In this document: positions 1 through 64,000 of the stretch, piece by piece | Numbering within the stretch: position 1 is the stretch's first letter | Layout of the letters: every line of letters begins with the position of its first letter | Source of the DNA: Meiothermus sp. | GTDB taxonomy: Bacteria; Deinococcota; Deinococci; Deinococcales; Thermaceae | Assembly: GCF_026004055.1 (NCBI RefSeq) | Contig: NZ_BPIJ01000001.1 | Location: forward strand, 1,240,001-1,304,000 | Direction: 5' to 3' | Length of the DNA: 64,000 nt | Notes under the pieces: model-generated | The model's database searches: none | Told to the model about the DNA's origin: nothing | The model's input: the letters and a program-made list of their open reading frames with translations, nothing else | Translations under genes and position numbers: made by a program

Positions 1-603
1 CTCTGCGGCCGCACGGGTATCGCCCGAAAGCCACATCAGGCGAGCTCGAGCGACCTGCTCCTTTGGGCTATTACCCAACAAACCCAGGGCCTCCTGCGGA
101 CGGCCCAGTCGCTCCGCCAAGCGGGCTGCGCCCAGGCGGGCCTCCTCGGAAGCCGTCACCCGGCGGAAGGTGGCATAGGCTTCCTCGTAGCGGCCCAGGG
201 CTTCATAAATCTGAGCACGAAGAAGTACTGCTTCGGTGTTCAAACCCTTGGGCAAGCGGGCCAGGGCATCGGCGGGGCGGCCTAGCAATAGTAGATAGCG
301 GGCATCCAGCAAGGCCACTTCGGGGTCTTCCGGACTCAGCCGGATCATTTGCTGGAGGAAAGGCTGGGCCCCACTGGGATTATTTTCTTCCAGATATATT
401 CGCCCCAACAGCTTGATGCTGGGCAGATGATTGGGATCGGCCACCAACGCAAGCTGACAGGTTGCCCGGGCGCTATCCCGCACCCCTTGGTCGTATAGGG
501 CTTTGCACTGGGTGTAGTATCCCTCTGCACCAAGCTGAGCCAGCGCCGTGAACGCAAATAGGGCGATTCCCACGGCAAAAGGAACCGCTCGTAACGCTAT
601 CAT
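1..603 (-). CDS. TPR-repeat protein, exported, C-terminus beyond window
   Basis: This frame starts with ATG at 603 and stays open to the left edge, so the gene is partial (201 codons visible). The N-terminus reads MIALRAVPFAVGIALFAF and then LAQ, a typical signal peptide. The rest consists of helical repeats rich in Ala and Leu with TPR-like spacing (for example YEALGRYEEAYATFRRV). A TACACT box at 615-610 lies 6 nt before the ATG, which fits a leaderless mRNA. It is divergent from another TPR protein at 717. TPR arrays mediate protein-protein contacts; the partner is unknown. Confidence 0.7.
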   Translation of the reverse strand, partial: MIALRAVPFAVGIALFAFTALAQLGAEGYYTQCKALYDQGVRDSARATCQLALVADPNHLPSIKLLGRIYLEENNPSGAQPFLQQMIRLSPEDPEVALLDARYLLLLGRPADALARLPKGLNTEAVLLRAQIYEALGRYEEAYATFRRVTASEEARLGAARLAERLGRPQEALGLLGNSPKEQVARARLMWLSGDTRAAAE

Positions 604-634
604 GGGGGTAGTGTAACACGTCATCCTCAGGTTC

Positions 635-662
635 TTGCCCTCAGATGCACATCCGGTAGAAT
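635..662 (+). promoter_or_regulatory. Promoter for the TPR gene at 717
   Basis: A TTGCCC -35 box (635-640) and a TAGAAT -10 box (657-662) are separated by 16 bp. The predicted start near 669 leaves a leader of about 48 nt that holds a GGAGGA ribosome binding site before the ATG at 717. Confidence 0.5.
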
Positions 663-716
663 CCATAGGGTATGTTGTCGGCTGCTGGCCGATAAACTGC
701 TTCTGGAGGAATCGAT

Positions 717-1406
717 ATGAAGGGTCTGATGGTGTGGTTGGTGCTTTTATTGCCTTTGGGTTTGGCCCAAACCCCCGCGGCGGTTTTAAAACTGGTGGAT
801 GAAGGTAAGTTTCAAGAAGCCTACGAAGCCGGCTTGCGCCTGGGCAGCGCTGAAGGTTTGACCCTGGCGGCCAAGGCGGCTAGCTACTTTGCAGGTTATC
901 TGGCCAAGGACAGCGAAAAAGCCGACTGGTTTGGCCGGGCCGAAGCCGCCGCCCGCCGCGCCATTCAGGCCGATACCGACTATGCTGAGGCCTACTTTGA
1001 ACTGGCCCGCGCCCAGGGCCGCCTTTCACAGTACCGGGGCATCCTGGAAAGCCTGGGGCTGGCAGGCAGCATCAAGGAGAACCTGGACAAAACCCTACGC
1101 CTGAACCCTCGCCATGCCGGGGCCAAGGTCGCCCTGGCCTTGTGGCACCATTCGCTGATTTCTAAGAACGTAGGCTGGCTCTATGGGGCCAACGGCAACG
1201 TGATTTTGCCGCTTTTTAACGAGGCTATTCAGCTCGAGCCCCAGACCATCATTCATAAGGTCGAGCTGGCCGGGGTACTCGCCGCCCAGGGCAAGAAAGA
1301 AGACGCCCGCAAGCAGTACGAAGCCGCGCTGGCCATTGCCCCCAAAACCGCCGCCGACCGCTTCGACCTAGAACGAGCCCGGCAGGAGATGGCCGCTCTT
1401 CGCTAA
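717..1406 (+). CDS. Exported TPR-repeat protein
   Basis: The 229-residue product begins with a signal peptide (hydrophobic WLVLLLPLGLA, then QTP). It continues with TPR-type helical pairs: residues about 20-45, 70-100 (AIQADTDYAEAYFELARAQG), 115-135 and 160-215, where the final repeat contains GKKEDARKQYEAALAIAP. A GGAGGA ribosome binding site precedes the ATG at proper spacing, and a promoter lies at 635-662. The neighbour on the opposite strand is another exported TPR protein, so the two may share a common process in the envelope. No enzymatic motif is seen and the role is unknown. Confidence 0.75.
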   Translation: MKGLMVWLVLLLPLGLAQTPAAVLKLVDEGKFQEAYEAGLRLGSAEGLTLAAKAASYFAGYLAKDSEKADWFGRAEAAARRAIQADTDYAEAYFELARAQGRLSQYRGILESLGLAGSIKENLDKTLRLNPRHAGAKVALALWHHSLISKNVGWLYGANGNVILPLFNEAIQLEPQTIIHKVELAGVLAAQGKKEDARKQYEAALAIAPKTAADRFDLERARQEMAALR

Positions 1407-1492
1407 AACTGCCTACCCCCCTGCACAGCGGTTTGATACAATTTGCTGGGCGTTGCCCAGGTTTTTCAGGTCTTTTTTCAGAAGGAGCTTTT

Positions 1493-2068
1493 ATGAACGA
1501 CCCTTTTGGCCGTGTGCCCGGCTGGAGCCCGAATCAGCGTGTGGGCCTGTTTGTGGATACCCAAAACCTCTACCACTCCGCCCGCGACTACTACGGGCAG
1601 AACGTCAACTTCGAGAGCCTGATGCGCTTTGCCATCGGCAACCGCCAACTGGTGCGGGCTACGGCATATGTGGTCGAGCGGGAAAACGACACCTCGGCCT
1701 GGCCCTTCATCTACAAACTCTCCACCATCGGCTTCCGGGTGCGCCGCATGAACCTGACCCTCAAGGAGACCACCGACGAGGGCAAACCCATCTACGAGGG
1801 CAACTGGGACATGGGCATCGCCGCCGACATGGTGCGCCTCATGCACACCCTGGATGTGGTGGTGCTGGGCAGCGGCGACGGCGATTTTGTGGACATCGTG
1901 GAGGTGTTGATGGAGCGCGGCATCCGGGTCGAGGTAATTGCCTTCAAGGAGACCACCTCGCAAAAGCTGATAGACGCAGTAGACCGCTTCGTCCATCTGC
2001 CCGAAATCGAGAACGCCTTTGTGCCCAGCAAGGAGCGGGAGCGAACCTTAATCCCCAAAACAGATTGA
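1493..2068 (+). CDS. NYN-domain (LabA/DUF88-like) putative ribonuclease
   Basis: The product has the acidic pattern of the NYN/PIN-like fold: FVDTQNLYHSA near the N-terminus, a central NWDMGIAADMVRLM helix, and VVLGSGDGDFVDIVEVLMERG, in which the conserved aspartates would bind the catalytic metal. I chose the ATG at 1493 because an AAGGAG site lies 8 nt upstream; the frame extends to 1433 without such a signal. It gives 191 residues, a normal size for the family. NYN proteins are RNases in RNA turnover, but some homologues have other roles (cyanobacterial LabA acts in clock output), so the target is not predictable here. Confidence 0.75.
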   Translation: MNDPFGRVPGWSPNQRVGLFVDTQNLYHSARDYYGQNVNFESLMRFAIGNRQLVRATAYVVERENDTSAWPFIYKLSTIGFRVRRMNLTLKETTDEGKPIYEGNWDMGIAADMVRLMHTLDVVVLGSGDGDFVDIVEVLMERGIRVEVIAFKETTSQKLIDAVDRFVHLPEIENAFVPSKERERTLIPKTD

Positions 2069-2226
2069 GGTCTTAAAGCACGGCTCTTGTTGCAAAAACA
2101 GCTGGTGATTGACCTACCGGAACGCAGCAAAGCAGAACCCTCCAGCCAAGGGTATCTTGAACCCCTCCAATATGTGTGCCCTCCACCCCAGGGGATACCT
2201 AAACAACCTTGGAGCAGCCCCATCCC

Positions 2227-3246
2227 ATGAACCTCGAGGACTTCGACTACCATCTCCCCCCCGAACTCATCGCCCAGAGCGGTGCCGAACCCCGCGACAC
2301 ATCGCGTTTGATGGTGATCCACCGCAGCACCGGCCAGATTGAGCATCGGATCTTCCGCGATCTACCCGGCTACCTCCAAGCAGGCGACGTGCTGGTGTTG
2401 AACGAGAGCCGGGTGATTCCCGCCCGCACTTTTGCCACCAACCCCCACGGCACCTTGCTCGAGGTCTTGCTGGTGCGGGAGCTGACCTCGGGGCCCAACC
2501 CCTTGTGGGAGGCCATGCTCAAGCCAGCCCGGCGGGCCAAGGTGGGGTCGGTGCTGACCTTTGCCGATGGCCTAAAGGCTACGGTAGAAGCGGTGGAAGA
2601 GGACGGAACCCGGCTGCTGCGTTTTGCGGGGAATGTGTGGGAACACCTGGAAAACATCGGCAAGACCCCCCTCCCCCCCTACATTCACGCCTCGGTAGAC
2701 CCCGAGCGCTATCAGACCGTTTATGCCAGAACCTCCGGCTCGGTGGCCGCGCCGACTGCCGGGCTGCACTTCACCCCGGAGCTCCTGGAGCGGGTTCGGA
2801 GCCTGGGGGTCGTCATCTGCTACGTGACCCTTCACGTGGGGCCGGGCACCTTCAAGCCGGTGCAGGGCGACCCCGACCAGCACCCCATGCACCTCGAGCC
2901 CTACCAAATCCCTGAGCAAACCGCCCAGGCCATCAACCAGGCCAAGGCCGAAGGGCAGCGCATCATCGCCGTGGGAACCACGGTGGTACGGACGCTCGAG
3001 ACCGCCTATAGCCCAGAACTTGGGGGCGTTCGCGCTGGCGCGGGCGAGACCCGGCTTTTCATCCGCCCGGGGTTCCAATACCGTGTGGTAGATGCCCTCA
3101 TTACCAACTTCCACCTGCCCAAGTCCACCTTGCTGATGCTGGTCTCGGCCTTTATGGGGCACGAACTCATGCAACGGGCCTACCGGACTGCCGTCGCAGA
3201 GCGCTACCGGTTTTATAGCCTGGGGGATGCAATGTTGGTTCTATAG
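2227..3246 (+). CDS. queA: S-adenosylmethionine:tRNA ribosyltransferase-isomerase
   Basis: QueA transfers and isomerises the ribosyl group of AdoMet onto 7-aminomethyl-7-deazaguanine in tRNA, making epoxyqueuosine at wobble position 34. The 339-residue length matches the family. Diagnostic stretches are FDYHLPPELIAQ at the N-terminus, LVLNESRVIPAR, TAGLHFTPELL, HVGPGTFKPV and the C-terminal ITNFHLPKSTLLMLVSAF. The ATG at 2227 is preferred over an in-frame TTG at 2209, as that TTG is part of a TTGGAG ribosome binding site. No other queuosine gene is adjacent. Confidence 0.95.
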   Translation: MNLEDFDYHLPPELIAQSGAEPRDTSRLMVIHRSTGQIEHRIFRDLPGYLQAGDVLVLNESRVIPARTFATNPHGTLLEVLLVRELTSGPNPLWEAMLKPARRAKVGSVLTFADGLKATVEAVEEDGTRLLRFAGNVWEHLENIGKTPLPPYIHASVDPERYQTVYARTSGSVAAPTAGLHFTPELLERVRSLGVVICYVTLHVGPGTFKPVQGDPDQHPMHLEPYQIPEQTAQAINQAKAEGQRIIAVGTTVVRTLETAYSPELGGVRAGAGETRLFIRPGFQYRVVDALITNFHLPKSTLLMLVSAFMGHELMQRAYRTAVAERYRFYSLGDAMLVL

Positions 3247-3331
3247 GGGTCGGGGGTAAGGGGACAGGATTCAGGGTTCGGGGGATTTACTCAGTCCTGT
3301 TCTCGCAGCCCACATCCTTCAAGCCTCGAAA

Positions 3332-3880
3332 CTAGGTTTCGACCGGCTCGAGTTTGGCTTCCCGAACGATGATCTGGGCCGGGTTGCCAATCGCAGTAGC
3401 CCCCGGAGGCACTGGCTTGGTCACCACCGCCCCGGCTCCCACTTTGGCCCCATCCCCCACCTCGATAGGCCCCAAGACCACCGCGTGCGCCCCCAGCAAA
3501 ACCCCGTTGCCAATGGTAGGGTGGCGCTTCTCGCGGGTAAAGCCCGTACCGCCCAGGGTCACCCCGTGGTACATCATCACATCGTCGCCCACCTCGGCGG
3601 TCTCGCCGATCACAATCCCCATCCCGTGGTCAATCACCACCCGGCGGCCAATGCGGGCGCCGGGGTGAATCTCGACCCCCGTGAGCATGCGGGTGAAGTG
3701 GGCCAGAAGGCGGGCTAAAAATTTGAAATTGGCCTGCCATAGCCAGTGGTTGAGCCGGTGCATCCACAAAGCATGCATGCCGGGGCTAAAGAGAATAGCC
3801 TCGAGCGCACCCCGGGCCGCCGGGTCTCGCTCGAGCACCGCCTGCACATCTTCTCTGAAACGTTCAATCACGCGCAGCAT
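3332..3880 (-). CDS. cysE: Serine O-acetyltransferase
   Basis: CysE makes O-acetylserine from serine and acetyl-CoA, the first step of cysteine synthesis; a cysteine synthase gene lies at 19445. The 182-residue protein is the short form. An N-terminal helical part ([17 protein letters not shown]) is followed by left-handed beta-helix hexapeptides. The catalytic and substrate signature is [20 protein letters not shown], with [20 protein letters not shown] and the loop before [19 protein letters not shown]. It converges with queA. The C-terminal tail is short, ending [11 protein letters not shown], and I cannot tell whether cysteine feedback is conserved. Confidence 0.93.
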
Positions 3881-4002
3881 AGCCTGGAGCCGCAGCCAGC
3901 TTGGTGCAAAAGATTAGCCCGGCCAATCCTCCCAAACAGTCCAAGGCTAACCCACGCCTGTACCAGAAGCTGTGAGCCGGCTGCCTTTTCCTCTGGCGCA
4001 CT

Positions 4003-4557
4003 TCATCTAGCCCGGTTCTGCTCTCGAATGGTGTCAAGCTGCTCACTAGCAAAACCAGTCTCCGCCAGCATAGCCAGGAGCATCTCGCTCTTGCCTTCGA
4101 TGTAGGCGTCTATGCTGTAGGCATGGGCTTGGGCCAGCCGCTTCTTGAGCGCACCATAGGCCTGTCTGGCCTCCGGATGCGCCCGCAGATAGTCCCGCAA
4201 AGCCAGATGATTGCGCAGGCTTAGACTATGCTGCAAGCACACATACAGGTGATGCGGCGGTAAGTGGGCGGGCGGTTGAAAAGCCTCGCGGCCCTCGATG
4301 CCCAGGTTGCCCCGATGTACGTAACCCAGAACCGCCAATCGCTCAATGGCCAGAGCGACATCGGCTTCAGTAGCCACCACCACGTCCATATCAATGATGG
4401 GTTTGGCAGCCAATCCCGGAACCGAGGTACTGCCCACGTGCTCAATTCCCAGGGCAAAATCCTGTACAGCTTTCCAAACCAGAGCCCGAAGCCGTTCAAA
4501 GACTTCGGGCCAGGTGGGGTCGTAGTCCACCACCACAATGGGTTGGGGCATGTTCAA
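4003..4557 (-). CDS. GrpB/UPF0157 family nucleotidyltransferase-like protein
   Basis: The 184-residue product matches the GrpB (UPF0157) family of the nucleotidyltransferase fold. It starts with VVDYDPTWPEVFERLR, followed by the family core GIEHVGSTSVPGLAAKPIIDMDVVV, with the GSTSVPG loop and the D-x-D pair, and then LPPHHLYVCLQHS and the C-terminal KSEMLLAMLAETGF. Family members are found alone or fused to CoaE, and their activity is not well established. The start overlaps the stop of yebC by 4 nt, so the two are probably co-translated. Confidence 0.82.
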   Translation of the reverse strand: MNMPQPIVVVDYDPTWPEVFERLRALVWKAVQDFALGIEHVGSTSVPGLAAKPIIDMDVVVATEADVALAIERLAVLGYVHRGNLGIEGREAFQPPAHLPPHHLYVCLQHSLSLRNHLALRDYLRAHPEARQAYGALKKRLAQAHAYSIDAYIEGKSEMLLAMLAETGFASEQLDTIREQNRAR

Positions 4558-5291
4558 GCCTCGACCGAGACGTTATCAAGATTTAGGTTGGTGTACACGT
4601 TTTGCACGTCGTCAAGTTCTTCCAACGCTTCCACCATGCGCAACACCTTTTCGGCCTCTTCCTGGCTCAGGCTCACGGTATTTTGCGGCACCATGGTGAT
4701 CTCGGTGTCTTCGGGCTTGAAGCCTTTGGCCTTGAGGGCGCTCGCCACTGCATAAACCTCGTGCGGGTCGGTATAGACTTCCAAACCCTCTTCGCTTTCT
4801 TGTAAATCCAACGCCCCCGCCTCGATGGCCGCTTCCTGAGCCGCTTCGGTATTGGGTTCGATCCAGATATAACCCCGCCGCTCAAACTGCCATGACACCG
4901 CCCCGGTAGCCCCCAGGCTGCCCCCGTGCTTGCTAAAAATGTGGCGCACTTCGGAGGCCGTGCGGTTGCGGTTATCGGAGAGGGCTTGCACGATGACGGC
5001 CACTCCCCCCGGTGCGTAACCCTCGTAGACCACCTCTTCGTAGTGGCTGCCTTCGTCATCGCCACCCGCCAGGCGCTTTAAGAGGCGCTCGATGTTGTCG
5101 TTGGGAACATCGGCGTTTCGGGCAGCCTCAATCAGGTTGCGCAGGCTGACGTTGGCAGCCGGGTCGGCACTGCCTCCGGCCCTGGCAGCAGCGGCAATAA
5201 GACGCAGGTATTTGCTGACGATCTTGCCCTTTTTGAGGTCGTTGGCGGCTTTTTTGCGCTTAATTTGTGCCCATTTGCTGTGGCCAGCCAT
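4554..5291 (-). CDS. YebC/PmpR family transcription/translation regulator
   Basis: The 245-residue protein shows the family hallmarks. The N-terminus is MAGHSKWAQIKRKKAANDLKKG, then come NVSLRNLIEAARNADVPNDNIERLL, YEEVVYEGYAPGGVAVIVQALSDNRNRT and GAVSWQFERRG, and the acidic C-terminal part ends DDVQNVYTNL. YebC proteins were described as DNA-binding regulators (PmpR); recent work links some members to easing ribosome stalling at proline stretches. A TATACT box (5313-5308 on this strand) lies 16 nt upstream of the ATG with GGGAACGG between them. The downstream GrpB-family gene overlaps by 4 nt. Confidence 0.92.
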   Translation of the reverse strand: MAGHSKWAQIKRKKAANDLKKGKIVSKYLRLIAAAARAGGSADPAANVSLRNLIEAARNADVPNDNIERLLKRLAGGDDEGSHYEEVVYEGYAPGGVAVIVQALSDNRNRTASEVRHIFSKHGGSLGATGAVSWQFERRGYIWIEPNTEAAQEAAIEAGALDLQESEEGLEVYTDPHEVYAVASALKAKGFKPEDTEITMVPQNTVSLSQEEAEKVLRMVEALEELDDVQNVYTNLNLDNVSVEA

Positions 5292-5442
5292 AAATCACCG
5301 TTCCCTAGTATACGAGAGGAGCCCGTAGGCAGAAAAGCTGCAGCCGTCCAATAGACCCTGACAACCCCCTTGCAACACAAACACAGCCGTACAAAACGCA
5401 AAAAACAGCTCACTCGAGCTCCGACCAACTTTGCCCGTACCC

Positions 5443-5448
5443 TATAAT
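5443..5448 (+). promoter_or_regulatory. Leaderless promoter -10 box of fabF
   Basis: A perfect TATAAT ends 7 nt before the ATG at 5456. Its own last bases overlap an earlier in-frame ATG at 5447, so transcription would begin downstream of that codon. This decides the start of fabF at 5456. Confidence 0.6.
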
Positions 5449-5455
5449 GGCTTTC

Positions 5456-6685
5456 ATGCGTCGTGTCGTTGTCACCGGCCTTGGCCCGGTAGCCCCCAAT
5501 GGCGTTGGAGCCGAAGCCTTCCACCAAGCCCAGCTTATGGGCAAGTCGGGCATCCGGCGAATTACCCAGTTTGATGCGTCCAATTACCCCGTCCAGATTG
5601 CGGGGGAGGTAGACATAAACCCCGAGGAGTACATCGACAAGCGCGAGCTGCGCCGCCTGGATCGCTTCACCCAACTGGCCCTGATCGCCGGGCATCTGGC
5701 CTTGCAGGATTCGGGGTTAGACCTCGAAAAAGAAGACCGCACCCGTATCGGCACCCTAATCGGTACGGGCATCGGGGGCATGATTACCTGGCAGGAGCAG
5801 AGCAAGGTGCTCTTCGAGAAAGGCGGCACCCGCCTCTCCCCTTTCTTCATCCCCATGATGATCGCCAATATGGCCTCGGGCCAACTGGCCATGAAGTATG
5901 GCTTCATGGGGCCCTCGTCCACGGTCGTCACGGCCTGCGCCACGGGTTCGGATGCCATTGGCAACGCCTTCCGTGTGATTCAACTGGGCGAGGCCGATGT
6001 AATGCTCACCGGCGGTACCGAGGCAGTAGTGACCGAGATGGCCATCGGGAGCTTTGGGGTGATGCGGGCGCTCTCGACCCGCAACCACGAACCCGAGAAA
6101 GCCAGCCGCCCCTTCACCCAAAGCCGCGATGGGTTTGTGCTTTCCGAGGGGGCGGCGGTACTGGTGCTGGAAGAGTACGAGCGGGCCAAAGCCCGGGGCG
6201 CTAAAATCTATGCCGAGCTGGTGGGTTTTGGCCGCAGTGCCGACGCCCACCACATCACCGAGCCCCACCCCGAAGGGGCGGGCGCGGCCCTGGCCATGCG
6301 GGCGGCCCTCAAGGATGCCAAAGTGAGCCCCGAACAAGTGGGCTACATCAACGCCCACGGCACCTCCACGCCGGTGGGCGACAGGGCCGAAACCCTGGCC
6401 ATCAAAAAGGTCTTTGGCGATCACGCCTACAGGCTTTCGGTCTCGTCTACCAAGAGCATGATCGGGCACTTGCTGGGGGCAGCCGGGGCCATCGAAGCCA
6501 TTGCCAGCGTTCAGGCGCTGGTGAGCGGCATTCTACCCCCCACCATCAACCTCGAGGACCCCGATCCCGAGCTCGATCTCGACTACGTGCCCAACGTTCC
6601 CAAAGAAAAGCAAGTGGAGTACGCCCTCTCGAACTCCTTTGCCTTTGGGGGCATGAATGCCACGCTGCTGTTCAGGCGGGTTTGA
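5456..6685 (+). CDS. fabF: Beta-ketoacyl-ACP synthase II
   Basis: FabF condenses malonyl-ACP with acyl-ACP in fatty acid elongation. The protein (409 residues from the ATG at 5456, MRRVVVTGLG) carries the thiolase-fold catalytic triad: Cys in VVTACATGSDA, His in NAHGTSTPVGD and His in KSMIGHLLGAAGA, with the terminal SFAFGGMNATLLF loop. The ATG at 5456 is preferred because the TATAAT box overlaps the alternative ATG at 5447. The gene stands alone rather than in a fab cluster, and acpS lies far away at 26340. A repeat element begins 10 bp after the stop codon. Confidence 0.95.
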   Translation: MRRVVVTGLGPVAPNGVGAEAFHQAQLMGKSGIRRITQFDASNYPVQIAGEVDINPEEYIDKRELRRLDRFTQLALIAGHLALQDSGLDLEKEDRTRIGTLIGTGIGGMITWQEQSKVLFEKGGTRLSPFFIPMMIANMASGQLAMKYGFMGPSSTVVTACATGSDAIGNAFRVIQLGEADVMLTGGTEAVVTEMAIGSFGVMRALSTRNHEPEKASRPFTQSRDGFVLSEGAAVLVLEEYERAKARGAKIYAELVGFGRSADAHHITEPHPEGAGAALAMRAALKDAKVSPEQVGYINAHGTSTPVGDRAETLAIKKVFGDHAYRLSVSSTKSMIGHLLGAAGAIEAIASVQALVSGILPPTINLEDPDPELDLDYVPNVPKEKQVEYALSNSFAFGGMNATLLFRRV

Positions 6686-6695
6686 GTCGCTATTT

Positions 6696-6893
6696 ATACC
6701 AGATTCGGGTAATTCGTCACCATTCGGTGACGAACTAACCCGACCGAAGTTATCCGCGTAGCGGAGGGCGATACCGCCCCTTGGAAGGGAGACGTTTTTT
6801 TCGCCAACCCTCAGGGAGGGGAGCGCTCTAGGATTCAAAAAGATAGCCTCTTGGTTTCTGGTTTTGAAGAGTATCTTTTTGAATCCGGTATTA
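6696..6893. repeat. Short inverted-repeat element, family B, long copy 1
   Basis: The ends are imperfect inverted repeats (TATACCAGATTC at left, GAATCCGGTATTA at right). Inside are two hairpins: GTCACC/GGTGAC close to the left end, and a long arm pair built on ATTCAAAAAGATA at the right end. A near copy lies at 23018-23217 in the opposite orientation, and shorter copies at 27927-28056 and 57375-57504. There is no coding capacity, which suggests a MITE- or REP-like element. Confidence 0.75.
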
Positions 6894-6964
6894 CATCATG
6901 GTCGAAACGTCTTTGATGTAGATTTGGTCTCTGACCGCCGAAAAGATCGCTTGCAAACCCCCTC

Positions 6965-7483
6965 CTATCGCTGTTCTGAGCCGGCTTTAATGGTCATGGC
7001 GCCGGTATTGACGTTGACGGCGTGACAGCTTGTGCAGTTATTCCCTGAGCGCTCGGCAAAGGTATAGCGGTTGGAGACGAAGTCGGGGTTCTGGCTCAGG
7101 TGGAGCAGGTGAATGACGCTGGTAATGGCCCGCCCCTGGCTTTTGTGACAAGCGATGCATTGGGTGGGAATCGGTACGGCGCCGGTGGTGATGATCTGGG
7201 TTACATCCGGGTGCCGCCCCAACAAGGTAGTAGCCCTGGGGAACACCGCCTGTGCGACATTGATAGCTTCCCGAGGGCTTCCCTGGGTGGCCCAGAGCCG
7301 CAGGGTAGTAGAAAGCCTGAGATCCCGGCTGGCGGTTTGTCTGTGGCAGTCCACGCACCCGTTAGGTTTGTCGTCGGGAGTGGTAATGCCCGGCCAGGCG
7401 GGTACCCCAGTCTGTTGCGCCCCGACCATCAGGAAACCTGTGATTCCAACTAGCGTTGCGACAATGAGCACCCTAGACAACAT
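6965..7483 (-). CDS. Exported small triheme cytochrome c
   Basis: Three CXXCH heme-attachment motifs are visible (GCVDCH, QCIACH, NCTSCH) in a 172-residue protein with an N-terminal signal peptide (VLIVATLVGITGFLMVGA). ATG at 7483 is chosen because GGAGGTG lies about 8 nt upstream; an in-frame GTG at 7492 falls inside that site. Additional histidines (HPDVTQI, VIHLLHLSQN) could serve as distal heme ligands. It most likely carries electrons outside the membrane. There are no neighbouring respiratory genes, so the partner is unknown. Confidence 0.85.
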   Translation of the reverse strand: MLSRVLIVATLVGITGFLMVGAQQTGVPAWPGITTPDDKPNGCVDCHRQTASRDLRLSTTLRLWATQGSPREAINVAQAVFPRATTLLGRHPDVTQIITTGAVPIPTQCIACHKSQGRAITSVIHLLHLSQNPDFVSNRYTFAERSGNNCTSCHAVNVNTGAMTIKAGSEQR

Positions 7484-7606
7484 AGGCTTCACCTCCGTTT
7501 TGATGTCTAACGCTTTGATGCTCCTATAAGCTGGCTTTGCTAACCAGATTCAAATGTCCCTTATTGAGCAACGGAAACACGGTAGGAATACCCGGTAGAA
7601 TCAGAT

Positions 7607-8791
7607 ATGCTTCAAACCCTCTTCCCCGCCCTGGCCAACGGCTTCAGTTTCCTCGATAACGCTGCGGGGGCGCAGGTACCCCGGCAGTGCATCGAGGGGA
7701 TCAGCCAGTTTTTGGCGACCTCGAGCTGCAACGTGGGCATGCCTTACCCCGGCTCCCAGGCCGCTACTTTGGTGCGCGAACAGGCCCGCCAACAGACCGC
7801 CGCTTTTTTCAACTGCAAACCCAGCGAGGTGGCGATTGGGCCCAGCGCTACCGCCCTCACCTTTATTCTTGCGCGGGCTTTTGCCAGGCTCTTTGGCGAG
7901 GGTGACGAGGTGGTGATCTCGGAACTCGAGCACGAGGCCAACGCCTCCCCCTGGCGCAACCTGCAAGAAAAGGGGGTGCAGGTCAAGGTCTGGAAAGCCC
8001 GCTGGGACGAAGGCGGCAGGCTGGAACCCGCCGACCTGCGGGCTTTGGTCTCGCCCCGAACGCGGCTGGTGGCTGTTACCTCGGCGGCCAACTCGCTGGG
8101 CACCACCCCGGACGTGGCCGCCGCCGCCGAGATTGCCCACTCGGTGGGGGCCTGGTGCATTACCGACATGGTGCACTTTAGCCCCCACCACCTGCCCGAC
8201 GTGCAAGCCACCGGGGTGGATATGGCCTTTTTCTCGGCCTATAAGGTGTTTGGGCCACACCTGGCCTTCCTCTATGTACGCGAGGGGCTGATGGCCCGGT
8301 TGCCCACCGACAAGCTCTGGTTCATCCCCGAAGACAGCCTACTCAAGTTCGAGCCCGGCACCAACAACCACGAAGGGCTGGCCGGCTGGCTGGGCACCCT
8401 GGCCTACCTGCGGGACGAACTGGGTAACGGACAACCCGGGCGTGCGGGTTTGCAAGCAGCCTACCGGCGCATCGAGGCGCTCGAGCAGCCCTTGGTCGAG
8501 CAAGCCCTGGAGCGTCTACAACAGATTCCGGGCCTGAAACTCTACGGAATGCCCACCCCCAAGGGCCGGGTAGGGACGTTTTGCTTCAACCTGGAGGGCC
8601 AGCCCCCGCTCAGGGTGGCCGAACGCCTGGCCCAGGTGGGGGTAGGAGTCGCGGCGGGGCATTACTACGCCACCATGCCCATGCAGGCCCTGGGTCTTTG
8701 GCCCGAGGGGGCCATCCGGGCCTCTATTGCCCACTACACCACCCAGACCGACCTGGACAAGCTGGTGGCAGGATTACAGGGCAGCGACTGA
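7607..8791 (+). CDS. Cysteine desulfurase-like PLP aminotransferase class V protein
   Basis: The 394-residue protein has the class V aminotransferase fold. LDNAAGAQVPRQ is near the N-terminus, ISELEHEANASPW is the PLP-stacking His region, TDMVHFSPHHLPD follows, and the Schiff-base lysine is in FFSAYKVFGPH. This arrangement matches the VC1184-type cysteine-desulfurase-like group better than SufS or IscS, and no suf or isc genes are adjacent. The catalytic cysteine loop of desulfurases is not evident, so the substrate stays open. TAGAAT at 7596-7601 lies 5 nt before the ATG, which suggests a leaderless transcript. Confidence 0.85.
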   Translation: MLQTLFPALANGFSFLDNAAGAQVPRQCIEGISQFLATSSCNVGMPYPGSQAATLVREQARQQTAAFFNCKPSEVAIGPSATALTFILARAFARLFGEGDEVVISELEHEANASPWRNLQEKGVQVKVWKARWDEGGRLEPADLRALVSPRTRLVAVTSAANSLGTTPDVAAAAEIAHSVGAWCITDMVHFSPHHLPDVQATGVDMAFFSAYKVFGPHLAFLYVREGLMARLPTDKLWFIPEDSLLKFEPGTNNHEGLAGWLGTLAYLRDELGNGQPGRAGLQAAYRRIEALEQPLVEQALERLQQIPGLKLYGMPTPKGRVGTFCFNLEGQPPLRVAERLAQVGVGVAAGHYYATMPMQALGLWPEGAIRASIAHYTTQTDLDKLVAGLQGSD

Positions 8792-8832
8792 ACCATTCTG
8801 CCGGGCAAAGGTAAGTGCGTGCTGTAGGAAGC

Positions 8833-8860
8833 CAATCGCTTTACCTGCGTAAAGCGATTG
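8833..8860. other. Perfect 12-bp stem hairpin in intergenic space
   Basis: The arms AATCGCTTTAC (8834-8844) and GTAAAGCGATT (8849-8859) pair perfectly around a CTGC loop, with one more C-G pair outside. No T-run follows on either strand, so it is not a standard intrinsic terminator, although it lies 42 bp after the stop codon of the gene at 7607. Confidence 0.5.
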
Positions 8861-8886
8861 CAAAGGCATTTCTGTGGGGTAGCTTA

Positions 8887-9226
8887 GTGGTCTGGTAACT
8901 AAATTTCCGAAGTTATGTACCGCACACCGAATACATCGATGTAGAGATTCCATCCCACTTCGGCCCCCGAGATGGCCTAAAAACGCCCTCCCTACCGCGT
9001 AGGGAGGGTGGGGGAGGGTATCAGGCAAGGCCCCCAATCCGCTGGGTGAAGGGCCAGGTCAGCCACCCCACCTGGCCTCCCCTACGCAGTAGGGGAGGGA
9101 AGGGGCGAAGCGGGGTGGGGTGCTTTTTGCATAACCGTAAAGGCAAGGCACCGAAGGCCCAGGTTTACGAGACACGGCGCGTTCTGAAGGCTAAACCCCA
9201 TACTGCGTATTTTGTTACCAGACCAC
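8887..9226. mobile_element. MITE-like element, family A, copy 1 (340 bp)
   Basis: Perfect 13-bp terminal inverted repeats GTGGTCTGGTAAC / GTTACCAGACCAC enclose 340 bp, and TTA flanks both sides (8884-8886 and 9227-9229) as a likely target duplication. Inside are internal hairpins: CCCTCCCTACCGCGTAGGGAGGG and a similar CCTCCCCTACGCAGTAGGGGAGG. A second 340-bp copy is at 27587-27926 in the other orientation, and a truncated copy lies at 36559-36844. A further end sequence abuts the right side (9230-9242). No transposase is encoded. TA-containing target duplications are typical of IS630/Tc1-type elements, but the source transposase is not in this window. Confidence 0.8.
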
Positions 9227-9266
9227 TTAGTGGTCTGGTAACAAAGCATGTGACCCCACTTTTTCC

Positions 9267-9302
9267 GTCATTGCGAGCATCCGCTGGCCTCCTCGCAATG
9301 AC
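9267..9302. repeat. Imperfect palindrome, REP-like hairpin
   Basis: GTCATTGCGAG (9267-9277) pairs with CTCGCAATGAC (9292-9302) across a 14-nt loop. Such CATTGCGAG/CTCGCAATG hairpins are common dispersed repeats in bacterial intergenic DNA. The rest of 9228-9364 shows no gene. Confidence 0.5.
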
Positions 9303-9364
9303 CAGGCGCTGGTTCATGAAACAGCATATTGATATAAGGTGACGAACACCAGCTTACCAAACCA

Positions 9365-9709
9365 TTAGGGACACAACGTCCAGACCGTGTCTTTGTCCAG
9401 CGTTAGGGAGCGGGTGAAGCGCAGGTGCCCCGGCTGGCCGGGCTGGGTGCCCTCGGCGCGGAGTTCGTAGCGGCCCTCGCGCAGGCCAGGGAAGAGCCTC
9501 GAGCCCCGCACGGTGCCGATGAACTCACCGTTGATGTAGAAGAATACGGTCTGGTTGGGGCCGGTGCACTGGTTTTGAATGATCAGATCAAAGCGCCGTG
9601 GATTGCTAGCCTGGCTGGGTGCACAAGCTATGAGCACCAGCAGCATTGGAGTCAAATATAAAACCCGAGCCATCCAGCCCTTGATACCTCGAGCCCGAGC
9701 AAAATACAT
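9365..9709 (-). CDS. Small lipoprotein, paralogue of the adjacent gene
   Basis: The 114-residue protein has a hydrophobic stretch ending in the lipobox LIAC, so it should be lipid-anchored after cleavage. The mature part shares a pattern with the protein encoded at 9728: QTVFFYINGEFIGTVRG here against RTVFIYRNNVIMGQVQG there, and KDTVWTLCP against KDEVWRLCE at the ends. Two conserved cysteines (in NQCTG and at the C-terminus) could form a disulfide. The ATG at 9709 follows GGAGAGG; a later ATG at 9673 is also possible. The family is not recognised and the function is unknown. Confidence 0.65.
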   Translation of the reverse strand: MYFARARGIKGWMARVLYLTPMLLVLIACAPSQASNPRRFDLIIQNQCTGPNQTVFFYINGEFIGTVRGSRLFPGLREGRYELRAEGTQPGQPGHLRFTRSLTLDKDTVWTLCP

Positions 9710-9727
9710 GAGGCCTCTCCGGACAAA

Positions 9728-10030
9728 CTACTCGCAAAGCCGCCAGACTTCATCTTTTTCCAGGCGAATGGTTTTGAAGAGGGAGGGGCTATTGCCCAGC
9801 ACCGGGGTCGCTTTGAAATCGGCGCTACCGGCGGGAACCGAGAGGAAGGTACGGGGCTCGCCCTGCACCTGGCCCATAATCACGTTGTTGCGGTAGATAA
9901 AAACCGTGCGGTAGGTGCCCTGGCAACGGCTATTGTCTACGGTCAGGCTAAAGCTGCTGGGGCGCAGCGCATTGGGGACACAGGCCGCAAGAAAAACCAT
10001 CAAACCTAACAGCAGGCAGAACCGGCGCAT
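9728..10030 (-). CDS. Small lipoprotein
   Basis: The 100-residue protein starts MRRFCLLLGLMVFLAAC, a lipoprotein signal with the lipobox LAAC. The mature domain resembles that of the downstream gene (9365-9709), which suggests a tandem duplication with an 18-bp gap. It contains NSRCQG and a terminal LCE, so the two cysteines are conserved between the paralogues. I chose the ATG at 10030 because GAGGGG lies just upstream; the frame opens earlier at 10057. The predicted compact beta-rich domain is not one I recognise. Confidence 0.65.
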   Translation of the reverse strand: MRRFCLLLGLMVFLAACVPNALRPSSFSLTVDNSRCQGTYRTVFIYRNNVIMGQVQGEPRTFLSVPAGSADFKATPVLGNSPSLFKTIRLEKDEVWRLCE

Positions 10031-10075
10031 ATTTTCACCCCTCGCAGTATCCCACAAAATGGATTCGGCCTAGGT

Positions 10076-10105
10076 TTGTCATCGCTCTTGGGCCCAGCGT
10101 AGACT
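10076..10105 (+). promoter_or_regulatory. Leaderless promoter of the dGTPase gene
   Basis: TTGTCA (10076-10081) and TAGACT (10100-10105) are separated by 18 bp. The -10 box ends 6 nt before the ATG at 10112, so the mRNA would begin at or next to the start codon. Confidence 0.6.
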
Positions 10106-10111
10106 GAGCAC

Positions 10112-11263
10112 ATGTTGTTCGAACGTGCCCGCCTCGAGGCCCTGGAAGCCCAGACCCTGGCCCCCTATGCGGTCAAGTCCGGCCAGAGCCGGGGCCGCCT
10201 CCACCCCGAGCCCGAGTCGCGCTACCGCACCCCCTTCCAGAAAGACCGCGACCGGGTCAACCACACCACCGCCTTTAGGCGGCTCCAGTACAAAACCCAG
10301 GTGTTTGTGAACTTCGAGGGCGACTATTACCGCACCCGCCTAACCCACACCCTGGAGGTCGCCCAGGTCGCCCGCTCCATCGCCCGGGCGCTGGGGTTGA
10401 ACCAGGAACTCGCCGAGACCATCGCCTTTGCCCACGACCTCGGCCACCCGCCTTTCGGCCACTCGGGCGAAGCGGTGCTGGACGGGCTGATGCAGGGGCA
10501 CGGAGGCTTCGACCACAACCAGCAGTCCATGCGTATCGTGACCTATCTCGAGCAGCGCTATCCGGGCTTTCGGGGCCTCAACCTGTGCTGGGAGACCCGC
10601 GAGGGCATCATCAAGCACGAAACCCGCTACGACCTGCCCAACGCCGAGGGCTACGAACCCCACCTGCGCCCCAGCCTCGAGGCCCAGATTGTGAACCTGG
10701 CCGACGAGATCGCCTACAACGCCCACGACCTCGACGACGGTTTGCGCGCAGGGCTTTTGCAGCCCGGCCAGCTTTGGGAGGTGGAGCTTCTGCGCGACCT
10801 TTTGGGCGAGCTGGGCCTACACCCCGACCGCTTTGACGAGATGGGTCGCCGGGTCTTCATCCGCGAGCTGTTGGGGCTCATCATCACCGACACCATCCAC
10901 GCCACCCATGCCCTTTTGCAGCAGCAACAGATCGATAGCCTCGAGGCCGTCCGTCACCACCCCGCCCCCCTCGCGGTCTATTCCGAGGCCCTCGGCCAGC
11001 AACTGCATGACCTGCGCGAATTTCTCTACACCCACTTCTACCGCCACTACTACGTAGTACGGCAGGTAGGCAAGTCGCGTTTTGTACTGGAAAAGCTCTT
11101 CGAGGCCTACACCCACGACCCCCACATCCTGCCCCCTCAGGTGCAAAAAGCCGCCGAGACCGAGGGCATCTACCGTGCGGCCTGCGACTACATCGCCGGC
11201 ATGACCGACCGCTTTGCCCTCGACGAGTACGCCCGCCTCTTCGAGCCGGCGTTTCATCGCTGA
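10112..11263 (+). CDS. dgt: Deoxyguanosinetriphosphate triphosphohydrolase-like HD enzyme
   Basis: Dgt-type enzymes hydrolyse dNTPs to deoxynucleosides and triphosphate. The 383-residue protein has the family opening YRTPFQKDRDRVNHTTAFRRLQYKTQVF, RLTHTLEVAQVAR with the first metal His, then AFAHDLGHPPFGHSGE with the HD pair, and AQIVNLADEIAYNAHDLDDGL with the last Asp. A C-terminal helical part follows (DLREFLYTHFYRHYYVV). The enzyme of Thermus thermophilus acts on several dNTPs and is activated by dNTPs, so the substrate here may be broader than dGTP. The gene is monocistronic with its own promoter. Confidence 0.92.
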   Translation: MLFERARLEALEAQTLAPYAVKSGQSRGRLHPEPESRYRTPFQKDRDRVNHTTAFRRLQYKTQVFVNFEGDYYRTRLTHTLEVAQVARSIARALGLNQELAETIAFAHDLGHPPFGHSGEAVLDGLMQGHGGFDHNQQSMRIVTYLEQRYPGFRGLNLCWETREGIIKHETRYDLPNAEGYEPHLRPSLEAQIVNLADEIAYNAHDLDDGLRAGLLQPGQLWEVELLRDLLGELGLHPDRFDEMGRRVFIRELLGLIITDTIHATHALLQQQQIDSLEAVRHHPAPLAVYSEALGQQLHDLREFLYTHFYRHYYVVRQVGKSRFVLEKLFEAYTHDPHILPPQVQKAAETEGIYRAACDYIAGMTDRFALDEYARLFEPAFHR

Positions 11264-11465
11264 AAGTGCGGCCCAAGGCCAAAAGCTGAGGGCTACAGGC
11301 TAGGCTTCTGGTTGGTTCTACCAGCTTGCAAAGGAGTACCTACCATCCCCCTCGACCCAGGGCAACTTTTTTTGGGTAGAGTGAAGGAACCTTGTTCCTC
11401 GCTCACCTAACGCCTTTGCGGCAGAAGCTATACAAAGCGTCATATTTGCAGAGTAGACTGAAAGG

Positions 11466-12683
11466 GTGGACAACCTCGAAAGTTATTATCAAAGCCGCTT
11501 TGCCGCCCGCACCCAGCGCATCCAGGCCTCGACCATCCGGGAAATCCTGAAGCTCACCCAAGAGCCGGGGTTCATCAGCTTTGCCGGGGGGCTGCCTGCC
11601 GCCGACCTGTTTCCCACCCAGCGCATCGCCGAGACCACCCAGCGCATCCTGCTGGAGCACGGCCCCCAGGCCCTACAGTACAGCACCACCGAGGGCTACC
11701 TGCCTCTTAGGGAGTGGATCGCGAGCCGGATGCCCGGGGCCGGCCCCGAAAACGTGCAGATTGTCTCGGGCTCGCAGCAGGGGCTCGACCTGATTGGCAA
11801 GGTCTTTATTGACCCCGGTTCTAGAGTTCTGGTCGAGGCCCCCACCTACCTCGGGGCCCTGAGCGCCTTCAACCCCTACGAACCCCACTACATCTCGGTC
11901 GGCATGGACGAGGAAGGGCTAAGGCTGGACGAGCTCGAGGCCGCCCTCGAGGCCCACCGCCCTAAGTTCATGTACGTGCTGCCCACCTTCCAAAACCCCT
12001 CGGGCCGCCTGATGGGCCTGGAGCGGCGCAAGGCCATTGTGGCGCTGGCCCGCAAGTACCAGACCCCCATCCTGGAAGACGACGCCTACGCCGAACTCTA
12101 CTTTAGCGGAGAACCCCTCCCCACCCTCTACGCCCTCGACCAGGCGCTGGGTGGGGGCAACGTGGTCTATCTATCCACTACCTCCAAGACCCTGGCCCCG
12201 GGGCTTCGGGTGGCCTGGGTGGTGGGGCCCAAGCCGGTCATCCAGAAGATCGTGTACGCCAAGCAGGGGGCCGACCTGCACTCCCCCACCCTCAACCAGA
12301 TGCTGGTCTACGAACTGGTGCGGGACGAGGGTTGGTACCGTGCCCAGATTGGCAAAATCCGCCAAACCTACCAGACCCGGCGTACCTGGATGCTGAAAGC
12401 CCTGCAACAGTACATGCCCGAGGATATGAGCTGGATTGTGCCGCAGGGGGGAATGTTCTTCTGGCTCACCGCGCCCGAGGGGCTGGACAGCCTCGAGCTC
12501 CTCAAGCAGGCGGTGGAAGAGAAGATGGCCTTCGTGCCGGGGCAGCCCTTCTATGCCGATGGCAGTGGGAAGAACACCCTGCGGCTTTCGTACTCCAGCG
12601 CCACCCGCGAGCAGATCGAGGAGGGCCTCCGGCGCCTGGGCCGGGCGGTGCACAAGATGCTGGGGCGCGCGCCGGTGGGGTAG
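11466..12683 (+). CDS. lysN: PLP-dependent aminotransferase, LysN (2-aminoadipate aminotransferase)-like
   Basis: This fold-type I aminotransferase (405 residues) opens with RIQASTIREILKLTQEPGFISFAGGLP, contains the PLP lysine in STTSKTLAPGLRVAW, and ends with NTLRLSYSSATREQIEEG, which includes the substrate-carboxylate Arg. The layout corresponds to the Thermus LysN group, which transaminates 2-oxoadipate in lysine synthesis by the aminoadipate route and also accepts other substrates. Assigning LysN rather than another multi-substrate aminotransferase is an inference, because no lys genes lie nearby. It starts with GTG at 11466, 6 nt after TAGACT (11454-11459), so it is leaderless. Confidence 0.8.
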   Translation: MDNLESYYQSRFAARTQRIQASTIREILKLTQEPGFISFAGGLPAADLFPTQRIAETTQRILLEHGPQALQYSTTEGYLPLREWIASRMPGAGPENVQIVSGSQQGLDLIGKVFIDPGSRVLVEAPTYLGALSAFNPYEPHYISVGMDEEGLRLDELEAALEAHRPKFMYVLPTFQNPSGRLMGLERRKAIVALARKYQTPILEDDAYAELYFSGEPLPTLYALDQALGGGNVVYLSTTSKTLAPGLRVAWVVGPKPVIQKIVYAKQGADLHSPTLNQMLVYELVRDEGWYRAQIGKIRQTYQTRRTWMLKALQQYMPEDMSWIVPQGGMFFWLTAPEGLDSLELLKQAVEEKMAFVPGQPFYADGSGKNTLRLSYSSATREQIEEGLRRLGRAVHKMLGRAPVG

Positions 12684-12803
12684 CCACCCCGAAAACTCCA
12701 GGCCCCAGCCAGGTTGGGCGTCTGCAGAGGGTCAATGGGCGGGCGCCCGATGAACATAAAACCCGGTGGGCCTACGGCCAAAAAACAGGGTAGGCTTTTG
12801 GGT

Positions 12804-13592
12804 ATGGAATTTGTTGAAGCGGTGCTCGAGCGCCCGCCCCTGGTGCTGGGGGTGGATCCGCGCCCGGCCTTGCATGGAACCAACCCCCTGCCCCACATCC
12901 GCCGCTACACCCTAGAGCTGCTCGAGGCCCTGGCCCACACAGTGTGCGCAGTAAAGTATCAGACCGCTTTTTTTGAGGCCATGGGGCCCCAGGGTTTTGC
13001 CCTGATGCACGAACTCATGGCTGGCGCCAGGGTACTCTCGCTGCCGGTGATTGTGGACGCCAAGCGGGGCGACATCGGTTCTACCGCCGAAGCCTATGCA
13101 GAAGCCTACCTGCGCGCCTATCCCGGCTCGGCCCTGACGGTGAACCCTTACCTGGGCAGCGATGCCCTAGAACCCTTTTTTGTAGCCGCCCAGCAGACAG
13201 GCGGTGCGGTGTTTGTGCTGGTCAAGACCTCTAATCCCGGCTCGGGGCTTTTACAGGATCGGCCCCTGGCCAGCGGGGGCCCTTTGTACCGGGCCGTAGC
13301 AGACTATCTGGCCCCCCACGCCGAGCAACAGCGGGTGGGCGACTGGTCGCGCATCGCAGCCGTGGTTGGGGCTACCTATCCCGAGCCAATTGGCGAAATT
13401 CGGAGCCGCTTGCCGCACTCCTTGCTGCTATTGCCAGGGCTTGGGGCTCAGGGTGGTGAGGTTATCCAGGGACCGGGGCTGCTCAACTCGGCCAGCCGGG
13501 CGCTGTATTACCCCGGCGGGCAGCCCAACCTGGAAGCGGCGGTTCGCCAAGCCGAACAATATTTGGCGGCACTTCAAAGCAGTACGGCTTGA
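12804..13592 (+). CDS. pyrF: Orotidine 5'-phosphate decarboxylase
   Basis: PyrF converts OMP to UMP in pyrimidine synthesis. The protein matches the longer 'type 2' group, with LVLGVDPRP at the N-terminus, [15 protein letters not shown], the catalytic [13 protein letters not shown] (Lys and Asp residues), [14 protein letters not shown] and [16 protein letters not shown] at 12804 gives 262 residues and lies 7 nt after TAGGCT (12791-12796), so the extra 30 codons of the open frame upstream are probably not translated. It converges with the delta' gene, whose end is 9 bp away. Confidence 0.92.
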
Positions 13593-13601
13593 GGGTTACC
13601 C

Positions 13602-14543
13602 CTAGCCGGCTTTGGCCGCATCGCCCGCGCAGAGTGCTGGAAATGCTTTATACAACCTAAGCGCCAGCCAGGTTTGCACCAGGTCTTCGCCAACGTATGC
13701 AGAAAGGGCGTCCTGGGCTCGGCTAAGGGCCTCGAGTACCTCTTTGTACGCTGGGCTTTCGACCCGCCCCTGCCCCAGCAGATGCCCCAGGTAAGGCAGG
13801 GCATCGTCTACTTCTGAAAGCAGCTTGAGGGCTTCTAGGGTCTGGGTGGGCCCGGCCTGCAAGGCCTCCAGTACGCCTTGCGCCCGGCCGGTCAGTTTGG
13901 CAAACTCGGCGGGGTTCGTCAGGGCCCAGTACACCTTGCCGGGAGCGCCCTGGGCATAGGCCAGCACCTCGGGGTCGGTGCTCAGGGGGTGCAGCAGGGC
14001 TTCGGAGAGGGGGGCAAAGCCAACCTCGAGGCTCCGGCTTACCAGCGTGGGCAGCACCAGCTCGCGGCCGGGAGCTATTAGCACCAGCCGGGCAAAGGCC
14101 GGGGGCTCTTCCAGCAGTTTGAGCAAGGCGTTGGCCGCAGGCTCTCCCAGATGGTGCGCCCCATCAATCACCGCGACTTTGGCTCTAAAGCGAGGATAGG
14201 TAGCCATCCATTCCAGCAGGCTTGGTTCCTCGCTCCCCTCGCGGGGGGCAATCTGCTCGAGCCGAATCTGCGGCGCGCGGGCTTTTTTTCCGGTCTTGGT
14301 CTCGCCCTGCGGGGCAATTTCCAGATAGTCGGGGTGAGGCTCCTGGCGGCAAGAAACGCAGCGTCCACAGGGTGGAAACCCCTGTTCGCAGTTGAGCCCC
14401 GCCGCAAACCACCGCGCCACCGTCCGACGCCCTACCCCTTCCGGGCCGGTAAACAGCAGGGTCTGCGCCCGCAACTTGGGCAGCAGCTCGAGGATTTTTT
14501 GGTGTCCAAGAATCTGCATATCGGTTTTGGCAAAACGGCTCAT
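13602..14543 (-). CDS. holB: DNA polymerase III delta' subunit-like clamp-loader protein
   Basis: The N-terminal AAA+ domain carries ILGHQKILELLPKL, a degenerate Walker A (GPEGVGRRTVARW, with RR in place of GK), a four-cysteine zinc module (CEQGFPPCGRCVSC), AVIDGAHHLGEPAANALLKLLEEPP and then APGRELVLPTLVSRS. Loss of the Walker A lysine and the Arg-finger-like SR motif agree with delta', the stator of the clamp loader, which does not hydrolyse ATP itself. Several starts are possible: ATG at 14543 or 14519, with an open frame from 14609; none has a clear ribosome binding site or -10 box. Confidence 0.85.
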   Translation of the reverse strand: MSRFAKTDMQILGHQKILELLPKLRAQTLLFTGPEGVGRRTVARWFAAGLNCEQGFPPCGRCVSCRQEPHPDYLEIAPQGETKTGKKARAPQIRLEQIAPREGSEEPSLLEWMATYPRFRAKVAVIDGAHHLGEPAANALLKLLEEPPAFARLVLIAPGRELVLPTLVSRSLEVGFAPLSEALLHPLSTDPEVLAYAQGAPGKVYWALTNPAEFAKLTGRAQGVLEALQAGPTQTLEALKLLSEVDDALPYLGHLLGQGRVESPAYKEVLEALSRAQDALSAYVGEDLVQTWLALRLYKAFPALCAGDAAKAG

Positions 14544-14653
14544 GCGTAACCCGGTGACCCCCCCGAACCGAATTCCGGGGCTATGCAGTTTCTGGGTTCG
14601 GCGATGCAAGCGAGCATCTGACGACCCCGTGCAAGCTCGAAAAAGGCCGACTT

Positions 14654-15427
14654 CTACTTCCCGAGCACCAGCCGCTCATAAAGCCACATGGGGAACTGCT
14701 CGTGGTGCAGACGCGAAAGCACGTGCTCGAGGTTGTACTTAGCACGAAAAAACTCCACCGTGTCCTCTTCAGAGTCCCAGATCGCGTAAGCTGCACCAAC
14801 CACGCCGTCCCTGGGCTGGCCGGTAGAACCGGGGTTAATGATGGCCCGAACCCTGGGAGCGACAATCAGCTCCCCGCCGTTGGCATAGCGCTGGTAGCGC
14901 ACCCAACGCCCCTGGGGGGTATTCACCTCGGCAGTGGTGGCCTGGCCGCGCACGGTGGTGCTTTCCAGGCTTAGGTAGCTTCCGGCCAGGTGGGTGTGTC
15001 CGTGGAAAATCCAACGGTGGCTCACCTTATTAAACACTTCGCGGGCCTGTTCCACCTCCTCCAGGTAAGCCAGCGGATCCAGCGGGCTGCCGTGCACCAT
15101 CAAGGCGCCCTCGACCTCGGCCGTCCAGGGCAGCCTGGAGAGGTATTCCCGGTTCTCGGGGCTGATGCGCTCGGCCTGCCAGGACAAAATTTCCAATACC
15201 GGCCCATCAATCTGCATGGACTTAATTTCCAGCAGCCAGATATCGTGGTTGCCCATCACCCCCTTGGCGTTCACCGAGCGCAACCAGTCCAGCACTCGGT
15301 TCACATCGGGGTAGTAGCCGACGGCGTCGCCCAGGAAGAGCACCTCGTCGTAGCTCCTGGCTTCTTTGAGGACGGCCTCGAGGGCCGGCCAGTTGCCATG
15401 AAGGTCGGAAACAATCAGGTAGCGCAC
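14654..15427 (-). CDS. Calcineurin-like metallophosphoesterase, YfcE/MJ0936-like
   Basis: The 257-residue protein has all metallophosphoesterase blocks: VSDLHGNWPALEAVL, VLFLGDAVGYYPD, VMGNHDIWLLE, ALMVHGSPLDP and WIFHGHTHLAGSY. It also has a C-terminal INPGSTGQPRDG block, as in the YfcE/MJ0936 group. Such enzymes hydrolyse phosphodiesters or phosphomonoesters with two metal ions; the natural substrate is not predictable. The start is GTG at 15427, with a TATGAT box at 15442-15437 that leaves a very short leader. Confidence 0.85.
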   Translation of the reverse strand: MRYLIVSDLHGNWPALEAVLKEARSYDEVLFLGDAVGYYPDVNRVLDWLRSVNAKGVMGNHDIWLLEIKSMQIDGPVLEILSWQAERISPENREYLSRLPWTAEVEGALMVHGSPLDPLAYLEEVEQAREVFNKVSHRWIFHGHTHLAGSYLSLESTTVRGQATTAEVNTPQGRWVRYQRYANGGELIVAPRVRAIINPGSTGQPRDGVVGAAYAIWDSEEDTVEFFRAKYNLEHVLSRLHHEQFPMWLYERLVLGK

Positions 15428-15552
15428 AGCACCCCCATCATACCCAGCTCGTATGCAAAAGTTGCTCGAAACCCGATCGAAATTACTGTCAAAGAGTGTT
15501 CATTTCGGGCACAAAATCGGCAGGACAGTGCAGTGCGCAGGAAAACCGCGGC

Positions 15553-16239
15553 TTAGGGCTTGGCCGGGCTGCTCACGCCGCCCTGATCGCCGCCCGAGGT
15601 TTGACCGGCCAGGGCCTTGTCCAGAATCTCGCGCCAGCTCTCGTAAGGGCGCTGGCCGGTATATTTTTCGCCATTTACGATGAAACTCGGGGTGCCGGTA
15701 AGCCCTAGCTCGCCGGCCAGCTTCTGGTCGGCCAGCACCCCTGCCCGTTTGCTGCCCGACTTCAGGCACTGCAAAAAGGTCGCAGGTGCTATGCCAATTT
15801 GGCCCGCCAGGTCGGCAAAGTAGTTGTCGAGCGCCTCGCCGCTCAAACCCGCCCACTGCTGTTGAGCCCGGAAAAGGGCTTCGTGATACTCAACATACAG
15901 ATTGTTGTCGGCGGCGCAGGCGGCCGCCTCCCCGGCCCGAATAACGTTCTCTTGTCCCCCAAAGGGAAAATCGCGAAAAACATAGCGCACCTTGCCGGTA
16001 TCTATGTAGTCTCGCTTGATGAGGGGAAATACGTTGTTGGAGTGGTCGCGGCAGTGGCCACAAAGGTAGTTGGAAAAATCCACGATGGTCACTTTGGCAT
16101 CGGGACTTCCAATCACAAATCGAGCGCCGCTGGCTGCATCGGTAGCGGGGGCCGAGGGCCTGGGTCTTAGCACCAAAAACAGCACTGCGGCTATTACAGC
16201 GGCCAGTAGCCCAACCACAACGAAAAGAGTCCTTTGCAT
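15553..16239 (-). CDS. Membrane-anchored DsbA-family thioredoxin-fold oxidoreductase
   Basis: An uncleaved N-terminal membrane segment (residues 5-25) is followed by a thioredoxin-like domain with VTIVDFSNYLCGHCRDH (active-site C60-G-H-C63), FRDFPFGGQ, the DsbA-type helical insertion, and the cis-proline loop GLTGTPSFIVNG. A final low-complexity tail ends SSPAKP. The domain belongs to the DsbA/BdbD-like group that forms or isomerises disulfides outside the membrane. TAGAAT at 16252-16247 is 7 nt before the ATG, so the mRNA is probably leaderless. No DsbB or VKOR partner lies in the window. Confidence 0.87.
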   Translation of the reverse strand: MQRTLFVVVGLLAAVIAAVLFLVLRPRPSAPATDAASGARFVIGSPDAKVTIVDFSNYLCGHCRDHSNNVFPLIKRDYIDTGKVRYVFRDFPFGGQENVIRAGEAAACAADNNLYVEYHEALFRAQQQWAGLSGEALDNYFADLAGQIGIAPATFLQCLKSGSKRAGVLADQKLAGELGLTGTPSFIVNGEKYTGQRPYESWREILDKALAGQTSGGDQGGVSSPAKP

Positions 16240-16289
16240 GCTTTAGATTCTATTGCTTCATGATGAAAAATGCAGGGGATGTTCTGATA

Positions 16290-17306
<1,017 letters not shown>

Positions 17307-17711
17307 TTAGGCTTGCCCGGGCTCCAACGTTTGGGCCCGGCGTTTGATGTTGTGCTCGCCACCCCGCCACAAGCGAAAGGCCGACTCTTCCCGGGCACAA
17401 AAGGCTCGAGCCAGGCCCCGCAACACCGACTCGGGGTCTACATCCGGCTTGTAAAAGTACAGATCGAGGGCCGCCGAAGCATCGTCCTCGGGCCAGGTAT
17501 GGATCATAACCGCTGCCACCGGCGAAAGCACCGCCGCCGAGAGCCCCTGGGGGTAAAACTTGTACACCGTGGCCTGTACGCTTCCGGGTGGGGCACCCAG
17601 TTTGATGACGGCGTCTCTCAGGGCAACTTCGACCAGTTTGGGGTTTTCCAGCACTTCCAGGTCGCACCCGTAAATCTCGGCAACCCAGCGGCCTCCGGTA
17701 ATGGCAATCAC
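17307..17711 (-). CDS. S-adenosylmethionine decarboxylase (SpeD)-like protein lacking the catalytic residues
   Basis: Length (134 residues), N-terminus and core match class 1B SpeD. The stretch YPQGLSAAVLSPVAAVMIHTWPED aligns without gaps to the SpeD core, in which ESH precedes the xxIHTWPE block. Here E-S-H is replaced by V-A-A, so the serine that becomes the pyruvoyl cofactor is missing. The usual Cys after the LDLY strand is also absent (LDLYFYKPDVDPE). IHTWPE itself is kept. The protein should therefore be unable to self-process or decarboxylate AdoMet. Position just before speE suggests a polyamine-related role, for example as a regulatory partner of an active SpeD encoded elsewhere. It starts with GTG at 17711, 8 nt after TACCAT. 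Confidence 0.8.
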   Translation of the reverse strand: MIAITGGRWVAEIYGCDLEVLENPKLVEVALRDAVIKLGAPPGSVQATVYKFYPQGLSAAVLSPVAAVMIHTWPEDDASAALDLYFYKPDVDPESVLRGLARAFCAREESAFRLWRGGEHNIKRRAQTLEPGQA

Positions 17712-17822
17712 GGCTGCTTATGGTAGCACAGCAATCCCAACTTTTTTACTAGCCATAATCCGGCCCATACAAGCGAAGTTGAAACCAACATTCAAAGAAC
17801 CTCGAGGAGTGCAAAAAACGGG

Positions 17823-18662
17823 TCAGTTTGGGTTGAACGGTCGCTGTAAAACCTCGGAGCGGTGTTGCAGTTGTCTGAGTGAGTAGTCCACAAAATCCTC
17901 TTCATAAATGTCGAAAGGCATAGGTTGATGGGCTGCAAAAACTTCCCGCACTATACCGATCGCGGCCGGAATCAGTTCACTCAGCACATCTTCTAGTGCT
18001 TCTTTGGCTTGGGGATAATCAAACAGCAACTTACTCAGTTTATGCAGGCCAAATGCGATATGACGCCCCTCATCTGCTTGAATATAGCTCAGCCCTTTAC
18101 GCAAGCCAGGCATTAGGTTTTGCTTTTCCAACACCTCTTTATAGGCGCGATACCCCGTCTCGGCCAGCACACCTTCTACAATCAGATTATAAGTACCCAA
18201 AGCCCGAACTTCGGCAACCGCAGAGGAATCGATCTGAAGTGCGTTCATGGCCTGAGGCAGAGCCTGATAGAAGATTTGCTTCCAGGATTCAACATGCAAC
18301 AGCGCCAGTTCGGGTGTGCCACCTACCACCTTCCGGTGAAAGTGGTCGAAAAACTCTGCGTGTTTGGCTTCTTCAAAAGTCCAGGTCGCTACGTAAAGGG
18401 CCTCGTCGAAGCTGCCGTTTCGAGTTACGTGGAGTAAATAGGGTGCCAGATCCAGGGTAACGGCCTCTTCTCCGCCCACAAATAGCGCAGATAGCTGCAG
18501 GAGTACATTTTGCTGGTCTGTGCTTAGGCGGTTCCAGTCCTGGCGATCCTGGCTAAAATCGAGATCCTGCGGATTCCAAAAGTTTCGCTTGGACTTGTGG
18601 TACAAACCGACCACAAAGTCGTCCTCGAGCCGCCCCGGCTGGTTGGTGGCAAACTTTCGCAC
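17823..18662 (-). CDS. R2-like ligand-binding oxidase (R2lox)
   Basis: The 279-residue ferritin-like protein has all metal ligands of R2lox: E65 in GGEEAV, E98 and H101 in FEEAKHAEF, E163 in VEGVLAETGY, and E198 and H201 in ADEGRHIAFG. V68 and Y158 fall at the positions that form the valine-tyrosine ether cross-link in the Geobacillus enzyme (constant offset of four residues from its numbering). R2lox proteins hold a Mn/Fe cofactor and a bound fatty-acid-like ligand; their physiological reaction is unknown. It is not a ribonucleotide reductase subunit. The GTG start at 18662 lies 6 nt after TAGAAT, so it is leaderless. Confidence 0.88.
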   Translation of the reverse strand: MRKFATNQPGRLEDDFVVGLYHKSKRNFWNPQDLDFSQDRQDWNRLSTDQQNVLLQLSALFVGGEEAVTLDLAPYLLHVTRNGSFDEALYVATWTFEEAKHAEFFDHFHRKVVGGTPELALLHVESWKQIFYQALPQAMNALQIDSSAVAEVRALGTYNLIVEGVLAETGYRAYKEVLEKQNLMPGLRKGLSYIQADEGRHIAFGLHKLSKLLFDYPQAKEALEDVLSELIPAAIGIVREVFAAHQPMPFDIYEEDFVDYSLRQLQHRSEVLQRPFNPN

Positions 18663-18750
18663 ACTGCAATTCTAGCAAGCAGTTGGCCCATGGCCCTTGT
18701 GAAACCAACAACAGAGGGCAGGGGCAAGCCCCCGCCCTCGGCTGGCTTAC

Positions 18751-19221
18751 TTAGTGCTGGTGTCCGTGCGCGCTGTGGGCGTGGCCGTGCTCGAGCTCTT
18801 CCGGCGTTGCAGGCCGTATGGCCGTGAGGGTGACATCGAAGTCCAGGGTCTCGCCTGCTAGGGCGTGGTTGAAGTCGATGGTTACCTCGTTGCCGTCTAC
18901 GTTCAGTACCGTAAAGGGCATGGGGTTGCCCTGGGGGTCTTCGGCGTAGAACATGGCCCCTTCCTCGAGTTCGGCATCCGGCGGAAAGGCCTCGCGCGGA
19001 ACCACCTGAACGCCCTCGGGGTCATACACGCCGTAACCCTTTTCGGGCGACACCGAGACCACCACCCGCTCACCGGCGGCCTTACCTTCCAGGGCTTCTT
19101 CCAAACCCGTCACGATGTTGCGGTGTCCGTGTAGATAATCCAACTCACCCTGGTCGATGAGCTCGCCATCCACATGCAGCGTGTAGCGAATGGTCACAAC
19201 CTGGCCTTTGCTTGCAGTCAT
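18751..19221 (-). CDS. slyD: FKBP-type peptidyl-prolyl isomerase, SlyD-like
   Basis: SlyD is a folding helper with an FKBP domain interrupted by the insert-in-flap chaperone domain. Here the FKBP halves (VVTIRYTLHVDGELIDQG, NIVTGLEEALEGKAAGE and the C-terminal FNHALAGETLDFDVTL) flank an insert from about residue 70 to 120. The tail is His-rich (HGHAHSAHGHQH) and should bind nickel or other metals. I take the ATG at 19221 (156 residues) with a purine-rich site upstream; the frame opens 4 codons earlier. It is divergent from the cysteine synthase gene. Confidence 0.92.
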   Translation of the reverse strand: MTASKGQVVTIRYTLHVDGELIDQGELDYLHGHRNIVTGLEEALEGKAAGERVVVSVSPEKGYGVYDPEGVQVVPREAFPPDAELEEGAMFYAEDPQGNPMPFTVLNVDGNEVTIDFNHALAGETLDFDVTLTAIRPATPEELEHGHAHSAHGHQH

Positions 19222-19444
19222 ACTAAACTCCACTCCTCTCCATTCACAGAAACCATTCTTCGTTCCCGCGAGACAGTAAAGTATAAAACATTTGTCTGAA
19301 ACAATCGTAAACCAAATCGGAATATCCGGCCCTTATACGAGCCGAAATTCAGGGCCCCAACCTTATTCTGAACCGTACGATAGCGGCATGGCCCTACACC
19401 ATTGCTTTTGGCCCCAAAACCCGGCCATGCCCTATGCTGTAGAT

Positions 19445-20365
19445 ATGTTCGTAGAAGACGTTATCGGCAAGACCCCTGTGGTAAAGCTCAGACGCCTGGT
19501 AGAGCCTGGTATGGCCGAGGTTTGGGTGAAGCTCGAGGGCAACAACCCCGGCGGCTCCATCAAGGATCGCACCGCCTGGTATCTGATCAAAGACGCCGAG
19601 GAGCGCGGGGTTTTGAAGCCGGGCTCGGGGCAACTGATTGTGGAGCCTACCAGCGGCAACACCGGCATCGGCCTAGCTATGGTCGCGGCCAGCCGGGGCT
19701 ACAAACTGATCCTGACCATGCCGGCCCAGATGTCGGAGGAGCGTAAGCGCATTCTCAAAGCCTATGGGGCCGAGCTGGTGCTAACCGACCCCAGTCGCCG
19801 GATGCTGGCTGCCATCGAGGAAGCCAACCGCATTGTGGCCGAGCGAGGGGCCTTCATGCCCAACCAGTTCGACAACCCGGCCAACCCCAGGGCCCACTAC
19901 GAGACTACCGGCCCGGAAATTTTTGAGCAGATGGAGGGGCGGCTGGATGCTTTCGTGTACGGCTCCGGCACCGGCGGCACGATTATGGGAGTAGGACGGT
20001 ATCTGCGCGAGCGTTTGCCCAACGTACAAATTATTGCCTGCGAACCACGCCGCAGCAACGTGCTTTCGGGGGGCCAGATGGGTTCGCACCAGTTCCAGGG
20101 CATGGGGCCCGGCTTCATCCCCCCCAACCTCGATGTGAAGATGCTGGATCGGGTCATACAGGTTTTGGAGGAAGATGCCTTCCCCCTAGCCAAACCACTG
20201 GCCCGCCAAGAAGGGCTTTTTGTGGGGATGAGCGCTTGTGGCATGATCTGGTCCGCCTTGCAGGTCGCCCGCGAGCTGGGGCCCGGCAAACGGGTGCTAA
20301 CCATTGCCTGCGACTCGGGCATGAAGTACCTCTCGACCCCCTTGTTTGCAGACCCCGAGAACTGA
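19445..20365 (+). CDS. cysK: Cysteine synthase (O-acetylserine sulfhydrylase family)
   Basis: The enzyme makes cysteine from O-acetylserine and sulfide. PLP-binding elements are GNNPGGSIKDRTAWYLI (Schiff-base Lys), EPTSGNTGIGLAM, and GSGTGGTIMGVGRYL, with NQFDNPANPRAHYETTGPEI between them. The ATG at 19445 gives 306 residues, the family size, and lies 6 nt after TATGCT (19433-19438). The open frame extends to 19292, but the added 51 residues have no family counterpart and are upstream of the -10 box. I cannot separate CysK from CysM by eye. CysE at 3332 supplies the substrate. Confidence 0.88.
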   Translation: MFVEDVIGKTPVVKLRRLVEPGMAEVWVKLEGNNPGGSIKDRTAWYLIKDAEERGVLKPGSGQLIVEPTSGNTGIGLAMVAASRGYKLILTMPAQMSEERKRILKAYGAELVLTDPSRRMLAAIEEANRIVAERGAFMPNQFDNPANPRAHYETTGPEIFEQMEGRLDAFVYGSGTGGTIMGVGRYLRERLPNVQIIACEPRRSNVLSGGQMGSHQFQGMGPGFIPPNLDVKMLDRVIQVLEEDAFPLAKPLARQEGLFVGMSACGMIWSALQVARELGPGKRVLTIACDSGMKYLSTPLFADPEN

Positions 20366-20551
20366 TGCTGAGGAGAGTAACAAGGGTGTATCTGGGCAAA
20401 GTCGGCAAGCGCTTTAATCGTGCGTTAGCGCCTTGGGCTTAGGGGCCTTGCAGGCTACACTTATGACCAGGTGCCTCCCATCTATGTCTGTCGTAGGCCG
20501 CCCTGGGGTATTGAAGGTGGTTGGCGACCGGGCTAACGTGGAGTGACTTCG

Positions 20552-21871
20552 ATGGCTAAAGCTTCGATTCAATATCGCTGTATAGAGTGCGGCTACAAGT
20601 CGGTGAAGGCACTGGGGCGTTGTCCCAACTGCGGAGCCTGGGACAGCTTTAAAGAGGAAGAGCCTGGGTTCAAGCCGGGCACAGTAGCGGGCAAGGGGGG
20701 CCTGGTGCGGTCTCGTCCGCTTCCCAACCCCGCCGCCCTCACCCGTTTGGGGGATGTGCCAGAAGGGGGGGAGGTACGTTTCTCGAGCCAGATCGGCGAA
20801 CTCGACCGGGTGCTGGGGGGCGGGTTTGTACCGGGCGAGGTGCTGCTGCTGGGCGGAGAACCGGGGGTGGGCAAGAGCACACTACTGCTGCAAGTGGCTC
20901 AGAAAATGCTCGAGCAAGGCAAGCGGGTGGTTTATCTGGCGGGCGAGGAATCGCCGGGGCAGATCCGCCTGCGGGCTCAGCGTTTAGGTGTCTCGGGAGC
21001 GCTCGAGCTGCTGCGGGAAACAGAGCTGGAGGCCATGCTGGCCACCCTCGAGGCCAGTCCGCCGGATTTTTTGGTGGTGGACTCCATCCAAACCCTGCAA
21101 ACCACCGCCGCTGCGGGGTCGCTGGTGGCCGTGCGCGACGCCACGGCGGCTCTGACCCGCTTTGCCAAACATCACCTGGTCACCACTCTTCTGGTGGGGC
21201 ACGTCACCAAGGAGGGCATCGTGGCCGGGCCCAAGGTGATCGAGCACGTGGTGGACGCCACCTTGTATCTGGAAACGGCCGGCAACTTCCGCGTTCTACG
21301 CTCCAGCAAAAACCGCTTCGGGCCGGTGGGTGAGATGGGGGTTTTCACCATGGTGCACGAGGGCATGGAGGAGGTGGCCAACCCCTCGGCCGCTTTTCTG
21401 GCTGAGCGTCCGGTGGGGGCGCCGGGCTCGGTGGTGGCCCTCAGCCTTTCGGGCGAGCGGGCCCTGGCCCTAGAGGTACAGGCCCTGGCCGCCCGTACCC
21501 CATTTCCGGCCCCCCGCCGGGTTTCGCAAGGGCTGGACAGCCGCCGGGTAGACGTGGTGCTGGCAGTACTGGAGCGCCGGCTCAACCTACCCCTAGGCAA
21601 CCTAGATATCTACGTCAACCTGGCCGGAGGGCTGCGGGTTTTTGATCCGGGGTTGGATTTGGCAGTGGGGCTGGCGGTGTATTCTGCTGTGGTGGGCCGC
21701 TCTCTTCCCCAGGACGTAGCTGTGGTGGGCGAGGTAGGGCTGGCCGGGGAATTGCGCAGTGTGGAGGGTCTCGAGCGCCGGCTGCGCGAAGGCCAGCGGG
21801 CGGGCTTTGGGCGTTTGGTACACCCCCCTCAGTTCAGGACGCTGGAAGCGGCGGTGAGTCGATTTTTATGA
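20552..21871 (+). CDS. radA: DNA repair protein RadA
   Basis: RadA (Sms) is a RecA-like branch-migration helicase in recombination repair. The order of domains is complete: N-terminal C4 zinc finger ([21 protein letters not shown]), Walker [11 protein letters not shown], Walker [10 protein letters not shown], the RadA signature KNRFGPVGE, and a C-terminal Lon-like domain ([33 protein letters not shown]). The ATG at 20552 has GGAG 8 nt upstream, better than the in-frame GTG at 20543. The stop overlaps the next gene by 4 nt. Confidence 0.95.
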
Positions 21872-22935
21872 GTGCCATGCGTTGGGGTTTATATGCCTTG
21901 TTTGCCTATCTGGGCTACCGGGTAGGGGTCTGGCTCGAGGTCAGCGGTCTCATCGGCACCAGCCCCCTGGGTAGCCTCACCAGCCTGAACCGGCTCTACC
22001 TGGGGGTGGTGGGCCTGCTGGTGGGCTTTTTGCTGGTGCCCCGCCTGGCTTTCTGGATGGAGCGCCGCTGGGAAAACACCCAGGCCTGGCTCAAGCGCCT
22101 GCCGCCCGAGATTCCGGTGGCCATCACGGTAGCCTCCGGCCTGGGCCTGTTGCTGGCTGTTTTGCTGACCAACCTGCTAAACCAGATTCCGGGGTTTTCT
22201 GCCATTCACTCCCTGATCATCGCCGCCGTACTGGTCGGCTCACTCTCGGCCTTCGCCATTGCCAACCGCGACTACTTCCGGCCGGCCCGCCCGCCCGCCC
22301 ACCCCACCAAGCCCCGGGGCGGCAAGGTGCTCGATACCTCGGTGTTGATCGATGGCCGCATCGGGGACATTGCCGAGATGGGTTTTTTGGAAGGCCCGCT
22401 GTTTGTACCCAAGCAGGTTCTGCGTGAACTGCAACAGTTCGCCGACGCCTCGGATGCGCAAAAAAGGGCCAAAGGCCGCCGGGGCCTGGACACCCTCGAG
22501 CGCCTCAAGCTAAGCGTGGGCCTCGAGGTACTCGACACCGCCGAATCCAGCGAGCCTGTAGACGATCAGATCCTGGCCGAAGCCAAAAAGCTAGGGGCGG
22601 CACTGGTCACCAACGACCACGCCCTGGCCCAGCTTTCCCGCATCTATGGGGTCAAGACCCTCTCGGTACAGGCCCTGGCCTCCGCCTTGCGGGCCCCCCT
22701 CCAGCAGGGCGATACCCTGAGCATTACCATCGTCAAGGAAGGCAAGGAGCCCGGCCAGGGGGTGGGCTACCTGGAGGATGGCACCATGGTGGTAGTAGAC
22801 GACGCCATCCCCTTCAAAGGAAAGGAAGTGGGGGTCGTCATTACCCAGTCCATCCAGACCCAGGTAGGTCGCTTGCTCTTTGGCAAGCTGCAGTCCGAAG
22901 AAATCCCCCGCCCAGCCTCCAAAACCGAGCGCTGA
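21868..22935 (+). CDS. Membrane-bound PIN-TRAM domain protein (YacL-like)
   Basis: The 355-residue protein has four hydrophobic segments in the first 135 residues. A PIN domain follows ([15 protein letters not shown] with the first Asp, [24 protein letters not shown] with the others). Then comes a TRAM-type RNA-binding domain ([43 protein letters not shown]). This is the YacL-type layout conserved next to radA in many bacteria, and the start overlaps radA by 4 nt. PIN domains are usually metal-dependent RNases; the target in this family is not established. Confidence 0.9.
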
Positions 22936-22982
22936 CGATAGCACCCCAGCGGTCTGGTAAGCTACGCTACCCTAGACAGATT

Positions 22983-23017
22983 AGAGCGCTCTTCACAAAC
23001 ATCGAGCCATCGGGGAC
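22983..23017. repeat. Short dispersed repeat C, copy 1
   Basis: A block of about 36 bp beginning TAGAGCGCTCTTCAC and ending CATCGGGGACTA recurs at 27549-27584 with one mismatch. In both places it directly precedes an inverted-repeat element. A fragment of a family A end (GGTCTGGTAA) lies just upstream, near 22951. The 22936-23214 gap holds only these repeats. Confidence 0.65.
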
Positions 23018-23217
23018 TAATACCGAATTCAAAAAGATACTCTTCAAAACCAAAAACCCAGAGGCTATCTTTTTGAATCCTAGAGCACACCCCTCCCTGA
23101 CGGTCGGCGAAAAAAACGTCTCCCTTCCAAGGGGCGGTATCGCCCTCCGCTAGGCGGATAACTTCGGTCGGGGTAGTTCGTCACCGAATGGTGACGAACT
23201 ACCCGAATCTGGTATTA
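23018..23217. repeat. Short inverted-repeat element, family B, long copy 2
   Basis: Ends TAATACCGAATTC and CGAATCTGGTATTA form imperfect terminal inverted repeats. The content is the reverse complement of 6696-6893 with few changes, including the extra segment with GGAAGGGAGACG absent from the short copies. The right end contains the stop codon of murA. Confidence 0.75.
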
Positions 23218-24498
23218 GTCGGCAGCCAGGGCCAGCTCGGGCGCTTTGAGCCCTACCTGGGCGCCCAGGCTCCGCAGGCGGTTTTCGATATCGTCGTAGC
23301 CACGCTCGATGTACTGCATGCCGGTGATATGGCTCTCGCCCTCGGCGGCCAGGGCCGCGATGATCAGGCCCCCTCCGGCACGGATGTCGCGGGCTTCCAC
23401 CGCAGCACCGGTGAGCTGGCGGCCCTGGATCACCAGGGTACGGTCTTTGAGGGTCACGTCGGCTCCCATACGGGCCAGCTCGCTGGCGTGGGTGAAGCGG
23501 TCGGGATAGACCCGGTCGGAGACCAGCGAGGTGCCGTGTACGGTGGCCAGGTAGGCCGCAGCGGGGGGTTGCAGGTCGGTAATGAAACCGGGGTATTCGC
23601 GGGCCTCGAGGTTGAAAGGTTGGGGATGGGCGGTGGCTTCCAGGCGGATCCAGTCTTTGCCGGTGGTGATGTGGTGGCCCGACTGGATCAGCTTGTCCAG
23701 CACAGCATCCATGTGGAAAGGCTCCACGTGGGTCAGGGTAATGGAGCCCCGGGTGGCAGCGGCAGCAAACAGGTAGGTGCCGGCTTCGATGCGGTCGGGA
23801 ATGACGCTATAGCGCCCGCCCCGCAGGCTGGACTTGCCCTTGATGTGCAAGATGCTGCTGCCGATGCCCTTGACTTCGGCCCCCATCATGGTGAGGAAGT
23901 TGCACAAGTCCACAATCTCGGGCTCCTGTGGGGTGTTGACCAGCACGGCCTCGCCCCCCAGGGCCGCGGCCATCAGGGCTTGCTCGGTGCCGCCTAGGGT
24001 AGGCAGGTCGTAGACTACGCGGCCCGAGGCCGGTTTGTGACGGCGGGCGGTGTAGGCCACGCCCTGTTCGGTAATCTCGGTGGTGACTTCGAACCCCAGG
24101 CCGCGCAGGGCCTTGATATGCTGATCGACCGGGCGCTCGGCGAAATTGCAGCCCCCCGGCAGCGGCACGGTGCCCTCCCCGGCCCGCGCAGCCAGAGCGC
24201 CCAGCACGTTGAAGCTGGCCCGCATCTTGCTGACCAGTTCGAAGGGGGCCTGAGTGGAGAGAATTTCGGGCGTATGGAGGTGTAGGGTGCGACCTTCCCA
24301 GGCATGGCGGGTGCCCAGATGGCCCAAAAGCTCGAGCAAGACGTCAATGTCGCGCAGGCGCGGCACCTCGGTAAGGGTCACCGGCTCGGCCGTAAGAATA
24401 CTGGCTGCCATGAGCTTGAGGGCTGAATTCTTGGCCGGAAAAATGCGAATTTCACCGCTGAGTGGGATACCACCGCGGATAATAAGGGTTCGATCCAT
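23215..24498 (-). CDS. murA: UDP-N-acetylglucosamine 1-carboxyvinyltransferase
   Basis: MurA performs the first committed step of peptidoglycan synthesis. The protein has PAKNSALKLMAAS (substrate Lys-Asn), GGCNFAERPVDQHIKALRGLG with the catalytic Cys, and YPGFITDLQPPAAA with the general-base Asp. The Cys loop reads CNFAERP instead of the more common C-x-IGARP, so fosfomycin sensitivity cannot be assumed. ATG at 24498 has a GGGAG site about 12 nt upstream; ATG at 24510 and GTG at 24540 are alternatives. The TAA stop codon lies within the terminal repeat of a family B element. Confidence 0.92.
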   Translation of the reverse strand: MDRTLIIRGGIPLSGEIRIFPAKNSALKLMAASILTAEPVTLTEVPRLRDIDVLLELLGHLGTRHAWEGRTLHLHTPEILSTQAPFELVSKMRASFNVLGALAARAGEGTVPLPGGCNFAERPVDQHIKALRGLGFEVTTEITEQGVAYTARRHKPASGRVVYDLPTLGGTEQALMAAALGGEAVLVNTPQEPEIVDLCNFLTMMGAEVKGIGSSILHIKGKSSLRGGRYSVIPDRIEAGTYLFAAAATRGSITLTHVEPFHMDAVLDKLIQSGHHITTGKDWIRLEATAHPQPFNLEAREYPGFITDLQPPAAAYLATVHGTSLVSDRVYPDRFTHASELARMGADVTLKDRTLVIQGRQLTGAAVEARDIRAGGGLIIAALAAEGESHITGMQYIERGYDDIENRLRSLGAQVGLKAPELALAAD

Positions 24499-24526
24499 AT
24501 AAGCGCTCATCTCCCGGTCGTTGTTC

Positions 24527-24661
24527 GAGTATCGTTGCACAAGTTACACATGATACTCACTATGAGCATAGTAAGTTAGAACCTTGTTGTCAAGCACAGG
24601 TGTAACGTGCTAAAGTTTAGTCAGAAACGCATACGAGTATTACACCGTTACCCTACTCGTA
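24527..24661. promoter_or_regulatory. Putative operator region between murA and the RHH regulator
   Basis: Several repeats are visible: GAGTATC (24527-24533) with GATACTC (24552-24558), a palindrome ACTATG-AG-CATAGT (24559-24572), and TACGAGTA (24632-24639) with TACTCGTA (24654-24661). The repeated GAGTAT/ATACTC half-sites suit a ribbon-helix-helix repressor, and one is encoded immediately downstream. This is inference from position and symmetry only. Confidence 0.4.
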
Positions 24662-24682
24662 CAGCAGTTCGGCTTGGCGGTT

Positions 24683-24904
24683 ATGCCTAAAAAAGAAAAA
24701 AAACGTTTGCAGGTGGTCATTAGTGATGATCAGGACGCGCTCCTGACCAAGCTGGCCTATGAGCTGTCCAGCCCCGAGCAACTGGTGTCTAAGTCGGAGG
24801 TGGTGCGCCTGGCCATCGAAAAGCTAGCCGATGGCCTGGAAGAAGGTCAGCAGAAAGCGCAACTCAAGGAGCTTTTGAAGCGGCTCGAGGACGAAGAGGA
24901 GTAA
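24683..24904 (+). CDS. Ribbon-helix-helix (CopG/Arc-like) DNA-binding protein
   Basis: The 73-residue product has a basic start (MPKKEKKRLQVVISDDQD), a predicted short beta strand and then two helices (ALLTKLAYELS and KSEVVRLAIEKLADGL). That is the shape of a ribbon-helix-helix dimer that contacts DNA with its strands. The tail is a charged helix (KAQLKELLKRLEDEEE). The gene is divergent from murA and follows a cluster of inverted half-sites at 24527-24661 that it may bind. ATG at 24683 is favoured over the TTG at 24674. No toxin partner is adjacent, so an antitoxin role is unlikely. Confidence 0.7.
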   Translation: MPKKEKKRLQVVISDDQDALLTKLAYELSSPEQLVSKSEVVRLAIEKLADGLEEGQQKAQLKELLKRLEDEEE

Positions 24905-24945
24905 GAGCGGTTCACACGAATAGTCCCTACAGGGCGGAAACAACA

Positions 24946-26707
<1,762 letters not shown>

Positions 26708-26711
<4 letters not shown>

Positions 26712-27550
26712 AAACCGTGCTCATCACTGGCGCCTCTACCGGTATCGGAGAGGCCTGTGCGCTGTGGCTGCAGGATCGGGGCTACCGGGTTTTTGCCGGG
26801 GTACGCCAAATGGCCGATGCGGAGGGCCTGAAACAAAAGTCCAAAGGCGCCCTCACGCCGGTTTTGCTAGATGTGGTGGACGAAACCTCCATCCACGAAG
26901 CCGTGCAGTTTGTCCGCACCCAGGCCTCCCAACTCGACGGCCTGGTGAACAATGCCGGGATTGCGGTGGCGGGGCCGCTCGAGTTTGTGCCCTTGCCGGA
27001 GCTCAGGCGGGTGCTCGAGGTCAATGTGGTGGGGCAGGTGGCCGTCACCCAGGCGTTTTTGCCCCTGCTGCGGGAAGCCAAAGGGCGGGTGGTGCTGATG
27101 AGCTCCATCAGCGGGCGGGTGGCCGCACCCCTGATGGGGCCCTATGCCGCCTCGAAGTTTGCCCTCGAGGCCATTGGCGATGCCCTCAGGCGGGAGCTAG
27201 CACCTTGGGGGATCGAAGTGTCCATCATCGAGCCGGGCAACATCCAGACGCCCATCTGGCGCAAGGGGATCGCCTGGGGAGAGGCGCTCAAACAACAGCT
27301 TTCCCCCAGGGCCATAGAGCTTTACGGCCCTGCTATAGACGGTATCCTGCACTATATCCGGGGCCAGGATGGCAGGGGTTTACACCCCAGCGAAGTGGCT
27401 AGAGTGGTGGAGCAAGCCCTCGCCTCGGCCCGCCCCAAAACTCGCTATGTGGTGGGGCGGGATGCCAAAGCCGGGGCCCTTCTGGCGCGTCTGTTACCTG
27501 ACCGATGGGTGGATCGCTTCATCGCCGGGCGCCGGTTTGGGCCGCAGTAG
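26708..27550 (+). CDS. Short-chain dehydrogenase/reductase
   Basis: The classical SDR of 280 residues has the cofactor loop TGASTGIGEA, LVNNAGIAVAG, catalytic Ser in VLMSSISGRVA, and the YAASK tetrad residues in GPYAASKFALEA, followed by IIEPGNIQTPI. R32 after the second strand (FAGVRQ) suggests NADPH. The start is GTG at 26708, overlapping acpS by 4 nt; the same frame is open upstream inside acpS but that is only its alternative frame. Substrate is unknown, and coupling to acpS hints at lipid metabolism. The TAG stop coincides with the beginning of repeat C. Confidence 0.87.
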
Positions 27551-27584
27551 AGCGCTCTTCACAAATATCGAGCCATCGGGGACT
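27549..27584. repeat. Short dispersed repeat C, copy 2
   Basis: Same block as 22983-23017 (TAGAGCGCTCTTCAC to CATCGGGGACTA). It overlaps the SDR stop codon and abuts the TAA that flanks the family A element. Its first 12 bp reappear inverted at about 28275-28286. Confidence 0.65.
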
Positions 27585-27586
27585 AA

Positions 27587-27926
27587 GTGGTCTGGTAACA
27601 AAATACGCAGTATGGGGTTTAGCCTTCAGAACGCGCCGTGTCTCGTAAACCTGGGCCTTCGGTGCCTTGCCTGTACGGTCATGCAAAAAGCACCCCACCC
27701 CGCTTCGCCCCTTTCCTCCCCTACTGCGTAGGGGAGGCCAGGTGGGGTGGCTGACCTAGCCCTTCACGCAGCGGATTGGGGGCCTTGCCTGATACCCTCC
27801 CCCACCCTCCCTACGCGGTAGGGAGGGCGTTTTTAGGCCATCTCGGGGGCCGAAGTGGGATGGAATCTCTACATCGATGTATTCGGTGTGCGGTACATAA
27901 CTTCGGAAATTTAGTTACCAGACCAC
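27587..27926. mobile_element. MITE-like element, family A, copy 2 (340 bp)
   Basis: This is the reverse complement of the element at 8887-9226, with the same length and the same 13-bp ends GTGGTCTGGTAAC / GTTACCAGACCAC. TAA flanks both ends (27584-27586 and 27927-27929), a likely target duplication. Short open frames inside it recur in every copy and are not genes. Confidence 0.8.
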
Positions 27927-28056
27927 TAATACTGGATTCAAAAAGATACTCTTCAAAACCAAAAACCCAGAGGCTATCTTTTTGAATCCTAGAGCACTCC
28001 CTTCGGTCGGGTTAGTTCGTCACCATTCGGTGACGAACTAACCGAATCTGGTATAA
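27927..28056. repeat. Short inverted-repeat element, family B, short copy 3
   Basis: It begins TAATACTGGATTC and ends CGAATCTGGTATAA. The long hairpin built on TTCAAAAAGATA and the GTCACC/GGTGAC hairpin are kept, but the 70-bp middle present in the long copies is missing. It shares its first TAA with the right flank of the family A element. Confidence 0.7.
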
Positions 28057-28204
28057 GAATCTTTTGCCCTGGACAGAGCAGTGGCCGCCGGGAAACTCGA
28101 AACTCAAGCACCCGTGGCCCACGCCCCAGTGCGTAACATGCGTCTGCCAGGGAATGGCTTATGCCATAGCCACAACGTGGCTAACCTGGCCCAGACGCAA
28201 CGCA

Positions 28205-28244
28205 GACAAGCGTGCCTCACCTCGGTGAGGCTCGTCTGCTTGTC
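28205..28244. other. Strong intergenic hairpin
   Basis: GACAAGC (28205-28211) pairs with GCTTGTC (28238-28244), and GCCTCACC (28214-28221) pairs with GGTGAGGC (28224-28231) around a two-base apex. No T-run follows directly on either strand. The remainder of 28057-28292 has no convincing gene. Confidence 0.5.
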
Positions 28245-28292
28245 CCTTCTCGTTTTCGTGGGTGGCCACGTCTGTGAAGAGCGCTGTAGTGC

Positions 28293-29036
28293 TCAAGGCT
28301 GGCCCAGAGCCCGATCCAGAAAGGCCAGGGTTCTCGCTGCTACCTCGTCCCAGCCTGTTTCGGCAGGAATGGTAGCAGGGTTATCACCGCGCTGGGGGCC
28401 GTAGGCACCAAACCCGGCATGGTTGAGGCCGGGGATGGTTTGCCGTTCGGTGTTCTTGGGGAATTTGTTTTGACTGGCCTCGAGCTGCTCCTGGCGGATG
28501 ACCCCATCTTTTTCGGCGAACAAGGCCAGGGTAGGCAGGGCCCGCCCCGAGAGATCGTTCTGGGGATAGGCCGCCCACATCACCAGGGCCTTCACGCTGG
28601 GGTTGCTGTCGGCAAAATTGGAGGCCACCACCCCACCCAAGCTATGCCCCCCCACGGCCCAGGGCAACTGCGGGGCCTCGGCCATGGCCTGGCGGGCCTT
28701 GCCTTGCTCGGTGACGGCCAGGTTGAAGCGCACCTGGAGCAGCGCCACCCGGTACCCCCCCTGGGCAATCCGGCGCATCACGGGGGCATAGGCTTGGGGC
28801 TCTACCAGACCCCCTGGATAGAAGGCCAGCCCGCCCTTAACCGGCCCTGTCGGAAGGAAGACCCAGCCGTAGGGGGCAGCGCGTACCTGCACCTGGGCAT
28901 CGGTTTGTAGGGCGGCCTGGGCAGCCTGATCTGCTGGATAAGGTTTGAGAGCCTGCCGGGTATACCAGACCATGGCCCCGGCAAAAAGCAGCAGGCCGCC
29001 AAAGAAAACCAGCCAGAAAACGCGGTATTTGTTCAT
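28293..29036 (-). CDS. Membrane-anchored alpha/beta hydrolase
   Basis: The 247-residue protein starts with a membrane anchor (VFWLVFFGGLLLFAGAMVWY). The hydrolase part contains FYPGGLVEPQAYAP, the nucleophile elbow VGGHSLGGVVASNFA, a likely acid in LALFAEKDGVI and the catalytic His in GLNHAGFGAYG. The substrate is unknown. It lies downstream of the RND transporter gene in the same direction with a gap of 38 bp, so it may belong to that operon. ATG at 29036 is taken; the frame starts 8 codons earlier. Confidence 0.8.
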   Translation of the reverse strand: MNKYRVFWLVFFGGLLLFAGAMVWYTRQALKPYPADQAAQAALQTDAQVQVRAAPYGWVFLPTGPVKGGLAFYPGGLVEPQAYAPVMRRIAQGGYRVALLQVRFNLAVTEQGKARQAMAEAPQLPWAVGGHSLGGVVASNFADSNPSVKALVMWAAYPQNDLSGRALPTLALFAEKDGVIRQEQLEASQNKFPKNTERQTIPGLNHAGFGAYGPQRGDNPATIPAETGWDEVAARTLAFLDRALGQP

Positions 29037-29074
29037 ACAAGCAAAGGGAATAGGGGTCACTGCCCGAAAGCATT

Positions 29075-32000
29075 TTAGTCGCCAACTGCTGGGGCCGCGC
29101 TAACCTGGCCCCGACGCTCCTGGCGCAGCTTCTCATAGCGCTTGCGTTCAAACAGATAAAACGCCGCTGGCACCACAAACAAGGTGAGCAGCATGGAGAC
29201 CGAGACCCCTCCCAGGATAATGATGCCCAGGGGCTTGCGGAACTCTGATCCCTCGCCGGTTGCAGCGATGAGGGGAATGGAGATCATCAGCACCGTCAGG
29301 GTGGTCATGAGAATGGGTCGCAAACGCAGCCGGGCGGCCTCTACCAGGGCCTCATACAGAGGCTTTTCGCGGGCCTCGCGCACCGCAAAGTCTAGCAGCA
29401 GGATGGCGTTTTTGGTGACCAGCCCAATCAGAATCACCACCCCCAGCACCGAGACTACGTCGAGGCCGCTTCTGAAGAAGTAGAGGAACCAGAAGGCCCC
29501 CACCAGCGCGAGCGGCACGGGCAGCAGCAGGTAGAGGGGGTAGCGGAAGGTGTTGAACTGGCTCGAGATCACCAAAAAGTTGAGCAGGAGGGCGAGCCCA
29601 AAGGCAATGGGGGCGCTGCGGGCCAGGTCGCCCACAAAGGCGGTGGAGCCCTGGGTCTCGAGGCGCACGCCGTCGGTAAACACCCCGGCCTTTTCCAGCT
29701 CCTGGCGTACCAGGTTGGAAAGCTGGAAGGTGCCGATTTCAGAGCCCGGCGCGCGGTTAGCCGTGATGCCGGTAGAGAAAGCTTGGTTGGTGCGGGAAAG
29801 CTGGGCTGGGGTTTGGCGGCTTTCGAACTGCCCCAGGCTTCCCAGCGGGAGCGTGCTGCGCAAGGCGGGGGCCGTCACCGGGAGCGAGAGCAGGCTGGTC
29901 TGGTCGGGTACCAAGCGCGGGTCGGCCTTAACCACAATGGGAATATCGTCGCCGCCGGAGCGCAGGTTGCCGGCCTCGGTGCCGGCGTTGTAAATGCGCA
30001 GGGTCTGGGCCAGGTCGTTGGGGGTCAGGCCGGTGCCCAGCAGTTTGCTGGGATTGGGCACCAGCACCCGCTCGGTGGCGGTCTCCTCGAGGCTGCTGCG
30101 CACGTCAATCAGATAGGGTAGCTGGCGCATCACCTGCAAAGCCTGCCGGTTCTTTTGGGCCAGCAGCTCGGGGTTGGGCGCGGTCAGGGTGTACTGCAGG
30201 TCGGCGGCGCCACCCGGCCCCCCTTCCGGTACCGTCACCCGCAGGTCGGCCTCGGGTCGGTCGGCCACGAGTTTGGCCAGGGCCTCGCGGTAGATGGGCA
30301 ATAGGTCGTAGACGTTCTCGCGTTCGTCCTTGGGCACCAGCTCAATCACCAGGCGGGCCCGTTCGGGGTTGCCCGCCCCCAGAATGTTCTGAGAGCTACC
30401 CACGGTATTGAGCACCGCCCGAACCTCGGGCCGGTCTGCGAGCCAGCCCTCGAGCCGCCGTGAAAGGGCATTGGTCTCGGAAAGCGCGGTGCCCTTGGGC
30501 AGCAACAGGTCTACGTTCATCTGGCCGTTATCGTTTTTGGCGGTGAAGTTGAAAGGAATTTTAGGGCCCACGTAGCCAATGCTCAGGAAGAAGCCCAGGC
30601 CCAACAAGAGCACCAGACCGCTTCGCTTCAGGGCGGCGGCCAGGGTGCGGGCGTACAGCTCGCGCAGCCCCAAGAATACCCGCTCCGAAACCCCGTGCAG
30701 GCTGCCGGTAATGGCCCCGGCCAGCCCGAAAATCACCGAGAATAGCCAGCGCAAGGGGGCCAGGAGCAGGGTGATGGGTGTGATCAGAACATTGAACAGG
30801 CGGCGTTCCCAGCTCAGGCCCGGCTGCCGGTAGACATGCAACCGCAGCCCCCAGCGCAAGTCCTGGCCAAGGCCCAGGAAGCGGGCCCCCAGTTGCCGCC
30901 AGGTTGGGGGCTCGGGGTCGGGGAAGTAGGCCAGGCGCACGGTCAGGAAGAACAGGGCCTCGAGCCAGCTCACCGCAATGGCCGCGGCCAGCACAATGCC
31001 GAACTGTCGGAAAAACTCCCCGATGATGCCCGGCAAGAAGCTAATCGGCAAAAACACCGCCAAAAGCGAGAGGGTGGCCGCCGAAACCGCCGAGAGTACC
31101 TCGGTAGAGCCCTTGAGCACCGCTTGCAGGTTGTCGTAGCCCATTTTGCGGTAACGCTCGATGTTCTCAGCCAGCACAATGGAGTCGTCTACCACGATGC
31201 CGACCGCCACGATGATGGCCAGCAGGCTGATGATGTTAAAGGTAAAGCCCAGCAAGCCAAACACAATCAAAGCGCCCGACATGGTGATGGGGATGGCCAG
31301 CACCACGCTAAACACCGAGTTCAGCTTGCCCAGAAAGACCAGGGTGATGAAGGAGACGATCAGGGCGACTAGCAGCACCTCGCGGAAGGTGTCGTTGACG
31401 GTGTTCTCGATGAAGGTGGTGGTGTCGCCCACAATGCGGGCCTGGTAGCCCTGGGGCAGGCGGGCTTCCTGCAGGGTGCGCTTGATGCCCTGGGCCACCG
31501 CCACGGCGTTGGAGTCGGGGGTTTTGCGCACCGCTAGGGGAATCACTGGCTGGCCGTTGAGCCGGGTCAGGCGGGTGGGCTCGGCCTGGGTGTCGCGCAC
31601 CACGCCCAGGTCGCGCACCTCGAGGCCTCGCGCCGGATCTACCAGAATGCGCCCCACCTCCTCCGGGGTGGTGGGGGTGTTGCGCAGGGTGAACAGCAGG
31701 CGCTGCCCCTGGTCGCTCTGGGTGCCGGCAGGCACTGCTAGCGCCGAGGCCTGGATGGCCCCCACCACCTGGGCCGGGGAGAGGTTGTAGGAGGCCACCT
31801 TGTAGGGGTCGAGCAAGACCTGGATCTGCCGGTCGGGAGCCCCTTGCACCTGCACATCGGCCACCCCGCTAACGAGCTGGAGCCTGGGCTTGAGCACGTC
31901 GTTGGCGTACTTAGCCACCTCGCGCAGGTCACGCCCCTCGGCGGACAGGGCGATGAACAGGATGGGCGCTGCCGCAGGGTCGAAGCGCTGCACCACCGGG

Positions 32001-32428
32001 GCCTGGGCATCGCGCGGCAACTGGCCGCGCACCGCCGCGACCCGCTGGGAGACATCGGTGGCCACGCGGTTGACGTCCTGCCCAAACTCGAACGAAACGA
32101 TTACCTGAGAGAAGCCCTCTCCCGAAAGCGAGGCGATCTGGTCGAGGCCGGAAAGGGTCGAGACCGCGTCCTCGATGGGGCGGCTCACCTGCTGCTCGAC
32201 TTCCTCGGGCCCGGCACCAGGGTAGGCCGTCGTGACGGCCACCACCGGAATTTCAAAACGCGGTAGCAGGTCTACCCCCACCCGGCTGCCCGAGATGAGG
32301 CCAAAGAGCACCATGGCCAGAAAAATCGCGGTGGAAAATACGAAGCGCTTGACAAAGAACGCAATGACCGGATTCTCGGGTTTATCGCCGGTTTGGGGCT
32401 CTTGGTTTTTACGTTCTTCCTGGCTCAT
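29075..32428 (-). CDS. RND-family efflux transporter (AcrB/MdtC-like)
   Basis: The 1117-residue protein is the inner-membrane proton-driven pump of a tripartite efflux system. It has a first transmembrane helix after residue 25, large periplasmic loops after TM1 and TM7, and the TM4 proton-relay pair in VGIVVDDSIVLAENIERYR. Typical core motifs are AYPGAGPEEVEQQVSRPIED and GLVTKNAILLLDFA. ATG at 32428 follows GGAGGGGG, while the frame opens 6 codons earlier. It lies in an operon with an adaptor, two TolC-type proteins and a MarR regulator. The substrates are not predictable from sequence. Confidence 0.93.
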   Translation of the reverse strand: MSQEERKNQEPQTGDKPENPVIAFFVKRFVFSTAIFLAMVLFGLISGSRVGVDLLPRFEIPVVAVTTAYPGAGPEEVEQQVSRPIEDAVSTLSGLDQIASLSGEGFSQVIVSFEFGQDVNRVATDVSQRVAAVRGQLPRDAQAPVVQRFDPAAAPILFIALSAEGRDLREVAKYANDVLKPRLQLVSGVADVQVQGAPDRQIQVLLDPYKVASYNLSPAQVVGAIQASALAVPAGTQSDQGQRLLFTLRNTPTTPEEVGRILVDPARGLEVRDLGVVRDTQAEPTRLTRLNGQPVIPLAVRKTPDSNAVAVAQGIKRTLQEARLPQGYQARIVGDTTTFIENTVNDTFREVLLVALIVSFITLVFLGKLNSVFSVVLAIPITMSGALIVFGLLGFTFNIISLLAIIVAVGIVVDDSIVLAENIERYRKMGYDNLQAVLKGSTEVLSAVSAATLSLLAVFLPISFLPGIIGEFFRQFGIVLAAAIAVSWLEALFFLTVRLAYFPDPEPPTWRQLGARFLGLGQDLRWGLRLHVYRQPGLSWERRLFNVLITPITLLLAPLRWLFSVIFGLAGAITGSLHGVSERVFLGLRELYARTLAAALKRSGLVLLLGLGFFLSIGYVGPKIPFNFTAKNDNGQMNVDLLLPKGTALSETNALSRRLEGWLADRPEVRAVLNTVGSSQNILGAGNPERARLVIELVPKDERENVYDLLPIYREALAKLVADRPEADLRVTVPEGGPGGAADLQYTLTAPNPELLAQKNRQALQVMRQLPYLIDVRSSLEETATERVLVPNPSKLLGTGLTPNDLAQTLRIYNAGTEAGNLRSGGDDIPIVVKADPRLVPDQTSLLSLPVTAPALRSTLPLGSLGQFESRQTPAQLSRTNQAFSTGITANRAPGSEIGTFQLSNLVRQELEKAGVFTDGVRLETQGSTAFVGDLARSAPIAFGLALLLNFLVISSQFNTFRYPLYLLLPVPLALVGAFWFLYFFRSGLDVVSVLGVVILIGLVTKNAILLLDFAVREAREKPLYEALVEAARLRLRPILMTTLTVLMISIPLIAATGEGSEFRKPLGIIILGGVSVSMLLTLFVVPAAFYLFERKRYEKLRQERRGQVSAAPAVGD

Positions 32429-32471
32429 ACCGCCCCCTCCAGCCAAGCCAGCTCACGCGCCTGGCAAACCC

Positions 32472-33698
32472 TCACTGCACCACCTCCACGGCATCGCCGT
32501 CGGAGAGGCTCGAGGGCACCGGAAACACCACCGGCTGGTTGCCCAACCCTTCCACCGCAACCCGGGTACCGGTATCGCCCAGCACCCGCACCGGTGTGCG
32601 CACTGCCTTGCCTTCCTGTACCACAAACACAAAGGTGCTGCGTCCTTCGGTGCGAAGGGCTCCTGCCGGCAACAGCCGCCCCTGGGCCAGGGTCAGGGTA
32701 TAGCGCAGCTGGGCGCTGGCTCCGGGAGGCAAGGCCCCCTGGGGCCGGGCGGTGAGCTCGACGAGGCGGTCGGTGCCGGGAATTTTGCTGCTCTTGGTCA
32801 GGGTGGCCGGATAGGTCTGGCCGCCGTAGATCAAGTCTACCCGGCTGCCCAGGGGCAACACGGCGGCCTCCTCGGGCGGTAGGCGGAAGGTAGCCTCGAG
32901 CTGGCTGGTATCGGCCAGCCGGAAGGCCCGCTGTCCCGCACTCACAAACTCGCCGGGGTTCACAAAAATCTCCGCCACCACGCCCGCAAACGGGGCCCGC
33001 ACCTCGGTGTCGGCTACGGCCCGGCGGGCCTGGGCCAGCTGGTTCTGGGCTTGTTGCACCTGCAGACGCAGCAGGGCCAGGTCTTCACTGGAGGCCCGCT
33101 GGGCACGGGCCAGGTTTTCGCGGGCGTTGTCGGCGGCGGCCTTGGCCTGGTTGTAGGCGGCCTCGAGGCCGGTAAGTTCTACCTGAGAAATGGCGCCGGC
33201 GGCAAAGAGCTGCTTGCCTTCGCGGTAGCGCCGCTCGGCTACCTGGAGGTTGGCCAGGGCCGACTCGAGGCTGGCCTGCAACGGCGCCAGGGAGCCCGAG
33301 GTGGAGCGCTGGGCCCGCTCGAGATTCACCCGGGCTTGCTCTAAGGCCAGCTCGGCATTACGCAGGGCGGTTTGTGCATTTACGGGGTCGAGCCGCAGCA
33401 CCACCTGCCCCTGGGCTACCCCGCTGCCCTCGGTGACCCGCACCTCGAGTACTTTGCCCGAGGCCGTAGCCCCCACCTGGCTCTCGCGAGCCGGCGTTAG
33501 GGTCGCGCCGGTGGTACGGGTGGTGGTGAGGGTGCCGTTTTGGGCCTCTATTACCCGCACCTTTACGCTGCGGGTCGCGGCGGCTTCGGCTACCGGTGCG
33601 GACGTCTCGTTTTGGGCCGGCCTGCGGGGGCCACACCCCCCCAGCACCAGGGCCAGCAAGCCCAGCCAGACCCCCATCTGATACCAGGGCTTACCCAT
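32472..33698 (-). CDS. RND efflux periplasmic adaptor, lipoprotein
   Basis: The 408-residue protein has a lipoprotein signal with LVLGGCG, then the membrane-fusion layout: an outer beta domain, a lipoyl half (GATASGKVLEVRVTEGSGVAQGQVVLRLD), a long coiled-coil hairpin of Ala, Gln and Leu-rich helices (about residues 110-225), the second lipoyl half (VRAPFAGVVAEIFVNPGEFV), and beta-barrel and membrane-proximal domains. It links the RND pump (32428) to an outer-membrane channel. The start overlaps the end of the upstream tolC gene by 1 nt. Confidence 0.92.
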   Translation of the reverse strand: MGKPWYQMGVWLGLLALVLGGCGPRRPAQNETSAPVAEAAATRSVKVRVIEAQNGTLTTTRTTGATLTPARESQVGATASGKVLEVRVTEGSGVAQGQVVLRLDPVNAQTALRNAELALEQARVNLERAQRSTSGSLAPLQASLESALANLQVAERRYREGKQLFAAGAISQVELTGLEAAYNQAKAAADNARENLARAQRASSEDLALLRLQVQQAQNQLAQARRAVADTEVRAPFAGVVAEIFVNPGEFVSAGQRAFRLADTSQLEATFRLPPEEAAVLPLGSRVDLIYGGQTYPATLTKSSKIPGTDRLVELTARPQGALPPGASAQLRYTLTLAQGRLLPAGALRTEGRSTFVFVVQEGKAVRTPVRVLGDTGTRVAVEGLGNQPVVFPVPSSLSDGDAVEVVQ

Positions 33699-34681
33699 TA
33701 GCGGCCTCCCGCCAGCAGGCTGTAGTAGGCCCGCCAGTAGTTACCCAGGGCCTGCTGGGCGGCCAGCTCGGCCTGAATAAACGAAAGCTCGGTCTGGAGG
33801 TAGGCCAACTGGCTGATCAAGCCCGCATCCAGACGTTTTTTGTCGTTGGAGAGGGCCTCGCGGGCGTTGGCCAGGGCCGCTTGCTGCACCGAGAGGGCGC
33901 GGGCAGCGGCCTGCAGGTTCTGCAACAAAGAGTCGTACTGAAGCCCCAGCCCCCGCTCGACTTCCCGGGCCCCGGCTGCCGCCTGCTCGGCCCTCGAGCG
34001 AGCCGCCTCGATCTCGGCCCGGGCAGCATAGCTGGGGTCGAGCAACTCCACCTGCAAAGCAGCCAACTCGGCCCGCTGGCGGGCTTGCAAGACGTCGGGG
34101 TTCTTGCCCAGCAATGCCTGCACCACCGAGGCTTCGGGCAGGGCCGGGGGGGTGGGCAGGGGGGCCAGGGTAGCAAACGCGCCTACCAGGCTCCGCAGCG
34201 AGGCTTGGGCCAGCGCCAGCCCATTCTCGGCCCGGGTCAGGTTGCTTCTGGCATCGTCCAGGCGGTTCTGGGCGTTGCGCACATCCAAAGCCGTACCGGA
34301 GCCGTTGCGTTGGCGGATTTGGGCCACCTCGAGGCCCCGGGTGGCAATCTCCTGGGCCTTCTGAGCCAGGCGCACCTGAAGCTGAGCCTCGAGCACCTGC
34401 GCATAGGCCCCCACAATGCTGCTCTGGGCCTGCACCACGGCCCGGTCGTAGCTGGCCTGGGCCAACGCCGCGCGCTGCTCGGCCTGTACTTTGCTGGGGC
34501 GGGTCAGCAGGGGGTCGGAGAGCACCCGCTGTAGGTTGGCTTGGGCATCGTCGAGTTCGGCTTTGGCGGCCACCACCGGGGCTTGCGCGGTGGCCTTGGC
34601 CAGGGCCGCTTCCAGGGTCAGGTTCTGGGCCAGGGCGAGCGGGAATAGGAATAAAAGAAGGGTGGGAAAGGCCAGTTTCAT
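33698..34681 (-). CDS. TolC-family outer membrane channel protein, short
   Basis: A signal peptide (LAFPTLLLFLFPLALAQ) is followed by alternating long amphipathic helices with TolC-type repeats: SLVGAFATLAPLP at mid-protein, and an Ala, Gln and Leu-rich coiled coil to the end (LDAGLISQLAYLQTELSFIQAE). With 327 residues it is shorter than typical TolC proteins. It is the second of two TolC-like genes in this operon, with a 4-nt overlap to the first. Confidence 0.82.
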   Translation of the reverse strand: MKLAFPTLLLFLFPLALAQNLTLEAALAKATAQAPVVAAKAELDDAQANLQRVLSDPLLTRPSKVQAEQRAALAQASYDRAVVQAQSSIVGAYAQVLEAQLQVRLAQKAQEIATRGLEVAQIRQRNGSGTALDVRNAQNRLDDARSNLTRAENGLALAQASLRSLVGAFATLAPLPTPPALPEASVVQALLGKNPDVLQARQRAELAALQVELLDPSYAARAEIEAARSRAEQAAAGAREVERGLGLQYDSLLQNLQAAARALSVQQAALANAREALSNDKKRLDAGLISQLAYLQTELSFIQAELAAQQALGNYWRAYYSLLAGGR

Positions 34682-36021
34682 CGGTTCACCTCGCTGAGGG
34701 GTAGGGCATAAAAACGGTATAGGTCTAAAATTCGCTGGGTGCGGCCCAGCTCGGCTTGCTCCAGGTTCAGTTGGGCTTGGGCCAGGGCCAGTTCGGCTTG
34801 CAGGGTGGCGAGAGGGCTTGCGAGCCCCAGCCGCTCGCGCTCGCGGGCCTCGGCCAGGCTCCGCTCGGCATCGCTGCGGGCCTGCTGGGCGTTGGCCAGA
34901 CCCTGTTCGGCGGTCTGCAAGGCCGAACGCAGCAGGTCTTCTTGCTGCTTGCTGCTGCGGCGGGCGGCCTCTACAGCCTGGCGGGCCGCTTCTACCTGCT
35001 TCTGGGCGGCCTCGAGGGCGTCCAGTACCCCAAAGGCAATGTTGGCCGAGAGGCCGATTTGCAGCGTGCCCACAATCCGATCCTGGGGGGCGCTGCGGCC
35101 CTGGGACTGGTTGGTGTAGCTGAGGCTCGGTTGCAGGGTGCGGGAGTTGAGCGAGAGCGTGAGGCTGTCGTTGTCGGAGGTGTTGCGGGTATAGCTCCCC
35201 TGCACCACCGGCAGCACCCCCCGCACCGCCCGGTCGTAGGCGACCTGGGCGTTGGCCAGTTGCAGCTCGGCCTGGCGCACTTGGGGCGGGGTGCCCTCGC
35301 TGGGCACGATCAGCCGGGGTGGGGGGTCGCTACTGGGCCCTACCAGGTCGGCCAGGCCCTGCTTTGCCAGAGTTAGGTTGCGCTCGGCATCGGCTTGCTG
35401 AAGGGCAGCCTGGCGCAAGCTGGCCTCGGCCTGGCGCACCTCGCTGGGGCTGGCCGCTCCCCGGCTTTCGCGCAGCTTGGCGGCCTCGAGGCTGGCCTGC
35501 GCTAGCCGCACCCCCAGCCGCGCAACCTCGAGGCCCCGTTCGGCCAACCGCACCCGCAAGAAAGCCTCGACGGCCTGGGCCTCGAGCTGGGTGCGGGCCT
35601 GGCGTAATCCCAACGCGGCCTGCTCGACCCCGATGGCGGCCTGGTTGACCGCATCCGAGACGTCGCCAAATGGAAACGGGGTGAAGGTCAGGCCCAGGGT
35701 TATCTGTCGCCCATCGCTGGGTAGGGTAATGCACTGTGGATTGAGGGGGTTGGGGCAGGTAGGTGGGCCGGGGGGTGGCGTCACCTCAAAAAACGAAACT
35801 CCCCCCTGGGCCTGCAGGCTCACCGGGCTCTGGGTAGCCCGTAGCTGGGCCTGGGCGGCTTCCAGCCCCAACCGGGCCTGCAGCAGCGAGGGGTGGTTCT
35901 CCAGAGGCGCAAAGAAACCCTGTGCGATCCCAAAATTGAGCGCAGCTACTGCCAGGGCCAGCACTGTATGCTTGGCTTTATGTCCCTGACCCCCGTCCCC
36001 TACGCCCTGAGGCCTGCTCAT
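34678..36021 (-). CDS. TolC-family outer membrane channel protein, long
   Basis: The 447-residue protein has a signal-like segment (TVLALAVAALNFGIAQG) after a polar N-terminal extension. The duplicated TolC repeat of beta strands and coiled coils follows: ITLGLTFTPFPFGDVSDAVNQA in the first half and GTLQIGLSANIAFGVLDALEA in the second. It is the full-size channel of the operon. Its start overlaps the MarR gene by 4 nt and its stop overlaps the short tolC gene by 4 nt. Confidence 0.88.
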   Translation of the reverse strand: MSRPQGVGDGGQGHKAKHTVLALAVAALNFGIAQGFFAPLENHPSLLQARLGLEAAQAQLRATQSPVSLQAQGGVSFFEVTPPPGPPTCPNPLNPQCITLPSDGRQITLGLTFTPFPFGDVSDAVNQAAIGVEQAALGLRQARTQLEAQAVEAFLRVRLAERGLEVARLGVRLAQASLEAAKLRESRGAASPSEVRQAEASLRQAALQQADAERNLTLAKQGLADLVGPSSDPPPRLIVPSEGTPPQVRQAELQLANAQVAYDRAVRGVLPVVQGSYTRNTSDNDSLTLSLNSRTLQPSLSYTNQSQGRSAPQDRIVGTLQIGLSANIAFGVLDALEAAQKQVEAARQAVEAARRSSKQQEDLLRSALQTAEQGLANAQQARSDAERSLAEARERERLGLASPLATLQAELALAQAQLNLEQAELGRTQRILDLYRFYALPLSEVNR

Positions 36022-36485
36022 GGCTTCACCGTCCGCTCTGAAGGCTGTGGGTTGTCCGGGGCCGGCTCGGTCAGTTTGCGATAACTCTGGGTCAGCATAC
36101 GAATCTCCTCTGGACTGAGTCGGGCAAAGCGTTCACGCGAGACTTCCCTCCAGTTCTGGCGCATCTGCGCCAGGAAATCTTTGCCGGTATCGGTCAGCAG
36201 AATGCGCACCTTGCGCTTGTTGTTGGCGTCGAGTTCACGCCGTACCAGACTGCGCTCCTCGAGGCCCGCCAGAAGCTGCGAAACCCCCGGCGGCGAAGCG
36301 TCCATCACGAAGGCCAGCCCCGAGGGCTGGTCGATTCCCTCCGAGATGCACATCAGGGCAAACGCCTGCATGGGCGAAACCCCCAGCCCCTCGAAGGCTT
36401 TTTGCTGGTCGAGCCGCATCTGCCACACCAGATGGGTGGACAACCGCCATAGCTCGTCCAACATTTCGTCCAACACAAACTTCAT
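36018..36485 (-). CDS. MarR-family transcription regulator of the efflux operon
   Basis: The 155-residue protein has MarR features: an N-terminal dimerisation helix, a winged helix with VSPMQAFALMCISEGIDQPSGLA and DASPPGVSQLLAGLEERSLVRRE as recognition helix, and a wing with NNKRKVRILLTDTGKDFL. It is the first gene of the efflux operon and probably represses it until a ligand binds. ATG at 36485 is chosen; ATG at 36491 is possible. A palindrome covers the start region (see 36481-36500). Confidence 0.9.
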   Translation of the reverse strand: MKFVLDEMLDELWRLSTHLVWQMRLDQQKAFEGLGVSPMQAFALMCISEGIDQPSGLAFVMDASPPGVSQLLAGLEERSLVRRELDANNKRKVRILLTDTGKDFLAQMRQNWREVSRERFARLSPEEIRMLTQSYRKLTEPAPDNPQPSERTVKP

Positions 36486-36500
36486 ACGCATGAAATATTA
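36481..36500 (-). promoter_or_regulatory. Promoter and candidate MarR operator
   Basis: A TAATAT -10 box (36500-36495) ends 9 nt before the ATG at 36485, which gives a near-leaderless mRNA. The palindrome TTCAT-ACGC-ATGAA (36481-36494) overlaps the start codon and the expected transcription start. A bound MarR dimer here would block the operon. Confidence 0.5.
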
Positions 36501-36558
36501 GGCCAGCTAACAGGTAGGGAAAGAAGGTTTCGCTACAGTTTTCACAAAAAGGTCGCTA

Positions 36559-36844
36559 GTGGTCTGGTAACAAAATACGCAGTATGGGGTTTAGCCTTCA
36601 GAACGCGCCGTGTCTCGTAAACCTGGGCCTTCGGTGTCTTGCCTGTACGGTCATGCAAAAAGCACCCCACCCCGCTTCGCCCCTTCCCTCCCCTACTGCG
36701 TAGGGGAGGCCAGGTGGGGTGGCTGACCTGGCCCTTCACGCAGCGGATTGGGGGCCTTGCCTGATACCCTCCCCCACCCTCCCTACGCGGTAGGGAGGGC
36801 GTTTTTAGGCCATCTCGGGGGCCGAAGTGGGATGGAATCTCTAC
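36559..36844. mobile_element. MITE-like element, family A, truncated copy 3
   Basis: The left end carries the same GTGGTCTGGTAAC repeat as the copies at 8887 and 27587, and the sequence follows the second copy closely. It stops after GGAATCTCTACA, so about 55 bp including the right inverted repeat are lost. It fills most of the gap between the MarR gene and the gene at 36912. Confidence 0.75.
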
Positions 36845-36911
36845 AATCGCCACACCCCACATGCCACAGGCCTTGGGGGCTTCACGTCAGGCATGGTAAG
36901 CTACTCTCAAC

Positions 36912-37277
36912 ATGGGGGAAAAAATCTTCGAAGAGCGGGAGCTGATCTTAGAGTTGTTCCCTGGAACTTCCCCGGAGCTCTTGCCTCCGGGGGAAGTGCT
37001 TTATTACCGCGACGCCGAGGGGCGGGTTCATATCCAGGAAAACCCGCTCCACCTGGTGTTGGAGCCCCTCGAGCCCCTTGCTAGCACCACGCCCATCATC
37101 TGCGAGGCGTGCTTGCGGCATATATCGCGCAGTGCCGCCGGGTTCTTCCGCTTTGGGGTTGGGCAAGACGGGCGGCGCTTCCGCTATGTGGCCCTGTGCC
37201 GCGATACCGAAAGCTGCTCGGGGACGGCCCGGCCAGGGCGTTTGAGGGAAATCCTGTTAAGGGGTATACTGCCCTGA
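36912..37277 (+). CDS. Hypothetical protein with a four-cysteine zinc-finger-like C-terminus
   Basis: The 121-residue product has an acidic N-terminal half (FEERELILELFPG, then VLYYRDAEGRVHIQ). A C-terminal part has CEACLRHISRSAAGFFRFGV and CRDTESC, so four cysteines are placed as in a treble-clef zinc finger (C-x2-C ... C-x5-C). It resembles the zinc-finger end of FusB/FBP-type ribosome-associated proteins, but that is only a loose pattern match and I do not assign a function. TAAGCT at 36897-36902 lies 9 nt before the ATG. Gfh1 and LysS genes follow in the same direction. Confidence 0.6.
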   Translation: MGEKIFEERELILELFPGTSPELLPPGEVLYYRDAEGRVHIQENPLHLVLEPLEPLASTTPIICEACLRHISRSAAGFFRFGVGQDGRRFRYVALCRDTESCSGTARPGRLREILLRGILP

Positions 37278-37437
37278 GCAGGGCGAAGGCCAAAATCAGG
37301 CTCGGCAGAGGGTGCGCCGGGCCTCTTCCTTGCCGGGAGAAAGCCCTCTCACACAAATCTCAGCGCAATACTGCAGCATCGGTAGCGATTAGCGCGAAGG
37401 GTGCAGCGCCGCAACAAGTCCACTTTCAGGAGGCCGG

Positions 37438-37911
37438 ATGGCACGCGAAGTCAAACTTACCAAGTCTGGATACGAACGCCTGGTAGCCGAGCTCGAGCAA
37501 GAGCGCGCCCGTTTGCAGGACGCCACCCGTATTTTGCAAGAACTCATGGAATCCTCTGACGACTACGACGACTCCGGTCTGGAGGACGCCAAACGCGAAA
37601 AGGCCCGCATCGAGGCCCGCATCGACGCTCTAACCGATACCCTCTCCCGTGCGCAGATCATGGAAGAGGAAGGCCACAAGGTCAGCGTGGTGACCCTGGG
37701 GGCTATTGTGAGCCTGAAGTCCAAGGAGGGCGACCACATGGAGGTGCAGGTAGTGGCCCCGGCCGAGGCCAGCGTGCTGGAGCGCCCCATGAAAATCTCC
37801 GACGAGAGCCCCCTGGGCAAGGCCCTGCTGGGCCAGAAGGTAGGGGCCAGGGTGATGCTCGAGACTCCCAAGGGCAAAAAAGAGTTTAAAATCGAGTCCA
37901 TCAAACACTGA
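37438..37911 (+). CDS. gfh1: Transcription inhibitor Gfh1 (GreA-family anti-cleavage factor)
   Basis: The 157-residue protein has a GreA-like fold: a coiled-coil hairpin (residues about 5-75) followed by a globular FKBP-like domain ([12 protein letters not shown] to IESIKH, including the [20 protein letters not shown] block). The hairpin tip reads SSDDYDDSG (D41, D42, D44, D45). GreA instead carries LSEN-type residues with a single Asp-Glu pair that promotes RNA cleavage. The four-aspartate tip is that of Gfh1, which enters the RNA polymerase secondary channel and inhibits it in Thermus. AGGAGG is 5 nt before the ATG. Confidence 0.85.
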
Positions 37912-38066
37912 CCCAAGCACCCCACGGACGCCAAAGGCCCCGGGCCGATGGCGTTTTGTCTTGGGCAAAATCGCCCGGCGGTTTGGGTCCGTCCCCTATC
38001 CCCTACCCCACCCGCCCTCGACATTTGCAGGCCCTGGGGCCTAGACTCTATACGCTGGACGTGCCT

Positions 38067-39572
38067 ATGTCAGAACACAACGAACAAACCCGACAACGCT
38101 TGGCCAACCTCGAGGCCCTCGTGCAAGCCGGCTTCGAGCGCTTCCCCTACCGCTACCCCAAAACCCACGACGCCGCGCAAATCCTGAAGGCCCACGCCGG
38201 CGCCGGGCCCCAGGAAGAGTGGCCCGAGGAACAGGTGCGCCTAGCCGGCCGCCTGATGACCTTCCGCCACATGGGCAAGGCCAGCTTTGCCCATCTGCAA
38301 GACCAGAGCGGACGCATTCAGCTCTATCTGGCCCGCGATGTTACCGAGCATTACGACCTGATCAAAAAGCTCGATGTGGGCGATATTATCGGGGTCGAGG
38401 GCACAGTTTTTACTACCAAGACAGGCGAAATCACGGTCAAGGTTAAAAAGTTCACCCCCCTGGTCAAGTCGCTGCACCCCCTGCCCGACAAGTGGCACGG
38501 CATCCGCGATGTGGAGACCCGCTACCGCCAGCGCTACCTCGACCTAATTCAGAACCCCGAGGTGCGCGAGGTGTTTCGTATTCGCAGCCAGATGGTGCGC
38601 TATATTCGCAACTTCTTTGACGAGAGGGGCTTTTTGGAGGTGGAAGGCCCCACCCTCCAGGCCATTGCCGGGGGCACCGAGGCCAAGCCCTTCAAAACCT
38701 TCCACAACGCCCTGGGCCACGAGTTCAACCTGCGCATCGCCCTCGAGCTGCACCTCAAGCGCTTGCTGGTGGGCGGCTTCGAAAAGGTATATGAAATTGG
38801 CCGCAACTACCGCAACGAGGGCATCTCGGTCAAGCACAACCCCGAGTTCACCATGCTGGAAGCCTACTGGGCCTATGCCGACTACCACGACATGATGGCC
38901 CTGATCGAAGACCTGCTCTCGGGGCTGGTGCAGCACCTCTTTGGCACCACCCAGATACGCTACGGCGAGCACCTGATCGACTTTGCCAAGCCCTTCCGGC
39001 GCCTGGACTTTGTCACCACGCTCAAGGAAAAAGTGGGCCTAGACTTCGACCCCACCGACCTGGAGCGCCTGCGGGCCTGGGCCGACGAAAAGCACCCCGA
39101 GCTGCGCAGCGTGCCCAGCTACAAGCTGCTGGACAAGCTCTTTGGGCACTACGTGGAGCCTACCCTGATCCAGCCCACCTACGTGCTGGACGTGCCGCTG
39201 GCCATCAGTCCCCTGGTCAAGCGCCACCGCGACCCCAGCAAGCCTAACCTGACCGAACGGGCCGATTTGTTTGTGGCCGGCTTCGAGATCTCGCCCATCT
39301 ACTCCGAGCTCAACGACGCCCTCGACCAGCGCGCCCGCTTCGAGGAACAGGCCAAGCGCCGCGAAGCCGGCGACGACGAAGAACCCGAAATTGACGAAGA
39401 CTTTTTGCTGGCCCTCGAGTACGGCATGCCCCCCGCCGCCGGGATGGGCCTGGGCATAGACCGGCTGGCCATGGTGCTCACCAACCAGGAAAGCATCCGC
39501 GATGTGATTTTGTTCCCCCTGCTAAAACCCCGCAAGGGAGCAGAAACCGAAGAAAGTACAGAAGAAGATTAG
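38067..39572 (+). CDS. lysS: Lysyl-tRNA synthetase, class II
   Basis: LysS charges tRNA-Lys. An N-terminal OB-fold anticodon-binding domain ([24 protein letters not shown]) is followed by class II motif 1 ([10 protein letters not shown]), motif 2 ([24 protein letters not shown]) and motif 3 ([13 protein letters not shown]). ATG at 38067 gives 501 residues, as expected; the frame is open 37 codons further upstream without family similarity. TAGACT at 38042-38047 is 19 nt before the ATG. The CRISPR island begins about 107 bp after the stop. Confidence 0.96.
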
Positions 39573-39679
39573 ATTTGTAGGGCCTGTGCCCTAAAAAAGG
39601 CGTCCCACTGCGCTCGGTCGCAAGGGAGTCGCGTGCGGTATGGGGAGACCGAGCCCACCGCAGTTGTCTTGCTCATTGT

Positions 39680-40501
39680 ACCAGAATCCGTGCTCGAGCT
39701 TTCGCCCGAGTGCAACAGTAGATATTGCATCGGAGCCGGTGCGTGTGGATGTTTCAATCCTCACTCGAGCTTTCGCCCGAGTGCAACAGGCCCCGGGGAC
39801 ATGCTCATCGGCCAGGATGAGGTTTCAATCCTCACTCGAGCTTTCGCCCGAGTGCAACGCCACCGCGAGGGGCGCTACGCTCGAGCGCCTCTGTTTCAAT
39901 CCTCACTCGAGCTTTCGCCCGAGTGCAACGCGGCAGCGCGCCAAATTGCTGGCATCTATCGGCGTTTCAATCCTCACTCGAGCTTTCGCCCGAGTGCAAC
40001 AACTTGTCTATTGCTCCCACTATTGCGTTCATATCGTTTCAATCCTCACTCGAGCTTTCGCCCGAGTGCAACCCCCCATCATCTTGGTCGGTATCGCTTA
40101 ATGCGTTTCAATCCTCACTCGAGCTTTCGCCCGAGTGCAACATTGTGGGCCGATATAATCATGCCGATCGATTCGGTTTCAATCCTCACTCGAGCTTTCG
40201 CCCGAGTGCAACATTGTGGGCCGATATAATCATGCCGATCGATTCGGTTTCAATCCTCACTCGAGCTTTCGCCCGAGTGCAACTCGCCTACGGCGACACG
40301 CAATGCAGAGCTGCTGTCGTAGTTTCAATCCTCACTCGAGCTTTCGCCCGAGTGCAACCTGGCTTTGCAGGATGATAGGCTCAGCGTTCATGGCTGTTTC
40401 AATCCTCACTCGAGCTTTCGCCCGAGTGCAACCCAGCGGCAGCTGCGGATATTTTTGGCTCAAAGTTTCAATCCTCACTCGAGCTTTCGCCCGAGTGCAA
40501 C
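39680..40501 (-). CRISPR. CRISPR array 1, 12 repeats / 11 spacers
   Basis: The 37-bp repeat in transcript orientation begins GTTGCACTCGGGCGAAAGC and ends GAGGATTGAAAC. The ATTGAAAC end and the leader at 40502-40684 show that it is transcribed leftward. Repeats start on the + strand at 39751, 39822, 39893, 39964, 40036, 40105, 40176, 40247, 40322, 40396 and 40465, and a degenerate terminal repeat lies at 39680-39716 (its 3' end has decayed). Spacers are 32-38 bp. Spacers 40142-40175 and 40213-40246 are identical, so one repeat-spacer unit was duplicated. The array lies downstream of cas2. Confidence 0.99.
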
Positions 40502-40684
40502 TGCCCCATTTTAGCGCGCGTGCTGGACGGGGTTCAAGGGGTCGTTTGCGCGAACCCCCCCAAAAAGGCTTCCGACGCAGGGTGGGGGAAGGTAAGGGGA
40601 AAACGAGTTTTCAATGTCCCCTAGCCGATTTCTCGGCTTGCGCGAACCCCCCTGGGTTTTGGCACTTGCTTGGGGTTCGCGCAG
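40502..40684 (-). promoter_or_regulatory. Leader of CRISPR array 1
   Basis: This 183-bp segment is the reverse complement of 59560-59742, with about two differences near the array. It contains inverted GCGCGAACCCC / GGGGTTCGCGC arms that may bind proteins guiding spacer integration. Functionally it should mark the site where Cas1-Cas2 adds new spacers. Confidence 0.85.
40508..40537 (-). promoter_or_regulatory. Pre-crRNA promoter of array 1
   Basis: TTGAAC (40537-40532) and TAAAAT (40513-40508) are separated by 18 bp. The -10 box ends 6 nt before the first repeat, so the transcript should begin at about the first base of the repeat. Confidence 0.7.
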
Positions 40685-40746
40685 CTAAGCAAGCGCCAGC
40701 AGGTTACCGGCATCGCCGGTATGGCCTACGGCCACCCCCTCGTGGC

Positions 40747-41037
40747 CTAGACCACCAAGGGGTCGTCGAAGTCGGTGTACTTGTCCTGGCCGTGGACGCG
40801 CAGGCACTTTTCGCGGCCACCCACAAGGGTGTAGATGCGCAGGCTGTCTTTGTCGGGTTCCATAATTTTGAGCAACTTGGCCTCCATTTCCTCGAGCTGG
40901 GCCCGCGTAACCCGGCACTCAAACACCGACATCTGCACTCGCTGGCCGTAGTTTTTGCAAACCTTGGCTACCCGGGCCAGCCGGGCCTGGCCGTCTTCGG
41001 AGGTGACGTTTACGTCGTAGGTGACTAGAATATCCAT
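40747..41037 (-). CDS. cas2: CRISPR-associated endonuclease Cas2
   Basis: Cas2 forms the integrase complex with Cas1 and holds the prespacer. The 96-residue protein has the beta-strand start MDILVTYDVNV with the conserved Asp, then QRVQMSVFECRVTRAQLEE and the C-terminal strands (DSLRIYTLVGG). ATG at 41037 is the family start; the frame opens three codons earlier. It is the last gene of the cas operon and lies 11 bp after cas1. The leader of array 1 begins 62 bp downstream without an obvious terminator. Confidence 0.95.
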   Translation of the reverse strand: MDILVTYDVNVTSEDGQARLARVAKVCKNYGQRVQMSVFECRVTRAQLEEMEAKLLKIMEPDKDSLRIYTLVGGREKCLRVHGQDKYTDFDDPLVV

Positions 41038-41048
41038 CCGCTCCATGT

Positions 41049-42068
41049 CTACCTCCCCACAAAGGGCGGGTACTCGGGTAGGTCGCCCCGCAGATACCGC
41101 GCCAGAAGCCGGGCCTGGATGTGGGGCAGAAGCCCAATCGGTACAGGCTCTTTGAACAAGGGGTGCTGTACGGTCTCCTGGCGGCGGCCCTGGAAGGCCG
41201 TAATCACCACCTTGCGGCCCTCCTCGTTCAGCAGCACCGCGCCGCCGGGGCGCTCTTCAAAGTGCTTGGGGGAGAGCTGCTTGCGGTTCAGTAGCGAAAG
41301 CGCCAGGCGGTCGGCCCACCAGGCCCGGAACTCTTCGATTAAATCTAGCGCCAGGGCGCCCCGCCCAGGCCGCAGCGCGTGCAGAAAGCCCGCCTGGGGG
41401 TCGAGGCCCACCCCTTCCAAAGCAGCAGTGCACTGGGTAGTGAGCAGTGCATATATGAAACCCAGCAACGCATTTACCGGGTCGCGCGGGGGGCGCTTGT
41501 TACGCCCGTCAAAGCGGAACTCACCCGAGAGCAAGAGGTCGCCAAAGGCAGCGAAGTAGGCGCTGGCGGCCTGGCCCTCCAGGCCCCGCACCTCGTCTAC
41601 CGTGCGGGCCTGGGGCAGCATTCGCAAAGCGGCCTCGTGCTCGGCCAGGGCGGCGCTCAAGGCCTCGGTTTCGCCCCGTTCGCGCACCGCCCGCTGGAGC
41701 ACCAGGCGGCTGTTTTTGAGCTTGCCCTCTACAAAGCGCATGGCCAGGTACAGAGCACTCGAGGGGTGGTCAAGTGCCCGGTACTGCGCCCGCCGCAGCA
41801 GAACGTTGCCCGAAACCGGCCCCGAAAGCCGCCCCTGAAAGCGGCCCGACTCGGTAAACCAGGCAACCTCGAGGCCCTCCTCGGCGCAACGGTGGAGCAA
41901 AAAGGGCGAGAAAAGCACGTTGCCAAAGGCCGCAACCCCGCCCAGGTGGTGCAGGGGCACGTTCCTGAGCGTTACTTCCTCGTGCTGGATGCGCAAAGTG
42001 TCGCCCTCGAGGCGCAGGTACACCCCTTGGGTCTGCACGTAGAGGGTGTTCAGAAGCTCGGTGGTCAT
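41049..42068 (-). CDS. cas1: CRISPR-associated endonuclease Cas1
   Basis: Cas1 is the integrase that inserts spacers. The 339-residue protein starts MTTELLNTLYVQTQGVYLRLEGD and has the catalytic layout in ALLGFIYALLTTQCTAALEGVGLDPQAGFLHALRPGRGALALDLIEEF, with the metal-binding Glu, His and Asp. The length and sequence type match Cas1 of subtype I-C. The ATG at 42068 overlaps the stop of cas4 by 4 nt. The frame remains open to 42476, but that part is the alternative frame of cas4. Confidence 0.96.
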   Translation of the reverse strand: MTTELLNTLYVQTQGVYLRLEGDTLRIQHEEVTLRNVPLHHLGGVAAFGNVLFSPFLLHRCAEEGLEVAWFTESGRFQGRLSGPVSGNVLLRRAQYRALDHPSSALYLAMRFVEGKLKNSRLVLQRAVRERGETEALSAALAEHEAALRMLPQARTVDEVRGLEGQAASAYFAAFGDLLLSGEFRFDGRNKRPPRDPVNALLGFIYALLTTQCTAALEGVGLDPQAGFLHALRPGRGALALDLIEEFRAWWADRLALSLLNRKQLSPKHFEERPGGAVLLNEEGRKVVITAFQGRRQETVQHPLFKEPVPIGLLPHIQARLLARYLRGDLPEYPPFVGR

Positions 42069-42715
42069 GGTTGCTGGGCCTGCCACTCTAGCAGCGCTTG
42101 GGGCACGTGGGGCATGCAGATAGATATAAGAGAGCAGTGCTTGCAGCGCTCGTCGGCGGCAGGTGGGGGTAAACGCTCTGTTTGCAAGAGCTTGCGCAGC
42201 GCGCTGATGGTGGCCAGTGTGGCCGCTCGGAGCCCGGGGGTAAAGGGCACCACCCGGCGGCGCTGGCTGGCTTTGCTGAAGAGGGCTCCTTCGGGCACGC
42301 TCACCCCAAACATCTCCTCCAGGCACAAAGCCTGGGCACAAAGCTGTACCTCGGCAGCGCGGCGGGCCAGCTCCTTGGGCCAGCGCTTGCCCACCTTGTA
42401 CTCCACCGGATAGGGCGCCCCCTCCACAAACTCCACCACATCGGCCCGGCCTACCAGCCCCAGCCGCTCCGACCACAGGGGCAAGGCCCGCTCCACCCAG
42501 ACCCCCTCGCGCAACAACCCCTCCGGGATGTCAGCTTGCTCGTGAGCCCGCGCACCGCGCAGGGTGTACTCGTTGTCTTCCCACTCACCCTCGAGCAGAA
42601 TCAGCGCGGCCCGGCGGGGGCAGTAGGTGTACTGGGCCAGGGCGCCGATGGGAATGGGTTCAGGCAGAAGATCGTAGTTTGGGGTAAAAGCGAGAAAATC
42701 GCTTAGTTCATCCAT
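42065..42715 (-). CDS. cas4: CRISPR-associated exonuclease Cas4
   Basis: Cas4 trims prespacers and helps select PAM-bearing ones, together with Cas1-Cas2. The RecB-type nuclease core is visible as LVGRADVVEF, YPVEYKVGK and EVQLCAQALCLEEMFG. Four cysteines that would hold an iron-sulfur cluster are present: C32 in TYCPRR, and C191, C194 and C200 in CKHCSLISIC. The 216-residue size is normal for I-C. Its start overlaps the csx gene by 8 nt. Confidence 0.95.
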   Translation of the reverse strand: MDELSDFLAFTPNYDLLPEPIPIGALAQYTYCPRRAALILLEGEWEDNEYTLRGARAHEQADIPEGLLREGVWVERALPLWSERLGLVGRADVVEFVEGAPYPVEYKVGKRWPKELARRAAEVQLCAQALCLEEMFGVSVPEGALFSKASQRRRVVPFTPGLRAATLATISALRKLLQTERLPPPAADERCKHCSLISICMPHVPQALLEWQAQQP

Positions 42716-43997
42716 CGCTGTCCTCGAGGAAGCTGTCTAAATTTGGTAGTTCCAGACCCATTTCGTTGACAGCGTTAATAAGTTCGCTTAGACAGTTCCG
42801 TACTTCTTTCCCCACCCCGTCTGGCTCGGTGGGACTAGAGCGAAAACCGAAATGCAAAAGGTCGTTTCTTACGTCCTTGAGAATCTGCCAAACCTCGAAG
42901 AGCTTCTTCCACTCATTCGACAACTCAAAGCCCTTTCCGAAGACAGGCCGCACCTGTTGTTCGAGCATATTCTTGTTTTGAAGAAGATTTTTGCCAATAC
43001 GGCCGATTGCTTTATCCCACCTGTTTCTTATAGCGTCGTTAATTGGCCAAATTTGATCCTCCCTGATTTCACCGTACTCCAAGCACTTGTATTGCACGAA
43101 GGTAATGAACCATTCCCTTGCCAGGCCAAGGGCCTTTTCGTAGTAACCATGGTGGTAGTACCACAAGATTTGTCTGAACAAGTCCACTAAGAAGTCCTTG
43201 ATTGGGGTGGGGCGCAACTGCAAGAAATACAGGCCTCTCTTGATCTTCGGAACCAGTAACTTTAGCGGCTCATTCTCAACACCCCAGTTCTCCAAACCCT
43301 GGTCAATACGAGACGCTTTGCAAGCAAGATCTCCAGAGAGGAATGCTCTATTGGCAGATACAGCTAGGGCTAACTCCTCTAAATACTCAAGCCCTTCACG
43401 CAGTTCACTTGGCGTTTTTTCCCCGCCAACCAAACGCCGGAACTTGCTGGCGTCTCCCGTCTCCAAAAACCGGTTGGTGGCACTGGCCCAGTCCAGCATG
43501 GTTACAAATGGAGTCAGGTCAAATATGGGTGTAATACCGTCTGCACTCTTTGCTTCTTGAGCGCCGTACACCACATGCAACAGCTTCACCCGATTCGAAG
43601 CCTGCAAAAAAACTATCGCTAGAAAAGCCAACAAGCCCAACGAACGGAAACCGTGTGTTATGTCCAAAATCACTTCCGAGCCAGCTTCCAGCTTATTGGT
43701 AAGAGCGTTGTAAATCTCCCAAAACTCATCGGCGCTCTTTCCATCCGGTATGGAAACCAACTGATGGTCTCTTCCGCTTAGTACATTTCTAATTCCATCA
43801 CTGCGTTCTTGTTGGGCTTTTTCTGTAGCAAGAAGCAAAAACTTTGCATCGGGAAACCATTTTGCAAACGCTTCTTGTATCAGGGTGGTTTTTACCTGAT
43901 TCTTATCGCCCCAGCCATACTGGGTCTCTTCGTAGATGTATTTTCTCTCGTCCTTGTCCCACCGGCCTAATCCAAGGATAGACACAACTACCTTCAT
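42708..43997 (-). CDS. CARF-HEPN effector of the Csx1/Csx2 (TIGR02221) type
   Basis: The 429-residue protein starts with a Rossmann-like CARF domain (MKVVVSILGLGRWD) that contains the DITHGFRSLG signature (residues 112-121, DxTHGFR). A linker follows and then a C-terminal HEPN domain with R377-N-D-L-L-H382, the Rx4H active-site pattern of HEPN ribonucleases. Such proteins bind cyclic oligoadenylates made by Cas10 and then cut RNA nonspecifically. The gene sits between cmr6 and cas4 with overlaps at both ends. Base composition is lower in GC than its neighbours, which hints at separate origin. No ring nuclease was recognised nearby. Confidence 0.88.
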   Translation of the reverse strand: MKVVVSILGLGRWDKDERKYIYEETQYGWGDKNQVKTTLIQEAFAKWFPDAKFLLLATEKAQQERSDGIRNVLSGRDHQLVSIPDGKSADEFWEIYNALTNKLEAGSEVILDITHGFRSLGLLAFLAIVFLQASNRVKLLHVVYGAQEAKSADGITPIFDLTPFVTMLDWASATNRFLETGDASKFRRLVGGEKTPSELREGLEYLEELALAVSANRAFLSGDLACKASRIDQGLENWGVENEPLKLLVPKIKRGLYFLQLRPTPIKDFLVDLFRQILWYYHHGYYEKALGLAREWFITFVQYKCLEYGEIREDQIWPINDAIRNRWDKAIGRIGKNLLQNKNMLEQQVRPVFGKGFELSNEWKKLFEVWQILKDVRNDLLHFGFRSSPTEPDGVGKEVRNCLSELINAVNEMGLELPNLDSFLEDSDG

Positions 43998-45031
43998 TTG
44001 CACCCACCTTTTATATCTTTCAGCAGCTTATCGATTAGTTTTGTGTACTCCTTGTCCTCTTTCCACAAATTTTTTGACACGAGTTGTTGCTTTAGACGCT
44101 CGAGAATAGGTTTTCGCACGCCAGCAGGCTTTTCCCTAAGCTGCCTGGCAATCTGCAATGCTTTATTTGCCGAGCCTGAATTTTGAATTTTTTCAATCTC
44201 TGGTGTGAGACTTTCTAGTAATTTTGCCGACTCTTCCCTTTCTCGAGCCTCCTCCTCTGCCGACTTCCCAAAATCGCATGTAAAATACCCATACCCCGCA
44301 TTGGTCTTACCTCCCAAGCCCAGGTTTTCCAAACCCCAGGCCAGCATCTCGGCGGCCTTATAGGGCCAGTCCTGGGCGTCTTGGGCGGGGCAGGTGATGG
44401 GAATCCAGAACTTCACCCCTGGCCGCACCGAGAGGAAGGCTACTGGGTTGGGGTCGTCGAAGTCGGTGGGCCAGACCGCACCCTTTTTCCCGTAGTACTC
44501 GCGGTGGTGCACGGTAATCACATCGAACTGGAAGGGCTGGGTGCAGGCTAGCTCAAGCCAGCCGTCCCAGTAGACCAGGTAAGCAGCGTTTCCCTGTTTC
44601 TTTTGCTTGGGGTCGGGGCCCTCGCCCAGCAACACGGCTTTTTCCTGTTCGCTAAGCCCAAAGCGTTCGGCCACCCGCCGCAACAGCCCTTTGAGGGCGC
44701 TGCCCGGCAAGTAGGGCACCCCGTAGGTGTGGTGGATGGCCAGGCCGTTTTCTATGGGACTGGCGTTCCCTAGGCCAATGGCTAGGGGGGTCTTGGTGGT
44801 GGCCTCGAGCCAGACCGCATCTTTCAGGCTCTCCCGCCAGCGTCCAAAGGCTAATTTGTACACCTCAGGCACATCGAAATCGGCGATGGACTTTACCAGC
44901 GCAGCGTAAGGATGCTTTTGCTCGCTGGATTCAGGTTTTTCGTGAGTAGGTAGCAGAGTGCTTAAAGCTAATCCAGCGTGACTTCCGGGTGACGCAAGAG
45001 TTTGAAGTTGTTCCCTTCGAATATCATTCAT
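43994..45031 (-). CDS. cmr6: CRISPR type III-B RAMP protein Cmr6
   Basis: Cmr6 caps one end of the Cmr effector backbone. The 345-residue protein has GNASPIENGLAIHHTYGVPYLPGSALKGLLRR, the RAMP substrate-like loop, then VAFLSVRPGVKFWIPI, and the glycine-rich GLGGKTNAGYGYF near residue 240. A Lys/Glu-rich C-terminal extension of about 80 residues (ending LLKDIKGGCK) goes beyond the common core. Overlaps of 4 nt link it to cmr5 and to csx. Confidence 0.93.
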   Translation of the reverse strand: MNDIRREQLQTLASPGSHAGLALSTLLPTHEKPESSEQKHPYAALVKSIADFDVPEVYKLAFGRWRESLKDAVWLEATTKTPLAIGLGNASPIENGLAIHHTYGVPYLPGSALKGLLRRVAERFGLSEQEKAVLLGEGPDPKQKKQGNAAYLVYWDGWLELACTQPFQFDVITVHHREYYGKKGAVWPTDFDDPNPVAFLSVRPGVKFWIPITCPAQDAQDWPYKAAEMLAWGLENLGLGGKTNAGYGYFTCDFGKSAEEEAREREESAKLLESLTPEIEKIQNSGSANKALQIARQLREKPAGVRKPILERLKQQLVSKNLWKEDKEYTKLIDKLLKDIKGGCK

Positions 45032-45432
45032 GTCTGAGCCTCCACGCTGAGCACGCTCTTGGAGAACCGTTTGAAGTAGACCCAGGCATCCAGCACGCGG
45101 CGGGACATGTGCATGTATTCGGCAGCTGGGGCTTTTTGTATTTTATTCATCAGCGCGCCAACGTCGGGTTGAGACTGGAGTATGGCTGCGACATGCTGTA
45201 GCAAAAGATCGTGTGCTCTAGGTAAACCTTTCTCGTCGCCTTTCTTTGCGTAGCTGAATGCTAGAGCTTGACAAAGCCCAGCCGTGCGTACCATTACAGG
45301 AAATTCCTGGCACAAAGACTGATAACGGCCTTTGGTTCCGGCTCTGCTGTTGTCCTCAATTGTTTGCTCAATCTCGCTCACCAGTCTGAGAGCGAGTGCC
45401 ATATCTTCCTGCGCTCGAGTACGCACCCTCAT
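45028..45432 (-). CDS. cmr5: CRISPR type III-B small subunit Cmr5
   Basis: The 134-residue all-helical protein fits Cmr5, which lines the inner filament of the Cmr complex and contacts target RNA. Matching elements are RTRAQEDMALALRLVSEIE at the N-terminus, SLCQEFPVMVRTAGLCQALAFSYAK, and MHMSRRVLDAWVYFKRFSKSV at the end. It is coupled by 4-nt overlaps to cmr4 and cmr6. Confidence 0.92.
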   Translation of the reverse strand: MRVRTRAQEDMALALRLVSEIEQTIEDNSRAGTKGRYQSLCQEFPVMVRTAGLCQALAFSYAKKGDEKGLPRAHDLLLQHVAAILQSQPDVGALMNKIQKAPAAEYMHMSRRVLDAWVYFKRFSKSVLSVEAQT

Positions 45433-46289
45433 TGTGACCCTCCCAGCCTACGCAAAAGCCCCCGCCCCACACTGGCCTGGCCGCCAAGCTGGAGGTAGGG
45501 CCGGTTAAGCTCCTCGAAGCCGCTTTTGCCGATGGCGAAACATGAAAAGACTGTTTCGGCAGGGATAGCCTCCTCGTACCAAGGGCCTTCTTCCACCGTT
45601 TTTTGCGCGGGGTTGAGCTGTACGCGAGCAATGATCTCGAGGCCCATCTCGCAGAAATAGCTGAACACGTCGTTGGAAACCAGGGCGAAGCGCCTTTGGA
45701 AATAGGCCGCCTCAGGGTCAAAGACCATCTGGCCGAGCTCCTGGATCAGCGCCTCGGCCCCCTCTCGCTGCGCGGTGAGGTCGATGTCCTCGAGGATCAC
45801 CTGACCGTTATGCACAATCTCAGTCTCTTGCGCCAGCAGGGCCTCGGTTTGCTGGGGGGTGGGGATGGGCGATTGCAGGCCGGGAAGCCCCAGGGCCTTT
45901 AGGTCGCGATTAAGGCGTTCAAGCACCAGCGGACAGGTGATGAAGGCGAAAGTGCCCGCATACGAACGCACCGGCAAAAAGAGCACCCTTGCGTCGGTAA
46001 GTGTGAGTTCGGCGGCCTGGCTGATGTCTTCCTCCTCCCCAGAATCCTTTTTCTTCTTCCTCCCGGCAAATCCAAAAACCTTTCTTGCAGCCAAGGCAGC
46101 CTCACTTTCGTCCTCCGCATCCATACCACGCCCGTCGCGCAGCACCCCCTTGAGGCTACTGGCCGGTATCACCGGGAAGCCCGTAGCCGCCTCGCGGGCC
46201 ACCGGAAGGTCAATCACGCTGCTAGAGTCCTGCCCCGTGCCCGGGTGCACGGGCGTAAGGGCCTGCCAGAAAATCAGTTTTGCTTGCAT
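45429..46289 (-). CDS. cmr4: CRISPR type III-B backbone RAMP nuclease Cmr4
   Basis: Cmr4 forms the backbone and cuts target RNA every six nucleotides. The protein (286 residues from the ATG at 46289) has LTPVHPGTGQDSSSVIDLPVAREAATGFPVIPASSLKG, where D27 is at the place of the catalytic Asp, and the glycine-rich LGGQASVGRGLLRRL near the end. A Lys-rich low-complexity insert (GRKKKKDSGEEED) occurs near residue 76. It starts 2 bp after cmr3. Confidence 0.94.
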   Translation of the reverse strand: MQAKLIFWQALTPVHPGTGQDSSSVIDLPVAREAATGFPVIPASSLKGVLRDGRGMDAEDESEAALAARKVFGFAGRKKKKDSGEEEDISQAAELTLTDARVLFLPVRSYAGTFAFITCPLVLERLNRDLKALGLPGLQSPIPTPQQTEALLAQETEIVHNGQVILEDIDLTAQREGAEALIQELGQMVFDPEAAYFQRRFALVSNDVFSYFCEMGLEIIARVQLNPAQKTVEEGPWYEEAIPAETVFSCFAIGKSGFEELNRPYLQLGGQASVGRGLLRRLGGSQ

Positions 46290-46291
46290 TA

Positions 46292-47431
46292 TTACCACAC
46301 TCCCCACAGCGCAAGGCCAAAGCCATCCTTGCGGTCTTGTTCGTTGTCGCTCACGGGCCTAAGCCAGCTTTCCAAGAGGTCGGCGGGGTTGCCATCCTCT
46401 ACCTCAAAGAAGTACACGCTGCCCGCCGGCACCATCCAGCGCACCGCCTTGGGCCGGTTTTGCCGCAGGTTCCAGCCGCTCACCGGTTCGCGCCGGCCCA
46501 CGGCTGCCGATACCAGTTTTAGCTTCACCTTGCTCAGGCCGCGCGGCAGGTGGAGCTCGCTCGAGCCCGACTTCTCAATCCAGCCGGGCTTCCAGCCTTG
46601 CTCAAAAAGCGCCGGGGTGGCCAGCACCAGCCGCACCTTAGCGCCCTTGCCCAGGCCGGCAAAGTGCTTTTTGATGGACTCCGGGCAGTCGAACCAGTAT
46701 TTCGAAAGACTCTCCTTCACCTTCACCGCCACCGGGCGCCGTTCACCCCCCAGGTGGCCGATGGGGGCTGGGTTTTCACCGTCGGGCAGCGAAAGCCGCA
46801 CCCGCAGGCTGGCAGGCCGGTAGTCCTCTGGGCTTTTTCCCATCTCCAAGGGCCGGTAGGCTACGCTAAAGAGCTGCCCTTCCCGGGCCTTGCCCTTTTG
46901 CGGGTCTATCGCCACGTGCACCCGGGTCTCGGTGGGCAGGCCCTGGATTTTCTCGGGCACGAAGGTCTCACCCAGGAGCCAGCGCTCCATGTCCTGCGCC
47001 GTCCAGAAGTTGTAGCCGCTCTCGGGTTTGACGTCTTGCGTAACCTGAAGGGGCTGTACACCCTCCGGCAGGTCGCAGCCCGCACCCTTCGGCTCCAGTG
47101 GGATGAAGGGGTGGAGCTTCATCACGTTGGGGTTGCCCCCAGCATCCCGATAAATCACCGCGTCACGTGGGGCAGGGAGCAGAATTTCGCTGCCGCGGGC
47201 CAAAAGAGGCCCACAAATCTGTAGGCCGTGAAGGTTCTCAAGCTGCTCTTGGTCAAAGCCTTTGCCCTTGGCCAGGCCGATCTGGGTGCGTACAAAGCCG
47301 GCTACCGTGCTGGGGAGGGGTAAGGGCAGGCTGCGGGCAGCGGTCTCGCTGCCGTCGGCGGCGCTGAAGGGCCGGCCATCGCGGAAGAGCAGGGGGCTTA
47401 GGGCGTGGATTTCAAGCACCCGTTCCGGCAT
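46292..47431 (-). CDS. cmr3: CRISPR type III-B RAMP protein Cmr3
   Basis: Cmr3 binds Cas10 and the 5' tag of the crRNA. The 379-residue protein opens ALSPLLFRDGRPFSAADGSETAARSLPLPLPSTVAGFVR, the family fingerprint, and contains TETRVHVAIDPQKGKAREGQLFSV and the C-terminal KDGFGLALWG. AAGGAGG lies 6 nt before the ATG. It overlaps cmr2 by 20 nt. Confidence 0.94.
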   Translation of the reverse strand: MPERVLEIHALSPLLFRDGRPFSAADGSETAARSLPLPLPSTVAGFVRTQIGLAKGKGFDQEQLENLHGLQICGPLLARGSEILLPAPRDAVIYRDAGGNPNVMKLHPFIPLEPKGAGCDLPEGVQPLQVTQDVKPESGYNFWTAQDMERWLLGETFVPEKIQGLPTETRVHVAIDPQKGKAREGQLFSVAYRPLEMGKSPEDYRPASLRVRLSLPDGENPAPIGHLGGERRPVAVKVKESLSKYWFDCPESIKKHFAGLGKGAKVRLVLATPALFEQGWKPGWIEKSGSSELHLPRGLSKVKLKLVSAAVGRREPVSGWNLRQNRPKAVRWMVPAGSVYFFEVEDGNPADLLESWLRPVSDNEQDRKDGFGLALWGVW

Positions 47432-48896
47432 GGGCTTCCTCCTTTATGCCGCTCAGGAAGCGGGCGATGATGAGCTGCTCCACAAAGGTCAGCAGTTCTT
47501 TGCGGTAGGTAGGCGTGTCGCTGGTGGGTGGGGGAATTTTCAGGTCGCGGGCTTCCTTGCGGGCCAAGACCCGTTGAGCCTCCTTGTAGAGGTAGTCGGC
47601 CCGCATATCGTCTTGCCACTCCAGCACCAACTTATGTAGCTCGTGGGCTAGGCCGCGGGTAATCTTGCGGTTTTGGTAGGCCTCGAGGAGTTCGTCCCAA
47701 GATAGCTCGTCCCAGCGCTGAACCACCGTTATCGGCGAGCCGCCCCGGGTGTGGAGGGCTACTGCCAGGGCATTGCGCCCTCCGTTTTTGGCGGCCTTTT
47801 CAGCGGCTCGAGCCCGCTCCAGGGAAAGCGAAAGCGGCTCCCGATAGTGCACAATGGCTATTCCCGCAGAGAGCGTCCCCTTCACCTGGTGCCGGAACGC
47901 TTCAGAAAGCTCCTTAGCGCATGCCACCGCCCGGTTCACCGGCAAAAAGGCCAACACATCGTCGCCGCCGGAGTAGACCATGAAGCCGCGGTACTTGGGA
48001 ACGATGGCCCGGGCTTTTTGGGCAAACCCGTCTAGGCTTTTGGAAAGCTGGCGGTGGGCCTCGGGGTCGTCCTGGCGGCTGATAAGCTCGCCCATGCGGT
48101 CGCCATCGGCTACCAGGATGGCCAAGTAGGGCTGGGGCTCCTGAATGTGGTCGTCGTCCTCGCCGTAGCGCTCATCGGGCTCCGCTTCCGGTTTCCAGGA
48201 GCGCCTGGCCATGGTGCGGGTGTCCACCACCTTGTCCGACTTTAGCGCCCCGTAGCAGCGCTTGAGCAGGGAGACAGCATCCAAATACTCGGTAGGCTTG
48301 ATGCGCAAGGGCCGGTAAGTACCTTCCTTTAGTTCGATGTTGGCCTCGCTCCAGTTGCGCGGGTCTATGACGGCAGCTCGAGCGGGATCCAGGACCGACT
48401 TGGGCACGCCATCGTCTTGCTGATGGGTAGGGCCAAAGTCGCGTAGCGCCTTACGCCCGGCCAATAGGCGCTCCACCGCCAGGCGGGCCTTGGGGTATTC
48501 ACTTTCTTTCACCAGGGGAACCCAGGCAGCGTAGAACTCGAGGAAGTGGTCTAGCTGCTCTTTGGCCCTGGCTTGGTCTATCTGACTCCGGTACTCCTGG
48601 GGCAGCTTGCCGATGGTGTCTTTCCAGAGCTGGTGCAGCTTTTCCTGAACCGCCTTTTTCGCGCCTTCAGCCAACCCCTTGGGGTCGCCCTCTGCCTGGG
48701 CCAGAATCTTGTTGGCCCCGTCGGCATCCTTGTCCGCGGGAAAGATGAGCTCGGCATCCTTGGAGGCCAGATGCTGCGCGGCTACCTTACTCAACTCCTG
48801 CAAAGTCTGCGACCCCGCGTACAGGTCAGCCGTGCGGCGCGCAGCGGCGATGAAGTCCTGCACGGGGCCGATGGAGATGGAGAGGAGGTAGCTCAT
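47412..48896 (-). CDS. cmr2: Cas10 (Cmr2) with GGDD cyclase motif and no HD domain
   Basis: Cas10 is the large subunit of the Cmr complex. The 494-residue protein begins directly at the first palm element (SISIGPVQDFIAAARRTADLYAGS). In HD-bearing Cmr2 proteins this motif is preceded by roughly 200 residues of HD nuclease. So the HD domain is absent rather than mutated. The cyclase palm is intact: LVADGDRMGELI at about 261 and VYSGGDDVLAF, with G310-G-D-D313. The protein should make cyclic oligoadenylates on target binding but should lack the DNase. The zinc-finger cysteines seen in some Cmr2 are also missing. Confidence 0.94.
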   Translation of the reverse strand: MSYLLSISIGPVQDFIAAARRTADLYAGSQTLQELSKVAAQHLASKDAELIFPADKDADGANKILAQAEGDPKGLAEGAKKAVQEKLHQLWKDTIGKLPQEYRSQIDQARAKEQLDHFLEFYAAWVPLVKESEYPKARLAVERLLAGRKALRDFGPTHQQDDGVPKSVLDPARAAVIDPRNWSEANIELKEGTYRPLRIKPTEYLDAVSLLKRCYGALKSDKVVDTRTMARRSWKPEAEPDERYGEDDDHIQEPQPYLAILVADGDRMGELISRQDDPEAHRQLSKSLDGFAQKARAIVPKYRGFMVYSGGDDVLAFLPVNRAVACAKELSEAFRHQVKGTLSAGIAIVHYREPLSLSLERARAAEKAAKNGGRNALAVALHTRGGSPITVVQRWDELSWDELLEAYQNRKITRGLAHELHKLVLEWQDDMRADYLYKEAQRVLARKEARDLKIPPPTSDTPTYRKELLTFVEQLIIARFLSGIKEEAHAGTGA

Positions 48897-50221
48897 AGGC
48901 GCACCTCCTTGTAACCCTCGGACTTCACAAACTCCACCAAAGCTTCTCGGATTGTCTTGGAGCCAAATTGCCCGAGTGGAGGAATCATTCCCCGCTGCTC
49001 AGGAGGAAGGTTTACGAGGGAACCTGTTACCTGTTGTATTTCCTCTCCAAATCTTAAAGTCAAGTTGCCAGCGTGCCAAACATTCGGAGAATCCAGAATC
49101 GCAATCAAGGGTTGGTAGCCATTTTCTGCTACTATGACCTTTGTAATAACTGGAGAGGCAAACCGAGTACCTAACTTAGAATTAGGCTGCGAATCAGGTG
49201 CATAGTTGGCCTCCAGGATAAAATCCTCGTCCTGAGGACCTTCTTCCTGGAAGTGAAAAACAATGGGCAGGCCCAAGTCGGCTCTAGGAAATCCCCTTAC
49301 CGGGTGCCCTGGCTTATGCTTCCAACCCACATTCGGAAACCACTCGCGAATAGTGTCCGGCTCTGGCCACCTCGACCGACCGAGTTTTGCAGGGTTCTTT
49401 GGATCAGAACCTGGGTTTCTAGCAAAATTCTTGCCTTGTCGGAATTTCTTATAGGTTTCTACCGCATGTTTCCACGCTTTGATAGCTGATTCTTTTGGTG
49501 TTCCCACAAGGCACACGATTGGGGCTCTTGTAAGCAGGCTATTTTCCCGATGGACCACTACCGGTTTGAGGACGTCCTGTAGTCTAGGTAAAGACCCCTC
49601 TATTAGCTCGAGGCTTCCGCAGCCCCTTCTGGTGCGGGCACCTATCCCTCCAAATTGCACCCACATCGCTACAGCCAACTCAACATCAGACTTAACCTCG
49701 TTCGGGAATGAGAGATGGAGGGTAAAGCTTACGCTTTCTTCCTTGAAACATTTGGATGGCGGTTCAACAACGGTGATCTCCCTAGTTTTCTTGTCCCTTC
49801 GAGCCTTTCCTTGAAAAGGAAACAACGCATACCCAGGGTAATCACCGAAATACGGGTAGGTCTTTAGTTCCGTTCCTCCACCTTTGCGTGGGTGGTGGTA
49901 AGTACAACAAGGGATTGGGTTTGACGCTGCCGCCTCCAGTATCCTTATGGAAACTTTGCCGGGCACGCTATCACTTCCCCAAATCTCAACTTCATGTCCA
50001 AATAAATCCTGGGCATTCGCGTACTGCGCCCCCGCCGTAGCCCGCCACCAAAACCGCAGGTGCCCCCGCACGCTCGCCGCCCGCACCGGGTTGGCCGGGT
50101 CTACCTCGCGGGGGTTGGCGCTCCCCCCAAACATGGGCGTAATGGTGCGGAGCTTTAGGATCCAGGTGGTCAGCTCGGGCTTTTTGAGCTCCGGGGGTGG
50201 AAGCGGAACCGCTCTAGGCAT
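48893..50221 (-). CDS. cmr1: CRISPR type III-B RAMP protein Cmr1
   Basis: Cmr1 lies at the end of the Cmr complex and helps capture target RNA. The 442-residue protein shows [38 protein letters not shown], which is the conserved start, and [20 protein letters not shown]. Its ATG lies inside the end of cas7 (8-nt overlap), which ties the type III-B cassette to the type I-C genes. GC content falls in the middle of the gene (about 48950-50000). Confidence 0.93.
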
Positions 50222-51197
50222 GGGCGCCTCCCATCCAGGTGTCGAAGCGAGCTTCGTCCCAGGCGTCTAGCTCGAGCATCCGCACGCCCTTGGGCAGCTT
50301 GGCGGGGTCGGCCTTCACCTCGTAGTCGGCAAAACGGCGTGGGGGCTTGCCCTCGTCCAAAAGCCGGGCCGAGACCACCTGGCCCAAGTCCAGCAGGCGG
50401 TGCGCCGGGGCGCAGCCCAGCATGGCCTGGCGCTTGTTCTGCTCGGCGTTATTGGGGTCGGTGCCCACGTGCTGGAAGAGGTAGAGCCGGCGCGTTGCCA
50501 TATGCCCCTTGCTGGCGCTGCGGTCGTGCTCATACATGTTCAAAAGGGCCTCCACCAATAGCTTCAGGTCGGCCTCGCTGAAGCCGGTGCCCTGGGCCAG
50601 GTGGGCGCTGATGAAGCCCTTGGCCAGGTAAAGGCCGTAGGGCACCTGGCTCTTGCGGCCCATGGTGCGGAGCTTGTCCTCGGGCTGTTCTTTTTCCCAC
50701 TTCAGGTAGTCTTCCAGGGTCTTGGCGTTCTTGATGTCCTCGGCCACCGCCCCCCGGGTAATGCTGAATTCGGCGGGGAAGATGGGGTCTAGGCTACGGG
50801 CAAAGGTAAGCTGCACCGGCCCCCGCACCTGGCCGGCGTTGGCCCCGGTGCTCATCACCGCGCCAAAGGTGCGCACGTCAAAAAACTGCTCGCACATCCA
50901 GCGGCGGGCGGCTTCTACCTTGTCCTTGGTTTTGCTGCCAGTAAAGCCGCCGGTGCGCTCGTGGGCCTCGAAGATGGGCCGGTTGAGGTTGGTGCCGTGT
51001 TGCACAAAAATGGGAGCCCCGGCAGCCTGGGCGTAATTGCGCAGGCGCCGCTTGAGGGCCACGTCGCTCACCAGGCCGTGGCCGTCCTCGGGGTCGATGC
51101 GGGGGGCGTTGCCCGAGTCGGGGTCGCCGTTGGGGTTGCCGTCTTGCACATCAAAGAAAAGCAGGAACTCGTAGCGGTTTTGGATGGGCTGGGACAT
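50214..51197 (-). CDS. cas7: Type I-C Cascade backbone protein Cas7 (Csd2)
   Basis: Cas7c polymerises along the crRNA spacer. The 327-residue protein begins with [45 protein letters not shown], the Csd2 signature, and contains [26 protein letters not shown] and [14 protein letters not shown]. It follows cas8c with a 24-bp gap holding GGAG and is followed by cmr1 with an 8-nt overlap, whereas in a standard I-C operon cas4 would come next. Confidence 0.96.
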
Positions 51198-51221
51198 GGA
51201 GTATCTCCTTTCGGGGTAGGG

Positions 51222-53093
51222 CTAGCCCTGGAAAAGGGGGCCTTGGGCGGTTTCGGGGCCGGAGGGTTTGTCGTCCTTTTTGACGCGGCTGGCTGCGAGC
51301 TGCTGGTAGTAGCCCAGGGCAAAAAGGCTTTGCTCTTCCAAGCTCAGGGTGCGGGGCAGGGTGGGGCCCAGGGCCTTCCAGACCTCGGCAAGCTGGGTGT
51401 GGAACCAGTAGGCTAGGCCGGGCGAGTCCTTGGCCATTTTGCTCAGGTGGTGCTGCGAGAGCCGCGTGAGGCGGCCCAGCACCATGGCCGGGGTGCTGCT
51501 GGCCGCGCCGTAGTAGCGTTGCACCACCCCGGCGTTGATATCGGACTCGGCGGAGGCCTCCTGAATCTGGGCCAGAAGGCACATCAAGCGGCCACAGTGG
51601 TAGGCCGGGCTGGGGTGGTTAGGGTCTAGCGCCATACCTATCGTTCCTCCTTTGCGGATGTGGTAAGCCTTCAAAAGCCCCATGCGGGCGTAGATGCGCC
51701 CCAGGGCGGCGGCGTCGGCTTTTTGTGCGCTGAGGGCCTCGCTAAAGGCCCCGGTCATCACCTCGGCGACGTGGGACTCCATGATGCGAGCCAAAGCCCC
51801 ATAGGGAATGGGCAGGCTGGGGTTCAAGGCCGCGCGCCAGAGGGGGACTTGCAGGGTTTTGATGGGCTTGAGGTAATCGTCGAAGTTTTGCTCGGGGGTC
51901 TTGGGGCGTTGGAGGTTCAGGAAGAGGCGGTTCAGGCCCGGCAGGCCGGCGGCCCGGTCACCGCTTCTGCGCACGATGGCCAGGTGCTCGAACCAGGTCT
52001 GTACGGCCGTGATGAACTCTTCCAGCGAACCCGTCTGCCAGTCGCGCACCATCACCCGCCCCGATGCCGGGCTCAGGGCTGCGGCGAAGAAGCGGGCGCC
52101 CTGCAGGCTGGGCGGGGCCTCGCCGGTTTTGAGGGCCTGGAGCACCCGGCGGGCGCGCTCCAAGGCCTGCAGTTCCTCGGCCTCGCCGCTGCTGGGGGCG
52201 AAGAGGTCGCGGAAGAAGTCGTCCTCCTCGGGGATGGCCCGGTCGTACCAGACCACCACCTTCATCTCGCCCAGGGTCTGGGCCCCTTCTAAAAGCGCGT
52301 CCAGCCCGGCCCGGTAGGCGGTGGCGGCCAGCTCCTCTACGGCGGCGTTCTCGCCTTGGGAGAAGCCATAGGACTCGAAGGCATCTTTGTCGTAGGTGAC
52401 CAAAGCGTGCCCGAAGGCGCTGCCGCCCAGCTTGGTGACCTTGGGGTGGGTAGAAGCGGGGGAAACCAGCTCCCCGGTGGCAAACGAGCGCATTCCCCCG
52501 GCGCTCTTTTGCGTTGGGAAGGCCTGGGTGCGGAACTGCCGCCACCAGTCGTGCCAGTCCGGAAAGTCCAGCACGCACCGCTCCTCTACGAAAAACGAGA
52601 CTTTGTCGGTGGGCTTGAGCTTATCGGGGCCTTTTTGCTGGGTCTGGGCCTCGAGCTTCTGCACAAACTGTGCCATCTGCGCTGGGTCGGAGAGGGCCTG
52701 GGCGATGGGCAAAAGCAGGGGCACCTGTTTCGCGGCGAGCTCGATGAGCAACCGGAAGGTCTTCTGCTTTTGCAGGTTTTTGGCCTGCTCCTCGGGGTTT
52801 TTGATGTTCCCGTTCCTATCCCGCTCGGCCAGGCCGAACACCACCGCGCAGGTGTCGGCCAGGAAGTGGGCGGCCTGCTCGGCGGGGTGCCCCATGGCCC
52901 TGAGCGCGTTGGGCATGGCGATCATCTCGGGCTGGGAGAGGTCGGGGGCGGGTTTGGCCTGATTTAGTGGTATGAGCTCGGTGAAGGCCCCCTGAGGGCT
53001 CACCCCCACCAGCCAGCGGATTTCCTTTTGGGTAAAGCCGGGCTCCGTGCCCAGGCCCTTCTGCCGGGCGTACTCCACCAGCGGCGTAAGCAT
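51222..53093 (-). CDS. cas8c: Type I-C Cascade large subunit Cas8c (Csd1)
   Basis: Cas8c recognises the PAM and recruits Cas3. The 623-residue protein matches Csd1: [14 protein letters not shown] at the N-terminus, [62 protein letters not shown], then the small-subunit-like C-terminal third with [26 protein letters not shown]. In I-C an internal start within cas8c can give the small subunit Cas11c; I did not fix its position here. It starts on the stop codon of cas5 (1-nt overlap). Confidence 0.95.
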
Positions 53094-53836
53094 CAGCCCA
53101 CCCCCTTCCGCACCCGCTCGCTTTCGTAGGGGGGCACCTCGAGCACCCCTTCCACCACCTCGGCCTCAAAGAGGCTCACGCTGGGCTTCTCGCCCCTGTC
53201 GGGGCGGAGCGGGGCCCCTGGCCTAGAAAGGTCGAAGACGTCGTAGAGCATCCAGCCGATTTTTTCGCTGTAGGGTACGGGCTTGGCCTCCTCGCCCTCC
53301 ACCAGCCGGAAATACCCGCTAAACTCGCGGCAGCCTAGGTAGGGCTGGTAGATGCACTGCCCGGCCCGGGCCCGGCGCTCAAAGCTGTGCTCGATCTTCT
53401 GGCGCAGGGCGTGGTCTTCGCGGTAGAGCACCGCGTGGGCGGTCAGGCGGTAGCGCACGTCCTTGAGGGCCATGGTCTGGCGCTGGGTACGGCCTTTGGT
53501 GTCCTGGCCGGTGTCGTCTTTGGTGGCATCGGCAAATAGGGGCTCGAAGGTGCTGGGGTTCCTCATCCAGCCCTGGACGTTGCGCAGGCTCACCTTCTCC
53601 TTCACCTCGTTGCGCATCAGGGCGATGTAGCGCACCGGCCGCAGCACCTCGATGCGCTCAATTTGCCAGTACAAGAGGGGTTTTTTGCTTTGGGGATCAA
53701 AGTCTAGGTAGATGGCGTCGAAGATGCCTCGCGCGGCGCTGGGGGTGATGACGGGGTAGCTGAAGCGCTCCACCTTGAACTCGGGCCGGGTAAAGCAGGC
53801 CAGCTCGCCCCAGACTTCCAGGCTAAAACTTCGCAT
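53093..53836 (-). CDS. cas5c: Type I-C crRNA endonuclease Cas5c (Cas5d)
   Basis: In type I-C, Cas5 replaces Cas6 and cuts pre-crRNA at the repeat hairpin. The 247-residue protein starts [45 protein letters not shown], with Y43 in the place of the catalytic tyrosine region, followed by [14 protein letters not shown] and [22 protein letters not shown] is 6 nt before the ATG at 53836. The same processing must supply crRNAs to the Cmr complex because no Cas6 gene is in the window. Confidence 0.94.
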
Positions 53837-53890
53837 GGTTCCTCCTCTCACTTGGGCTGCAACTTATCAAAATGCCGAAGCACGGCCGGT

Positions 53891-56800
53891 TTATATGACC
53901 AACCCCACCCCACACCCCTCCTCCGGCGTGAAGCCCAGCTTGGGGCTATAGAGGGCTTCGTCCGGGCACAAGTACCAGTCCGGGGCCTCGCCCCGCCCGT
54001 AGCGCAGGAAGACGCTCTCGAGGAAGGCGGGCGGCCCTCCTTTGGGCAGGAAGTAGGGCACTGCATAGGGCCGGGCCCGTTGAACCCAGTCGGCGGCGAT
54101 GCCCCGGTCGCGCGCCTCTTGCATAAGGGCCTTGGCCTCGTCGTTGTAGGGCACCACCACGTTCACCGCAGGCGACTCGATGATGCGGTAGCGGCGGGCG
54201 AGCTCGGCGTAGTTTTGGGTCAGGATGAAGCCCTCGATCTCCGGGTCGCTCACACTTTGCAGACCATAGAGGCTCTGGTAGTAGCGGCGGAAGGTATCGG
54301 GGGTGAGCTCGAGCGGCCCTTCGGCCTGCAAGGCCCGGGTGAGCTTGGCGGCCTGGGCGTAGGCTTGGTCGGGGTAGCCCTCGTCCTCAGGTATAAAGAC
54401 CACCAGCTGCCCCTCTTTGCGCAGGCCGTGCCGGTTGACCCGGCCCGCGGTCTGGGCGATGGCCTCCAAGGGCCCCAAGGCCCGGTAGCCCACGGGGAAG
54501 TCGAGCTCCACCCCGGCCTCCACCACCTGGGTGGCAATCAGGCGACAGGGGCGGCCTTCGTCGAGCCGGGTCTGCACCTCCCCCAGCACCTTTAGCCGGT
54601 GGGCCGGGCACAGCGCGGTGGACAGGTGGAAGAGCCCCTCCAGGCCCTGCGCCTCGGCCAGGCGGAAAAGGGCGTGGGCCTGCCGCTTGAGGTTCAGCAC
54701 CACCAGAGCCTGGGGGTCGGCCTCGAGCAGTGTCAGCAGATAGGGGAAGGGGGTGGGGTTCTTGAGCCACCAGTCCACCCCCACCCGCTGGCTCTGCTGA
54801 AAGAGCACCCTGGGCTCAGGGGCTATCTCTACCGGTTGCCAGCCCTGGGGCTCATTTTTCCTTATCTCGGCGTCCAGGGCGTCGAAGGCGGGCTGGGTGG
54901 CGGTAGCAAAGACCACCACCACGCCGTACTTCTCGCCGGCCAGATGCGAGAGGGTTTTGAGGGTGGGCAGGGCCAGGTGGGTGGGGAGGGTCTGCACCTC
55001 GTCGAACAAGAGCACGCTTCCGGCCAGGTTGTGCAGCTTGCGGCAGGCCCCGGGGCGGTTGGCGTGCAGGCTTTCTAAAAGCTGCACATGGGTGGTGAGC
55101 ACAACCGGGGCCTCCCAGTTTTCGCTCAGGAGGCGGCGCTCGAGCTCAGCGACATCCTGCTCGTCCGAAAGCTCCTTACGCAGCGGGCGATAGGCCAGGC
55201 TGTGGTCTTCCAGGATGTAGTGTGGGCCAAAATCGGCGAACAGGGCGCGGTAGATTTTGGCGGTCTGGTCGAGGATGGAAAGGTACGGAAGCACCACCAC
55301 GATGCGCCGTATGCGCGGGTCACGCAGGGCCCGCCTCAGGGCGAAGCGCAGCATGGCCAGGGTCTTGCCAAGCCCGGTGGGGGCGGTGAGGGTAAAAAGG
55401 CGTTCGGGGTGCTTTGCAGCCTCGGCAGCGGCGTCGGAAAGTGCCTTGCGCAAGGCCCGGACTTTTGCGGGAATCCGCTCTTCCCGCTCCAGCTTCTCCA
55501 AATGGGCCTCGAGCCGCTCCAGCGCTTTTTCGGCCTGTAAGGGGGGTGCAGAAGGGCGCACCTCTCCCCGCATGTGCCGCTCGGTGTCCAGGAAGTCGGC
55601 GTCTACCAGGGCCGAGAAGAGCATGCGGGTATCCAACATGGCGGCAGCGCTCTGGGCTATGGGAATTTGCGCTTGGCTAGGGGGCGGTAGCTCCAGGCCA
55701 TCGGCCCGGAAGCGCTCTTTGAGTACAGAAAGGTTGGCCTCGCTCAGGCGCAGCTCGGGTGGAAAGCCCTGGCCGTCCTCCCGGAGCTTCATCTCCTTGA
55801 GGCTCTCCTTGGCCCCACTCTGGAGCCCAATGTGGTGCCCCTGAATGGCCAGCGCCACCTCGGGTAGGCGGTACTCGAACAGCGCTACGTGCGCCCCCGC
55901 CGACCAGTGGTCGAGACCCTTTTCTTTGCCCTCCAGTCGGCGTTGGAAAGGGTCGCCGTACTTGCCCAGGTCGTGCAAAAGCCCGCTCAGGCGCCCCTTC
56001 TCCGACTCCCCAAAGGGGTCGGCTTTTTCTGCGGCCCGCCGGGCGACCTCGGCTGCGTGCTCGCGCATGGGCTGCCAGCGGGCAGGGTCTGGGTGGGTGT
56101 GGGCCCAGTAGGTTTTGGGGGAAGCCAGGCTTTGTACGTCGTACTGCGCCAACAACTGCCGGGCCTCGGCCAGCCAGGCTTGGCGCAGGCTGGGGGGCTC
56201 CAGCACCTCCACCCGGGGCCCCCAGCTTTGGATCCAAGGTAGCAGCTCGAGGGGGAATCCATCGCTGTCGGTGCCTACGGTAATTTCAACGAGAGTGCTG
56301 CCACCCTCAAGCTGCTCCACAATCTGAAGGTTGGGGTAACCCCCCTCGCGGATGCGCTCGCTGGCCTCCGGGCTAAAGCGCAGCCGCACCTTGAGCGGCT
56401 TCTCGCCGCCCACAATGCCCCAGGCCGACGAAAGGTAGGCCGTGGGGTCGAAGTCGTCGGGGATGGTGTAGAAAATGTCCAGCAGGCGCGGGCGCTGGAT
56501 GCGCTCGAGCTTGTAGGTTTTTAGGTTCTCGCTGTAGTGAATGCCCCGGCCATAGAGCCGGTCTTTGCCGATGATGTAGACGGCCATATTGGCCCGCGAG
56601 ACCTCGATGAAGTAGGTCTCGAGTTCTACCCGGATGGTTCGGCTCTGGGGGATGCGGTACTCGAAAGCCACCACCCGGCGAAGGAGCCAGCCCTGGGTAA
56701 GGGTCTCGAGGTTGGCCCCACTCAGGCTGGGGGGCCGCTGGTGCAGGGCCTCGGTGCTCTTCTGGGCGAGGGCCTTGAGGGGCTCGGGTAGGTTCTTGGC

Positions 56801-57139
56801 CAGTTTGCGCAGGGCTTCCTGGTAGGCTTTATTGCTGCCCGGCGCGTGGTGCGCCAGCATCCGCAAAGCGGTAAAGGCCACCACCGTCTCGGTCAGGCTA
56901 AGCCGCTCCACCACCTCGATCTGGTAGGTGCTGCGCAGCGGATCGTGCACAAAGCGCAAACCCAGGCGCTGAGCCAGGGCCAGAACCTCGTTCAGATAGT
57001 TGTGGACGGCCCGCTCCTTGAGCCCCAGCTCGGCCTGAAGCTCGGCAGGCCGCCAGGGCTTCTGCTGCAAAAGCTCCAGCAGCCGCAAGAGGCGCAAAGC
57101 CTTGCTTTGGTGGTGGTTCAGGTCTTCCAGGCCGGACAT
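53891..57139 (-). CDS. cas3: HTH-WYL-WCX regulator fused to Cas3 nuclease-helicase
   Basis: One uninterrupted frame joins a WYL regulator to type I Cas3. Numbering is from ATG 57139. Residues 12-62 are a helix-turn-helix (ELGLKERAVHNYLNEV). Residues 147-217 are a WYL domain (ANMAVYIIGKDR, TYKLERIQ). Residues 247-327 are a WCX domain (LELLPWIQSWGPRVEVLEP). Cas3 then has an HD nuclease (H361, H389-D390, H417, H435-H436), Walker A TAPTGLGKT (585-593), DEVQ (713-716), TAT (746-748) and QTAGRVNRHG. Cas3 degrades DNA recruited by Cascade, while the WYL part probably binds a ligand and DNA. An upstream TTG at 57193 could be the start; neither start has a ribosome binding site. Confidence 0.93.
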   Translation of the reverse strand: MSGLEDLNHHQSKALRLLRLLELLQQKPWRPAELQAELGLKERAVHNYLNEVLALAQRLGLRFVHDPLRSTYQIEVVERLSLTETVVAFTALRMLAHHAPGSNKAYQEALRKLAKNLPEPLKALAQKSTEALHQRPPSLSGANLETLTQGWLLRRVVAFEYRIPQSRTIRVELETYFIEVSRANMAVYIIGKDRLYGRGIHYSENLKTYKLERIQRPRLLDIFYTIPDDFDPTAYLSSAWGIVGGEKPLKVRLRFSPEASERIREGGYPNLQIVEQLEGGSTLVEITVGTDSDGFPLELLPWIQSWGPRVEVLEPPSLRQAWLAEARQLLAQYDVQSLASPKTYWAHTHPDPARWQPMREHAAEVARRAAEKADPFGESEKGRLSGLLHDLGKYGDPFQRRLEGKEKGLDHWSAGAHVALFEYRLPEVALAIQGHHIGLQSGAKESLKEMKLREDGQGFPPELRLSEANLSVLKERFRADGLELPPPSQAQIPIAQSAAAMLDTRMLFSALVDADFLDTERHMRGEVRPSAPPLQAEKALERLEAHLEKLEREERIPAKVRALRKALSDAAAEAAKHPERLFTLTAPTGLGKTLAMLRFALRRALRDPRIRRIVVVLPYLSILDQTAKIYRALFADFGPHYILEDHSLAYRPLRKELSDEQDVAELERRLLSENWEAPVVLTTHVQLLESLHANRPGACRKLHNLAGSVLLFDEVQTLPTHLALPTLKTLSHLAGEKYGVVVVFATATQPAFDALDAEIRKNEPQGWQPVEIAPEPRVLFQQSQRVGVDWWLKNPTPFPYLLTLLEADPQALVVLNLKRQAHALFRLAEAQGLEGLFHLSTALCPAHRLKVLGEVQTRLDEGRPCRLIATQVVEAGVELDFPVGYRALGPLEAIAQTAGRVNRHGLRKEGQLVVFIPEDEGYPDQAYAQAAKLTRALQAEGPLELTPDTFRRYYQSLYGLQSVSDPEIEGFILTQNYAELARRYRIIESPAVNVVVPYNDEAKALMQEARDRGIAADWVQRARPYAVPYFLPKGGPPAFLESVFLRYGRGEAPDWYLCPDEALYSPKLGFTPEEGCGVGLVI

Positions 57140-57209
57140 AAGGTAGGACAAGAACAGCCCAACCTTAGCAGACCCCCGTCCAGCGATCGGCAATTTTTGA
57201 ACAAAATCG

Positions 57210-57232
57210 AATATACGCTCAAGATGCTTGAG
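57210..57232 (-). promoter_or_regulatory. cas operon promoter with candidate WYL operator
   Basis: A TATATT -10 box is at 57215-57210. A perfect palindrome CTCAAG-ATG-CTTGAG (57218-57232) lies right upstream, in the -35 to -10 spacer. The -35 box itself is weak. A protein bound to the palindrome would block RNA polymerase, and the HTH-WYL part of the first gene product is the obvious candidate. Confidence 0.5.
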
Positions 57233-57374
57233 TAGACTAAACTAATATATCGCCGTCCATTCCACGCTGGCGTCCGAAAAGAATCGCCTAAAAGCGCCCT
57301 CCGTACTGCTTAGTGAGGGCCGGGGTGGATATTCTGCAATGCCTGCCCCATCCACAACCCCACCCGGCCTCCCC

Positions 57375-57504
57375 TAATACCGGATTCAAAAAGATACTCT
57401 TCAAAACCAAAAACCCAGAGGCTATCTTTTTGAATCCTAGAGCACTCCCTTCGGTCGGGGTAGTTCGCCACCATTCGGTGACGAACTACCCGAATCTGGT
57501 ATAA
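57375..57504. repeat. Short inverted-repeat element, family B, short copy 4
   Basis: It begins TAATACCGGATTC and ends CGAATCTGGTATAA and is nearly identical to 27927-28056. It lies upstream of the cas promoter. The rest of 57240-57635 has degenerate pieces of family A (GCCTAAAAGCGCCCTCC at about 57288, and TTGCCAGACCCCTAA near 57624) but no gene. Confidence 0.75.
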
Positions 57505-57635
57505 AGCAGTTCCCACGAATACGGTTTTTGCTTTTGGGCCTACAATACGAGCTACCGCGTGGGCCCTTTTGGTGGGAACGCGATCACTCCGCCTCGCTGC
57601 GTTCGGAATGACGCGAAAATTTACTTGCCAGACCC

Positions 57636-59249
57636 CTAAACCACCAGCCACTGCTGCCGCCACTCCTCAATCCAGTCGCTGTAGTAGCCCGGCATAAAGG
57701 TGTGGGCGGGGTCGTCGGCAGGGAAGGGGCTGTGTTTGACCTCGAGGTCGCACAGCCACTCGGCCCGGGGATCGAGGGTATACACCCCCCCTTGGTTTTG
57801 CACGCTTTGCTGCCAACCCAGGGTCTGGCGTAGCTTTTCGATGTTCTGCCACAAAGCCTTGCGGGGGTTCTTGCCGCGGCTGGCCAGCCGATCCAGAAGC
57901 AGCTCGGTGCTGGCCTGCCTGCCGTTGACCAGCAAAAACACCAGGAGCTCGCCGGCCTTGCTCACTGCTGGTAGGGGCACCCGGCGCCCATTAACCCGCA
58001 CCTCGAGCTTCCCAAAAGGCTTCACCTCCACCCGGAAGGCTTGCTGCTGTGGCTCCAGGCCCACCATCCGGGCCAGCTCGGGAAAACAGCCCAGTTCCTC
58101 GCGGATCCAGTAATCCTGCTGCGATAGGTTCTTCAACACGGCCAGGGCTTGCGGAATGTGGCCCTCGCGGCGCAGCAGCTCGGCCTCGAGCACCCGCAGC
58201 ACTACCTGCCCCCGCTCGCCCAACTGTCCGGCCTGCCAGTAGGCCTGTAGCCGCGGCAGGGTATGGGCCGCGCTCTCGGTCTCGCCCAGCATCAGGCGGG
58301 CCGCGGCCAGGTCGGCCTCGAGCCAGGCTACCTGGGGGTTTATCTCCTGGGCCTGCAACAGCTTAGCCAGGGCCTCTTCTACCCGCCCCATCAGCCGCAG
58401 GGTATGGCCCAAACCCCACAGGGCCCGCTGCTTGTCGTCGGGCTCGCTTGCCGCTTTGAGGGCCTGCTGGTAGAGGTGCAAGGCCCGCTCCCATTCCCCC
58501 AGACTGCGCCGCAGCAACGCCAGGCTCGAGAGGGCCTGGGCGTGGAAGGCCCTGGCAGCCTCTTTTTTGGAGATGCGGAGGGCTTCCAACAGGTGGTGTT
58601 CGGCTTTGGGGGGGTCTTGGTGTAGCAGAACCAGGCCCAAGCTGTTGTGGGCCCAGGCCAGGTAGTAGGGGTCATTTTCCAGATAAGCCAGTGCCTCGGC
58701 CCAGCTCGAGCGCGCCGCCCCCTTCTGACCTTGGTGGTCGAAGAACCACCCCTTGTCCAGGAGCATCCGCCCCAGCGCCGCTCCTCGCAGATAGGGCCGG
58801 GCCTGCTCCAGTACCTGGGGCCACTCGGGCCGGTTCAGCCAGAACAGGGCCTCGCCTTTGCTGCGGAAGTAGATGCTGTGGTCGAGGTCGGTGTGGGGCT
58901 GGGCGGTTTCGAGTAGTTGCAGGGCGGCTTCGTACTGCTGCTGCCGCACCAAGGCCCAGGCCAGGTAGACCCGCAGGGCCGGGTCGGGCTCGCGCTGCTC
59001 GAACCACTCGAGGATGCCCTCCGGCTGCCGGGCCCGGCACAGGGCTTGTACGTACACCCGCTCGAGGCCCGGATGCAAGCCCAGGTAGGGCCGAAAGTGT
59101 TGCAAGTGTTGTACAAACTGCTGAATCTGGCTATAGGTCTGGCAAGCCTCGAACCCCTCCTGCAGCAGCTTGGTGGCTGCTTCGATGTGTTGGTGCAGAA
59201 GCAAGCCCTCCAGGCTCAGCCAAACTTCGCCAGATAACCTTACTGCCAC
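57636..59249 (-). CDS. TPR-repeat protein with C-terminal winged-helix DNA-binding domain
   Basis: The 537-residue protein is built of TPR-like helical pairs from about residue 20 to 390 (for example YLAWAHNSLGLVLLHQDPPKAEHHLLEAL and LGEWERALHLYQQALKAA). It ends with an OmpR/SARP-like winged helix at about 405-480 (VKPFGKLEVRVNGRRVPL, KAGELLVFLLVNGRQASTELLLDRL, ALWQNIEKLRQTLGW). In SARP regulators the DNA-binding part comes first; here the order is reversed. The GTG start lies 6 nt after TAAGAT (59261-59256), so it is leaderless. It sits between cas3 and array 2, so a role in regulating the island is possible but unproved. Confidence 0.75.
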   Translation of the reverse strand: MAVRLSGEVWLSLEGLLLHQHIEAATKLLQEGFEACQTYSQIQQFVQHLQHFRPYLGLHPGLERVYVQALCRARQPEGILEWFEQREPDPALRVYLAWALVRQQQYEAALQLLETAQPHTDLDHSIYFRSKGEALFWLNRPEWPQVLEQARPYLRGAALGRMLLDKGWFFDHQGQKGAARSSWAEALAYLENDPYYLAWAHNSLGLVLLHQDPPKAEHHLLEALRISKKEAARAFHAQALSSLALLRRSLGEWERALHLYQQALKAASEPDDKQRALWGLGHTLRLMGRVEEALAKLLQAQEINPQVAWLEADLAAARLMLGETESAAHTLPRLQAYWQAGQLGERGQVVLRVLEAELLRREGHIPQALAVLKNLSQQDYWIREELGCFPELARMVGLEPQQQAFRVEVKPFGKLEVRVNGRRVPLPAVSKAGELLVFLLVNGRQASTELLLDRLASRGKNPRKALWQNIEKLRQTLGWQQSVQNQGGVYTLDPRAEWLCDLEVKHSPFPADDPAHTFMPGYYSDWIEEWRQQWLVV

Positions 59250-59292
59250 GACAACATCTTACCCAGACCACCACAAAAAGAGGGGCCAAAAC

Positions 59293-59317
59293 AAAAAGAG
59301 GGGCCAAACGACCCCTC
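59293..59317 (-). terminator. Intrinsic terminator after the 53-codon gene
   Basis: On this strand GAGGGG (59317-59312) pairs with CCCCTC (59303-59298) and is followed by five T residues (59297-59293). A second GGCCCCTCTTTTT block follows, copying the 3' arm and T-run. This would separate the small gene upstream from the leaderless regulator gene at 59249. Confidence 0.6.
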
Positions 59318-59332
59318 CACCGGCTGGCGGGC

Positions 59333-59494
59333 CTAGCCACCGGTGCCCAGCTTGGGTTTGTCACCATCGGCAAAAAGCGGGCCTCCCCCCTGCACCGGCC
59401 CTACCAGCAGCGTCGCCACCAGCAGCGCACCCAGCACCCAAACCAGCAACTTAGAGCCGAACCAACCGATTGTGGGAAGAAAGTTCTTTTTCAC
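59333..59494 (-). CDS. Small exported or membrane peptide, 53 residues
   Basis: A GTG codon at 59494 has GGAGGGG directly upstream and opens a 53-codon frame ending at TAG (59335-59333). The product starts MKKNFLPTIGWFGSK, has a hydrophobic segment LLVWVLGALLVATLLVGP and a short polar tail ending KLGTGG. This looks like a membrane peptide or a signal peptide with a small mature part. An intrinsic terminator follows at 59293-59317. It lies next to the leader of array 2. I know of no family match; the case rests on the start signal, the hydrophobic profile and the terminator. Confidence 0.5.
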   Translation of the reverse strand: MKKNFLPTIGWFGSKLLVWVLGALLVATLLVGPVQGGGPLFADGDKPKLGTGG

Positions 59495-59559
59495 CCCTCC
59501 AAGCTCGAGGGGCCCCCTGCACGATCCGTGCAGCCTGGTGTAACCTGTGCCCTAAGAAC

Positions 59560-59742
59560 CTGCGCGAACCCCAAGCAAGTGCCAAAACCCAGGGGGGTTC
59601 GCGCAAGCCGAGAAATCGGCTAGGGGACATTGAAAACTCGTTTTCCCCTTACCTTCCCCCACCCTGCGTCGGAAGCCTTTTTGGGGGGGTTCGCGCAAAC
59701 GACCCCTTGAACCCCGTCCAGCACGCGCGCTAGAATGGGGCC
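59560..59742 (+). promoter_or_regulatory. Leader of CRISPR array 2 with pre-crRNA promoter
   Basis: The 183-bp segment is almost the exact reverse complement of the leader at 40502-40684. The promoter TTGAAC (59707-59712), 18 bp, TAGAAT (59731-59736) ends 6 nt before the first repeat at 59743. Inverted GCGCGAACCCC / GGGGTTCGCGC arms occur upstream, at 59562-59601, with another GGGGTTCGCGC at about 59686-59696. Confidence 0.85.
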
Positions 59743-62700
59743 GTTGCACTCGGGCGAAAGCTCGAGTGAGGATTGAAACTTGCTGTCGCGCTCGAGGAGC
59801 GGCGACGATAGCACGTTGCACTCGGGCGAAAGCTCGAGTGAGGATTGAAACCCGACGTTGGCGCCGGCGCTGGGATATAGCGCCAGCACGTTGCACTCGG
59901 GCGAAAGCTCGAGTGAGGATTGAAACTTGCGTTTGGGTATAGTATGGGGTAGTATGACATCGGTTGCACTCGGGCGAAAGCTCGAGTGAGGATTGAAACT
60001 TTGGGTCAGCATTGATAAACCATATGGCCAGCATCGTTGCACTCGGGCGAAAGCTCGAGTGAGGATTGAAACTTTTAGCCGCAGCGCGCTCGAGCCCAGG
60101 CCGAGCTGGTTGCACTCGGGCGAAAGCTCGAGTGAGGATTGAAACCGTCAAAAACCGTGCCGAGGCCGAGTCGGCGACATGGGTTGCACTCGGGCGAAAG
60201 CTCGAGTGAGGATTGAAACTGGCGCCGCGCAGCGGCGGGAGAGCTGATTGTAGATGGGTTGCACTCGGGCGAAAGCTCGAGTGAGGATTGAAACCAGAGA
60301 CCACGCATCCATCGGTGAAATACGCACCGTTGCACTCGGGCGAAAGCTCGAGTGAGGATTGAAACAGGTCGCCAAGCGGGGAACAACGCAAAGAGCGCAA
60401 GGTTGCACTCGGGCGAAAGCTCGAGTGAGGATTGAAACCTGGTGCGCCATAATGCGCACTGACGCGAGCGACAACGTTGCACTCGGGCGAAAGCTCGAGT
60501 GAGGATTGAAACCCTGACCACCGACGGCAGCGGTATCCTCTCCTGGACGTTGCACTCGGGCGAAAGCTCGAGTGAGGATTGAAACGCTGATGGCGACGGC
60601 CATCGCTATTAATGGCGTGCTGCGTTGCACTCGGGCGAAAGCTCGAGTGAGGATTGAAACGCGCAATCATTGGAGGTGTGCTGTGGATTACACGTTGCAC
60701 TCGGGCGAAAGCTCGAGTGAGGATTGAAACACACGCACGCTGGAGGTGCTGTGCCAGTATGTGGACCGTTGCACTCGGGCGAAAGCTCGAGTGAGGATTG
60801 AAACACCGGCCATCACCACCACGCTACCCGGAGCCAGCTGGGTTGCACTCGGGCGAAAGCTCGAGTGAGGATTGAAACGGCGCGTGGATGCGCCACACGA
60901 CTGGCAAAATTTGTTGCACTCGGGCGAAAGCTCGAGTGAGGATTGAAACTTAGAATCAAGCCGGCCAAATAGCCTACTTGTGGTGTTGCACTCGGGCGAA
61001 AGCTCGAGTGAGGATTGAAACTACCGAGGTCATCTAGTCATACCTCTAAGGCGTCGGGTTGCACTCGGGCGAAAGCTCGAGTGAGGATTGAAACCACCAT
61101 ATCCTCATACGTACCCGGCTTAGCCAAGTTGCACTCGGGCGAAAGCTCGAGTGAGGATTGAAACTTGGTGGCGGAAACAACAGAAGCGGCCTAGATAGCC
61201 GTTGCACTCGGGCGAAAGCTCGAGTGAGGATTGAAACATCTACGTTACAGGCGATTCGTTCGAGCGGTGCGAGGTTGCACTCGGGCGAAAGCTCGAGTGA
61301 GGATTGAAACAGCGAACCTACACTTTGGCAATCATCCTAGGGGTTGGTTGCACTCGGGCGAAAGCTCGAGTGAGGATTGAAACCTGGCGGCATGCTCCGA
61401 ACCCCCTGCGTTGCACTCGGGCGAAAGCTCGAGTGAGGATTGAAACCCAGGCGCGAGGGTCCGCCCTGTTGCACTCGGGCGAAAGCTCGAGTGAGGATTG
61501 AAACATGAGTCTGGGGGCTTTACGTGGCTCGAGGAGATCTGGTTGCACTCGGGCGAAAGCTCGAGTGAGGATTGAAACACGAGATACGCTCTGCAGTACC
61601 ATTCACGCATAATGTCGGTTGCACTCGGGCGAAAGCTCGAGTGAGGATTGAAACTGCAAAAGGCTATTTGGATGCGCAGTTGGCCGCATGGTTGCACTCG
61701 GGCGAAAGCTCGAGTGAGGATTGAAACGGGAAAGACCACGTGTGTGTCTTTGCCGACGCGGACGTTGCACTCGGGCGAAAGCTCGAGTGAGGATTGAAAC
61801 AGCCAGGGCTGCCACTTCGCGCACCTTTTCGGGGTGTTGCACTCGGGCGAAAGCTCGAGTGAGGATTGAAACGGCTGGCTTTGACCTAAAGCACCTTCAA
61901 TTTACTGTTGCACTCGGGCGAAAGCTCGAGTGAGGATTGAAACCACAGCGGGAACGAAAATTACCGCGGGGTAGCCCAAGTTGCACTCGGGCGAAAGCTC
62001 GAGTGAGGATTGAAACATCGCACAACCGCGCCACGACACAATCACAAGGGCATGTTGCACTCGGGCGAAAGCTCGAGTGAGGATTGAAACCTGTGTACAG
62101 CGTGTAATATGCAGATTTAATGTCGGTTGCACTCGGGCGAAAGCTCGAGTGAGGATTGAAACCAGCGGCCTGGGCCACCATGTCGCTTTTACCCACCCCG
62201 TTGCACTCGGGCGAAAGCTCGAGTGAGGATTGAAACGGCCCATATCTCGATCCCCATAGGGTCACGCAATAGTTGCACTCGGGCGAAAGCTCGAGTGAGG
62301 ATTGAAACCCCGACAGACTAAATAAGTTTTCAGGCCAGCCAACGGGTTGCACTCGGGCGAAAGCTCGAGTGAGGATTGAAACCCAGGCGGGCCTTCACGA
62401 GGGCTTCAACGCGGGCCTGGGTTGCACTCGGGCGAAAGCTCGAGTGAGGATTGAAACTTTGAGGACATCTGCAGCTTTGTTCCAGTTCATATTGTTGCAC
62501 TCGGGCGAAAGCTCGAGTGAGGATTGAAACAGTGCGGACTCCGGTGTGCTTACCAGCAGGCATAGCGTTGCACTCGGGCGAAAGCTCGAGTGAGGATTGA
62601 AACGTTACGCGGATGAACCTTGCGGACTTCCCGGTAGGTTGCACTCGGGCGAAAGCTCGAGTGAGGATTGAAACCTACTTCCTCGATCGTGTCTTCGGGG

Positions 62701-63095
62701 TACTCATGGTTGCACTCGGGCGAAAGCTCGAGTGAGGATTGAAACTGGGCGGAACATCCCGCCCAACACGAGACGCGCATGTTGCACTCGGGCGAAAGCT
62801 CGAGTGAGGATTGAAACTCTGGAGTGTTTTATAAAGTCTCGTTTCTTGGAAAAGTTGCACTCGGGCGAAAGCTCGAGTGAGGATTGAAACGGCACAGACG
62901 CCACTTCTCCACGCGTCTGCTCGCCTGTTGCACTCGGGCGAAAGCTCGAGTGAGGATTGAAACTACGACATAGACGCTAATGAGTACCCCCCCCTGGTGG
63001 GTTGCACTCGGGCGAAAGCTCGAGTGAGGATTGAAACTTATTGCCAAGCTCAACCTAACTACATCCCCCGTTGCACTCGGGCGAAAGCTCGAGTG
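59743..63095 (+). CRISPR. CRISPR array 2, 47 repeats / 46 spacers
   Basis: The same 37-bp repeat as array 1 occurs in the + orientation, starting GTTGCACTCGGGCGAAAGC and ending GAGGATTGAAAC. I located 46 full copies from 59743 to 63037 and a truncated last copy at 63070-63095 (26 bp kept). Each repeat folds into a 9-bp stem with a GAAA loop. Spacers are 32-39 bp except two neighbours at 61384-61409 (26 bp) and 61447-61467 (21 bp). Transcription is rightward from the leader promoter. No spacer duplicated within this array was noticed. Confidence 0.99.
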
Positions 63096-63104
63096 CAAAA
63101 AAAA

Positions 63105-63142
63105 CGCTTGTGGGCTAGGGAGGGGAACCCACAAGCGCTTTT
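63105..63142. terminator. Bidirectional hairpin terminator after array 2
   Basis: CGCTTGTGGG (63105-63114) pairs with CCCACAAGCG (63128-63137). On the + strand a CTTTT tail follows; on the - strand the hairpin is followed by a run of eight T (63104-63097). The stronger tail is on the - strand, so it would stop transcription coming leftward into the array. Confidence 0.7.
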
Positions 63143-63247
63143 GGGTGCCCACCGAAGTGGGTTGATATATTTCTACCCCCTTCTGGGCTTTGGGTGTAGG
63201 GAAGAAAGTCCTGCTGTGGCCTTTTGCCAGCTTGACGCTCAATTGGC

Positions 63248-63275
63248 TTGCCAGAATGCAGGTGAACGATAAACT
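63248..63275 (+). promoter_or_regulatory. Promoter of tRNA-Leu
   Basis: TTGCCA (63248-63253) and TAAACT (63270-63275) are separated by 16 bp. The start would be near 63282, 7 nt before the mature tRNA. Confidence 0.5.
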
Positions 63276-63288
63276 AAAGAGCGGGTCT

Positions 63289-63374
63289 GCCGGGATGGCG
63301 GAATGGTAGACGCTACGGACTTAAAATCCGTTGCCCGCAAGGGCGTGTGGGTTCGAGTCCCATTCCCGGCACCA
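63289..63374 (+). tRNA. tRNA-Leu (anticodon TAA)
   Basis: The acceptor arms GCCGGGA (63289-63295) and TCCCGGC (63364-63370) pair. The anticodon arm is ACGGA-CTTAAAA-TCCGT with anticodon TAA, a long variable arm (GCCCGCAAGGGC) marks a type II tRNA, and the T arm contains GGGTTCGAGTCCC. CCA is encoded at 63372-63374. Confidence 0.97.
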
Positions 63375-63418
63375 AATAGTTTCAAGCAAACCCGTTCTCC
63401 CCAACGTTCGGTGTGGTA

Positions 63419-64000
63419 TCAGTTGAGCATCTCCAGAAAACTAACCGTCCAGTCCAAAGCCTGGCCCTCCTGTTTTAGCTGCTCGAGGGTGGCTGGGTCG
63501 AACAGGTGGGCAAGCTGCTCCAGGCCCGCTTGAAGTACGGGTTGTTCGGCTGGGGTTAGCACGATCTCGTGACCCTGACGCATGGCCTGGGCAGCACCCA
63601 AAAGCCGCGTCGATTGGGCAGGGTTGCTGTGGATGAGCAGGAGGGCCAGGGTCTCAAGGTAGCGGGTTATGGTGAGAGGGTCGGTGGTTTGCTGCGCAAT
63701 GGGGAAGCCGCTACGCAGGTGTTCTTTGGCCTCTGCAAGGTTCCCCTCTTGCAGGGCGGTCTCGGCCAGACCCAACAAGGCATAGGCAATCCCTGGCTTC
63801 AACCCCAGAGACCGATGGGTTTGCAGACCCTGGTTGAACAGTTGCCTTGCTGCCTCGAGATGGCCCTTTTGCAACATGACCGTACCCAGTTCACTGGTTA
63901 CGAATCCAATTTTGAGTCCGTGCCCTAGTTCGCGGTAAATCTGCAGACTCTGTTGCAGCCTGGCTTCGGCTACTTCGGGCTGGCCCTGGTCTCGAGCGGT
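63419..64000 (-). CDS. TPR-containing regulator or ATPase, C-terminal part, N-terminus beyond window
   Basis: The frame is open from the right edge to a stop at 63419 (193 residues visible). It holds TPR-like helical pairs (LEAARQLFNQGLQTHRSLG, YALLGLAETALQEGNLAEAKEHL). The tail ARLLGAAQAMRQG-type motif, seen as STRLLGAAQAMRQG, followed by PAEQPVLQAGLEQLAHLFDPATLEQLKQEGQALDW, is typical of the C-terminus of large LuxR/AfsR-type ATPase regulators. The full domain set cannot be seen. An ATG at 63877 lies inside the frame, but coding similarity continues upstream of it. Confidence 0.65.
   Translation of the reverse strand, partial: TARDQGQPEVAEARLQQSLQIYRELGHGLKIGFVTSELGTVMLQKGHLEAARQLFNQGLQTHRSLGLKPGIAYALLGLAETALQEGNLAEAKEHLRSGFPIAQQTTDPLTITRYLETLALLLIHSNPAQSTRLLGAAQAMRQGHEIVLTPAEQPVLQAGLEQLAHLFDPATLEQLKQEGQALDWTVSFLEMLN

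Follow-up and report, generated by a model that had tools for sequence, protein, structure and literature searches.

Does a Cas3 nuclease that carries a transcription regulator as its N-terminal half couple CRISPR interference to the expression of its own operon? The question is raised by a gene in a 64,000-nucleotide stretch of a Meiothermus sp. contig (NZ_BPIJ01000001.1, positions 1,240,001 to 1,304,000; hereafter, the window), which an earlier note, made from the sequence alone, had described as a single frame encoding helix-turn-helix (HTH), WYL and WCX domains followed by Cas3.

A WYL-type regulator and a type I-C Cas3 in one open reading frame

The fusion gene (53891..57139, minus strand) was found to be one open frame of 1082 amino acids, free of stops and frameshifts and intact in the orthologue alignment. 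Translation was assigned to the ATG at 57139, where orthologue alignments begin; an alternative TTG at 57193, giving a longer protein, was rejected because it lies within a conserved promoter repeat and the orthologues align from the ATG. The described domain order was confirmed in the AlphaFold2 model, in which a winged HTH (wHTH; residues 9-75, 56915..57115) is followed by a helical bundle (residues 82-152, 56684..56896) in the place of the DriD three-helix bundle (borders from PMC12340889), an Sm-like WYL domain (56420..56683; beta domain residues 155-223 in the model) and a WCX domain (residues 249-333, 56144..56404), all on the minus strand. The WCX domain scored above the Pfam cut-off (E = 7e-16). 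The WYL domain, identified by Pfam, the model and the alignment, remained under it (18.7 versus 21.8 bits) and has a degenerate motif, VYV. The HTH, assigned from the model and from Foldseek matches to DriD and PafBC, gave weak profile matches under the Pfam cut-off.

Foldseek matched the regulator half to DriD (E = 1.7e-12; DriD-ssDNA-DNA structure) and to PafBC structures. The earlier suggestion that the WYL part may sense nucleic acid was thus borne out to the extent that this half resembles ssDNA-sensing WYL activators. Two basic residues of the WYL domain, K210 and R213, were invariant in the alignment and lie at the place of the ssDNA-binding arginine pair of PafBC, which needs R211/R214 for ssDNA; they align with the R-x-x-R of DriD. 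The regulator half therefore shares with DriD and PafBC, both ssDNA-activated, the wHTH-bundle-WYL-WCX order, similar borders, the conserved basic pair and an upstream pseudo-palindrome. Unlike these enzyme-free activators, it is fused to Cas3, bears the VYV motif and has lysine for the first arginine, and ssDNA is a candidate ligand.

The Cas3 half (53891..56110, minus strand) comprises an HD nuclease, an SF2 helicase and a C-terminal domain, as assigned by Pfam (HD, E = 2.7e-6; DEAD, 2.2e-9; Cas3 C-terminal domain, 4e-11) and by fold search. In the latter, type I-C Cas3 8g9u was matched with Z = 32.3 over 661 residues, the listed structure matches covering the Cas3 half of the fused model only. 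All catalytic motifs were present, as had been claimed, and were invariant in 12 aligned proteins: H361, H389-D390, H411 and H435-H436 of the nuclease, and Walker A (T588-T593), DEVQ (713-716), TAT (746-748) and motif VI (Q896, A898-R900, N902-R903). With both sets of motifs intact and cas5c, cas8c and cas7c adjoining, the enzyme is a type I-C Cas3. An internal start that would split the fusion, a possibility the earlier note had named as refuting its reading, is unsupported by the aligned sequences: the junction region holds no ATG conserved among relatives, and the GTG codons 310/312 are conserved, but inside a highly conserved RVEVLEP block.

A peptide gene and a TPR-wHTH gene upstream of the fusion

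Downstream of the fusion gene, on the same strand, cas5c (53093..53851), cas8c (51222..53093) and cas7c (50214..51197) were identified by profiles above curated cut-offs. They are followed by a type III-B module (cmr1, cmr2/cas10 of 494 aa, cmr3, cmr4, cmr5 and cmr6; 43994..50221) and by a TM1812-family (CARF) gene, cas4 and an I-C type cas1 (41049..44003). A CRISPR array of 46-47 repeats (GTTGCACTCGGGCGAAAGCTCGAGTGAGGATTGAAAC) occupies 59728..63040 on the plus strand.

Directly upstream of the fusion lies a conserved pair of minus-strand genes, encoding a 537-aa TPR-wHTH regulator (57636..59249; TPR superhelix at about 13-395, wHTH at about 406-500) and a 53-aa peptide (59333..59494) with a membrane/secretion-type segment and a C-terminal ADGDKPKLGTGG. 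This control cassette also stands before type I-E operons whose WYL gene is separate. Of the 22 genomes in the three genera that carry the fusion, 21 have the TPR gene. Its product was modelled with a pLDDT of 90.5. In the fold search, the matches to NprR, Rap and AimR (Z = 16.5-18.8) were level with those to LGN, OGT and MalT, so that the RRNPP receptors are not singled out over general TPR superhelices. Pfam AimR matched weakly in five of 15 TPR proteins, and the wHTH was likewise weak by Pfam (Trans_reg_C in four of 15, best 3e-4).

Across relatives the peptide has 38-64 residues, is of membrane or secreted type and ends in GDxPKxGTGG or PKCCxGG; it has a hydrophobic N-terminal segment, and conservation lies at its very C-terminal end. 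The terminal motif fitted 28 of 17,967 ORF ends tested, all 28 being this peptide, and dN/dS for close pairs was about 0.26-0.45. A small propeptide-like gene with a hydrophobic N-terminus and a conserved C-terminus, adjoining a TPR receptor-like gene, is the arrangement of RRNPP systems (Rap, NprR, AimR), whose survey covers Firmicutes and viruses (PMC10075063); the present pair differs in its Deinococcota host, its C-terminal wHTH of predicted OmpR type and its CRISPR linkage. We consider it somewhat likely that the peptide is the signal of the TPR protein. The gene could instead encode a membrane microprotein, such as a small toxin or a peptide involved in envelope stress, and be no more than a neighbour of the TPR gene. 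The hydrophobic segment would suit this reading, as would several I-E loci where the peptide occurs without an adjacent TPR gene. It nevertheless appears rather improbable, as almost all TPR genes whose upstream sequence was examined are immediately preceded by the peptide gene, which adjoins the TPR gene even at a third locus away from cas genes, and the peptide is conserved at the very C-terminus, as RRNPP propeptides are.

Promoter elements shared with type I-E loci

Upstream of the fusion start, an extended -10-like sequence (TGCTAAGGT, 57162..57170), a direct repeat (TTGCCG-N5-TGGACG, 57177..57193; 10 of 12 positions of the consensus TGGAYG-N5-TGGAYG) and, 39 bp above the repeat, a dyad (CTCAAGCATCTTGAG, 57218..57232) were located on the minus strand. 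The repeat scored 10-12 of 12 before all 16 fused genes and was also found at most I-E WYL loci, being absent from unrelated WYL loci. The repeats of I-C and I-E loci were alike when the genome had a single TPR gene (permutation p = 0.002, uncorrected for ancestry), but not when it had two. The two remaining genera of the family, which have I-E WYL genes, gave weak TPR matches only, and no such repeat was seen in the Thermus-like loci examined; the direct repeat therefore follows the TPR protein. In a genome-wide pattern search, the repeat alone was not more frequent than its reversed-pattern control, so matches away from WYL genes were not called a regulon, and a search with fixed spacing to TA returned nothing.

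Direct repeats of 11 bp near the -10, together with a predicted OmpR-like wHTH, recall the SARP regulators, whose sites are described in PMC10972967. The likeness stops short of established SARP membership: here the TPR part precedes the wHTH and the repeats read TGGAYG. The TPR protein probably acts at these repeats.

The dyad is the palindrome proposed in the earlier note as a binding site. Its position was upheld, the best dyad lying 39-40 bp above the direct repeat in most loci, but its sequence was less conserved: it varies among loci, is individually significant in six of 15 fused loci and recurs in a weak version at WCX-only loci. A strict palindrome was accordingly rejected, the element being conserved merely as a positioned pseudo-dyad. 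A dyad at conserved spacing would fit autoregulation by the fused protein, and the chances that this protein binds it seem evenly balanced. The standalone WYL regulators next to I-E cas3 in Thermaceae, 45-50% identical over the regulator half, share these promoter elements when the TPR protein is present; they are separate proteins and belong to I-E operons.

A possible two-input switch

The conserved cassette runs from the peptide gene through the TPR-wHTH gene to HTH-WYL-WCX-Cas3 and then the remaining I-C and III-B genes, with the fused protein, best read as a type I-C Cas3 bearing the operon's own WYL regulator, as its output end. For its ligands and regulation, we infer the following scheme. 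The peptide may be exported or released, re-enter or be retained, and bind the TPR superhelix; the TPR-wHTH protein would then bind the TGGAYG repeats beside the -10 and activate transcription like OmpR/SARP-type activators. A dimer of the HTH-WYL-WCX half would bind the dyad 39-40 bp upstream, and ssDNA, as in DriD and PafBC, could be its ligand, a proposal we place just short of even. The ssDNA arising from Cas3 interference might thereby influence in turn how strongly cas3, Cascade and the III-B genes are expressed; because of the likeness to DriD and PafBC, activation is favoured over repression. We regard such a two-input switch, in which a TPR activator gated by the peptide works at the repeats, the WYL half works at the dyad and Cas3 thereby regulates its own operon, as equally likely to hold or to fail. 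Our broadest reading is tentative: a Deinococcota RRNPP-like peptide-pheromone system, consisting of the peptide and a TPR-wHTH receptor, may be wired to I-C/III-B and I-E promoters, one branch having fused its ssDNA-sensing WYL factor to Cas3, and cell density and the DNA product of the nuclease may jointly set immune expression. If true, a CRISPR nuclease joined to a transcription factor possibly sensing the ssDNA it makes would form a feedback loop in one chain, and CRISPR would be under the command of peptide signals in a phylum, and with a type of cell envelope, for which no RRNPP-like system was reported in the literature found.

The WYL-Cas3 architecture is not new. The earlier note knew of no such fusion, a claim that has to be withdrawn, since Makarova et al. 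2014 (PMC4012209) state in one sentence that Cas3 of some type I systems carries a fused WYL domain; as here, a WYL domain, a predicted ligand sensor, is joined to an HD/SF2 helicase Cas3. That sentence names no WCX domain, TPR-wHTH or peptide gene, promoter elements, seam or WCX-only forms, and the text around it mentions neither Meiothermus nor Thermus. A study of a WYL-Cas3 fusion was not found in the literature, and the wider context, i.e., the peptide/TPR-wHTH pair and the promoter elements, looks new. The earlier note, too, had not covered the upstream TPR-wHTH and peptide genes, the direct repeat, the unfused state, the seam or the WCX-only variants.

Distribution, origin and exchange of the fusion

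Full-length orthologues of the fusion were present in 16 genomes of Meiothermus, Allomeiothermus and Calidithermus; a one-off event was thus rejected. Across the HTH, WYL, WCX and Cas3 segments dN/dS was about 0.05-0.33, indicating purifying selection on both halves. In Deinococcota outside this group the regulator and cas3 adjoin each other as individual genes: TPR, WYL and cas3 stand unfused side by side in Deinococcales MAGs, and in Deinococcus radiophilus the WYL and cas3 genes share 4 nt. Gene order thus indicates that the fusion is the joining of two adjacent, co-transcribed genes.

The regulator half tracks the host genus, whereas WCX contains a seam at which the Cas3 half has been exchanged. 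In four genomes HTH-WYL was lost and WCX retained, and such WCX-only Cas3 proteins arose independently at least twice and probably three times; a Cas3 without any regulator domain also exists (L035). The seam and the WCX-only forms suggest that cas modules are exchanged beneath a resident, host-matched control half.

These variants bear on whether the WYL half instead works in cis on the enzyme, gripping ssDNA as it leaves the helicase or dimerising Cas3 through WCX. The repeated retention of WCX, the dimer domain of DriD, would agree with such a role, as would the invariant K210/R213 pair, and Pif1-WYL helicases of thermophiles offer a parallel in which a WYL domain on the helicase chain aids ssDNA binding and unwinding, although there it is C-terminal, on an SF1 helicase and without an HTH. 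We consider action in cis unlikely: the HTH is likewise under strong constraint, WCX-only and domain-free Cas3 proteins exist, and the standalone WYL next to I-E cas3 shares the promoter elements, which points to transcription.

It is similarly doubtful that the joining was near-neutral, with regulator and Cas3 acting independently and uncoupled on one chain or after proteolysis. Separate adjacent genes in relatives, independent exchange of the halves at the seam and repeated loss of HTH-WYL would all be compatible with it; against it, the fusion has been maintained throughout the three genera, and exchange of the cas operon recreated it at the same WCX seam instead of splitting it. An assembly or frameshift artefact fusing two genes can be dismissed: full-length frames in sixteen assemblies exclude a local sequencing error, no frameshift was found at the junction, where the earlier note had called for resequencing, and selection on both halves upholds its claim of a real fusion.

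Beyond Deinococcota, a contig scan with two regulator motifs yielded one Chloroflexi WYL protein, with no adjoining I-C Cas3 match. Candidate I-E WYL-Cas3 fusions (open frames of 1233-1264 aa in G016 and G007) were rejected, WYL and cas3 being separate frames there, and a T. thermophilus HC11 match that apparently included WCX proved spurious, its frame passing through CRISPR repeats.

The fused gene and its operon

The fused WYL-Cas3 gene (53891-57139, minus strand) is an uninterrupted open frame of 1082 residues. In the Pfam analysis, WCX, HD, DEAD and the Cas3 C-terminal domain scored over the cut-off and WYL slightly below it, and no other gene in the window's genome had a WCX match over the cut-off. 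The AlphaFold2 model of the protein (pLDDT 73.6) showed the order wHTH (9-75), helical bundle (82-152), WYL (155-223), WCX (249-333) and Cas3. The top-ranked Foldseek match of the model was type I-C Cas3, and VIA-align against 8g9u gave Z 32.3 over 661 residues. The regulator half matched the DriD-ssDNA-DNA structure and PafBC, and its borders were close to those published for DriD (wHTH 1-70, bundle 79-133, WYL 134-245, WCX 246-327; PMC12340889). The binding of ssDNA by PafBC requires two WYL-domain arginines, three apart (PMC11804915), and their place is taken by an invariant K210-x-x-R213 in the fused and standalone family.

Downstream neighbours encode Cas5c, Cas8c and Cas7c. The III-B module cmr1-6, in which Cas10 is short, comes next, and after it a TM1812-family gene, cas4 and cas1. 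Since the I-C genes, the III-B module, cas4 and cas1 all lie downstream, the fused gene heads a joint I-C/III-B operon, which is adjoined by a CRISPR array of 46-47 repeats. The Cas10/Cmr2 (47412-48896; Cmr2_N and palm2 matches) has 494 aa, below the usual length. The earlier note knew of no described system with this fusion; however, a 2014 paper mentions it in one sentence (PMC4012209). Neither a dedicated study of the fusion nor a CRISPR-linked peptide-TPR pair in Deinococcota was found in the literature searched, which excluded bioRxiv preprints and most subscription papers. A survey of RRNPP systems covered Firmicutes and viruses only (PMC10075063).

Distribution and exchange of the two halves

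The full fusion was present in 16 of the 22 genomes of Meiothermus, Allomeiothermus and Calidithermus, including M. hypogaeus, M. taiwanensis, M. rufus, C. roseus, C. chliarophilus and A. silvanus, where it is annotated as plain Cas3 (WP_013159711.1). Four genomes carried a WCX-only Cas3, one gene was truncated by a contig edge and one genome had no such cas3. No further fusions were seen beyond these genera among 111 genomes of the phylum. Instead, separate WYL genes immediately precede I-C cas3 in Deinococcales MAGs and in Deinococcus radiophilus, with a 4-nt overlap of the two genes in the latter. The I-E cas3 of the family is preceded by standalone WYL genes, 45-50% identical to the regulator half, and the fused regulator halves fell into one clade (support 99/97).

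The DNA of C. roseus and C. chliarophilus was mostly 65-97% identical across the TPR gene and HTH-WYL, lower in the gap between the TPR and fused genes, and dropped to approximately 40% from nt 900-1030 of the fused frame. A. silvanus and genome G018 showed the opposite pattern, with identity rising from 35-65% to mostly 87-97% at about nt 950 and onward through cas7. As judged from sequence comparison, these opposite shifts indicate that the two halves have different histories, the cas half having been exchanged at a seam within WCX while the control half remained with the host genus. The WCX-only proteins begin with the first WCX strand or slightly ahead of it. Because these proteins are scattered over the Cas3 tree, one of them next to a full-length relative, HTH-WYL was lost at least twice, and probably three times.

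Contig C2 of the window's genome (952781-953035; locus L042, 7781-8035) holds the remnant of another WYL gene, its WCX part, interrupted by an internal stop, about 2 kb from a weakly I-E Cas3-like frame and about 9 kb from a cas1 match; the site is either a decayed or a divergent CRISPR locus. A more distant standalone HTH-WYL-WCX set (33-36% identical; loci L043-L046, L069 and L070 of Meiothermus and relatives) had no Cas3 match beside it.

Upstream genes and promoter elements

Immediately upstream of the fused gene lies a gene (57636-59249, minus strand) for a TPR protein that ends in a wHTH (model pLDDT 90.5), present in 21 of the 22 carrier-genera genomes. Thermus-like genomes have I-E WYL genes but only weak TPR matches. 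The TPR gene is preceded by a small peptide gene (59333-59494), whose product has a hydrophobic segment and the C-terminus GDxPKxGTGG or PKCCxGG. Such genes adjoin TPR genes at I-C loci, at I-E loci and at a third site remote from cas genes, and in other families with variant ends. The C-terminal pattern matched 28 of 17,967 ORF ends, all 28 being the upstream peptide, and the dN/dS of approximately 0.26-0.45 in close pairs supports translation. At three I-E loci (L038, L039, L076) there is no TPR gene, and a peptide gene (..DGGPKCCGGG) is the immediate upstream neighbour of the WYL gene; these genomes have a single TPR gene, at the I-C locus, likewise with a PKCC-type peptide.

A direct repeat, TGGAYG-N5-TGGAYG, adjoining a TGCTAAGGT-like -10, was located approximately 43-64 bp ahead of the fused-gene starts (10-12 of 12 positions matched) and likewise ahead of most I-E WYL genes. 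It was not found at the unrelated WYL loci examined, nor at the Thermus-like I-C cas3 locus examined, where WCX and a TPR gene were missing too. Repeats at I-C and I-E loci were alike in one-TPR-gene genomes (permutation p 0.002, uncorrected for ancestry), with no such likeness in two-TPR-gene genomes. The best dyad, CTCAA-N5-TTGAG, lay 39-40 bp upstream of the repeat at 10/15 fused, 9/14 I-E and 3/4 WCX-only loci; in the window, this dyad is the palindrome at 57218-57232 named in the earlier note. The position of the dyad is the stronger evidence, because its sequence is variable and significance at individual loci is often weak. The gap between the TPR and fused genes is 496 bp (approximately 107-260 bp in relatives), partly because of a repeat element of about 130 bp (57365-57500) with approximately 40 copies in the genome.

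Proposed regulation

The most economical reading of the fusion and its upstream genes is a two-input switch, in which the TPR-wHTH protein would occupy the direct repeats under the control of the peptide, and the WYL half would occupy the dyad under the control of ssDNA. The analysis establishes the architecture, its conservation, the seams, the positions of the promoter elements and the linkages; we infer the binding, the ligands, any export and the sign of regulation. The repeats are comparable to those of SARP-type activators, which overlap the -35 region (PMC10972967). The main rival is that the WYL half acts in cis on the Cas3 enzyme, because Pif1 offers a precedent for a helicase with a WYL domain in the same chain, which there binds ssDNA and helps with unwinding (PMC9964779). 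Contig C1 of the window's genome (730545; locus L120, 3046) also carries the direct repeat in perfect form, TGGACGATCGCTGGACG, at most about 40 bp from where a 629-aa open frame starts; this copy is possibly a further target or a chance occurrence.
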